The position numbers and the translations under genes are program-made. From an uncultured Clostridium sp. (GTDB taxonomy: Bacteria; Bacillota; Clostridia; Clostridiales; Clostridiaceae): a DNA stretch of 44,820 bases. This document shows, piece by piece, positions 1 to 44,820 of the stretch (within the stretch, counting starts at the first letter, position 1; each line of letters opens with the position of its first letter). The stretch spans positions 1 through 44,820 of the forward strand of contig CAIFEX010000026.1 in the NCBI GenBank assembly GCA_903789665.1, read 5' to 3'. The notes beneath the pieces are model-generated. The model was not told the origin of the DNA, made no database searches, and was given only the letters and a program-made list of their open reading frames with translations.

Positions 1-53
1 AGTATATTGCAGGGAAAGTCTGTAGCTTTTTAACCTACAGTAAATTGACACGA

Positions 54-82
54 TCGACACGATCAGTATATATTTATATAAT
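54..82 (+). promoter_or_regulatory. Candidate sigma-A promoter
   Basis: A -35-like TCGACA (54-59) is followed by a 17-base spacer and a perfect -10 TATAAT (77-82). It lies about 30 bases ahead of the ribosome site of the small gene starting at 126. The upstream part overlaps a tandem duplication of GACACGATC (47-55 and 56-64), and a second -35-like TTGACA lies at 45-50. Inference from consensus matching only. Confidence 0.5.
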
Positions 83-125
83 GAATTGCATATGCTATAA
101 TTATAAATATGAAGGGGTGAGGCTT

Positions 126-434
126 GTGGAGAAAAGGGATTTAGAACAAATAGCCGATTTACTGGATACAAAATTAGATAAGAAGTTAGAACCTATTAAA
201 TCCCAGGTAGATGAAAATACGCGAATATTAAAAGCATTGGTACATAGTTCCGAAGTATCCAAAGCAAAGATGGATAAAATGAGTATTGACATATCACATA
301 TACAAGGAGACATAGAACATATTGAGAAAAATATATCGAATGTAGATGAAAATATAAATGTTATTAAATCTATGCTAGGGCACCATGAAGTGGATATAGG
401 AGTGCTGAAAAATAAGATGATATATAAAAAGTAG
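126..434 (+). CDS. Small coiled-coil hypothetical protein
   Basis: This 102-residue protein has no recognised family. It is almost entirely charged and polar, with leucine, isoleucine and valine spaced in heptads (for example around DLLDTKLDKKLEPI and the MDKMSIDISHIQGDIEHI stretch), so it should form a long alpha-helical coiled coil. There is no signal peptide, membrane segment or cysteine. I chose the GTG at 126 because a ribosome site AGGGGTGAGG (113-122) lies just upstream; the frame stays open to 45, but that extension would run through the promoter. Many Clostridium genomes carry short orphan proteins of this kind with no known role. It has its own promoter and a weak downstream hairpin, so it looks monocistronic. 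Confidence 0.7.
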   Translation: MEKRDLEQIADLLDTKLDKKLEPIKSQVDENTRILKALVHSSEVSKAKMDKMSIDISHIQGDIEHIEKNISNVDENINVIKSMLGHHEVDIGVLKNKMIYKK

Positions 435-457
435 AGGCTTAACGGCCTTTATTTTTT
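435..457 (+). terminator. Weak intrinsic terminator
   Basis: A short stem AGGC (435-438) and GCCT (445-448) with a six-base loop starts immediately after the stop codon of the small gene and is followed by a T-rich run. The stem is short, so this is a modest call. Confidence 0.45.
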
Positions 458-551
458 TATAGACAATATTAAAAAGTAACGTTCATTTCAATATTATCTG
501 TTCTGCTCCACCATTTTAAGTCTTATCTTAATTTCCTTTTAACAGTTAGTT

Positions 552-582
552 TATAATACATTAAAAGTAGTGTGTCACACTA
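552..582 (+). promoter_or_regulatory. Candidate -10 box and palindromic operator upstream of ugd
   Basis: A perfect -10 TATAAT (552-557) is followed ten bases later by a perfect inverted repeat with arms TAGTGTG (568-574) and CACACTA (576-582) around one central base. The palindrome would cover the transcription start, a usual position for a repressor site. No good -35 was found. The regulator is unknown. Confidence 0.5.
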
Positions 583-631
583 GGGGTATATGAAAAATTA
601 TATTAATTTTTAAAGGAAGGTAATTTGTATT

Positions 632-2038
632 ATGTACAGGATAGCAGTGGCAGGTACAGGTTATGTGGGACTTGTGGCGGGAGTCTGCTTTGCAGAAGTC
701 GGCCATCAGGTTACCTGTGTGGATATTGATGAAGATAAAATAAGAACGATGGAGCAGGGTATTTCTCCGATTTATGAAGCCGATTTGGAAGAATTGATGA
801 GAAAAAATTATGCAGAGGGCAGGCTCAATTACACGACGGATTACAGATCAGCTTATAGAGATGCGGATGCTATTTTTATTGGTGTTGGAACTCCTGAACA
901 GCCGGATGGTTCTGCAGATCTTGCACATATAGCCACAGCTGCGAGGCAAATAGCTGAAACTGTGGAAAAAGATTGTCTTGTGGTGGTGAAATCCACTGTA
1001 CCTGTTGGCACCAACGACAAGGTGGAACAGTTCATAAAAGATTTTCTGCCCCGTGACGGTGAAATCTGTACTGGAAATGGTGCGGGCTGCGGCAGGAAAA
1101 TAAAAGTGGAGGTGGCCTCCAATCCTGAATTCCTGGCACAGGGCTCCGCAGTTCACGATACCCTCCATTCGGCCAGAATTGTAATAGGTACTGAAAGCAG
1201 TTGGGCAGAGAAAATACTTGTGGGTATCTACAGGCCATTTAATCTTCCAATAGTGTCTGTGAGCAGGCGATCTGCCGAAATGATAAAGTATGCGTCAAAT
1301 GATTTTTTAGCCCTTAAGATATCCTATATGAATGATATCGCCAATCTCTGCGAGAGGGTGGGTGCCGATATTAGGGACGTGGCCAGGGGAATGAGTTTTG
1401 ACGAGCGTATTGGCAGAAAATTTTTGAATGCAGGCATAGGCTACGGTGGTTCATGCTTTCCCAAAGATACAAAAGCCCTCGAGTACCTGGCAAGGCAGAA
1501 CGGATATGAGCTTAGGACTGTCAGGGCGGCCATCGATGTGAACAGGGATCAGAAGACCATGTTGTATAAAAAGGCCTGCAGGCGTCTCATTACCTTCAGC
1601 GGGCTCAAAGTGGCAGTCCTCGGGCTTACCTTTAAACCCGGCACTGATGATTTGAGGGAGGCGCCTTCCCTTGACAATGTGCCCCTGCTTTTAAGCCACG
1701 GGGCACAGGTATGTGCTTACGATCCTGCGGGAATGGAAAACTTTAAAAGAAAATTTCCCGAAGATAGAATTGGACAGGGGTCCATAAGGTACATGAAAAA
1801 TGCCGGAGAAGCTTTGCTTGATGCCAATGTATGTTTTATTTTTACTGAATGGAGCGAGATCAAGGCAGTCAGGCCGGAAACTTATAAGAAACTTATGAAA
1901 ACTCCTCTGGTGTATGACGGGAGAAATTTATACGATGTTGGGGAAATGAAAAAGGCGGTAGTGGAGTACCATTCCATTGGGAGGCCGTGCACTGAAACTT
2001 CAGGTTCAATTTTTGAAATTGCGGCGGCAGAGAGCTGA
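632..2038 (+). CDS. ugd: UDP-glucose 6-dehydrogenase
   Basis: Oxidises UDP-glucose to UDP-glucuronate with two NAD+ in the cytoplasm, supplying uronate for surface polysaccharides. The 468-residue protein begins with a Rossmann dinucleotide motif GTGYVG (residues 8-13). It carries the substrate-domain segments SNPEFLAQGSA and GIGYGGSCFPKD, where Cys275 is the expected catalytic nucleophile, and the C-terminal LTFKPGTDDLREAP motif. It is slightly longer than the usual 430-450 residues owing to a Cys/Gly-rich insertion before SNPEF. The ATG at 632 follows a ribosome site AAAGGAAGG (612-620). The next gene, a UDP-uronate epimerase-like enzyme, starts about 45 bases after the stop and is probably co-transcribed. 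The alternative specificity in this family, GDP-mannose dehydrogenase, is less likely given that partner. Confidence 0.93.
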   Translation: MYRIAVAGTGYVGLVAGVCFAEVGHQVTCVDIDEDKIRTMEQGISPIYEADLEELMRKNYAEGRLNYTTDYRSAYRDADAIFIGVGTPEQPDGSADLAHIATAARQIAETVEKDCLVVVKSTVPVGTNDKVEQFIKDFLPRDGEICTGNGAGCGRKIKVEVASNPEFLAQGSAVHDTLHSARIVIGTESSWAEKILVGIYRPFNLPIVSVSRRSAEMIKYASNDFLALKISYMNDIANLCERVGADIRDVARGMSFDERIGRKFLNAGIGYGGSCFPKDTKALEYLARQNGYELRTVRAAIDVNRDQKTMLYKKACRRLITFSGLKVAVLGLTFKPGTDDLREAPSLDNVPLLLSHGAQVCAYDPAGMENFKRKFPEDRIGQGSIRYMKNAGEALLDANVCFIFTEWSEIKAVRPETYKKLMKTPLVYDGRNLYDVGEMKKAVVEYHSIGRPCTETSGSIFEIAAAES

Positions 2039-2083
2039 TTGTGTATTGAAATTTACAGATATTTTAAGTGGGGGGACGTTGAA

Positions 2084-3109
2084 TTGGGATATAGGTCGTT
2101 GGATACGGATAAAACATATCTTGTTACGGGAGCTGCAGGTTTTATCGGATTTTATCTGTCCAGAAAGCTGCTTGAAAAAGACTGCCGTGTAATTGGGATT
2201 GACAATATGAATGATTACTATGATGTAGATCTTAAATATGCCAGGCTGGGTGGACTTGAACTTTTTGACAAGTTTACTTTTGCCAGGGGAGATATTTCAG
2301 ACAAGTTTCTGGTTATGAAGGTTTTTAAAGAATATAAGCCCCATATAGTCGTAAATCTGGCTGCCCATGCTGGAGTAAGATATTCCATGGAAAATCCCGA
2401 TATATATATACGGAACAATATTATGGGGTTTTTTAACATACTTGAAGGGTGCAGACATAATCCCGTAGATCATCTTGTATATGCATCTTCAAGTTCCGTT
2501 TACGGTTCCGGCAAAAAGGTGCCTTTTGAAGAATCTGATTTTGTGGACAGCCCATTGTCCCTATATGCAGCTTCCAAAAGATCCAATGAACTTATGGCCT
2601 ACGCTTACAGCCATCTGTACGGGATTCCTTCTACAGGTCTCAGATTTTTTACAGTTTACGGGCCCATGGGAAGACCTGATATGGTATATTTCAGATTTGC
2701 AGATGAATATTTTGCAGGAGAGCCTGTCAGGATATTCAACAACGGAGGTTTTGAATATGATCTGTACAGGGATTTTACGTATATAGATGATACCGTAGAG
2801 GGAATTTTGAGGCTTTTAAACAATCCACCTGGAAGTGAGGAATACAGCAGGATTTTCAATATAGGCAGCGGCAGACCCGAAAAGTTGATGGTATTTGTAG
2901 ATAATCTGGAGAGAGCCTTGAGCAGTGCACTGGGTAAAAAAGTGGTGTCCCGTAAAATTTTTGAGCCCATGAAACCGGAGGATGTGCCTGTGACATACGC
3001 TTCCACCGATATGCTTCAAAAAGCTGTGGGTTTCAAGCCCTCCACTACAATAGAAGAGGGACTGCAGAAATTTGCCGACTGGTACGTGAAATACAATAAA
3101 ATTGTATAA
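2084..3109 (+). CDS. NAD-dependent epimerase, probably UDP-glucuronate 4-epimerase
   Basis: An extended short-chain dehydrogenase/reductase, likely converting UDP-glucuronate to UDP-galacturonate. It has the NAD motif TGAAGFIG near the N-terminus, the segment SSSSVYG, and the catalytic tyrosine and lysine in YAASK (Tyr161, Lys165). The NMNDYYD segment after the second strand is typical of UDP-glucuronate epimerases of the CapI/LspL type. The frame is open from 2039, but I prefer the TTG at 2084 because a G-rich ribosome site (2069-2076) lies seven bases upstream and the protein then begins close to the Rossmann strand, giving 341 residues. It follows ugd as the next step of one nucleotide-sugar pathway. 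UDP-glucose 4-epimerase or another SDR specificity cannot be excluded. Confidence 0.87.
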   Translation: MGYRSLDTDKTYLVTGAAGFIGFYLSRKLLEKDCRVIGIDNMNDYYDVDLKYARLGGLELFDKFTFARGDISDKFLVMKVFKEYKPHIVVNLAAHAGVRYSMENPDIYIRNNIMGFFNILEGCRHNPVDHLVYASSSSVYGSGKKVPFEESDFVDSPLSLYAASKRSNELMAYAYSHLYGIPSTGLRFFTVYGPMGRPDMVYFRFADEYFAGEPVRIFNNGGFEYDLYRDFTYIDDTVEGILRLLNNPPGSEEYSRIFNIGSGRPEKLMVFVDNLERALSSALGKKVVSRKIFEPMKPEDVPVTYASTDMLQKAVGFKPSTTIEEGLQKFADWYVKYNKIV

Positions 3110-3202
3110 TGTTGTCATTTTACTCATAACACTGAAAAATATGCTTCTGAGTGTTACAATATAACTGTTGATCTAGGATTTTATAGGCAGGAGGAGATTG
3201 CA

Positions 3203-4072
3203 GTGGATTATGAAGGTATTGTATACAGACCTCCCAGTGAGGCGGGGAGTTTTATAATTCAGGTTATTATAGGCTGTGCACACAACAGGTGTACTTTTTG
3301 TGATATGTACAAGAAAAAGAAATTCAGAATGAGAAGTATGGAGGAAATATACGCAGATTTAAAAGAAGCGAGAGAAGTATACGGACATGTTGACAGAATA
3401 TTTTTGGCAGATGGAGATGCACTTGTACTTCCAATGGACAAGCTGAGAGGTATATTGCTTAAAATAAAATCACTTTTCCCGGAATGCAACAGAATTTCAT
3501 CCTACGCCGCTCCGGGAGACGTGCTTGCAAAATCCCAGGACAATATGAGTGAATTAAAGACCCTGGGGCTTAAAATGCTGTACATGGGTGTGGAAAGCGG
3601 AAGTGATGAAATATTGAAAAAGATAAAAAAAGGAGCTGATTCCAGGCAGATAATAGAGGCAGGCAAAAAGATCAGAAACAGCGGGATAAAACTTTCGACT
3701 ACTTTTATTTCCGGAATAGGCGGAAAGAAAAATTGGGAACAAAATGCAGTGGAATCGGCAAAAGTTATAAATTCCATGAAGCCTGACTATGTCGGCCTTC
3801 TGACTCTCATGGTTGAGGATGGAACGGAGCTGTCGAAAGATGTGGAAAGTGGGAAGTTTGAACTCTTAAATCCCAGAGAAGTCATGCTGGAAACCAGGGA
3901 GCTCATTAAGGATATCGACATAGACAATTGCATTTTTAGAAGCAACCACGCCTCCAACTATGTGGCTTTAGGCGGTACCCTCTCTCAGGACAGGCAAAAG
4001 CTGCTTAATATAATTGACAAAATTTTAAAAGGCAATTACGGATATAAGTCTGAGGAATTCAGAATGCTTTGA
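3203..4072 (+). CDS. Radical SAM protein
   Basis: A 289-residue radical SAM enzyme. The iron-sulfur cysteines are Cys25, Cys30 and Cys33 in GCAHNRCTFCDMYK, a C-x4-C-x2-C spacing instead of the commoner C-x3-C-x2-C. A later YMGVESGSDEILKKIKKG segment is typical of the Elp3/HemN-like TIM barrel, and TTFISGIGG follows. The GTG at 3203 is preceded by a strong ribosome site GCAGGAGGAG. I recognise it as a family common in clostridia but do not know its substrate. It stands alone: the preceding gene ends 93 bases upstream and the next region is a pseudogene. Confidence 0.85.
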   Translation: MDYEGIVYRPPSEAGSFIIQVIIGCAHNRCTFCDMYKKKKFRMRSMEEIYADLKEAREVYGHVDRIFLADGDALVLPMDKLRGILLKIKSLFPECNRISSYAAPGDVLAKSQDNMSELKTLGLKMLYMGVESGSDEILKKIKKGADSRQIIEAGKKIRNSGIKLSTTFISGIGGKKNWEQNAVESAKVINSMKPDYVGLLTLMVEDGTELSKDVESGKFELLNPREVMLETRELIKDIDIDNCIFRSNHASNYVALGGTLSQDRQKLLNIIDKILKGNYGYKSEEFRML

Positions 4073-4126
4073 TTGCATTTAATCTTTATACAAGCTTTTT
4101 GGTCTAATTAAGTTCAATATGGTAAT

Positions 4127-5664
4127 ATGTATATAAATAATAGAGTTGTAGAACTAGAGAAGATTATGCTACACAAGAATGAGAATATAATAACAGGAAG
4201 GGGCATCAAGGAATTTTTTAAAGATATAAAGGGGGCAGCAGGGCGATTATTTCATATTGTAGAAAAGAAAATGAACTTATACTGGAAAATTTAAATGAAG
4301 TTGATAAAAGGGATGAAATATTCAATTGCATCAAAAATTCTTCTGAGGCATATAGTAAAATAGTACAGTTGTCAGAATTTAATTTTGATGATGAAAAGTG
4401 GAGCCAGATTTATGAGCTTGCAAAAGACTTTGCAGTTGTCCCTGATTTTGACAATATTTTATCCAAAAATATCATAAGAGACATGAATTTATTTGATTAC
4501 CAGGTGAGAACAGTTAAAGAAGTACTTAAAAAATTTAGAGGTCGGGCGCTCCTTTGCGACGAAGTTGGGCTTGGGAAAACTATAGAAGCCTGTACTGTCA
4601 TGATGGAATATATTATAAGAGGATTTGCAAGGAGAATATTGATACTTGTCCCGCCATCTCTTGTGAATCAGTGGAGTGATGAATTGAGAAGAAAGTTCAA
4701 TCAGAATTTTATAACCAGCGATGATCCTAGATTTAAAGATATGGGAGATGAAGCACATCACCTGAAGAACAGAAAAACTGTTGCCTGGAATTTTGTCAAA
4801 TCAGGGGAATTGATGGAGCCTAAAAACATTGAAAAATTGAGAGCATTGGTGTCTGATGTAATGGTTAGAAATAAGAGAAGCGATGTAGATATAAAATTTA
4901 CTAAAAGATACGCCGAGACTATAGTATTTACAAAATATAAGACTACAGTTAAATTTCTGGAAAAATTATTGAAACAGAATGGATATAAAACTGCCGTATT
5001 TTATGGAGGAATGACAAGAAGAGAAAAGGACGGTCAAATTGAAAACTTTAGAAATGAATCCCAGATCCTTTTAAGCACTGAAACCGGATATTCACTTATA
5101 TATGTGGTCATACCCTATGAGCGCAAGGATATATTTGGAAAAACCGAACTGAAGCTGTGTTTTGACAGCGATTTTTCCAAAAACTTAAGCAGAATATTTT
5201 ATGATGTCAAACCCCAATATGATTATCCTGTGAATTGTGACGTGAATTTTTTGGCAGGTTTTAAAAAAGCAGTAGAGCAGATAAAAATTGTCGGCAGTTC
5301 CAGAATGGGCAATTTTAAAAATATACCAGCTGAAAGTAAGGAAGTAAAGAGAATTGACAGATATTATGCATCGTTGAAGGCAGAAGCTGAAAAAAGGATG
5401 AAGAGAAAAAATCTGAGTGAGGGTAAGGTAAATGAATATAAACATAAAATAAATCTATATGATGTTGAAAAAAATAGGCAGATTAATGAAATTAAAGAGA
5501 GATGCAGCGTGAAATTGGAAATCATTTTCCAGAATACAGTGGTTTATGCAGTACCAATCATATATTTCAAATATAAATCGATTTACAAAAATAAATTGGA
5601 AAACGAGCTTGGAGAGTGCTGTTTCAACAAAATAACCGGGCAGATTGTAGGAATTGGCCCATAA
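4127..5664 (+). pseudogene. SNF2-family helicase, frameshifted and internally deleted
   Basis: The remnant starts at ATG 4127 (MYINNRVVELEK), which stops at about 4290. The coding sense moves to another frame between 4222 and 4290 and then runs open to 5664 (431 codons from 4369). It shows the SNF2 ATPase motif I region CDEVGLGKTIEA and motif Ia LVPPSLVNQW. It then reaches the motif II region DEAHHLKN after only about 30 residues, where intact proteins have roughly twice that or more. It next jumps to helicase domain 2 (VFTKYKTTVKFL, FYGGMTRREK, LLSTETG). The motif V/VI part, including the arginine finger region, is missing before a helical C-terminal region rich in Lys and Glu. Intact relatives are around 900 residues. 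It therefore cannot be a working helicase. The deletions are all in frame, which is unusual for decay. Confidence 0.8.
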
Positions 5665-5691
5665 CATAAAAGTAAAAAAAACATAAGGAGG

Positions 5692-5703
5692 ATGAATGAA
5701 TAA
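5692..5703 (+). promoter_or_regulatory. Three-codon leader ORF between ribosome site and polysaccharide synthase start
   Basis: The ribosome site AAGGAGG (5685-5691) is followed at once by ATGAATGAATAA (5692-5703), a complete three-codon reading frame. The real start ATG lies at 5707, fifteen bases from the ribosome site, and the codon before it in frame is a stop. Translation of the large gene may depend on reinitiation, or the spacing is simply poor. Confidence 0.35.
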
Positions 5704-5706
5704 AAT

Positions 5707-8145
5707 ATGCAGAAATCGAAACTGATCAATAATGCCACTTTAACGGCTATCACTGTCTTTTCTACTGCTTTTATCTACTTCTGTATCAATTACTCACATA
5801 CATTTTTACATAATGCCAAATACCTGCTTTACAATTTATTTTATAACCGTATATCCTATATACTGATAGACAATAAAATCGTAATATTTCTTGTGGAGAT
5901 GTCATGGCTGTTTACACTGTACATGATGGTGAGAAAATATGCCAGGGCAAAGTTCTTTTTTGCCGCAACGGTTATTGCATTTAACTTGATTTACATAATA
6001 TGGAGAATAAAATATACCATACCTACAACCAGCAAAATAGGAATGACCATTGGTATCATACTTATATCATCAGAATTACTTGGATTTTTTCAATCAACGA
6101 TATACAGCATATTATTCTATAAACCGTACAAGCTTAAAGAGATGAAGATGGACGATCTGAGCAAACTTCCGACAATAGATGTCATGATAATGACATACAA
6201 TGAACCTTCCTATGTTCTGAGAAAAACCATTGCAGGGTGCCTGAATATTGAATACCCGGATAATCTGCTTAATATCTATATATGTGATGACGGACACAGA
6301 GAGGAGATCAGAAAACTAGCAGAGTTCTTTGGAATACATTACGTAACCAGGGGAAATAATGATTTTGCAAAGGCCGGCAATATAAACAACGCCCTGTCCA
6401 ATTATTGCAGGGGAGAATTGTTTTCAGTGCTGGATGCTGACATGATTCCGAAGCCCGATTATTTAAAAAAGATGGTGGGCTATTTTAAGGAAAGCAATGT
6501 AGGTTTTGTCCAGTCACCCCAGGTTTTTTACAATCCCGATCCGTTCCAATATAATTTGAATCTGGACGACAGGATTCCGAACGAGCAGGATTTTTTCATG
6601 AGAGAAGTACAGGCCGGAAGGGCAAGGTACAATGCTCTGTTTCACGTGGGAACAAATGCACTGTTCAGCAGGAAGGCGATAGACAGTATTGGCGGCATAC
6701 CCACCGGCAGCATAACTGAAGACATGGCAACCGGAATGCTGCTGCAGGCCAAAGGATATAAGTCAATATTTGTGAACAAAGTACTTGCAGTTGGATTGTC
6801 CGCCGAGTATTATAAGGATTTTGCAAAACAGCGTAAGAGGTGGTGCAGGGGAAACATACAGGTATCAAAGAAATGGAACCCCCTGACTATCAAGGGGCTT
6901 ACGCCTATCCAGAGGCTGCTGTATTTCAGCGGAATTTTGTATTGGTATTCGGGTGTGTCCAAGATGATCTATATTTTGTGCCCCATAATATACCTTATAT
7001 TTGGCACTCTCATAATAAAAGCCAGTGCAATACAGCTCCTTCAGTTTTTCGTACCTTCGTATTTGTCCTATATTCTGATGTTTAAGTCACATTCCTCCAG
7101 ATACAGATCTTTAATTCTAAATCATATATATGAATGTGCCACATCTCCATTTCTGGCACTGGCTTCTTTGTCGGAACTCATATTTGCAAGGGAATTGAAA
7201 TTTAACGTAACACTGAAGGGCCACATAAGGAAAAATATCTTTGTAAGCTGGAATCTGCTGATGCCGCAGCTTGTATTGTTTATAATGACGATACTGGGAT
7301 TTGGAATAAGTTTAAATAAAATTTTCGCTTCTAGTTCAACGGAACTCAAGGAGTCCATAGTTATCAACATTATATGGGCAAGTTACAACCTTATCGGCAT
7401 AGTGATGATAATGCTGCTGTCGCTGGAAAAACCCAGATACAGAAGGTCAGAGAGGAGAATGGTCGACTGCAAGAGCAGCCTTACCCTTTCTGATTCAAGG
7501 GTACTCAATTGTACTATAAACGATATGAGTGATTCTGGAATAGGAATCAGCATCAACCGCAATAAACTGGGCGATCTCGACGTAGGTGACGTCATAAAGA
7601 TAAAGATAGGCGGCAGCGATGCATTCTGCAGGGTTTTAAGATGCCAGGACAATAATTTCGGGTGCAGATTCATCAGTTTATCCAAGGAACAGTATCTCAA
7701 TATTATAAAATATGAATTTCACAATGAAAATGGATATTACAGTGCTGAAAACAAGGCTCTTGTTTACAACAAACTGGAAGATGAGGCCGATAATAAATTG
7801 GAAACCCAGGATGATATATTCAGCGATAATACTGCCGCCAGCTCCTTCGCCAAATTAAACGTGGTGAAAGAGGTAGGAGAGGAATCCACTGAATCGAACT
7901 ACACTGCCGCCCGACCAATTGAAAATACGATTGAGAATAAAGATATAGTGAAAAAACGGGATAACATTAAAATTGGATATTATGCAAACATGCCGGAAGA
8001 TGTAATTTTAAAAGATGTGGCAAAATTGAACGACTCGCAGATTACGATAATAAAAATGTACAGGGAAATTACCGAGCTAAAGGAACAGCTAAAAAAAGAC
8101 CATGAAGAAAAGCCCTCAAACGCCTATAAACAAAGGGAAATATAA
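5707..8145 (+). CDS. BcsA-like GT2 polysaccharide synthase with PilZ domain
   Basis: A processive inverting glycosyltransferase of family GT2, predicted to polymerise a sugar nucleotide and push the chain through its own membrane channel. Of 812 residues, the first ~140 contain four or five membrane segments. The catalytic domain follows with DDG (194-196), DAD (243-245), TED (337-339) and the QRKRW motif (375-379). More membrane helices follow to about residue 572. A PilZ domain then shows the c-di-GMP signature, with RRSERR (579-584) and DMSDSG (606-611). The last ~130 residues are polar and end in a short coiled coil. It resembles cellulose synthase BcsA, but no bcsB or other partner is nearby, so the product may be another beta-glycan. 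ugd and the epimerase upstream are possible precursor suppliers. Activation by c-di-GMP is expected from the PilZ motif. Confidence 0.88.
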   Translation: MQKSKLINNATLTAITVFSTAFIYFCINYSHTFLHNAKYLLYNLFYNRISYILIDNKIVIFLVEMSWLFTLYMMVRKYARAKFFFAATVIAFNLIYIIWRIKYTIPTTSKIGMTIGIILISSELLGFFQSTIYSILFYKPYKLKEMKMDDLSKLPTIDVMIMTYNEPSYVLRKTIAGCLNIEYPDNLLNIYICDDGHREEIRKLAEFFGIHYVTRGNNDFAKAGNINNALSNYCRGELFSVLDADMIPKPDYLKKMVGYFKESNVGFVQSPQVFYNPDPFQYNLNLDDRIPNEQDFFMREVQAGRARYNALFHVGTNALFSRKAIDSIGGIPTGSITEDMATGMLLQAKGYKSIFVNKVLAVGLSAEYYKDFAKQRKRWCRGNIQVSKKWNPLTIKGLTPIQRLLYFSGILYWYSGVSKMIYILCPIIYLIFGTLIIKASAIQLLQFFVPSYLSYILMFKSHSSRYRSLILNHIYECATSPFLALASLSELIFARELKFNVTLKGHIRKNIFVSWNLLMPQLVLFIMTILGFGISLNKIFASSSTELKESIVINIIWASYNLIGIVMIMLLSLEKPRYRRSERRMVDCKSSLTLSDSRVLNCTINDMSDSGIGISINRNKLGDLDVGDVIKIKIGGSDAFCRVLRCQDNNFGCRFISLSKEQYLNIIKYEFHNENGYYSAENKALVYNKLEDEADNKLETQDDIFSDNTAASSFAKLNVVKEVGEESTESNYTAARPIENTIENKDIVKKRDNIKIGYYANMPEDVILKDVAKLNDSQITIIKMYREITELKEQLKKDHEEKPSNAYKQREI

Positions 8146-9005
8146 AAAATTCACCCGAACATTTTTTCAACGATTTTTCTGCAGCCGGCCCCGATCCCAG
8201 CCAAAGTGATTTTGCCGGTGAATGATTCATCAATAAATATAGAATACATATGATAAAGGCGAAAACGGCATTTAAAAAATGAACAGTTAAAATTTGAAAT
8301 TAATGCTAAAGAAAATGAAGGTGTTTTGGACAATTCCTGAAATGAAAATTATATTATAATTGTAATGAAAATCCCCGCAGCGATAACCCTGCCGCTGTCT
8401 TAAGTTTTGCAGATTAGGCACTGAAACTTCAATTTGACGCGGATGTTTTGATATAGATAAAGGAAAAGTGGAATTCACAATGATTTAACTGAAAGCCCGT
8501 CAGTTCCAGCCGTGGAATAAATGCTTATCCCATGCCTGAAATTGATTTTAACTGCTTTTTATTAGATGTTTAGACACCTATTTATGAATTAATTCAACTA
8601 TTTAAAGACGAGAGCAGACATATGAAGACGGAGTCAGCAATATATTGAGATAAAAATATCCTAAATTAAAAAGCAGAATTGGGTCAGAAATTATTTTTGC
8701 TGTGTAATTTGCGGCAGCACATCTGGAAAACTATTAAAAAATATTCAAAATACAGAATACATAAAAAGATTTTGAGGCGAGCCTTATACTATCTTCAGTG
8801 GATTTGCTGCAGTCCCTGCAGTGAAAGTCTTTGGAAAAGCAGCAAGACTCTATATATCTCTTAAGATATACAGGAAGTTATGTTCCTAAGGGATACACTG
8901 ATTTTAACTGGCTGGAGTCTCAGTAACATTGATAAACTCTATCCAAGTTCAAGAATCAGTTAATTTTTGATAATAAGATAATTTTCCAGGCTTAATAATA
9001 AAGTA
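8146..9005. other. Intergenic decayed DNA without a supportable gene
   Basis: About 860 bases between the polysaccharide synthase and the first CRISPR leader. Only short frames occur on both strands (the longest about 60 codons), without ribosome sites or recognisable motifs. Several fragments in different frames around 8680-8930 look like eroded coding sequence, for example GSYVPKGYTDFNW near 8875-8915, but I cannot assign a parent gene. Confidence 0.5.
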
Positions 9006-9050
9006 AATCGGCATAAAGTATTGATTTTTAGTACTTTATGCCGATTTTTT
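9006..9050 (+). terminator. Strong intrinsic terminator with 15-bp perfect stem
   Basis: Arm 9006-9020 (AATCGGCATAAAGTA) pairs perfectly with 9032-9046, with an 11-base loop, and is followed by a T run. It insulates CRISPR array 1 from upstream transcription. The right arm and following T run reappear, decayed, in the array-1 relic near 23629. Confidence 0.85.
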
Positions 9051-9157
9051 ATATTAATTTCGTAAAATTAAGATCAGCTGGAAAATTTTCAAGAAAACTC
9101 TTTATTTGTGCGGCCTTAAGTCATATAATGAAAATAGAGAATGGCTAATTTACATTA
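9051..9157 (+). promoter_or_regulatory. Leader of CRISPR array 1
   Basis: The AT-rich stretch directly before the first repeat. A diverged copy of the same sequence lies at about 23641-23752, again directly before a repeat of the same family, which supports leader identity and transcription on the + strand. Confidence 0.75.
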
Positions 9158-10114
9158 GTTGAACCGTAACATGAGATGTATTTAAATCAAAGTTGCCCCA
9201 GAAACTATCATAATCATTTTGCCGTTGAACCGTAACATGAGATGTATTTAAATGGGAATTCTTCCTCAGCACCGTCATTAAGCAATTCATGTTGAACCGT
9301 AACATGAGATGTATTTAAATATCTTGGCGAGGACTTCCTTTTCCACCTTGGCGGAAAGTTGAACCGTAACATGAGATGTATTTAAATTAATTCTTTACTT
9401 ATGTTCCAGAGCCTCTCCCACGGAAGTTGAACCGTAACATGAGATGTATTTAAATAGAATTGCAAACCCACATGAAGGGTCTGTCTGACTCGTTGAACCG
9501 TAACATGAGATGTATTTAAATTTATTATGCTTGTAGAAGCAGAGTAAACCGCTTTCGTTGAACCGTAACATGAGATGTATTTAAATTGCGGCCATAACTA
9601 TCGGCTTTGCTCTTCAGCGTGTTGAACCGTAACATGAGATGTATTTAAATCAGTGTATTTTTTGTGCATTATTATTTTCTTTTTTCGTTGAACCGTAACA
9701 TGAGATGTATTTAAATGCAGTCATGGCACCTGCAATATTATTTGCAGTATCAACGTTGAACCGTAACATGAGATGTATTTAAATGTAATGGAGAGCTTAT
9801 CAGTGCCTTTTTTCTTATGTGTTGAACCGTAACATGAGATGTATTTAAATAAGCATTCTGCCAATTCTTGAGAAGCTGTATACTACGTTGAACCGTAACA
9901 TGAGATGTATTTAAATTGGCGTTAAGGCGTTGCTGTGGTGTACCTTGTATGTGTTGAACCGTAACATGAGATGTATTTAAATTTAGAAATACAATTGATT
10001 CTATGTTGAATCCATTTAGTTGAACCGTAACATGAGATGTATTTAAATGAAAAAGAGAAACATTTACTTGAAAAACAGAAAAATGTTGAACCGTAACATG
10101 AGATGTATTTAAAT
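9158..10114 (+). CRISPR. CRISPR array 1: 15 repeats, 14 spacers
   Basis: The 30-nt repeat begins GTTGAACCGTAACATG and ends AGATGTATTTAAAT. All 15 copies look identical, starting at 9158, 9224, 9291, 9358, 9426, 9492, 9557, 9621, 9687, 9755, 9821, 9887, 9953, 10019 and 10085. Spacers are 34-38 nt. This repeat family, with CCTTAAC in place of CCGTAAC, is common in clostridial type I-B loci. The last repeat is not degenerate. The 8-nt end ATTTAAAT differs from the ATTGAAAC end of arrays 2 and 3. No cas genes adjoin this array. Confidence 0.98.
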
Positions 10115-10224
10115 TGCATATGTGTTGAATTTTAGCATGATAATATCGGTGTAAATTAAATGTTTTAGGACAATTTTTTTATATATTATCAGAAAACTAA
10201 TAGAATATTTTTACAAATAGCTTG

Positions 10225-10388
10225 ATTAATTTTGTGATGTCGACCCTCAATAGAGTAAAAATTGTCGGGGGTCGACGATTTTTATATTTATAGTTAATTG
10301 GCGGCCTAGGATTGATTTTTGAAATTCTTTCGAAGATTTTCCTGCATATTGCAATTTTGGACAGGCTGGTGTATTCTGTATTTGATGA
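10225..10388 (+). promoter_or_regulatory. Leader of CRISPR array 2, with inverted repeat
   Basis: The ~160 bases before array 2 are highly similar to those before array 3 (33980-34142). Both contain a perfect inverted repeat GTCGACCC / GGGTCGAC (here 10239-10246 and 10269-10276) followed by a T run, then the shared block TTAATTGGCGGCCT and a common end near TTGGACA(A/G)GCTGGTGTATTCT. This conservation marks the functional leader and + strand transcription. Confidence 0.85.
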
Positions 10389-12940
10389 GTTTTAGAATAC
10401 CTAATGAGGAATTGAAACAAAAGCTATCGGAAGAAACAGGAGTTTCAATTACTGTTTTAGAATACCTAATGAGGAATTGAAACGATTCAAGCTACTGAAA
10501 TACCTGCACCCGGATAAGGGTTTTAGAATACCTAATGAGGAATTGAAACCGAAGTTTAAAACTAGCGCATCCTTCCATGTTTTTTGTTTTAGAATACCTA
10601 ATGAGGAATTGAAACGACTCCCCGCGTGCCCCAGCTGTTCTGCCGCCTTGACGTTTTAGAATACCTAATGAGGAATTGAAACTGGAAGTAATAAATGGAA
10701 CAATAGTTACCGGAGCCAGGTTTTAGAATACCTAATGAGGAATTGAAACACGCCGCCATGGTTGCAGGGCCTGCTACGCCGTCCACGTTTTAGAATACCT
10801 AATGAGGAATTGAAACTACGAAAGGAGGTGATGAAAAATGGCAAGTATAGAGTTTTAGAATACCTAATGAGGAATTGAAACCCCGTTTGACCCAGAGAGC
10901 AACGAAGTTGAGCTCAACGTTTTAGAATACCTAATGAGGAATTGAAACGAATATCCATATAAATTCAAGATTATCAAAGGCTCAAAGTTTTAGAATACCT
11001 AATGAGGAATTGAAACTCTAATATCTGTTGGTGTATACTATCTATTGTTTTGTTTTAGAATACCTAATGAGGAATTGAAACATTCTGCTTTTGATATTGA
11101 ATGGCTGCATATACGACGTTTTAGAATACCTAATGAGGAATTGAAACAAGGAGGTAGAAGATATAATGGTTGAGCTGAAGGGTTCGTTTTAGAATACCTA
11201 ATGAGGAATTGAAACTCTGCCAGCTTTACAGCCAACTTGAAGTCCTTGTTTGTTTTAGAATACCTAATGAGGAATTGAAACACGCTTTGATTTTGTGCTT
11301 TTTCAAAGCCCTCCCGTTTTAGAATACCTAATGAGGAATTGAAACTCGTTCTCTATATGGTAGTAAGAAAGCCGTTTTTCAGTTTTAGAATACCTAATGA
11401 GGAATTGAAACCACCGTAATAGCTGCTTATCTCTTCATCACTAACAGTTTTAGAATACCTAATGAGGAATTGAAACTCACCCGGATGAATCGGGCATCTA
11501 TTGTGCCGGCGGTGGTTTTAGAATACCTAATGAGGAATTGAAACGTGTACCATATCATTAATACAAAATCAAGGAGGTGTTAGTTTTAGAATACCTAATG
11601 AGGAATTGAAACATTTCAGCTACTTTTATTGACCTGTTAAGGTCATTACGTTTTAGAATACCTAATGAGGAATTGAAACCATTTATGATCATACCGTCTT
11701 CCCTTTCTTTTATAGTTTTAGAATACCTAATGAGGAATTGAAACTAGACCTGCAATAACTCATTTGCGGGTCTTCCCCTTGTTTTAGAATACCTAATGAG
11801 GAATTGAAACTACAAGACACCAAATGGAAAATACTACCTAAAAGAGTTTTAGAATACCTAATGAGGAATTGAAACTTTTTCGGAAGATAAAAGTTGTCTT
11901 CACTTTGACTGTGTTTTAGAATACCTAATGAGGAATTGAAACTTCATTATATTTTATTTCATTAATATCGTTTTTGTAGTTTTAGAATACCTAATGAGGA
12001 ATTGAAACTATAACTTTGAAGCACTGTGAGGATCAGCGTCAAAAGTTTTAGAATACCTAATGAGGAATTGAAACAACTATCCTTGCTCTACAAATACAAA
12101 GCAGTTGTCGTTTTAGAATACCTAATGAGGAATTGAAACTCAAGATGGAGGCGACGCTAAAAACGTCACAGAAACGTTTTAGAATACCTAATGAGGAATT
12201 GAAACTAGGAGTACAATTTGGAAAAAGAATTTTTATGGAAGCAGGTTTTAGAATACCTAATGAGGAATTGAAACTGTTGCGGACAGGGCATTTAAACATA
12301 TGCTGGAGTTTAGTTTTAGAATACCTAATGAGGAATTGAAACCCGAAAATTAATATCACAGGTCCAAGACCAGCAACTAGTTTTAGAATACCTAATGAGG
12401 AATTGAAACGGTATATGTGGAATGGTATGAATCAAGGAAAGTCAAGTTTTAGAATACCTAATGAGGAATTGAAACTTGAAGCTGATGCAGAAGTTCAAGG
12501 AAGTATTCCCGTTTTAGAATACCTAATGAGGAATTGAAACTATAAATTCTATTTCATTTCTGGATTGTTTTTCTATGTTTTAGAATACCTAATGAGGAAT
12601 TGAAACATAAAGCATGATTTCAAGCGCGACAGCGGCACAAAAAGTGTTTTAGAATACCTAATGAGGAATTGAAACGGATGTTGGATAGTAGTTGCAGAGT
12701 GGTTCAGAAGGTTTTAGAATACCTAATGAGGAATTGAAACAAAACAATGGCAGCGGGGATTGTTTTGGGGGCCGGAGGTTTTAGAATACCTAATGAGGAA
12801 TTGAAACGCTATTTGTTCAACAGTTATTTTCGATCCTGTATTTCGTTTTAGAATACCTAATGAGGAATTGAAACCAATTTTTGAGGCCTTTTTCAAGCTT
12901 TCTAAACTTTGTTTTAGAATACCTAGTGAGGAATTGAAAT
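10389..12940 (+). CRISPR. CRISPR array 2: 39 repeats, 38 spacers
   Basis: The 30-nt repeat begins GTTTTAGAATACCTAATG and ends AGGAATTGAAAC, with a period of 64-69 and spacers of 34-39 nt. Thirty-eight copies look identical; the 39th (12911-12940) has G instead of A at position 16, as in array 3, and a final T instead of C. Two further decayed repeats follow (separate entry). Degeneration at the right end agrees with a leader on the left. Repeats ending in ATTGAAAC provide the usual 8-nt crRNA 5' handle for type I-B and III effectors. Array 3 differs from this one only at position 16. Confidence 0.98.
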
Positions 12941-12977
12941 CTTTTATATGGAACAAAAAGTGTTTTTATGAAGATAA

Positions 12978-13074
12978 ATTTTAGAATACCTGCGAGGAAT
13001 TAAAACTTGGCTATCATTTCGTAACCTTTTTTAGTAACTAAAGATTTTAGAATACTTATAAAGAAAAAATAAAA
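12978..13074 (+). repeat. Two decayed trailing repeats of array 2
   Basis: 12978-13006 keeps TTTTAGAATACCT and GAGGAATTAAAAC. 13044-13074 keeps ATTTTAGAATACTTA and then drifts. The spacer-like intervals are 37 nt each, the normal size, so these are the eroded trailer end of array 2. The next gene starts only 18 bases later. Confidence 0.8.
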
Positions 13075-13092
13075 TGTTTGAAGGGAACTTAG

Positions 13093-14309
13093 ATGAGAAA
13101 ACGACATTATTATAAAGGTGAAGCAATGGATATGTTACATACGGTAGCATTTAAAGAGATGTACCCTATTATTTCCTGTATGGTGAAATTATCTTCGCCT
13201 ATTAACGTCAATCGTCTTAAGAAAGCCGTAGAACTTACAAGTGTGCAAGTTCCCGAAATTTTATGCCATTATCAACCCGAGAAAAATCGGTGGCTTTATT
13301 CATCAAAATTGAAGCACACAATAGTTGTCCAATTGGGAGAAAATGATGATCCTCTACAGCAGCCAATTGATTTTCTTAGAGATACCCAACTTAAAATTTT
13401 TATAAAAAATGTATCGGAACCTAAACCTATAATGTACATAGTGATGAGTCATATATTTACAGATGGTTCAGGTTTTAAAGAATTTCTTTATCTGCTGGCT
13501 AATAATTACAACCATAACAAATTAATCTCAAATTTTCATAATCAGCGTTCAGGTGAATCTATTATTGAGACACTGCTCGGCAATAATGGAGAATATAAAT
13601 CGAAAATGGATTTGCCTGATCATATTTTAACTGTGCCATTTACAAATGAAGATCCTATTTTGGGGAAATTCGTTGATTACATTGAAATTTCAAGAGATAA
13701 ATTTTTAAAAATCAATCAAAGAGCTAAAAAATATTGCCTAACTATTAATGATGTAATTATGGCTGCGTATATTATTACTTTATCACGAAAAACAAAACTG
13801 ACGAAAATATCGCTTCCATGTCCAATTGACTTGAGGCAATTTTCTTCTTCTCAATCACTGCGTATTGCCAATTTGACAGGAGAATATGGATTGATAATTT
13901 CAGTTGAAAGTAATGATGATATTTTTACCATTGCTAAAAAATTCACAATCAGATAAGGGATTTGAAGAGTAAAAAGACATTTTTACAGTCAATTCCAGAG
14001 CTGCAGTCAATTTATCACAAATTGCCCGTTTTCTTTGTTCACTGGATAATTTCAAAATATTATCATATTCAGTCAGTTTCTTATACTAATTTTGGTATTT
14101 TTGACCGGCAATTCTATTTTGAAGATAATACAATTTTGCATTGTCTGTTAACAGGTAGCTTTAGAAAAGTTCCACAATTTCAGCTGGCTGTTTCTACATA
14201 TTCTGGAGTATGTACTTTGAGCTTTTGTATGATAGGAAGTTATCTAAATAAAAAAGAAGGACATGATATAGTAAAAAGTATAGTTACGTTACTGGAAAAA
14301 TGGAGTTAA
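13093..14309 (+). pseudogene. Condensation/acyltransferase-like protein, split by a frameshift
   Basis: Two frames, 13093-13956 and 13962-14309, together encode about 400 residues of one protein of the CoA-dependent acyltransferase fold (condensation domain / PapA / alcohol acetyltransferase-like). The first part holds SHIFTDG, matching the catalytic HHxxxDG motif with the first His replaced by Ser, and CPIDLRQF, a common second-half motif. The second part continues with VSYTNFGIFD. The second frame reads back upstream (HNQIRDLKSKK) to the AAAAAA run at 13936-13941, so one base gained or lost there explains the split. The ribosome site GAAGGGA precedes ATG 13093. The substrate is unknown. A sequencing error in the homopolymer is the main alternative to a true pseudogene. 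Confidence 0.7.
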
Positions 14310-14604
14310 TAATTAGATAGGTAGTTACGCATCTGATGGATAACGTTATAACTGCTTATAGGTTGGACCTTTGCCATACTGTGGATATAAGAGTGGAAAA
14401 AGGAAGCATAAACTGTTTGCACATTGAGTGTTTAAAATACAATATAATGTAATATTTTTGAAAGAAACCATTGTGGTTTTCAAATTGTATATAAATTTTT
14501 TTAGTTGATTAAAATGTGTTTTGTGAGAACTAATCTTAATTTTTTAGAATCCGAATCCTTATCATTGTTGATATTCATAAAAAATTCTTTATTACTGTTC
14601 TTAG
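14310..14604. other. Non-coding spacer, nothing recognised
   Basis: AT-rich DNA after the split acyltransferase gene with no frame above about 30 codons and no repeat or RNA structure that I can support. Confidence 0.5.
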
Positions 14605-14637
14605 AGCTATTCTTAATTTGGGAATAGCTTTTTTTTA
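14605..14637 (+). terminator. Intrinsic terminator before the Cmr operon
   Basis: The stem AGCTATTC (14605-14612) pairs with GAATAGCT (14622-14629) and is followed by at least seven T. It separates the acyltransferase gene from the type III-B operon. Confidence 0.85.
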
Positions 14638-14902
14638 TAATTATTATAGTATAAATTTTAAGTATGAACCTATGCTGACAAATGGATTTGTATAAATAAT
14701 ATAAGAAGTATCGAAATTTTTCACTGTCAATTTAAATAAAACTGAAAAATTTTCCTCACTTTTAATTATTTAGGAGGATTTATATATTTTTTGTAGAAGT
14801 TCTCATAATAATGGAACATCAAAGGATAATAAAAGAAAAATATGGAAAATAAGCTTGAATTTAATTTTTTTATATCGTTAGCATGGGAAGAAGGGATGTT
14901 GA

Positions 14903-15910
14903 TTGGAAAAAGCAGAAATTGAATTGGAAGTTTTAACTCCAATGTTTAGTTATGGCAATGAAGAAGTTGAATTTAGATTGACTGAGTTGAAATCACTTAT
15001 GCGAAGTACTTTTAGAGAATTATATTATTTTAAGGATTTAAAGAATATGAAAGATACGGAAAAATGGTGCTTTGGAAGCACTGATGAAAAATCACCAGTA
15101 AGAAGATCACCAGTGTCTTTTGTAATTAAAAAAAATATTAATCCTGATAAAGATATAGACATAAAAAGTCCTTTGCCACATAAAAATTTTAAACCTATTA
15201 AATGTATTAAGAATTCAACTAAAATTTGCTTTTATATGATTTGCAAGGATGATTTTCGTTTGGATTTTTATGTTAATTTATTAATTCAATCCTCCATTAT
15301 AGGGTCTATGGGAAGGTATTCCAGGAAAGGATTTGGTTCATTTAAAATCAATAAAATACAAATTGATGGAGATTATAAGTATGATGATTTACTCAGTAAA
15401 TCTCCAATATGTATATTGAAGGAATTATCTCATAATAATCCAGAAAAGTTAAGACGAATTGAGCATGAAGATGTCGGAGAAAAAACAGTAAGTATAGAAT
15501 TTTGTGAATATAAGGATAAATTGGATTACCCTTATATAAAAAAGTTAAGAGTATTGAAAATTAAAAATGAATATGGAGAATTAATAAAAGCTGTATCTCA
15601 ATTGACCCATGATAGGTTATATAGTAAAAATAATAAGGATTTTATTGATGGTATAGAAAATAGAGAGATTATTAATAGAAATGTATTGGGAAATTGCAGA
15701 GGACAACGTAAAGAAATAAAGCGATTTGCATCTCCGATATGTGTTTCATTCTGGGAAAATAAATATAATAAATATATGATTATAAAGGAATTAAATTATA
15801 ATTATATTTTTAATGAATTGAATATAAATACTCAGAAGGATAAAGAAGCTAATAAAGCTTATGTAGATAAGTATGTTAGGGAATTAATAAAGATAGGGGA
15901 AGGAAAATAA
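14903..15910 (+). CDS. cmr1: Type III-B RAMP protein Cmr1
   Basis: A 335-residue Cas7-like subunit expected to cap the backbone of the Cmr effector complex near the 3' end of the crRNA. The N-terminus, IELEVLTPMFSYG followed by ELKSLMRSTFREL, matches the Cmr1 pattern (a beta strand, then a Gly-turn, then LKxxxR). A glycine-rich SMGRYSRKGFGSF segment near residue 140 is the G-loop typical of RAMPs. The TTG at 14903 is preceded by GAAGAAGGGA. It is the first gene of a tight operon, and cmr2 begins two bases after the stop. The ~265 bases upstream hold the promoter, which I could not place convincingly. Confidence 0.87.
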   Translation: MEKAEIELEVLTPMFSYGNEEVEFRLTELKSLMRSTFRELYYFKDLKNMKDTEKWCFGSTDEKSPVRRSPVSFVIKKNINPDKDIDIKSPLPHKNFKPIKCIKNSTKICFYMICKDDFRLDFYVNLLIQSSIIGSMGRYSRKGFGSFKINKIQIDGDYKYDDLLSKSPICILKELSHNNPEKLRRIEHEDVGEKTVSIEFCEYKDKLDYPYIKKLRVLKIKNEYGELIKAVSQLTHDRLYSKNNKDFIDGIENREIINRNVLGNCRGQRKEIKRFASPICVSFWENKYNKYMIIKELNYNYIFNELNINTQKDKEANKAYVDKYVRELIKIGEGK

Positions 15911-15912
15911 GT

Positions 15913-17745
15913 ATGAGTTATTTATTAGGTGTGACAGTGGGACCTGTACAGACTTATATAGAAGAATCAAGAAAACTTTTGGATTTGTATAACAGTAGTA
16001 AAATCATATCTGATATTATGAAGAAAATAATGGAACTTATTAATAGTAAAAATGTAAAAAATAAATTGATATATCCTAACCATGAAGTTGGCGGTGCTGA
16101 TTACTCAAATTATATGGTTATTAAAATAGAAAATAAAATTGACATGAAAGATATAGAAAATAGCGTATATGAGTATTTTAATGAATTTATGAAAAAGACG
16201 GTAAATGGTATAGATTTTAAATATGATATAAGGGAAATTTTTCATATGTTCTGGGCCATGAAAGAAATAAAAGGTGAAAAATATGGTGAAATTTATTCAA
16301 AATTAATGAGATTAATTAGAAGTTTAAAAAATACCTATGATTTTCATCAGAGGGAGCAGAATGGTGGTAGAAAATGTATTATATGCGGCAAATATAATAT
16401 TTGTACTGAAGGATTTTCTTCTAAAAATAGACGTAAGTATAATTTAAGTCCAGATGAGGAATTATGTCCGTTTTGTTTATTCAAAAGAAAATATAATACA
16501 GAAAAATGTAATATGAAAAAGCTGGAGTCTGTTTATACAGTGGCTATAAAGATTTGGAAAGAAAAGAATATAGAAAATTTGAAAGATATAACTGAGACTC
16601 TAGAAAAGGTAATTGAAAAGGGAAAAGAAGATAGATATTATAGTAAGCCTCTTATTAAAAAGATAATTAAGATATCACAGATGCCGCAGATATCCCAAAA
16701 TAAAAGCTGCAATAAAAAATTTATAAATGAAGTTAAAGATGATTTGAGAAAAGATCGCAAATCAGATTCAAAGGAAGATATTGAAATTTTTAAAGATATG
16801 AGAGATAAGATGGAAGAGCTTTATTATAATAATAATGAAATAAAAAGTCCAAACTATGAATATTGTTTTATCCAATTTGATATTGACAATTTGGGAAAAT
16901 GGATAAGTGGTAAATATTTGGATGATAAGACAGAATTGGAAGAATATCAGGAGAACATATCAGGAAAAATAGTTGAGTTTGGTAAAAAATTAAAACAAAG
17001 ATTGGAAGATGACTATTGTGATGTTATATACTCTGGTGGAGATGATTTTTTAGGTGCTTTACCTAATGAGGCAATTATAAGTGTTGTAGGAATTATTGAT
17101 GATTTATTTAAAGAAGAAGTTCAGGATAAAATTAAAGGGTATAAGGGTATTGATAGAAAAATTACTTATTCCATGAGTATCACTATTGCACAATGTAAAG
17201 ATCCTATGAGTTATTCTTTAAGAAAAACTAGGGAAGAACTTAAGAATGTTAAAAAAAGATATGAAGATGATTATATTCCTAAAGATGGAATTGCAATAAA
17301 TTATATAATAAATAATGGAAAAGAGATAACTTGCTATTTAAAAAAGAGTAAATTGAAAGTTTTGTTTGATCTGGCTGAAAATTTTAATTGTATAAAAAAT
17401 TATATTTCATTTTCTTATATAAATAACTTTGAAGATGAAATGCTGAAACTGGATGTCAATGATATAACTTTTGAAGAAATGGAAAATTTCTATAGCATAG
17501 CAAATTGCGAATTTAAACGGTTGGTTTCAAGAAGTATTGTAATTAAAAAGAACGATAGAAAAAAAGATAAAAGTGATTTAGAAAAGAAAATTGAAGTGTA
17601 CGTAGAAAAGATACTTGATTTCTTTAATAGCATTGTTAATGGAAATTGTATTGAAGTTAAATCTAATGTGGAATATGTTGATTTTGAAAATATAATGAAT
17701 ATTTTGAAGATAAATAAAAAATTATCTTCAATTGAATTTAAATAG
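15913..17745 (+). CDS. cmr2: Cas10/Cmr2, HD domain absent
   Basis: The large subunit of the type III-B complex. At 610 residues it is well below the usual 800-1000. It starts directly at the first palm-like domain (GVTVGPVQTYIEESRKLLDLY), so the N-terminal HD DNase is missing. A zinc-binding pair CIIC (155-158) and CPFC (185-188) is present, then the second palm with FDIDNLG (Asp323, Asp325) and YSGGDDFL (GGDD at 375-378). The intact GGDD motif predicts cyclic oligoadenylate synthesis from ATP when target RNA binds. DNA cleavage by HD is not expected. A CARF effector two genes downstream fits this signalling role. The ATG at 15913 has GGAAGG upstream. Confidence 0.92.
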   Translation: MSYLLGVTVGPVQTYIEESRKLLDLYNSSKIISDIMKKIMELINSKNVKNKLIYPNHEVGGADYSNYMVIKIENKIDMKDIENSVYEYFNEFMKKTVNGIDFKYDIREIFHMFWAMKEIKGEKYGEIYSKLMRLIRSLKNTYDFHQREQNGGRKCIICGKYNICTEGFSSKNRRKYNLSPDEELCPFCLFKRKYNTEKCNMKKLESVYTVAIKIWKEKNIENLKDITETLEKVIEKGKEDRYYSKPLIKKIIKISQMPQISQNKSCNKKFINEVKDDLRKDRKSDSKEDIEIFKDMRDKMEELYYNNNEIKSPNYEYCFIQFDIDNLGKWISGKYLDDKTELEEYQENISGKIVEFGKKLKQRLEDDYCDVIYSGGDDFLGALPNEAIISVVGIIDDLFKEEVQDKIKGYKGIDRKITYSMSITIAQCKDPMSYSLRKTREELKNVKKRYEDDYIPKDGIAINYIINNGKEITCYLKKSKLKVLFDLAENFNCIKNYISFSYINNFEDEMLKLDVNDITFEEMENFYSIANCEFKRLVSRSIVIKKNDRKKDKSDLEKKIEVYVEKILDFFNSIVNGNCIEVKSNVEYVDFENIMNILKINKKLSSIEFK

Positions 17746-17762
17746 TTATAGGTGGCGATAAA

Positions 17763-18857
17763 GTGGGACTTTTAAATATAAAACCTTGTGATAATACTTT
17801 TTTTGGAGATGGGAGTCAATTTAAATTTGGGATAAATAATTTCATAAAAAGCAAGAATATTCCATATTCATCTACATTTTTTGGAGCTGTGTTTACTGCA
17901 ATTTTAAGTAAAAATGATTCCTTTAGGAAAATTTTTTTGGATAAGAAGGATAAAAATAGCTATGATCATGAAAAAATATTGAAGTTAGGCCAGGTATACC
18001 TGTATAATAATGTAACCTCAATGGCTTATATTCCTGCACCAAAGGATTTGTTTGTAAATTCCAAAGGCAGGAAAGCTTTTGGAAACTTTATAGAATTAAA
18101 AAAGAGTATGATTTCTATACCTTATGAGAGAATTTTACAATCACCCAGGGATAGTGATTATGAAATGGCAAATAACAAATATATAAATATAGAAGATATT
18201 TATAGTTTGTATTTGAATAGAATAAGTGATGATATAGAATTGGTGGATGAAAATCAGATATTTATAAAAAATAATAAAATAGGCATAAAATTGGACAAAT
18301 CTACGGGATCGGTGGAAGAAAGTATGCTCTATAGAATTGAACAGACAGAGTTTTTGGATGATCTTAAAGAAAATAAAAACTGGTCTTATCTAGTAGAGTA
18401 TAAGATTTGTAGAGATTATTTAAATAGATATTATGAGGGAATAAAAGTGGATGATCTTGATAGCGGATATTTAAAGCTTGGCGGTGAAAATAAGGTTTGC
18501 AGGTTTAAAAAAATGAAAGATAGTAGGGAATACAGGTGTATAGAAAATTTTAATGCCAAGAAAAAAGTAAAATTAAATGAAGGTATTTATAAAGTTATAT
18601 TTACAAGTGATGCTTTTTTCGAGAGGGATATAGATGAGTCCTTTGGCAGTGACGTTAAGATTATTGGCATTGCAAATTATAAGCCAATTTATATTGGCGG
18701 ATTTGATATGAAATCGGGGATAAGAAAGATGTACAAAGGTTATGCTGCAGGAACGGTTGTTTTAATGAAAGTATTAAGCCAAAGTGCAGAATTAAAGATA
18801 GAACCGCCAAATTCAAAAGGATTCAATAAGTATATAATTTTGGAAGAAGGTATATAA
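17763..18857 (+). CDS. cmr3: Type III-B RAMP protein Cmr3
   Basis: A 364-residue Cas5-like subunit that binds the 8-nt 5' handle of crRNA together with Cas10. The N-terminal LNIKPCDNTFFGDGSQF motif is characteristic of Cmr3 (LKPLDxLFFxDGRPF in relatives). Near the C-terminus, IGGFDMKSGIRKMYKGYAAG matches the conserved Cmr3 G-rich segment. The GTG at 17763 follows AGGTGG at good spacing, 17 bases after the cmr2 stop. Confidence 0.9.
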   Translation: MGLLNIKPCDNTFFGDGSQFKFGINNFIKSKNIPYSSTFFGAVFTAILSKNDSFRKIFLDKKDKNSYDHEKILKLGQVYLYNNVTSMAYIPAPKDLFVNSKGRKAFGNFIELKKSMISIPYERILQSPRDSDYEMANNKYINIEDIYSLYLNRISDDIELVDENQIFIKNNKIGIKLDKSTGSVEESMLYRIEQTEFLDDLKENKNWSYLVEYKICRDYLNRYYEGIKVDDLDSGYLKLGGENKVCRFKKMKDSREYRCIENFNAKKKVKLNEGIYKVIFTSDAFFERDIDESFGSDVKIIGIANYKPIYIGGFDMKSGIRKMYKGYAAGTVVLMKVLSQSAELKIEPPNSKGFNKYIILEEGI

Positions 18858-20180
18858 ATGGAACATAAAATTAAAAATTTAGTTGTGTGTTCAACATTAA
18901 ATCAAATAACCAATTTTATCATAATAGATATGTATAAACCTGAAAATATATTCAATATAACTTTTGATGATAATGCTGTAGAAAGATTTAATTTCAATAT
19001 TAAACCTCGTAAATGGGATGAATATTTAAAAAAAGAGTGTGAAAATTTTAAATGCTCATGGAGCGATGTAAAACTCTCCATTGAATATATACATAATTTA
19101 GGGAAGCTAAAAAATAAATTGGAAATGCAGATAGTGAGAAAAGCTTGCGGAGAAATATATTGGCATGTTACAGGAGGACAGAGAACCATAGCTCTGGCGG
19201 TAAGTAAATTAATCGGAGATAAAGAAACTAAGCGTGAGAAAGACAAATTGATATATGTAGAGGGAAATACTGAAGAATTAATTGTCAATAACTGTGACGG
19301 TGAAATTATTCCAAATGGGAATTTGAATTATAGAAAAAAAGATCTTACATTTGAACAGGCATTGAATCTAACGGGCTTTGACACAAAAAATCTTGAAAGT
19401 ACTATTGAATTTAAAAAGAAAGGTAATAAAATTCATGAAAATGATGTGAACTTTATAAAAGAACATAAATTTTATCAAAAATTATATAATTTTATTGTAG
19501 AAGACGAAAGTAAAAATAAAGGACATGAAATAATAAAATTTGAATCTGAAAATAGGAAATATGAAGGATCATTCAGAAACTTGCTTTTATATTCAAATAA
19601 AATTGAAAAAAGCACAAGCAGATATGAGTGTGTGGAAGAATTATTTAAGCAGTTTATGGAAAAACATAAAGATATAAAAGAAATCAAATATGATATATTG
19701 AGTTCTAAGGAAATCGAGGGATCTTATCCTGCAGGGTATGTATTTGAAAAGCTGGCGGCACACAGAATATATAATATTGTAAAAGATAACCCCAAGGTAA
19801 TAGAAATGGTGAGAAGTCTTAAAACTTATTTTAATAAGAAAAATAAAGATGATAATAGTAGACATAATATTATTGATGAATTGGATGTTGTTTTATTGAC
19901 AGATACCGGTAAGATAATAAATTTTGAGTGTAAATCAAGTGGCATGAAAAGTGACAATGCTAAGAGCAATAAGTATACTACTTATAGACTAGCTGGTGTA
20001 TTTGGAATGCCTGTGTTGCTATCACCACTTTTGGAATATGAAATAAAGGATAATGAAAATTCAGATGATGATTTGAAGAGTCAAAAGAAAGCTGTTAGAG
20101 CTGCAAAGGCAGCGGAGCTGGAAGTTATGGGCCTGGATAAGCTAAATGAAGAAAATTTTGAAAAATTATTTAATATTTAA
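18858..20180 (+). CDS. CARF-PD-(D/E)XK nuclease, Card1/Can2-like
   Basis: A 440-residue protein predicted to bind cyclic oligoadenylate made by Cas10 and to cut nucleic acid in response. The N-terminal half is Rossmann-like with the ligand motif TGGQRTIALAV (from residue 105), equivalent to TGGTK in CARF domains of the DUF1887 type. The C-terminal half shows a PD-(D/E)XK active site: Glu297 in VFEKLAAHR, Asp343 in DELDVV, and Glu357/Lys359 in NFECKS. This two-domain order matches Card1/Can2, which cleave single-stranded RNA and DNA. It starts at ATG 18858, the base after the cmr3 stop, and lies inside the operon between cmr3 and cmr4, so it is co-expressed with the effector. The family assignment is by motif, and its specificity is inferred. 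Confidence 0.8.
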   Translation: MEHKIKNLVVCSTLNQITNFIIIDMYKPENIFNITFDDNAVERFNFNIKPRKWDEYLKKECENFKCSWSDVKLSIEYIHNLGKLKNKLEMQIVRKACGEIYWHVTGGQRTIALAVSKLIGDKETKREKDKLIYVEGNTEELIVNNCDGEIIPNGNLNYRKKDLTFEQALNLTGFDTKNLESTIEFKKKGNKIHENDVNFIKEHKFYQKLYNFIVEDESKNKGHEIIKFESENRKYEGSFRNLLLYSNKIEKSTSRYECVEELFKQFMEKHKDIKEIKYDILSSKEIEGSYPAGYVFEKLAAHRIYNIVKDNPKVIEMVRSLKTYFNKKNKDDNSRHNIIDELDVVLLTDTGKIINFECKSSGMKSDNAKSNKYTTYRLAGVFGMPVLLSPLLEYEIKDNENSDDDLKSQKKAVRAAKAAELEVMGLDKLNEENFEKLFNI

Positions 20181-20205
20181 TGTATAGATGTCAGGAGGGT
20201 TAAAA

Positions 20206-21102
20206 ATGTATAGAGATAAGAAAATGGTATATATAAAGGCAATTACACCAATTCATGCTGGAGCCGGAGATGGACTTGGAAATGTGGACATGCCTATACA
20301 GCGGGAAAAACATTCCAATATACCTGAGATAGAAGCATCAAGCTTAAAGGGATCAATAAAACATAGTTTATACAGTAAATTTAAGGAAGATGAAGATGAA
20401 ATACCCGAAGAATTAAAAAAAGAATTATATACGGTATTTGGACCGGAAGATGGAAATGACAACTATTCCAGTTCAATAGGCTTTACAGATGCAAAATTGC
20501 TGTTTTTCCCTGTTAGATCAGCTGAAGACATATTTAAATTAGTAACCTGCCCTTATATTTTAAAAAGGTGGATAGAAGAGTTGAAAATGATAAGTAAAAA
20601 GGTTGATGGAAATCTCGATATAAATGTAAATTCTGGCGAATATATTGATTGTAAAGAAAATGACAGCAAGGATGATAATGAAAAAATAATTTTGGAAGAG
20701 TATGTATTTGACAGGTTTAGTGGTGTAGATGAAAATTTAAAGGGTATAATTTCGTCTATCGAAGGGCTGGATATCGAAAAGGTAGTGATATTGAACAATT
20801 CTGATTTTATCGATTTGGTTACTATGTATACAGAGATAATTACTAGAAATAAAATAAGCGTTAAAACTGGAGCTGCTGAAAAGACTGGACTTTTTACAGA
20901 AGAATATTTACCAGCTGAAACTATAATGTATTTTATGGTTTTGAGTGCACCTTCTTTTAATGAAAATAATAAGAAGACTCCAAAAGATATAATAGATTAT
21001 TTTAATACTAATGTAGATAAAGTATTTCAAGTTGGCGGAGATGCCACCATAGGGAAAGGTTTTGTAGAAAAATTGGAGAAAACAGGTGATGAAAATGCCT
21101 AA
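20206..21102 (+). CDS. cmr4: Type III-B RAMP protein Cmr4
   Basis: A 298-residue Cas7-type backbone subunit that cuts target RNA at 6-nt intervals. It has HAGAGDGLGNVDMPIQRE, in which Asp28 is the likely catalytic aspartate, then SSLKGSIKHSL, the RAMP LKGxxR-type segment. The C-terminal FQVGGDATIGKGFV is the glycine-rich loop. The frame opens at 20188, but I chose ATG 20206 because AGGAGGG (20193-20199) lies six bases before it. The stop overlaps the start of cmr5, indicating translational coupling. Confidence 0.92.
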   Translation: MYRDKKMVYIKAITPIHAGAGDGLGNVDMPIQREKHSNIPEIEASSLKGSIKHSLYSKFKEDEDEIPEELKKELYTVFGPEDGNDNYSSSIGFTDAKLLFFPVRSAEDIFKLVTCPYILKRWIEELKMISKKVDGNLDINVNSGEYIDCKENDSKDDNEKIILEEYVFDRFSGVDENLKGIISSIEGLDIEKVVILNNSDFIDLVTMYTEIITRNKISVKTGAAEKTGLFTEEYLPAETIMYFMVLSAPSFNENNKKTPKDIIDYFNTNVDKVFQVGGDATIGKGFVEKLEKTGDENA

Positions 21103-21547
21103 TCTGAAAAATGTAAACCTTGATGTAGCAAATTTTGCTATGGAATGTGTAAAAAAAGTTAAAGGTACTTTTAATGATAAGAATAAAAAGCAATATAAAA
21201 CCTTAGTGAGAAAAATGTCTGCATTGATTCAGAAAAATGGTTTTATAGGTACATTAGTTTTTAATTTATCTAAAGTTAAAGATGATTATCATAGAGAAGT
21301 TTTAAAGAATATAGTAGATTGGAATATATCGAATTACAAAATAAATGATATAAAGAATTTTAAAAATGATTATGAAAAATTACAAAAAGAAATAGATGAT
21401 GAAAATGATTTGAATAGATTCACAAAATATATAGAATGGGCTACATCTTTAAATCAGGGAGAATACAGGTTTGTAACTAAAGAAATGATGAACTTGTTTG
21501 GTTGGATTAAAAGATTTGCGGATGGAATGATTGAAGGGGAAGAATAA
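21089..21547 (+). CDS. cmr5: Type III-B small subunit Cmr5 (Cas11)
   Basis: A small all-helical subunit of about 152 residues that lines the target-RNA groove of the Cmr complex. The N-terminal helix (NVNLDVANFAMECVKKV), a central LVRKMSALIQKNGFIGTLVF segment and the WATSLNQGEYRFVTKEMMNLFGW-type region agree with Cmr5. Possible starts are GTG 21086, ATG 21089 and ATG 21095; the last has AGGTGA at good spacing. All overlap the end of cmr4. Confidence 0.87.
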   Translation: MKMPNLKNVNLDVANFAMECVKKVKGTFNDKNKKQYKTLVRKMSALIQKNGFIGTLVFNLSKVKDDYHREVLKNIVDWNISNYKINDIKNFKNDYEKLQKEIDDENDLNRFTKYIEWATSLNQGEYRFVTKEMMNLFGWIKRFADGMIEGEE

Positions 21548-21548
21548 A

Positions 21549-22910
21549 ATGGAGGTTAAAATAATAGATGATATAAAAAAGAATAAAATAATCTTAAAAA
21601 AAGATTTTAATACTGACGTTAATTATGTGGAAAAACCTAATAACGATTTGGAATATAGGAAAAATGATGTTGTTTTTGTGGAAAGGTCAGATGATGGAAA
21701 ATTACATATAGTAGATTATTTATATAAGTATAATATTCCACAAAATGGAAATACATTTAACAAATCACTTTCGGTGAACAAATTTACAAATATTTTTAAT
21801 CTAGGTAAAGGGTATAATATGAATGAAAATGAAAATGAGAAAGTTATATTGAGAGATATAGAAGAAAGTAATAAAAAAATAAGTGATACTTTATATAAAA
21901 GATATTATTTTGTCAGTCTCAAGGTCAAGCTGAAAGATAAGTTAATAATTGGATTAGGAAATCAATCTGTATTTGAAACGGGTATTACACTGCATCATAC
22001 TTATGGAATACCTTATATTCCTGGACAGGCTGTTAAGGGGGCTTTGAGAAATTATGTAATACGGGAATATTTTAATTCGTTAGAAAAAGATGCTATGGCA
22101 AACAAGCAATTTTTACTAATATTTGGTGGCAAAGATGAAGATGATAGTGATCTTAATACTTGCGGGAGAGTTATTTTTATGGATTCTTTTCCATGCAGTT
22201 GTAGTAATTTTAAATTAGAAAAGGATGTTATGACACCGCATTATGGTAATTATTATAAAGATGATAGTGGAAATAGCTTGCCTAATGATTCGGATACCCC
22301 CAACCCCATACCATTTTTGGTAGTAGAGAAAAATGGGAATGAGGATTTGAAATTTGAAATTAATATAGGAATAGATGAAAGTATTTTAAATAAGCCATGG
22401 GATGAAAATAACAAAATTACCATAAAAGAATTTCTCATAGATAATCTTGTTGATGCACTAGATTTTTATGGATTGGGTGCTAAGACTTCAGTTGGATATG
22501 GGTATTTTGATATAGATAAAAATGAAGCTCAGCAGCAAGATAAAAAAGCAGAATCAAATAGGAAAAAGAAATTAGAGAAAGAGAAAAATCTAAAGAGAAA
22601 ATTACAAGCAGAAGAAAAATTTAAAAAGGCGATGGAAGGTAAAAGTGATCTTGAGAAGCAAGTATATAGATTTAAGTTAATGAAAGATGATAATAAAAAG
22701 AATGATGCAATAATGGGATTTTTTAGTAACAAAATTGATGATTTAGAAAATCCGGATAAAATAGTGCTTTCTATGTTTGTTATGAATTATTTAAAAGAAA
22801 AAAATGAATGGAAATATAAAATATCTAAAAAGGGCAAACCTAATAAAAAGGCAGAAAGGGTCAGAAAAATATGTGAAATTTTATCAATAAATTTACCTTG
22901 CAAAAAGTAA
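21549..22910 (+). CDS. cmr6: Type III-B RAMP protein Cmr6 with C-terminal helical extension
   Basis: A Cas7-like subunit that caps the effector backbone next to Cmr1. The core motif is GLGNQSVFETG, then HTYGIPYIPGQAVKGALR, and GLGAKTSVGYGYF near residue 320. The last ~125 residues, after the G-loop, are an unusual Lys/Glu/Gln-rich coiled coil and helical domain. At 453 residues it is longer than typical Cmr6 (about 250-350). ATG 21549 follows AAGGGGAAG, one base after the cmr5 stop. The operon ends here with no clear terminator. Confidence 0.88.
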   Translation: MEVKIIDDIKKNKIILKKDFNTDVNYVEKPNNDLEYRKNDVVFVERSDDGKLHIVDYLYKYNIPQNGNTFNKSLSVNKFTNIFNLGKGYNMNENENEKVILRDIEESNKKISDTLYKRYYFVSLKVKLKDKLIIGLGNQSVFETGITLHHTYGIPYIPGQAVKGALRNYVIREYFNSLEKDAMANKQFLLIFGGKDEDDSDLNTCGRVIFMDSFPCSCSNFKLEKDVMTPHYGNYYKDDSGNSLPNDSDTPNPIPFLVVEKNGNEDLKFEINIGIDESILNKPWDENNKITIKEFLIDNLVDALDFYGLGAKTSVGYGYFDIDKNEAQQQDKKAESNRKKKLEKEKNLKRKLQAEEKFKKAMEGKSDLEKQVYRFKLMKDDNKKNDAIMGFFSNKIDDLENPDKIVLSMFVMNYLKEKNEWKYKISKKGKPNKKAERVRKICEILSINLPCKK

Positions 22911-23020
22911 ATGAAATTTTATTTTTTACCTTACCAATTAATAAAAACAGAATAAACTGTTAATTTATAAGATTTTGCTGCTATTTTATAGCAACTTGAA
23001 TTTTATTATTTAATGTTAAT

Positions 23021-23090
23021 GCTTTGTCGCCGACTTTCAATAGAATAAAAATTACCTTGGGTTGGTGATTTTTACTGTAGTTATTATTAT
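23021..23090 (+). repeat. Relic of an array-2/3-type CRISPR leader
   Basis: The segment from TTTGTCGCCGACT to TTACTGTAGTTA aligns with the start of the array 2 and 3 leaders (GTCGACCC, AATA-AAAAATT, a G run, GGTCGAC, ATTTTTAT, AGTTA). The inverted repeat is mutated and the rest of the leader and any array are gone. It sits just after the Cmr operon. Confidence 0.65.
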
Positions 23091-23628
23091 ATTGTATATG
23101 TTAAAAGATTGTAAGTTTAAATATAACTATATGATACGTATAAAAACCTGTGTATACAATGTAAATTGTCATATTATCTGAAGTATAAAATATTAAAAAA
23201 ATATCTATATACTTTGGGGGAAATTCATACCGGCAGTAGTTGGATTGGACACCTTAGAGATGTAATGGTAGAATTCAATTAGAGGCTTTATTAGGAATTC
23301 GGTTGTTACCAGTAAGTGTTTTTATTTAAATTTCAGTAAACAGTTTTACTGAATATTTTCCAGATTGTCTTAAAATATAGATTTCATATGCTCAAATATG
23401 TAACTTTTACCGGTCGTATTGAAAAGTTCACGTCTTTATATATTATAAATTGAATTATTTTCTAAATTTTATATTTGAAACAATGTACTATTTGATTCGA
23501 CTTCTAAATAATCTTTTTAATACGGATATTTTTACAAAATATAGGAAAACCATTTTAAATTTTAGCATTTAATATATTTTTTCGAGTGGATCAGTAGGTA
23601 AAGGCTATTTAAGTCTTTTATTTATGAT
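23091..23628. other. Non-coding AT-rich DNA
   Basis: No frame of useful length and no repeat or hairpin that I can support between the two leader relics. Confidence 0.5.
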
Positions 23629-23832
23629 GTTTTATACCAATTTTTTATATTAATTTCATGAAATTAAAATCAGCTGGAAATTTTCAAGAAAATTCTTTAT
23701 TTATGCTGTCTTAAGTCCTATAATAAGAATAAAGAATGGCTGATTTACATTAGTTGAACCTTAACATGAGATGTATTTTGTGTTTATATTAGTACCAATT
23801 GTATTGTCAGAAAACTAATGAAGAATTGGAAC
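23629..23832 (+). repeat. Collapsed relic of array 1: leader, one repeat, trailer
   Basis: 23629-23752 aligns with the array-1 leader, including the terminator right arm, AATCAGCTGGAAA and TTTACATTA. At 23753-23778 lies one repeat, identical to the array-1 family over 25 of its first 26 bases; the difference (CCTTAAC) is the form usual in clostridia. The last four bases are lost. The following TATTGTCAGAAAACTAATG (23812-23830) matches the sequence just downstream of array 1 (TATTATCAGAAAACTAAT near 10184). Leader, repeat and trailer are thus all present with the spacers deleted. Confidence 0.75.
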
Positions 23833-23927
23833 TAGAGTAGTATGTAAAAGAAAAAATAAATATACTGGAAATTTAAAAAATATTTTAATATATATTTGTT
23901 TAGTTAAAATGAATAAGGGGATAATTT

Positions 23928-24356
23928 ATGATTAATAATATAGATTTGCCTAAAGTGAAGCAAAGAATAATGTTTATGCAGGATAATCTTGAAAAATTAA
24001 ATAAATTACGAAGAATTGATAAAGATGTATTTGTAAAAGATTTTAGAAATGTAGATAGTGCCAAATATTTATTACAGGTGACAATTGAGGCAATGCTCGA
24101 TATAAGTAATCATATAATAGCTAGAAACAGGTGGGGAAGTCCGAAAACCAATAAGGAAAGCTTTGAGATACTTGCAGAGCGGGGTATTATTGAAAAAAGA
24201 TATATAAATACCTATTTTACTATGGCAAAATTTAGAAATAGAATTGTTCATATGTATTTTGACATTAACAATGGGATGATCTATGAGATAATTCAAAATA
24301 ATTTAAGGGATCTTGAAGCTTTTATTAAAACGATAGTTAAAAATATCAGCCTTTAA
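23928..24356 (+). CDS. hepT: HepT-type toxin (HEPN RNase)
   Basis: A 142-residue helical protein of the HepT/DUF86 family. The R-x4-H-x-Y active-site motif is RNRIVHMY near residue 105. HEPN toxins of this type act as RNases unless inactivated by the partner nucleotidyltransferase, which transfers AMP to the motif tyrosine in characterised HepT-MntA pairs. ATG 23928 is preceded by AAGGGG. The partner gene follows after a gap of about 40 bases. It lies between the two CRISPR-Cas operons, directly after the CRISPR relic. Confidence 0.87.
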   Translation: MINNIDLPKVKQRIMFMQDNLEKLNKLRRIDKDVFVKDFRNVDSAKYLLQVTIEAMLDISNHIIARNRWGSPKTNKESFEILAERGIIEKRYINTYFTMAKFRNRIVHMYFDINNGMIYEIIQNNLRDLEAFIKTIVKNISL

Positions 24357-24396
24357 TTGAATTCAAAAAAATATATTGAAAATTGGTGGTGATAAT

Positions 24397-24795
24397 TTGC
24401 TGAATATAGAAAATAAAATAGAAGATTTAAAAAGATATTTTAGTAAGCAGCCTAATATTTTGGGGGTGTGGATAGTAGGGTCTTATGGAACTAAATATCA
24501 AAGAGAAGATAGTGACATTGACTTTGCTATACTTTTTGATAGAGATACAGATGATTTAGAAGAGATGAAATTTGCCTGTGATATTACAGAGATACTCAAT
24601 ATAGAAAATATCGACACTATAAATTTGAGAAAAGCACCAATCACTCTTCAATTTAAGGCTATAAAAGATGGCAGAAACTTATACGAGGCAGATTATATTA
24701 AAATATGTGATTATATAGAATATGTAATAGATAATTATGGAGACAGGAAATATTATTTGGATAAATTTGAGAGAGATTATTTTGCAGCTCTTTAA
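24397..24795 (+). CDS. mntA: MntA-type nucleotidyltransferase antitoxin
   Basis: A 132-residue minimal nucleotidyltransferase with the GS-x10-D-x-D catalytic signature (GSYGTKYQREDSDID). It is predicted to AMPylate HepT and neutralise it. The frame opens at 24376, but TTG 24397 has the ribosome site GGTGGTGA at correct spacing. The gene order toxin then antitoxin is the usual one for this pair. The motif residues are intact, so the system may be active. Confidence 0.87.
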   Translation: MLNIENKIEDLKRYFSKQPNILGVWIVGSYGTKYQREDSDIDFAILFDRDTDDLEEMKFACDITEILNIENIDTINLRKAPITLQFKAIKDGRNLYEADYIKICDYIEYVIDNYGDRKYYLDKFERDYFAAL

Positions 24796-25023
24796 AGAAG
24801 TAAAATGAGTTTAAAAATTTATTGAAGATATGGGTTATACTGATAGAAAATTTACCAGAAGGCCACTGAATAAAGAAATCATAGTTTTAATGACATAATT
24901 AAGTAAAGTGAAATACTGTGGATGAAAAACCCGGTAATTTTATAGAGCTGGGGAGTGAGCTGAAAATTGTGGGGTATGCTTCAAAAGGTGATTTTAAAAG
25001 GAATGATCTTGCAGTGTAGAATT
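24796..25023. other. Decayed coding sequence, including a 33-codon frame
   Basis: 24918-25019 is an open frame of 33 codons starting GTG (VDEKPGNFIELGSELKIVGY) without a recognisable family or ribosome site. It looks like a leftover of a larger gene. The rest shows no gene. Confidence 0.35.
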
Positions 25024-25060
25024 AAAAGCACTTACTAAGTAAAAATAGGTGGGTGCTTTT
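25024..25060 (+). terminator. Possible terminator hairpin
   Basis: AAAAGCAC (25024-25031) and GTGCTTTT (25053-25060) are perfect inverted arms with a 21-base loop. The arm ends in TTTT, but no longer T run follows. Confidence 0.4.
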
Positions 25061-25124
25061 ACTATACTTAAGTTTAAATAGTGAGATATTATATAGTCTG
25101 GCCAGCATGAGGAAAATTATATAG

Positions 25125-25222
25125 GTGTAAGGTGTACTGCTGGGAAAACTCTTGATAAAATTGCCGATAAAGTTCTTAAAGAAAATATTGAAGCTTTTAA
25201 AGGGGGCAGAAATATTTTTTAG
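25125..25222 (+). pseudogene. C-terminal gene fragment, possibly 2-hydroxyacid dehydrogenase
   Basis: A short frame ending at 25222 reads TAGKTLDKIADKVLKENIEAF and then KGGRNIF. The pattern of an alcohol-like end helix followed by ENIEAF and a Gly-Arg tail recalls the C-terminus of D-2-hydroxyacid dehydrogenases, but the segment is too short to be sure. There is no start or ribosome site. Confidence 0.25.
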
Positions 25223-25420
25223 TTTCTAAATAATATAAATAAAATATAAAAAAGTAAAATTAAGAAAGTATTGAATTTATATAAAATTAGTGTTAAAATA
25301 AAAATGTAAAATGAAATATTTTTATAGTATTATAAAAAAATTAAGGTATATAAATGTAGAATGTATATATTTCGGGTTATTTGTGAGAAATATTTTTTTA
25401 AAAAGAAGTTATAACTGTTA

Positions 25421-25437
25421 CCGTGAGTTTAAAATGT
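25421..25437 (+). promoter_or_regulatory. Predicted Cascade target of the crRNA-like RNA
   Basis: CCGTGAGTTTAAAATGT matches the first 17 bases of the spacer at 26101-26117 with a single difference at position 6. The three bases 5' of it are TTA (possible PAM). Complementarity stops after 17 bases, as expected for a site that is bound but not cut. A full-length footprint would reach about 25457 and cover the -35 of the next promoter. Confidence 0.6.
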
Positions 25438-25448
25438 AAGAGAATAAT

Positions 25449-25479
25449 TTAACATAAATAAAATATAGAATGTTATACA
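25449..25479 (+). promoter_or_regulatory. Candidate extended -10 promoter of small membrane protein gene
   Basis: An extended -10 TGT-TATACA (25471-25479) with a distant -35-like TTAACA (25449-25454) at 19-base spacing. Start of transcription would be near 25486. The predicted Cascade target lies directly upstream. Confidence 0.4.
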
Positions 25480-25498
25480 ATAAAATAAGTGGACAGAA

Positions 25499-25519
25499 AT
25501 TACCATATATTATGGTAAT
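25499..25519 (+). promoter_or_regulatory. Perfect palindrome in the leader of the small gene
   Basis: Arms ATTACCATA (25499-25507) and TATGGTAAT (25511-25519) flank three bases. It lies just downstream of the inferred transcription start and may be an operator or a 5' mRNA stem-loop. A 26-codon frame (25522-25602) and a four-codon frame with its own ribosome site (25596-25610) lie between it and the small gene. Confidence 0.55.
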
Positions 25520-25626
25520 AAATGGCTAAGGGGGTAAAGCATCATAACTGTAAACCACTTTCCAAATTTTATATCTTCTTCAATAAGGGATTACTATGGT
25601 GATTTTGTAGTAGAGGAAGTGACATA

Positions 25627-25797
25627 TTGAGTGATAAATTAATGAATTTACTAATAATGGTATATCTCACATTGACATGTATTAGTGCTATGGTGATTAT
25701 AGGGACATATTTTAAGGACAAATTAAAATTTAAAATGAAGGATTTAATTAAAGATGAAATGTCAATTATGATAAAAAAGGAAGATTCAGAAAAATAA
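25627..25797 (+). CDS. 56-residue single-pass membrane protein, candidate CreT-like toxin
   Basis: The TTG at 25627 is preceded by a good ribosome site AGAGGAAGT (25612-25620). The product has a short polar N-terminus, one membrane segment at about residues 7-28 (NLLIMVYLTLTCISAMVIIG), then a lysine-rich cytoplasmic tail ending KKEDSEK. Size, layout and monocistronic structure resemble type I toxins and other small membrane toxins, but I recognise no family. A perfect hairpin follows the stop directly. The upstream region contains a near-perfect match to the spacer of the degenerate mini-CRISPR at 26071-26146, which suggests repression by a crRNA-guided complex. That it is toxic is inference; it could equally be a harmless small protein, or the toxic agent could be the RNA or an upstream mini-frame. 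Confidence 0.6.
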   Translation: MSDKLMNLLIMVYLTLTCISAMVIIGTYFKDKLKFKMKDLIKDEMSIMIKKEDSEK

Positions 25798-25823
25798 AAT
25801 GTACTCCTTTGCAAGTACATTTT
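25796..25823 (+). terminator. Hairpin terminator with 10-bp perfect stem
   Basis: AAAATGTACT (25796-25805) pairs with AGTACATTTT (25814-25823) around an 8-base loop. It begins inside the stop codon of the small membrane protein and ends in TTTT, so it closes a transcript of roughly 340 nt. It may work in both directions. Confidence 0.7.
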
Positions 25824-26021
25824 AAATAATTAGAAAGAACAATTTTTAAAAAACCATAGTAATTCCTTTTTATATTTATATTATATCATATATTGTAAAA
25901 AAATATTTAATTATAGTTAAAAAATATAATTAAGAACTTGTTATAACATTACTTAATGTAAAATTGGATGTTTAGTAAGCCGGTTAATATAGTATGGTAG
26001 ACACTAAAATACAAAAAAATA
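25824..26021. other. AT-rich non-coding spacer
   Basis: No gene seen. This interval, directly before the mini-CRISPR and cas8b, is where cas6 usually lies in clostridial I-B operons; nothing resembling it remains. Confidence 0.5.
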
Positions 26022-26050
26022 TTGTATTTATATAAACCTAATGCTAATAT
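26022..26050 (+). promoter_or_regulatory. Candidate promoter of the degenerate mini-CRISPR
   Basis: TTGTAT (26022-26027), a 17-base spacer and an extended -10 TGC-TAATAT (26042-26050). Transcription would start near 26057, fourteen bases before the first degenerate repeat. Confidence 0.45.
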
Positions 26051-26056
26051 TGACAT

Positions 26057-26146
26057 ATAAAGTGAAAACATTTTTAGAATACCTAAAAAGGAATTGAAAC
26101 CCGTGTGTTTAAAATGTTTATATTTTTAGAATACCTATTGAGGAAT
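26057..26146 (+). ncRNA. CreA-like crRNA: degenerate repeat, 22-nt spacer, degenerate repeat
   Basis: The first repeat (26071-26100) matches the array-2 repeat at 27 of 30 positions. It keeps the CCT/AGG mini-stem and the full 3' handle ATTGAAAC, differing at position 1 and at two loop bases. The spacer is 26101-26122, only 22 nt instead of 34-39. The second repeat (26123-26146) matches 22 of its first 24 positions but has lost the ATTGAAAC end. Cas6-type cleavage would yield an RNA with a normal handle and a short guide. The first 17 guide bases match 25421-25437 except at position 6. This is the layout of CreA antitoxin RNAs in CreTA modules, which use Cascade to repress a toxin promoter. 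Function is inferred. Confidence 0.6.
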
Positions 26147-26166
26147 GATTATCTTATGTGTATAAT
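26138..26166 (+). promoter_or_regulatory. Candidate promoter of the type I-B cas operon
   Basis: A -35-like TTGAGG (26138-26143), a 17-base spacer and a perfect -10 TATAAT (26161-26166). The -35 lies inside the second degenerate repeat and exists because position 16 changed from A to T. Confidence 0.5.
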
Positions 26167-26292
26167 AAATAGTTATATTTTTAAAAACATAATTATTTAT
26201 TTAAGTTTAAAATATATAAGTTAAAATAATTGATAGTGAAAATAATTTTATTAAATTATATAGAAAATAATAGAAAGGAGTGGGAATTTATC

Positions 26293-28236
26293 ATGATAGA
26301 AGGCATAATTCAAATAGGAAATTCCATGCTTTCTAATGGTGGAGACATGCTTTGCAGCTTGATTAAAGAAGTGTCTTCCCAGAACAGAAGGGGAGAACAG
26401 ATGCATGTACTTAAATTTTGCTTCAGTACACAAAAAGATGAATTTAAATTGGACTGCAAAGAAGAAATTGACAGTTCTACGGCTTTGAAATATGCTTTTA
26501 TAGGTTCTGCAGATGGCCCTGCATCTCCACAGTGGTTTGTAACCAGCAATTCATATTTGTATCATATAACCGAAACCTTGAACAATTTAACCAAAGTTGA
26601 TTTGGGAAATGAATTAAATGAAAAAATCAAGACTGTTTTCGATACTTATTATGTGGATCTGGGAGATAAAATTAAGCCTAAAAACAGATATATTTTGAAT
26701 TATAAAAAATACGGAATTGCAGAAGAAGATGTTCTGGAGACATTAAATAAGGTGGAAAGTGAAGAGACTGAAGAGAATGAGAAGCGTAGATATAAGAATA
26801 TAGCTTCATCTCTGAAAAAAATTTATTCTAAAGAATTTGAAAATTATGTTAAATATGAATTTAATATAAAAAAGAATGAAATAGGTCTTTGCACCATTTT
26901 AATAGATGGAATTCCTTTAAGCAATTTCAAAGAATATAGGCAGGCGATTTTGAAAAGTAAGCAGAAAAGCAAGGGTAATAAAAAAGTCAGAGGCTACTGC
27001 AGTATGTGTGGCAGCAGTAAAAATCTGACATCAGATTTATCCAAGATGAAAATAAAGTATTACACTACAAATCAAATTATATTTGCAAGTGAGCTTAAAA
27101 ATTATGATAAAAATATGCTCCTATGCAGTAACTGCCTCAATAAGCTCATATCGGGAGAAAATTATATACAAAATAAATTAAATACAAAACTTGTGGGATT
27201 TACAGTCTATTTAATTCCACATTTTATATTGGGAAGCCCGATGGATAAAAAAGATTTGGACAAAGTGTCTGATAATATTCAACATTCTTTTAATATAGTG
27301 AAGAATTTAAATGGAGTAGAAGATTTTAAAGATGAAATTCAGAATATAGCAGATATGAGAAACAGAAATACATATTTTTTAATAAATATAATGTTTTATA
27401 AAAAATCGAACCAGGCGACCAAAATTCAAAAATTAATTAAAGATGTAAACCCATCTGTATTTCAAAAGATTATGACTGTGTCATACGACATGAACAAATT
27501 GGGCAGAAAAATTATGGGAATAAACTACAAACTCAATATAGATCTGCAGACGTTTTATTTTATGACACCTGTTCGACTCAAGAATTCGGAACCTATGAAT
27601 TACAGAAAGCTTCTTCAAATGTACGATGCCATTTTAACGCAGAGGAATTTAAAGCTGGATGAATTTATAAGAGGAGTTATTTCCTGTGCCAAAATTGAAT
27701 TTTTTGACGAAGCAGGTTATAACGTAAATGGGAAATCAGGTATATATAATACAATACTTAAGGCTAATTTCTGTATAAAATTTTTAGAATATATGGGATG
27801 TATAGGGGAGGGAGAAAAAATGAATGTTTCTAATTTAAAAGTTAGGGATGATATGAAATCTTATATTTTAAACATGGGGTATGACGAGCAGCAGAGTGCA
27901 ATGTTTTTACTTGGATGTCTTATAGGTGAGATAGGAAATGCACAGTATAGAAGAATGGGTGAAGACAGGAAACCGATTTTAAATAAGCTTAATTTTGGTG
28001 GCGTTGATAAAAGTAAGGTTATAAGGCTCACCAATGAAGTGTTTAATAAACTTATACAGGAGAAAATAAGAAAATACAATGAAATCACCTTTTCAGAGTG
28101 TAAAAGACTCATGGATGCCAATAAGGATTCATGGAAATTGAACAAACACGAAAATTTGTTCTACATTTTGTCAGGATATAGTTATGATACCATGAAAGCA
28201 ATGTTAAATAAAGGAGGAAAAGAAAATGAACAATAG
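26293..28236 (+). CDS. cas8b: Type I-B large subunit Cas8b
   Basis: A 647-residue protein of the TM1802/Csh1-like group, the large subunit of the I-B Cascade, which recognises the PAM and recruits Cas3. It has the N-terminal block FIGSADGPASPQWFVTSNSYLYHI and a zinc-binding pair, CSMC (about residues 236-239) and CSNC (about 278-281). A C-terminal helical part (MGYDEQQSAMFLLGCLIGEIGNAQ) resembles a Cas11-like region that in I-B systems can be made separately by internal translation. The frame is open from 26230, but ATG 26293 has GAAAGGAG upstream and a family-like start. It overlaps cas7 by 11 bases. It is first in its operon; no cas6 precedes it. Confidence 0.92.
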   Translation: MIEGIIQIGNSMLSNGGDMLCSLIKEVSSQNRRGEQMHVLKFCFSTQKDEFKLDCKEEIDSSTALKYAFIGSADGPASPQWFVTSNSYLYHITETLNNLTKVDLGNELNEKIKTVFDTYYVDLGDKIKPKNRYILNYKKYGIAEEDVLETLNKVESEETEENEKRRYKNIASSLKKIYSKEFENYVKYEFNIKKNEIGLCTILIDGIPLSNFKEYRQAILKSKQKSKGNKKVRGYCSMCGSSKNLTSDLSKMKIKYYTTNQIIFASELKNYDKNMLLCSNCLNKLISGENYIQNKLNTKLVGFTVYLIPHFILGSPMDKKDLDKVSDNIQHSFNIVKNLNGVEDFKDEIQNIADMRNRNTYFLINIMFYKKSNQATKIQKLIKDVNPSVFQKIMTVSYDMNKLGRKIMGINYKLNIDLQTFYFMTPVRLKNSEPMNYRKLLQMYDAILTQRNLKLDEFIRGVISCAKIEFFDEAGYNVNGKSGIYNTILKANFCIKFLEYMGCIGEGEKMNVSNLKVRDDMKSYILNMGYDEQQSAMFLLGCLIGEIGNAQYRRMGEDRKPILNKLNFGGVDKSKVIRLTNEVFNKLIQEKIRKYNEITFSECKRLMDANKDSWKLNKHENLFYILSGYSYDTMKAMLNKGGKENEQ

Positions 28237-29101
28237 TGAAATTTTGTATCTTTATGATGCAAAACTTACAAATCCAAATGGGGATCCTGATGAGGAAAAC
28301 AGACCGCGTATGGATTATGAGAGGGATATAAATCTTGTTTCTGATTTGAGAATTAAAAGATACATAAGAGATTATCTTCTTGATAAAGGTTATGAATTAT
28401 TTGTTTCAAAAGTGGATGATAAAGCAGTAACTGCAGAGGGTAGAATAAAAGAACTTGGCAGCAGTGATGTAGATACAATACTGGATAAGCTTATAGATGT
28501 GAGGCTTTTTGGAGCAACTATTCCTGTAAAAAATGACAACAAGAATTTTATAGGGCCTGTCCAATTTAACTGGGGCTATTCTCTCAACAAAGTTGAACTT
28601 CTGGAGGCAAGTATAACGTCTCATTTTGCTTCAGGAGAAGGAAATAAACAAGGTGCCATAGGAAAAGATTATAGGGTAAAATATTCTTTTATTGCTTTTA
28701 GCGGGGTTATAAGCGGTAAAAGGGCAGAACATACGAAATTAAAAGAAGAAGATGTGGCACTCTTGGATGAAGCTATGAGATATGCTATACCGGAACTTGC
28801 TACAAGGAGTAAAATAGGCCAGTATCCAAGATTATATCTGAGGGTCGAATATAATGATGATCAAACTATACTTGGAGATCTGAGGGACTATTTAAAATTT
28901 TCTTCTGAAGACGAAAGTGTAAGAGATATAAAAGAAGTGACTTTGGATATAACGGAACTTGTAAAATTTTTAAATAAAAACAGTGATAAAATTTCTAAGC
29001 TGCATTATTTTGCAGATGAAAAGCTAAAGCTTGTGCTGGATGGAAATAAAGTTGGTTTCAAGGAGGCATTTGACGGCTTTTCATTAAATGAAGTAAAGTA
29101 A
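28226..29101 (+). CDS. cas7: Type I-B backbone subunit Cas7 (Csh2 family)
   Basis: A 291-residue RAMP forming the helical crRNA-binding backbone of Cascade. The N-terminal YDAKLTNPNGDPDEENRPRMD followed by VSDLRIKRYIRDYL is the typical Cas7b signature. The central GPVQFNWGYSLNKVELLEASITSHFASGEG-type segment includes the thumb region. A strong ribosome site AAAGGAGG lies within the end of cas8b. Confidence 0.95.
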   Translation: MNNSEILYLYDAKLTNPNGDPDEENRPRMDYERDINLVSDLRIKRYIRDYLLDKGYELFVSKVDDKAVTAEGRIKELGSSDVDTILDKLIDVRLFGATIPVKNDNKNFIGPVQFNWGYSLNKVELLEASITSHFASGEGNKQGAIGKDYRVKYSFIAFSGVISGKRAEHTKLKEEDVALLDEAMRYAIPELATRSKIGQYPRLYLRVEYNDDQTILGDLRDYLKFSSEDESVRDIKEVTLDITELVKFLNKNSDKISKLHYFADEKLKLVLDGNKVGFKEAFDGFSLNEVK

Positions 29102-29111
29102 GGTGAAAAAT

Positions 29112-29834
29112 ATGGATTTATTGATATTAAAAGTGAAAGGGAAATTTGCACACTTTAGAAAATTTTATACCAATTCATCTTCACTTTCCTATTCTATACC
29201 GTCAAGAACAACTATTATAGGCTTGGTAGCAGCTGTTCTGGGTTATGAGAGGGACAGCTATTATGAACTTTTTTCCAAAGATAAACTTAATATATCTGTA
29301 AAAAAAGACAGTTGTATAAGAAAAGTAATGCAAAGTGTAAATTATATTAGAGCTACAAGTCCTAAAAATATATTTCAACCTAAAGACCATACCCAGATCC
29401 CAGTAGAAATTTTAACTGGCGATGACGGAGTTGAGTATACCATTTATATAAGCTGTGCCGACAAAAATTTGATGGATGAATTGGAGTACAGGGTAAAAGA
29501 TAATAAATATGTATATTCTCCATATTTGGGAGCTGCACCATTTAATTGCAGTTTTCAGTTTTGCCGCAGGCTTGATGTACAACTGCAGAAAAGCAATGAA
29601 CCAATACGGATATCTACACCTGTGAACTTAAAATATATTGTTTCAGGAAGTATAGACATATTTGAAAATGACAATTTGAAACTTCTAAAAGAGAGAATGC
29701 CTGTAGAATTTTTAAAGGACAGAGAAGTGGGGAATATGGCTTCCTATATTTATGATGAAAACGGACACCCGTTGAAGTTGAAACTTAATGCTGAATTTAT
29801 AGAACTTGAAGATGAAAATATAGTGTTTATGTAG
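29112..29834 (+). CDS. cas5: Type I-B subunit Cas5
   Basis: A 240-residue RAMP that caps the 5' handle of crRNA in Cascade. The start shows LILKVKGKFAHFRKFYTN, then SLSYSIPSRTTIIGLVAAVLG, the conserved Cas5 N-terminal block. YSPYLGAAPFNCSF follows near residue 140. A GTG at 29103 is in frame, but ATG 29112 has TAAGGTG at good spacing. It begins ten bases after the cas7 stop. Confidence 0.93.
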   Translation: MDLLILKVKGKFAHFRKFYTNSSSLSYSIPSRTTIIGLVAAVLGYERDSYYELFSKDKLNISVKKDSCIRKVMQSVNYIRATSPKNIFQPKDHTQIPVEILTGDDGVEYTIYISCADKNLMDELEYRVKDNKYVYSPYLGAAPFNCSFQFCRRLDVQLQKSNEPIRISTPVNLKYIVSGSIDIFENDNLKLLKERMPVEFLKDREVGNMASYIYDENGHPLKLKLNAEFIELEDENIVFM

Positions 29835-29843
29835 GAGATGTTA

Positions 29844-32159
29844 GTGTTGAAGTTTTATTCTCATCCTGATAAATTAATTTTAACTCATCTTATGGAAGTT
29901 AATGAAATATCTCAGAATTATTGTGATAAAAAATACAGTAAGGCAGAGGAAATATTAAGTTTTTCTCATGATTTTGGAAAATATACTACTTTTTTTCAAA
30001 AATATATTTTAGGTAAAGATAAAACTAAAAATGTCTTAAATGGACATGGTTTTATCTCTGCACTGTTTGGGGCATTTATTGCCCTTGGTTTTTATAGTGA
30101 CAATATTATGCCTGTGATCATATACAATTGTATACTTCACCACCATGGAAGTATAAAAAATGTTGATATAAATTTGCCTAAAAATTTTAGAAGGCCAATA
30201 ATAGATAAATCCGATCTTAGAGGAAAGGTTGATGTTGCTTATGAACAAATAGAGGATATAGAAAAAAACAGGAAGTTTATAGCAGAAGATTATAAAAAAA
30301 TTGGATACGGGAAATATTTTGATGAATTTATATCTCAAAGACCTTTTGAAAAGATCCTGACTAAATTAAAAAAACTTCAATTTAAATTTGAATATGACAA
30401 TGAAAGCGGGGAAACTTATTTTATAAGCCAGGTGCTGTATAGTTCACTTATTGCAGCAGACAAGATCAGTGCTTCAAATATAGATCTTCCAGAAATAAAA
30501 TTTGCAAACTTTGATATTTTAAATGAAACAAAAAATGAGAAATTTAAAGATAGTGCCGGAGATAAAATAAATTTGGTTAGAGCTCAAATATTTAATAGTG
30601 TACAAGATAGAATTGGAAAAGTTTATAAAGATAACAAGATATTTTCTATAACAGCTCCTACGGGAACGGGGAAAACTTACTGCGGATTTTTTACTGCTTT
30701 AAAACTTCAGAAGCTTTTAGATGGAAATAGGAAAATAATATATTCTCTTCCTTTTACGTCTATAATAAATCAAAATTATTCTTCAATATATTCTCTTTTT
30801 GAAAATATTCCTGATTTTGAAAATCAAAGTAGTGAGTATATAATAAAGCATCATAGTCTTGCAAATGTTGAATATAGTAGTGAACACGAAAATTATACAA
30901 AAGTTAAAGCTGAAATGTTGATAGAAAATTGGAACAGCGGAATAATAATTACGACTTTTGTCCAGCTTCTTGAAACTTTAATAGGCAACAAGAATAGGAT
31001 GCTTAAGAAATTCAATGCACTGAGAAATTCAATAATTATTCTAGATGAGGTACAAGCTATAGATATAAAATACTTGAAGCTTGTAGAATTCATTCTTGAG
31101 TCTGCTAGCAAGTATCTTGATTGCAGAATAATAATGATGACTGCAACTAAGCCTCTCATGCTTTCAAATGCAGTAGAACTTTTGGATAATAATAAAAAAT
31201 ATTTTAATATGTTCAATAGAACTTCTATTATTCCAAAGCTTAAACCAATTAAAATAGAAAATTTTATAGAAGAATTCTATGACAATATGGAAAATAAATC
31301 TTATCTTATAATATGTAATACCATAGCACAATCCCTAAAAATTTATAAAGAACTTAAAAATAGCGGCAGGAAAGTGCTGTATTTATCTACTAATATTTTA
31401 CCCTGCCATAGAAAAGAAAGAATAGATAAAGTGACAAAAATGTTGAAAAAAGGTGAAAAAATAATACTCGTCTCAACTCAGGTTGTAGAAGCAGGTGTGG
31501 ACTTTGATTTTGATATTGTGATAAGGGATATAGCACCTATTGATTCTATAATACAGTCAGCAGGCAGATGTAACAGAAATGGCAAAATTGAAAATGGGAA
31601 TGTGTATGTTTATTCTATGGTGGATGACAGTGGTATATATTATGGCACCAGAGTCTATGGGAAGACTCTTATAAACATAAGTGGGGAGCTTTTGCAGGAT
31701 AAAAAATGCATAGAAGAAAAGGAGTATTTTGAACTCATTGGGAATTATTTTAATGAAGTGGATAAAAATAAAAATCAAGATGATTCCGAGAAATTCAAAG
31801 AATCAATTATAAAGATGTATTTTAGTGACAAAGACTATAGCTTGGATAAATTTTCACTTATAAAAGAAAATAAGAACTATATAGACGTATTTTTTAGAAT
31901 CGATGATGAAGCTGAAAGAATCTATAATGAACTTTTAAAAGCTTTAAGTATTAAGAATATTGAAGCTAAAAGCGAGAAAATGCTTGAAATAAAAAATAAA
32001 GTCAGAGAATATACTTTATCTATTCCAATTAAGTACGTTGACAAGGTGAATAACAAAGATGACATTATATTGAATTTTCCTCAAAGTGCCTGTGAAGTAT
32101 ATTATGATAATATGACAGGATATAAGAGAGAAAAAGGAGAAGATTTTTTCGTTATGTAG
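29844..32159 (+). CDS. cas3: Cas3 HD nuclease-helicase
   Basis: The effector recruited to Cascade-bound DNA; it unwinds and degrades the target strand. Of about 771 residues, the N-terminal HD domain shows SHDFGKY (near residue 42) and LHHHG (near 100). The SF2 helicase follows with APTGTGKT (Walker A near 272-278), DEVQ (near 401), the SAT-like MTATKP (near 433) and QSAGRCNRNG (motif VI). All nuclease and ATPase motifs look intact. ATG 29838 abuts the ribosome site, so I prefer GTG 29844; TTG 29847 is also possible. It starts about ten bases after the cas5 stop. Confidence 0.95.
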   Translation: MLKFYSHPDKLILTHLMEVNEISQNYCDKKYSKAEEILSFSHDFGKYTTFFQKYILGKDKTKNVLNGHGFISALFGAFIALGFYSDNIMPVIIYNCILHHHGSIKNVDINLPKNFRRPIIDKSDLRGKVDVAYEQIEDIEKNRKFIAEDYKKIGYGKYFDEFISQRPFEKILTKLKKLQFKFEYDNESGETYFISQVLYSSLIAADKISASNIDLPEIKFANFDILNETKNEKFKDSAGDKINLVRAQIFNSVQDRIGKVYKDNKIFSITAPTGTGKTYCGFFTALKLQKLLDGNRKIIYSLPFTSIINQNYSSIYSLFENIPDFENQSSEYIIKHHSLANVEYSSEHENYTKVKAEMLIENWNSGIIITTFVQLLETLIGNKNRMLKKFNALRNSIIILDEVQAIDIKYLKLVEFILESASKYLDCRIIMMTATKPLMLSNAVELLDNNKKYFNMFNRTSIIPKLKPIKIENFIEEFYDNMENKSYLIICNTIAQSLKIYKELKNSGRKVLYLSTNILPCHRKERIDKVTKMLKKGEKIILVSTQVVEAGVDFDFDIVIRDIAPIDSIIQSAGRCNRNGKIENGNVYVYSMVDDSGIYYGTRVYGKTLINISGELLQDKKCIEEKEYFELIGNYFNEVDKNKNQDDSEKFKESIIKMYFSDKDYSLDKFSLIKENKNYIDVFFRIDDEAERIYNELLKALSIKNIEAKSEKMLEIKNKVREYTLSIPIKYVDKVNNKDDIILNFPQSACEVYYDNMTGYKREKGEDFFVM

Positions 32160-32169
32160 GGGTGATATT

Positions 32170-32661
32170 ATGGAGGTCAATGGAACTATGCTTTGGTACT
32201 ACAATGTGTGCAAGCGGGAAGTCTGGCTCATGTCCAGGGCCATAGTGCCTGATCAGCATGATGAAAATGTGGAAATAGGTCGTTTTATACATGAACGTAC
32301 ATATAAGAGAAACGACAAGGAAATCAGTTTCGGGAATGTCAAATTCGATGTGATTTTCAGGTCCAAAAATCAGATAACAATTGGTGAGACAAAGAAAACC
32401 TCTAAATATGCCGAGGCTTCAAAGTGGCAGCTCATGTATTATCTGAACCAGTTAAAGGAAGCGGGCATAGAGGCAAAGGGGATTTTATTATATCCGGAGG
32501 AGAAAAAGAGGACAGAAGTGAACCTGACTGATGAATCCCGGGAATGTCTTCAAAAAATGTGTCTGGATATAGAAAGAATATGTGAACTTAAACGTCCTCC
32601 TTTTGCTGAGAAGATACGGTTTTGCAGGAAGTGTGCTTATAGGGAATATTGTTATTCATAG
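32170..32661 (+). CDS. cas4: Cas4 adaptation exonuclease
   Basis: A 163-residue RecB-like nuclease with an iron-sulfur cluster that trims prespacers and helps select the PAM. It has Cys14, then His41, Asp60, Glu73 and Lys75 (GETKK) and the Q-x3-Y motif KWQLMYY, and closes with Cys152, Cys155 and Cys161. All four cluster cysteines are present. ATG 32170 follows AGGGGTGA just after the cas3 stop. Confidence 0.94.
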   Translation: MEVNGTMLWYYNVCKREVWLMSRAIVPDQHDENVEIGRFIHERTYKRNDKEISFGNVKFDVIFRSKNQITIGETKKTSKYAEASKWQLMYYLNQLKEAGIEAKGILLYPEEKKRTEVNLTDESRECLQKMCLDIERICELKRPPFAEKIRFCRKCAYREYCYS

Positions 32662-32670
32662 GAGGTATAG

Positions 32671-33663
32671 ATGAAAAAAGATATTTATATTTTTAGCGAT
32701 GGAGATTTAAAGAGAAAAGATAATACCGTATATTTTGAAACTGGAGGCAGAAAGAAATATTTGCCTGTGGAGGAACTCAACAATATCTGGGTATTTGGCG
32801 AAATCAATTTGAATAAAAGATTTCTTGATTTTATATCCAGGAAGGAAATATGTGTACATTTTTTTAATTATTATGGATATTATACTGGGACTTTTTACCC
32901 GAGAGAGCATTTGAATTCCGGATACGTAATATTGAAGCAGGCGGAAAATTATCTTGATTATGAAAAAAGACTTAAAATAGCCAAGATGATAATAGAGACC
33001 GCAGCGGAAAACATAATTGTGATTCTAAAATATTATAACAGCAGGGGCATGGATGTGGAACCAGAGCTCAAAGATATAGCGGAAAAGGAAAAATTCATGG
33101 AAAATTGTCAAACTATAGAGGAACTCATGGCAATTGAAGGCAACATGCGACAGGAATACTATGGATGTTTTTCAAAAATAATAAAGAATCCGGAATTTGC
33201 CTTTAAAGTCAGAAGCAAGCGTCCTCCAAGGGACAAGATAAATGCACTTATCAGCTTTGGAAACTCCATGATGTACACTACTGTTCTAGGTGAAATATAC
33301 CAAACCCAGCTGGATCCGAGGATAGGCTACCTTCATTCTACAAACATAAGGCATTTTTCGCTCAACCTTGACATAGCTGAAATATTCAAGCCCATAATAG
33401 TGGACAGGACTATCTTTACTATTCTCAACAGGAATGAACTTACTGAAAAAGATTTTGAATCTGACTTCAACGGTATAATGTTAAATGATAAAGGAAGAAA
33501 AAAGTTTATAGAGGAATACAACAATAAGCTTTTAACCAGAATAAAGCATCCTAAAATAGGAACTACTGTCAGTTACAAACGTATAATAAGGCTTGAATTA
33601 TACAAACTTCAAAAATATATAACTGAAGACGAGCCATATAACGGTTTTGTCGCGAGGTGGTAG
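32671..33663 (+). CDS. cas1: Cas1 integrase
   Basis: A 330-residue metal-dependent integrase that inserts spacers with Cas2. The metal site is seen as Glu156 in MAIEGNMRQEYY, His222 in YLHSTNIRHFSL, and Asp234/Glu237 in LDIAEIF. Type I-B subgroup features include the N-terminal YIFSDGDLKRKDNT. It lies ten bases after cas4. It is the only cas1 in the window, so it presumably serves all three arrays. Confidence 0.96.
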   Translation: MKKDIYIFSDGDLKRKDNTVYFETGGRKKYLPVEELNNIWVFGEINLNKRFLDFISRKEICVHFFNYYGYYTGTFYPREHLNSGYVILKQAENYLDYEKRLKIAKMIIETAAENIIVILKYYNSRGMDVEPELKDIAEKEKFMENCQTIEELMAIEGNMRQEYYGCFSKIIKNPEFAFKVRSKRPPRDKINALISFGNSMMYTTVLGEIYQTQLDPRIGYLHSTNIRHFSLNLDIAEIFKPIIVDRTIFTILNRNELTEKDFESDFNGIMLNDKGRKKFIEEYNNKLLTRIKHPKIGTTVSYKRIIRLELYKLQKYITEDEPYNGFVARW

Positions 33664-33666
33664 CTG

Positions 33667-33930
33667 GTGTTTGTAATACTTGTTTATGATTTTGGAGAAA
33701 AGCGTGTGGGTCGTGCTCTCAAAACATGCAGAAAGTATTTAACCTGGGTCCAAAATTCTGTCTTTGAGGGAGATATAAGCATGGCTAATTTGAAAAAACT
33801 AAAGTGCCAACTTTCTGATATCATGGTGAACAGCGAAGATTCGGTGATAATATACACTTTTAAAAGTACGAGATATTCCAATAGAGAGGTTCTTGGAGTG
33901 TCAAAAAATCAGCAGGATATATTCCTGTAA
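33667..33930 (+). CDS. cas2: Cas2
   Basis: An 87-residue ferredoxin-fold partner of Cas1. It begins MFVILVYDFGEKRVGRALKTC, with the conserved aspartate after the first strand, and includes the TWVQNSVFEG segment. GTG 33667 lies three bases after the cas1 stop with AGGTGG upstream. The array 3 leader follows directly. Confidence 0.95.
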   Translation: MFVILVYDFGEKRVGRALKTCRKYLTWVQNSVFEGDISMANLKKLKCQLSDIMVNSEDSVIIYTFKSTRYSNREVLGVSKNQQDIFL

Positions 33931-33979
33931 AATTATCTGATTGATTTCTAAAAATATTTTTAATACTGTTCCAACTTTT

Positions 33980-34142
33980 AAATTGTTTTGTCGTCGACCC
34001 TGAATAAAGCAAAAATTACCGGGGGTCGACAATTTTTATATCTGCAGTTAATTGGCGGCCTGAGATTGATTTTTGAAGTCCTTCCGAAGATTTTCCTGTA
34101 TATTGCAATTTTGGACAAGCTGGTGTATTCTATATTTGATGG
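33980..34142 (+). promoter_or_regulatory. Leader of CRISPR array 3
   Basis: A near copy of the array-2 leader, with the inverted repeat GTCGACCC (33993-34000) and GGGTCGAC (34023-34030), a T run, TTAATTGGCGGCCT and the same final 60 bases. The hairpin with T run may also end the cas operon transcript. Adjacency to cas2 and array length suggest this is the most active insertion site. Confidence 0.87.
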
Positions 34143-37100
34143 GTTTTAGAATACCTAGTGAGGAATTGAAACTAATAAAAGTAATATTAAAAGAGAAAAA
34201 TAGATTAGCAGTTTTAGAATACCTAGTGAGGAATTGAAACCTGCCGAATCGTAAAAGAAAAATCCAAGATGAGGCTATGTTTTAGAATACCTAGTGAGGA
34301 ATTGAAACTCCGGAAGCCCTAATCCATGTCCTTTCTTGCTTACTGCGTTTTAGAATACCTAGTGAGGAATTGAAACAAGTGCAGTAAATCATAGCTTTGT
34401 AGTTTATGCCTTGTTTTAGAATACCTAGTGAGGAATTGAAACATAAGTTGCCGGCTGCTGTAGTTACACTTGTGACAGTTTTAGAATACCTAGTGAGGAA
34501 TTGAAACTAAAGATACGTATTATAAAAACGCTTATGTGCTTGATGTTTTAGAATACCTAGTGAGGAATTGAAACCCTATTCCCCCAAAAGATATGCCAGA
34601 GATACAGAGGTTTTAGAATACCTAGTGAGGAATTGAAACAATCTAGTAAACCATTGGTCAAACCCTATGCAGGCGTTTTAGAATACCTAGTGAGGAATTG
34701 AAACGTTCTCTGCAGAGTATATTGAAAGTACAGACTAATAGTTTTAGAATACCTAGTGAGGAATTGAAACAAAACCACGACACCAGGATACAGAAAATTG
34801 AGGACAAGTTTTAGAATACCTAGTGAGGAATTGAAACTTGTGAATGACTTAGACCAGGCGAATTGGTGTTTTAGGTTTTAGAATACCTAGTGAGGAATTG
34901 AAACAGTAATTCTGGTGCTGAAATACTTTTAAAAAAGATAGTTTTAGAATACCTAGTGAGGAATTGAAACATGAAAAGGTGGGGGTGGAGTGCTGGAAAA
35001 GTTCAAAGGTTTTAGAATACCTAGTGAGGAATTGAAACAAGATATTTTGAGAAAAAAAGAGTAAATAGGATAAAAAGTTTTAGAATACCTAGTGAGGAAT
35101 TGAAACCCCACAACTAATTCTGGTTCTCCGTTTTCACTTAATGTTTTAGAATACCTAGTGAGGAATTGAAACCAGGGTAAGGGTAAAGAATTCACATCCG
35201 CCCGAATGTTTTAGAATACCTAGTGAGGAATTGAAACAACGGGAATGTGAATATGAACTTGGTTAAAAATGCAGTTTTAGAATACCTAGTGAGGAATTGA
35301 AACACTGTGGTAAAAAGGATAGCAGCAGATTTGGCTGGAAGTTTTAGAATACCTAGTGAGGAATTGAAACATGGCAGGAATGATTTTCCTATAGAAATAC
35401 AATGGAGTTTTAGAATACCTAGTGAGGAATTGAAACTATTATATTTCTGTGCCTGTTTTGCGAGCCACTCCGGTTTTAGAATACCTAGTGAGGAATTGAA
35501 ACCTTGGTAGCGGAACTCCACACTTGCCTAGGTTTTCTAAGTTTTAGAATACCTAGTGAGGAATTGAAACTTGCAACGCTATTGTCAGTACAAGAAAACT
35601 GTATGCCAGTTTTAGAATACCTAGTGAGGAATTGAAACAAAAGAAATACAAAAATGGAGTAGATCCAGAAACGGGGTTTTAGAATACCTAGTGAGGAATT
35701 GAAACTGATATAGATAAAAATAGTAGAAGCTTCTGGAGTTGTTTTAGAATACCTAGTGAGGAATTGAAACAAGACTGCATCAAAAAAGACAAGGGAATTG
35801 AAGATGGTTTTAGAATACCTAGTGAGGAATTGAAACTCCATCCATTCCCTTCTTCCATGGCTTAAGTCTCGTTTTAGAATACCTAGTGAGGAATTGAAAC
35901 ACATTGTCCTCCATCTGCACAGCCTGTATTATTTCCCGTTTTAGAATACCTAGTGAGGAATTGAAACATATCCAATTTTGTTCAACTAGTGCCGACAAAT
36001 AGCGTTTTAGAATACCTAGTGAGGAATTGAAACTTTTTCTCCTTTCATATAATTTTCAAAATTAATACCCGGTTTTAGAATACCTAGTGAGGAATTGAAA
36101 CTGACAGTAGGTCAAAACATTAAATATTTTAGAAAAAAGTTTTAGAATACCTAGTGAGGAATTGAAACACTGTGGTAAAAAGGATAGCAGCAGATTTGGC
36201 TGGAAGTTTTAGAATACCTAGTGAGGAATTGAAACTCGAATAGAGGTGGTTATATGGCTGAAACTGGTTTTGAAGTTTTAGAATACCTAGTGAGGAATTG
36301 AAACTATGCTCAGCAATAAAAGATATTGGGACGCTTGAACGGTTTTAGAATACCTAGTGAGGAATTGAAACATATCTATCTACAAAAGCTTTTTCATTTC
36401 CAATATCGGTTTTAGAATACCTAGTGAGGAATTGAAACAAATTGTACGAATTGAATAAAGAGAATATTCAAGATGTTTTAGAATACCTAGTGAGGAATTG
36501 AAACTTCATTCATCACTCTCCTCCTTTGAAGGTATTTATAGTTTTAGAATACCTAGTGAGGAATTGAAACTATTGCCCAATGTTATATGCATCCTGCCCG
36601 TACTGTGGTTTTAGAATACCTAGTGAGGAATTGAAACTGTCGAGAGTGCCGTCCATAAGTTCGGCGTCGGTGAGTTTTAGAATACCTAGTGAGGAATTGA
36701 AACAACAGCTTGACTGCAAGAAAAGTGCAAAGTTTGTGCAAGTTTTAGAATACCTAGTGAGGAATTGAAACTAACTCTATTCCCTGTATTGCCGTCACAT
36801 TGGACTGTTTTAGAATACCTAGTGAGGAATTGAAACAAAAATGGGAAAAATCCAAAGAGGTAATAAAAGAACAGTTTTAGAATACCTAGTGAGGAATTGA
36901 AACTTGTGAATGACTTAGACCAGGCGAATTGGTGTTTTAGTTTTAGAATACCTAGTGAGGAATTGAAACTAGGTGTGCGGGCATATGAAAGCAGAAGGCG
37001 TATGGTTTTAGAATACCTAGTGAGGAATTGAAACAACCCATCACCATTCTCCAAGTAATTATCCAGCCAGTTTTAGAATACCTAGTGAGGAATTGAAACC

Positions 37101-40100
37101 ATATAAAGGAGGGACAAAATATGACCAGTGCCAAAAAAGTTTTAGAATACCTAGTGAGGAATTGAAACCAGAATGTTGGCACGTGAGATGTAAATGCCAT
37201 TCCGTTTTAGAATACCTAGTGAGGAATTGAAACCAGAATGTTGGCACGTGAGATGTAAATGCCATTCCATGTTTTAGAATACCTAGTGAGGAATTGAAAC
37301 CTGCGTCCAAAATCACCGCCGGCACTCTAGATGCAGGGTTTTAGAATACCTAGTGAGGAATTGAAACGTGCAATAAAAGTGCAAACTTTGTACAAGAACT
37401 GTACGTTTTAGAATACCTAGTGAGGAATTGAAACTTCCCTTTGCTATCCACCACGTATATGTTGGCGGCGGTTTTAGAATACCTAGTGAGGAATTGAAAC
37501 AGTTCACCAAAACCAGCTTTGCGCGGCCCTATGTTTGTTTTAGAATACCTAGTGAGGAATTGAAACACATATGAATCAACAAAGACAGGAAGGCTTGTAA
37601 CTGTTTTAGAATACCTAGTGAGGAATTGAAACCTGTTGAGATAGACAAAGAACTTCAGGCAAATGCCGTTTTAGAATACCTAGTGAGGAATTGAAACCAC
37701 CCCCTTCAAGTCATTCCAGGTCACAGGGCCTTTTGTTTTAGAATACCTAGTGAGGAATTGAAACAGAGCCGTCAAGCCGGCATTGGAGGCTCTGATGCAG
37801 GTTTTAGAATACCTAGTGAGGAATTGAAACACAAAGGTTTCTTCACCTGCCAGTATAAGCGGCCTGTTTTAGAATACCTAGTGAGGAATTGAAACTCCTC
37901 AAATACAAATCTGGTACCTGAATAAACTTTCGTTTTAGAATACCTAGTGAGGAATTGAAACTGTGGCAAGCCGGTATATGCGTAGTGGGGATTATAGTTT
38001 TAGAATACCTAGTGAGGAATTGAAACACACCTTTTGGTGCTAAAATAGTGGACTGTCCTTGTTTTAGAATACCTAGTGAGGAATTGAAACTATTGTCCGC
38101 GTTGAGATTTATTACGTTTATTACGCCGTTTTAGAATACCTAGTGAGGAATTGAAACTGACTAAGCGCATGAATATGCCGCGGGGCAATAAAGGTTTTAG
38201 AATACCTAGTGAGGAATTGAAACTGGCTTTCAGTGATGGAACGTTGTTGAGAGTTAAAGTTTTAGAATACCTAGTGAGGAATTGAAACGCAGATATGCCA
38301 TATCTGGTTTAGGGAATATATGGAGTTTTAGAATACCTAGTGAGGAATTGAAACAGTCTATAGCATATAACGATAAAAGAGAGATAGAAAGTTTTAGAAT
38401 ACCTAGTGAGGAATTGAAACCAGGTGCCGATATTTCCGCACCAAATCCATTTTTACGTTTTAGAATACCTAGTGAGGAATTGAAACTCAGTAATGTAATT
38501 CCTCCATAATTTAGGGCCCTTAGTTTTAGAATACCTAGTGAGGAATTGAAACTATATAGATGTATAAGCCTGTCAGACAAAAGATATGGGTTTTAGAATA
38601 CCTAGTGAGGAATTGAAACGCCTTCTGCCAGTTCTTTTCATCCCAGATATCATCGTTTTAGAATACCTAGTGAGGAATTGAAACCTAGTTTTGGTTCCTG
38701 CTATTCCATCTACAGCCAAAGTTTTAGAATACCTAGTGAGGAATTGAAACCCCTTGAGGAACAGAATAAAATAATATTGAAGCTTGGTGTTTTAGAATAC
38801 CTAGTGAGGAATTGAAACTATGATAGGGATAAAAGATATTATAACAGCTATAAACGTTTTAGAATACCTAGTGAGGAATTGAAACTATATCCTTGAGCTT
38901 TCACAAATGCTGTGGTGGCTGTTTTAGAATACCTAGTGAGGAATTGAAACAGAGCTTTCGAGTTGCTTCCTTCGATAGGAAATACTGTTTTAGAATACCT
39001 AGTGAGGAATTGAAACTTGCTACTGTCTGTAGTCGTTGGTGTTGGAGCTTTGGGGTTTTAGAATACCTAGTGAGGAATTGAAACTAGTTGTGGGCTTATC
39101 AAACACTATTGGAGTACCTAGGTTTTAGAATACCTAGTGAGGAATTGAAACAAGCAATTTGTGCCCATGAAGTCCAAGTGTTTGCATGTTTTAGAATACC
39201 TAGTGAGGAATTGAAACTAAAAAAACAATCATTACTTGCAGAATACCAAACTGGTTTTAGAATACCTAGTGAGGAATTGAAACATACTCGCCGAAGGTGA
39301 AAAACCTGCTCCCATGAAAGTTTTAGAATACCTAGTGAGGAATTGAAACTAATTTTTGCGACATTCTCGGCTTTGGTGTCGAATTGTTTTAGAATACCTA
39401 GTGAGGAATTGAAACGGCACTAAGATGCAGGATAAAATACAAGTTGGAGTACGTTTTAGAATACCTAGTGAGGAATTGAAACTCTAGAGCTTTCTTAAGA
39501 CCATCCAAATCATTTGGTTTTAGAATACCTAGTGAGGAATTGAAACTAATATCATCTATCACAAAAGCTTTACTAGTTTTTATGTTTTAGAATACCTAGT
39601 GAGGAATTGAAACTCAGCACCATATATAAACTTTTCACTGTCAACTTCTTGTTTTAGAATACCTAGTGAGGAATTGAAACGCAAAAGCTGGGATGACAAC
39701 CACAGATTTAGAAGCCAAGTTTTAGAATACCTAGTGAGGAATTGAAACATGTTGTTGCTATACTTGCATTAGCAGAACCATCTACGGTTTTAGAATACCT
39801 AGTGAGGAATTGAAACCACAATTATTAAGTTCTGTTTCAAGATAGCTTTCAAAGTTTTAGAATACCTAGTGAGGAATTGAAACTCATCACCCAGCAGGTC
39901 ATTTGAATTGTAGAACCGCCGTTTTAGAATACCTAGTGAGGAATTGAAACTGTCTTCTCTGCAATAAGCTCCTCTATCTATATCCGTTTTAGAATACCTA
40001 GTGAGGAATTGAAACATATATATATGGATAGTGACTTCTATTGCAATGTGAGTTTTAGAATACCTAGTGAGGAATTGAAACAATGCACATTTCTAGAGGC

Positions 40101-43100
40101 AACTGCAGAAATTCTCAGTTTTAGAATACCTAGTGAGGAATTGAAACTCGTCCATATCTTCAAGCTGATATCGCTTCATAAATGTTTTAGAATACCTAGT
40201 GAGGAATTGAAACGTTTTTGCCTCTCCTTGTTGTAAATTTTCAGCTCGGGTTTTAGAATACCTAGTGAGGAATTGAAACTATTTCTTTTTTTCTGAAAGG
40301 GTGTAGCCTCTAGGCGTTTTAGAATACCTAGTGAGGAATTGAAACAAACATTTTTAGATGGCAAGGAAGTAAAGGGTGATGAGTTTTAGAATACCTAGTG
40401 AGGAATTGAAACGAGAAGTCATGGAGATTACAACCGACGATATCCGCGAGTTTTAGAATACCTAGTGAGGAATTGAAACAAATAAAAAATAAAAATATTT
40501 TTTTGGAACTCCCCGTTTTAGAATACCTAGTGAGGAATTGAAACAAAGAGAAGTAGAAAGACTGCAGGAGAGAAAAAGGGTTTTAGAATACCTAGTGAGG
40601 AATTGAAACGTTCTCTACAAAGCATATTGAAAGTACAGACTAATAGTTTTAGAATACCTAGTGAGGAATTGAAACCTCATATCTCCCCTCCGGAGCAAAT
40701 TTATTTATATTAGTTTTAGAATACCTAGTGAGGAATTGAAACCAACATTGCACTCCAATATTACGTTATTAAAATTAAGTTTTAGAATACCTAGTGAGGA
40801 ATTGAAACCAAAAAATTACATTGCCGCTCCAAAAGATACCGCTAGTTTTAGAATACCTAGTGAGGAATTGAAACTCCGAAGGGCGCAATAGTAATCCAGA
40901 TGAGTGCGACAAGTTTTAGAATACCTAGTGAGGAATTGAAACGATTCTGGGGACACATATGTATACAAAGTGGGGAAAAGTTTTAGAATACCTAGTGAGG
41001 AATTGAAACCGTTGCGAAACAGACAAGCGACGATTCCGGTGGCAGTTTTAGAATACCTAGTGAGGAATTGAAACATATTTTCTTTAGAGGCTTCCGGTAT
41101 AGAGCACCCGCGTTTTAGAATACCTAGTGAGGAATTGAAACCCAGATAGCTGTTATGACTACAGATATGAAGCTCCTAGTTTTAGAATACCTAGTGAGGA
41201 ATTGAAACGTTGTTTTAGAACGGGCGGGGTTAGACAAATATCAAGTTTTAGAATACCTAGTGAGGAATTGAAACTAGGAATAGCTAGTATATTGCATACT
41301 TTTTCTAATGCCGTTTTAGAATACCTAGTGAGGAATTGAAACAAATTTTTGTTAAAATTCATTGTCTTGACCGATACATGTTTTAGAATACCTAGTGAGG
41401 AATTGAAACCGGCGGAGGCGTTCGATAGGATAGCACAGGCATTTAGTTTTAGAATACCTAGTGAGGAATTGAAACTCAGGCAATTGAACTCCACACTTGC
41501 CCAAGTTTTCTAGTTTTAGAATACCTAGTGAGGAATTGAAACACCATAATCTAAAATTTTGTACAGTCCTTCCTGTAGGTTTTAGAATACCTAGTGAGGA
41601 ATTGAAACTATCACCACGTGACACACTTGAATATATTTCCTTTGCGTTTTAGAATACCTAGTGAGGAATTGAAACACAAATAGTTATAGTATGGAGTGTA
41701 AAAAATGATAGGTGGTTTTAGAATACCTAGTGAGGAATTGAAACTTATGGGGCCTAACACGGTCATGCTAGTCCATCATGTTTTAGAATACCTAGTGAGG
41801 AATTGAAACGCTGGTTGTTCCTATGGATATTTAAGCCAGCTTGAAGTTTTAGAATACCTAGTGAGGAATTGAAACAGCATACCGGCATATTTAACCCGGG
41901 TAGGGCTGATAGTTTTAGAATACCTAGTGAGGAATTGAAACAAATAATCACTTGGGTTTTTTCTCTAAAAGCCTTGAGGTTTTAGAATACCTAGTGAGGA
42001 ATTGAAACATGCTGGTGTCGTCGTCTGGGGCCACGTTGAACATGTTTTAGAATACCTAGTGAGGAATTGAAACTAGATAAATACATGGGAGAACTGGAGG
42101 GGTTGGAGAGTTTTAGAATACCTAGTGAGGAATTGAAACTGCTTTTTCATGATTAATTCCTCCTTATGGCAGTTTGTTTTAGAATACCTAGTGAGGAATT
42201 GAAACTAGTACTAATTTTCTTATTCGGGTATTTGAAATATAGTTTTAGAATACCTAGTGAGGAATTGAAACATGTGGAGCGCAGGGCTTATAGGAGCTTC
42301 ATTCTTGTTTTAGAATACCTAGTGAGGAATTGAAACAATCTTCTATTGTTATATATGATGGTTTGGTTTTCACTGTTTTAGAATACCTAGTGAGGAATTG
42401 AAACCAAGAAAACAAGATGCAGATATAAGGTTGATGGAGTGTTTTAGAATACCTAGTGAGGAATTGAAACCGGCAGTATCCTTTCGCTCCTGTGCTGTAA
42501 GCTGTCCAGGTTTTAGAATACCTAGTGAGGAATTGAAACTCCATCTATAAATCATACAATATTAAAACAGAAATAGTTTTAGAATACCTAGTGAGGAATT
42601 GAAACAAGATGGAGAATTTGTAGAAGTAGATTAAGTAAATAGTTTTAGAATACCTAGTGAGGAATTGAAACCCCTTTCTATAAGAAAAACAGCTCCTGCG
42701 GTGGATATGTTTTAGAATACCTAGTGAGGAATTGAAACTTGGTGAATGTTTCATCTTTCAATACGTGTTCTGGGTTTTAGAATACCTAGTGAGGAATTGA
42801 AACTATTTTTTCTATCAGCCCAAATCCAATTCCATTTTTGGTTTTAGAATACCTAGTGAGGAATTGAAACAATGCTAAGTCCTAACCAATTTTCAGACAA
42901 AGTGGGGCGTTTTAGAATACCTAGTGAGGAATTGAAACCAAATGAAAGTGGAAATAATACAAATGGACTAGGGATGTTTTAGAATACCTAGTGAGGAATT
43001 GAAACATGGATGATGAAACCTGGATGGATGCAAATACGGCCGTTTTAGAATACCTAGTGAGGAATTGAAACTCTATAATTTCATCATTTGGTATTGTTCT

Positions 43101-44820
43101 ACCACTTGTTTTAGAATACCTAGTGAGGAATTGAAACTGTCATTCAACTTTACTTTGGTTTCATCTATAAGTGTTTTAGAATACCTAGTGAGGAATTGAA
43201 ACTGCCTCTTAAAAAATTATAATTATATATTTTGTATTACGTTTTAGAATACCTAGTGAGGAATTGAAACTAACTAAAAAAACAAATAAAGACAAGCAAA
43301 GTAGTTAGTTTTAGAATACCTAGTGAGGAATTGAAACTAGATAAATACATGGGAGAACTGGAGGGGTTGGAGGTTTTAGAATACCTAGTGAGGAATTGAA
43401 ACGACAATAACGGACAAGTTTATAACAAAGACACAGGGTTTTAGAATACCTAGTGAGGAATTGAAACTTGATAAGTTGAACTTGGAGAGTCTGCAGGTGC
43501 AGAAGTTTTAGAATACCTAGTGAGGAATTGAAACTATGCCTGATGATACTGTGCTACTCGCCAATTTAGCGTTTTAGAATACCTAGTGAGGAATTGAAAC
43601 CAACCAAAGCCGATAATGGCAGATCTGTGTCTGGAGGTTTTAGAATACCTAGTGAGGAATTGAAACCTCTAGGACACTTCTCATAGTTGAACATAGGATA
43701 ATTGTTTTAGAATACCTAGTGAGGAATTGAAACTCCTCTTAATGCGGTCTCTTGCTAAGAGAGTAAAACCTGTTTTAGAATACCTAGTGAGGAATTGAAA
43801 CTTATAAACCCCTTTTTCTAACCTATTTATATAGGTAGTTTTAGAATACCTAGTGAGGAATTGAAACCCAAGTTCTTCCGATATCCCGCAGTAAGCTTCT
43901 TGGTTTTAGAATACCTAGTGAGGAATTGAAACATGGAGTACAATTAAGAGGACTTTTGAGATATTTGTTTTAGAATACCTAGTGAGGAATTGAAACTTGA
44001 TAAGTTGATGTTCTCTCTGCCAGCCTGTAGGTCGTTTTAGAATACCTAGTGAGGAATTGAAACCGTTCAAATCTCCATCATTATTATAAATGTAAATACG
44101 GTTTTAGAATACCTAGTGAGGAATTGAAACCATTTGTAAAATACCAAGAATCTCCTGAAGTAAATCCGTTTTAGAATACCTAGTGAGGAATTGAAACCCG
44201 GTGGAGCCTTGACAAGCGGAAGCAGATACAATGGTTTTAGAATACCTAGTGAGGAATTGAAACTAAAAAGAACAATGTAAGACCTATAACGTACCAAAGT
44301 TTTAGAATACCTAGTGAGGAATTGAAACTTGCGAGAAGAGAGATATACTGTGCCATAATATATGTTTTAGAATACCTAGTGAGGAATTGAAACCTCTTTC
44401 TGCATACGTGGATTCTATAAGATGTAACCCGTTTTAGAATACCTAGTGAGGAATTGAAACGCTATTGAAGGTATTGATTTGCCATTCTCTATATCACTGT
44501 TTTAGAATACCTAGTGAGGAATTGAAACTGCGACCGCTGTACAAGAATTCCGGACTGATTGTAGGTTTTAGAATACCTAGTGAGGAATTGAAACTTGATA
44601 AGTTGAACTTGGAGAGTCTGCAGGTGCAGAATGTTTTAGAATACCTAGTGAGGAATTGAAACACTGAACAGTATAAAAAATAAAAGATAGGGTCAAAGTT
44701 TTAGAATACCTAGTGAGGAATTCTCTTGTAATCCCTAATATTATTATATCTCATTTTGGGTCAAAGTTTTAGAATACCTAGTGAGGAATTGAAACTTGAT
44801 AAGTTGAACTTGGAGAGTCT
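34143..44820 (+). CRISPR. CRISPR array 3: about 161 repeats, continues past the window
   Basis: The 30-nt repeat begins GTTTTAGAATACCTAGTG and ends AGGAATTGAAAC, with G at position 16 where array 2 has A. I counted 161 repeat starts from 34143 to 44766 by hand, one of them truncated at 44698, with spacers mostly 35-39 nt. The leader is on the left and transcription is on the + strand. Open frames on both strands here, with repeated FNSSLGILK or FRIPSEELK, are artefacts of translating the repeat. Several spacers are duplicated or are variants of each other (see findings). Confidence 0.98.
44698..44722 (+). repeat. Truncated repeat inside array 3
   Basis: The repeat stops after GAGGAATT, losing the last five bases, and is followed by a 43-nt interval (44723-44765) before the next full repeat. 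That interval and the previous spacer both end in GGGTCAAA. This suggests an old deletion or recombination joint. Confidence 0.85.

What the first reader, a model, noticed from the sequence alone, without database searches (positions are those of the whole stretch)
25421..26146. Candidate CreTA module guarding the type I-B system
Two degenerate array-type repeats (26071-26100 and 26123-26146) flank a 22-nt spacer just upstream of cas8b. Spacer bases 1-17 equal 25421-25437 except at position 6. Type I crRNAs do not pair at every sixth base, so the seed match is effectively perfect. The matched site abuts a candidate promoter for a ~340-nt transcript that encodes a 56-residue membrane protein and ends in a hairpin. 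Known CreTA modules have a crRNA-like RNA with degenerate repeats that guides Cascade to repress a small toxin, and sit near cas8 in I-B loci. I know of no description of this toxin. A 16/17 match by chance in 45 kb is very unlikely, but common origin by duplication is possible.
Basis: partly seen in the sequence, partly recalled or inferred. Interest (0 to 1): 0.97.

Follow-up and report, generated by a model that had tools for sequence, protein, structure and literature searches.

The report
Candidate CRISPR leash on toxin gene
Next to a bacterial CRISPR immune system lies a tiny CRISPR-like gene whose RNA looks made to switch off a neighbouring small membrane-toxin gene, a possible way for the immune system to make itself hard to lose, but it is untested and a gene needed to make the RNA seems to be missing in this genome.

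Summary
Two degenerate I-B repeats flank a 22-nt spacer upstream of cas8b. Spacer bases 1-17 match 25421-25437 except base 6, the only such site in the 3.03-Mb assembly. New support: protospacers of this array's own spacers give a TTA PAM (8 of 10 sites), and the target has TTA. The repeats degenerate as in published creA genes and there is no leader. The 56-residue membrane protein belongs to an uncatalogued multi-copy family with the anatomy of a type I toxin-antitoxin unit: antisense promoter, anti-Shine-Dalgarno helix and long-range 5'-3' helix, with double changes at 11 of 27 pairs. The window copy has lost the family's usual -10 box. On paper it works like CreTA/CrePA, but its target is a type I toxin unit that kept its antisense promoter: a new variant. 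Against it: the toxin promoter is not located; the pair was found in 1 of 194 genomes, so co-evolution is untested; and cas6, which matures CreA, was not found in the assembly (five searches, four queries), with a 41-bp cas6 remnant at 14378-14418. The module may be orphaned.

The parts
25418..25420 (+). PAM TTA of the target site
   Evidence: Sequence; TTA lies 5' of 8 of 10 protospacer sites of this array's spacers
25421..25437 (+). Target site: equals spacer bases 1-17 except base 6
25449..25481 (+). Candidate toxin promoter: TTAACA, 19 bases, extended -10 TGTTATACAAT (weak, by eye)
   Evidence: Sequence; not listed by the promoter scan
25516..25521 (+). Place of the family's sense -10 box, here TAATAA (TATAAT in 11 of 14 homologues)
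25554..25562 (+). Anti-Shine-Dalgarno strand of the mRNA leader, pairs with 25615-25623 (7 of 9 pairs standard in the window)
   Evidence: Helix 1
25585..25600 (+). 5' strand of the long-range mRNA helix, pairs with 25853-25868
   Evidence: Helix 2; fold
25615..25623 (+). Shine-Dalgarno strand
25627..25797 (+). 56-residue membrane protein, type I toxin-like (TTG start)
   Evidence: Homologues; hydropathy maximum 2.41 over 19 residues
25796..25823 (+). Hairpin AAAATGTACT/AGTACATTTT at the 3' end, in the place of the family's hairpin
   Evidence: not listed as a terminator
25853..25868 (+). 3' strand of the long-range helix; also near the 5' end of the predicted antisense RNA on the minus strand
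25880..25888 (-). Antisense promoter, extended -10 TGATATAAT
   Evidence: Sequence; minus-strand TATAAT kept at this place in 11 of 14 homologues
26071..26100 (+). psiR1, degenerate repeat with intact 8-nt handle ATTGAAAC
26101..26122 (+). 22-nt pseudo-spacer psiS (array spacers are 34-39 nt)
26123..26152 (+). psiR2, degenerate repeat with near-intact 22-nt 3' handle
26293..33930 (+). Type I-B operon cas8b-cas7-cas5-cas3-cas4-cas1-cas2 (no cas6)
14378..14418 (+). 41-bp remnant of cas6 beside the place where relative G002 has an intact cas6
   Evidence: 85% over 41 bp, E 4.6e-8 against the G002 stretch

Best explanation
psiR1-psiS-psiR2 (26071-26152) is a creA-like gene. Its RNA, cut to about 52 nt (26093-26144: 8-nt handle, 22-nt guide, 22-nt 3' handle), would load onto the neighbouring Cas8b-Cas7-Cas5 complex. 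With its first 17 bases (base 6 unread) and the TTA PAM it would bind 25421-25437 without full pairing, so Cas3 would not cut, and would hold down transcription of the small toxin downstream, by covering the promoter's upstream part or as a block. The toxin unit is a former type I toxin-antitoxin module: its antisense promoter and mRNA-hiding helices remain, while its usual -10 box is lost. The toxin thus has two RNA locks, one transcriptional through Cascade and one post-transcriptional. Loss or inhibition of Cascade would raise toxin mRNA and penalise the cell. Shown: anatomy, match, PAM, covarying mRNA helices. Inferred: processing, binding, repression, toxicity, benefit. Maturation needs Cas6, not found in this assembly, so present-day function is uncertain.
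For: Unique seed match with this system's own PAM and P about 7e-6. Repeat degeneration follows the published creA pattern (PMC8501985 sections 14 and 19; PMC9458426 section 13). No leader and no clear flank duplication. The single mismatch in the seed sits at base 6, unread by CreA. A pair of this repeat type with a short spacer is found in 1 of 194 genomes. The target lies upstream of a toxin-like unit with 11 of 27 covarying pairs, 0 of 500 shuffles as good.
Against: No cas6 in the assembly by five searches with four queries and a cas6 remnant at 14378-14418. No convincing promoter beside the target; if the family's start site is used, the target lies about 90 bp upstream of it. The pair is known from one genome, so co-conservation is untested. 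No RNA or toxicity data. The antisense RNA, if made, may make the Cascade lock dispensable. PMC9458426 (section 13) finds psiR1 more diverged than psiR2 in haloarchaea; here psiR1 is the closer to the array repeat (27 against 23 of 30).
Confidence: 0.58

Rival explanations
1. Orphaned module: the pair once worked, but with cas6 deleted the guide no longer matures and Cascade is empty; the toxin is now held only by its antisense RNA or a weak promoter.
For: cas6 not found in five searches of the own assembly. In G002 the order is array, condensation-like gene, intact cas6, leader of the second array type; in the window the Cmr operon stands between the first and the last, with a 41-bp cas6 piece. 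The usual sense -10 is gone.
Against: The assembly has 63 contigs and the window ends inside an array, where a small contig with cas6 could be lost. The handle and seed match are intact and 23 of 27 mRNA pairs hold, so decay would be recent.
Confidence: 0.25
2. Fossil: a short leftover array with a self-derived spacer and no regulatory role; the match only records its origin.
For: Single genome; the match stops at base 17; no RNA evidence.
Against: The self-target is upstream of a toxin-like unit, has the right PAM, and the one seed mismatch is at an unread base. Degeneration is mostly in the bases free to vary in creA. Flanks are not clearly duplicated.
Confidence: 0.1
3. CreR-like regulator: the RNA represses a cas promoter or another transcript, not the toxin.
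For: psiR2 lies just upstream of cas8b and overlaps a promoter-like site 26138-26166, 10 of 12.
Against: Apart from itself psiS has one site in the window with a seed of 8 or more, 25421; none lies at the cas8b or Cmr promoters. Between 24796 and 26229 the only ORF of 80 residues or more that one search lists is on the minus strand over the toxin gene (25569-25820).
Confidence: 0.05

Closest known systems
CreTA (type VIII toxin-antitoxin; Haloarcula I-B, Acinetobacter I-F)
   Same: Two divergently degenerated repeats around a pseudo-spacer beside the effector genes; seed pairing 1-5 and 7-11 with PAM to a site at the toxin gene; no leader (PMC8501985 sections 13, 14, 15, 19; PMC9458426 section 13; PMC10097628 passages).
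   Different: [quoted passage not shown] here the gene is a 56-residue membrane protein of a type I-like unit with its own antisense promoter. cas6 was not found here. psiR1 is here closer to the array repeat than psiR2.
CrePA (protein toxin CreP, typically with a KilA-N domain, repressed by CreA)
   Same: A protein toxin gene repressed at its promoter by a crRNA-like RNA (PMC12737573 section 10 read; original paper not seen).
   Different: Different toxin type; no KilA-N match; here the toxin mRNA carries a second, RNA-based control by anatomy.
CRISPR-associated type I toxin-antitoxin pairs of Clostridioides difficile (CD2517.1-RCd8, CD2907.1-RCd9, CD0956.2-RCd10)
   Same: Convergent type I pair with a small membrane protein (50-53 residues there) close to CRISPR arrays (PMC6563280 outline and passages).
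   Different: No crRNA-like guide to those genes is mentioned in the passages read; sequences were not compared here.
CreR (crRNA-like autoregulator of cas operons)
   Same: crRNA-like RNA beside cas genes (PMC12737573 passages).
   Different: No match to a cas promoter here.

Membership tests
CreTA | creA with two degenerate repeats around a pseudo-spacer, beside the effector genes | tested here: met
CreTA | psiR1 keeps the 8-nt 5' handle, psiR2 keeps the 22-nt 3' handle | tested here: met
   psiR1 8 of 8; psiR2 20 of 22
CreTA | Seed complementarity (1-5, 7-11) with a PAM to a site at the toxin gene | tested here: met
CreTA | Target placed to repress the toxin promoter | tested here: inconclusive
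   Promoter not distinguishable from shuffles
CreTA | CreA matured by the system's Cas6 | tested here: inconclusive
   No cas6 in the draft assembly; remnant
CreTA | Toxin is an RNA | tested here: not met
   The gene belongs to a protein family with conserved residues and type I-like mRNA features; judged by anatomy, no assay
CreTA | Toxicity on loss of Cascade | not testable with these tools
   Needs a strain
CrePA | Protein toxin under CreA-Cascade control | tested here: inconclusive
   Protein-coding gene and guide match present; control not shown
CrePA | KilA-N domain (typical) | tested here: not met
   No such Pfam match
Type I toxin-antitoxin | Small hydrophobic protein | tested here: met
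   56 residues, hydropathy peak at 8-26, net charge +2 in residues 29-56
Type I toxin-antitoxin | Convergent antisense RNA | tested here: inconclusive
   Extended -10 on the minus strand, kept in 11 of 14 homologues; no RNA data
Type I toxin-antitoxin | Translation-hiding mRNA structure | tested here: met
   Two covarying helices, one over the Shine-Dalgarno
Type I toxin-antitoxin | Toxicity neutralised by the antisense RNA | not testable with these tools
   Needs an assay
CreR | Guide matches the cas promoter | tested here: not met
   Only site in the window is 25421

The most novel reading that the evidence does not exclude
CRISPR has captured a type I toxin-antitoxin unit: a crRNA-like guide took over transcriptional control from the unit's usual promoter, so the toxin carries two RNA locks, Cascade at transcription and antisense RNA at translation, and acts as a guard that fires when Cascade is lost or inhibited. 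This would give a mechanism for why type I toxin units sit beside CRISPR loci in clostridia.
Probability: 0.35. Interest if true: 0.85.

Novelty: new variant of a known kind. Interest (0 to 1): 0.64.

Why it matters
If true it joins type I toxin-antitoxin units with CRISPR-repressed guards (CreTA, CrePA), and makes testable why type I toxin units are found beside CRISPR arrays in a clostridial species (PMC6563280). It also offers a natural experiment: what happens to a CRISPR-guarded toxin when cas6 is lost. The covarying mRNA helices define a toxin-like family that reaches no curated cut-off in Pfam or NCBIfam and only weak, unnamed PHROG matches (best E 0.014 for the window protein).

Tried and rejected
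Co-conservation of guide and target: the 900 bp (829 in one) upstream of cas8b in 11 relatives and a pattern search of 194 genomes for a pair of this repeat type with a 10-31-nt spacer found no second case, so the test could not be made. The pattern is tied to this repeat, and only 15 of 194 genomes have a Cas8b relative at E 1e-10. A degenerate mini-array upstream of cas8b in G011 (36-nt spacer) has no seed match of 10 or more in the two stretches scanned, 16 and 15 kb; the degenerate repeat near cas8b in G006 gave only A+T-rich seeds.

PAM from phages and plasmids: no phage match and four weak plasmid places, not used. PAM from relatives used 98 of 195 spacers in 27 genomes. Of 14 places four were dropped before the count: L098 and L091 lie in CRISPR arrays of G002, L093 and L095 lack a seed match. 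The 10 left, for 7 spacers, have TTA 8, TAA 2; two of the eight are near-identical places in one genome.

The shuffle null is flawed, because shuffles of a 22-mer often keep its start; I used the Markov null and the 195 real spacers instead. Chance, and duplication as seen in flanks, were rejected. The ORF at 13093-13956 as a hidden Cas6 was rejected: it looks like a piece of a condensation-domain gene.

Papers: PMC8501985 (outline, sections 13, 14, 15, 19), PMC9458426 (outline, section 13), PMC12737573 (passages, section 10), PMC10097628 (passages), PMC6563280 (outline, passages), PMC8406132 (passages). That no type I toxin under CreA was found in print rests on the searches in an open-access library; subscription papers on CreTA, CreR and CrePA were not seen.

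Full report
WHAT WAS CHECKED. The window is contig C26 (44,820 bp) of a 3.03-Mb draft genome in 63 contigs. The window's own species was not identified. It holds three arrays, a type III-B Cmr operon 14903-22910, a HepT/MntA pair 23928-24795, the finding, and an I-B operon without cas6, 26293-33930, whose seven genes are open and match their families.

THE GUIDE. psiR1 is 27 of 30 identical to one form of the array repeat, with an intact 8-base handle. psiR2 keeps 20 of the first 22 bases and 3 of the last 8. Published creA genes degenerate in this divided way (PMC8501985 sections 14 and 19; PMC9458426 section 13), and lack a leader; here the upstream 120 bp is not like either I-B leader (127 and 35 of 300 shuffles as good; the two leaders against each other, 0 of 300). 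In one respect it differs: in haloarchaea psiR1 is the more diverged repeat, here psiR2 is. Of the distances under 80 between repeat cores in the window, 199 are 64-69 and one is 52, this one. A pattern for a pair of this repeat type with a 10-31-base spacer is met once in 194 genomes of the family, here; 15 of the 194 have a Cas8b relative.

THE MATCH. Spacer bases 1-17 equal 25421-25437 except base 6; bases 18-22 do not match. CreA pairing ignores bases 6 and 12 (PMC8501985 section 15). In the whole assembly the site is unique at this level. With bases 6 and 12 ignored, 0 of 195 array spacers have a seed of 17 in the 30 kb outside arrays; the best two reach 15 and 16 with A+T-rich seeds. A Markov null gives 1.6e-3 anywhere in the 30 kb and 6.7e-6 (2 of 300,000 draws) within 2 kb with the PAM.

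THE PAM. I took every second array spacer (98 of 195) to 27 related genomes. Fourteen places came back. Two lie in arrays of G002 and two have no seed match. The other 10 places, for 7 spacers, have TTA eight times and TAA twice; 6 of 7 spacers have TTA at one place or more. The target has GTTA.

THE TOXIN UNIT. The ORF is 25627-25797. DNA and protein comparison found relatives in 7 of 13 genomes of the genus, the own genome's C41 included; 5 loci in the named genome collection; 4 loci on 3 IMG/VR viral contigs; none in the phage and plasmid records searched. In Pfam the window protein's best match is DUF2678 at E 0.003, below its cut-off; NCBIfam and PADLOC give none for it. The homologues share a promoter, an anti-Shine-Dalgarno stretch, a Shine-Dalgarno, the ORF, mostly a hairpin, and in 11 of 14 a minus-strand TATAAT that would make a convergent antisense RNA. 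I aligned the window with 11 of the 14 distinct homologues; L016 (other upstream sequence), L017 (diverged, no start) and L027 (interrupted) were left out, while L108 has a stop inside its ORF and was kept. Two helices, which I chose after seeing the alignment and the folds, have 96.6% standard pairs and 11 of 27 pairs with changes on both sides; none of 500 shuffles reaches these, and the slid versions reach 58.7% at best. One measure is not exceptional: further pair types, 19 against 18.1 shuffled, 173 of 500 as high. Of 15 double-change cells 8 are in the window row; without it 6 of 27 pairs still have a double change; 4 of the window's 27 pairs are not standard. These are hallmarks of type I toxin mRNAs as I know them; toxicity itself is untested.

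WHAT IS SPECIAL IN THE WINDOW COPY. The family's -10 box TATAAT is present in 11 of 14 homologues (TATGAT in L107, TGTAAT in L027, no alignable promoter in L016) and is TAATAA here. None of 14 homologous loci nor of the five has an I-B repeat-like sequence in the stretch held. So this copy, the one seen beside a CRISPR locus, has lost the usual box and has a crRNA-like match upstream. A promoter by eye at 25449-25481 would put the target just upstream of its -35; the consensus scan gives no support. In Acinetobacter the CreA site lies downstream of the promoter (PMC10097628 passages), so position alone does not decide.

THE PROBLEM. CreA maturation needs Cas6 (PMC8501985 section 13). The assembly has no match to the Cas6 profiles PF10040 and TIGR01877, to the C. 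ragsdalei Cas6 (that query matches in 9 of 13 genomes of the genus at E 0.1), or to the Cas6 of G002, whose Cas8b is 89% identical. In G002, cas6 follows a condensation-like gene after an I-B array; the window has that array and gene, then only a 41-bp cas6 piece at 14378-14418 before Cmr. Either cas6 lies in an unassembled place, for the window ends inside an array, or it is lost and the module is orphaned. If lost, survival would fit a toxin still held by its antisense RNA.

VERDICT. A non-random crRNA-like guide aimed, with the right PAM, at the upstream region of a type I toxin-like unit. It works on paper like CreTA or CrePA. It is not filed as CreTA, because the toxin looks like a protein and Cas6 maturation is in doubt. 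New variant of a known kind, found in one genome, without expression data.

Noticed in passing
14378-14418: 41-bp internal remnant of cas6 where relative G002 has an intact cas6; no other cas6 found in the assembly.
   Followed up: yes
18858-20180: 440-aa CARF-PDDEXK protein (PADLOC CARF4--CARF_PDDEXK, 392 bits) inside the Cmr operon, a signal-activated nuclease candidate.
   Followed up: no
23617-23782: Copy of the leader of the DR3-type array followed by a single degenerate repeat, upstream of the HepT/MntA pair; possible second ectopic repeat.
   Followed up: partly
13093-14309: Condensation-domain-like gene in two pieces, also in two pieces in G002.
   Followed up: partly
L065, about 330-230 bp upstream of cas8b: G011: two degenerate repeats with a 36-nt spacer, after a broken cas6; no target found in the 16 and 15 kb scanned.
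   Followed up: partly
L062, about 172 bp upstream of cas8b: G006: degenerate repeat like psiR2 before cas8b.
   Followed up: partly
L086 1-900: Contig C53 of the same genome carries a third repeat variant, GTTTTAGGATACCTAGTAAGGAATTGAAAC, 11 exact copies.
   Followed up: no
L089, L097, L101, L102: Four array spacers match one contig (C15) of the C. luticellarii genome G007, all with TTA: likely a shared prophage.
   Followed up: no
L091: A spacer of the window's I-B array shares 33 bases with a spacer, on the other strand, of a DR3-type array of G002.
   Followed up: no
25499-25519: Palindrome TTACCATATATTATGGTAA in the leader, where homologues have their -10 region.
   Followed up: no
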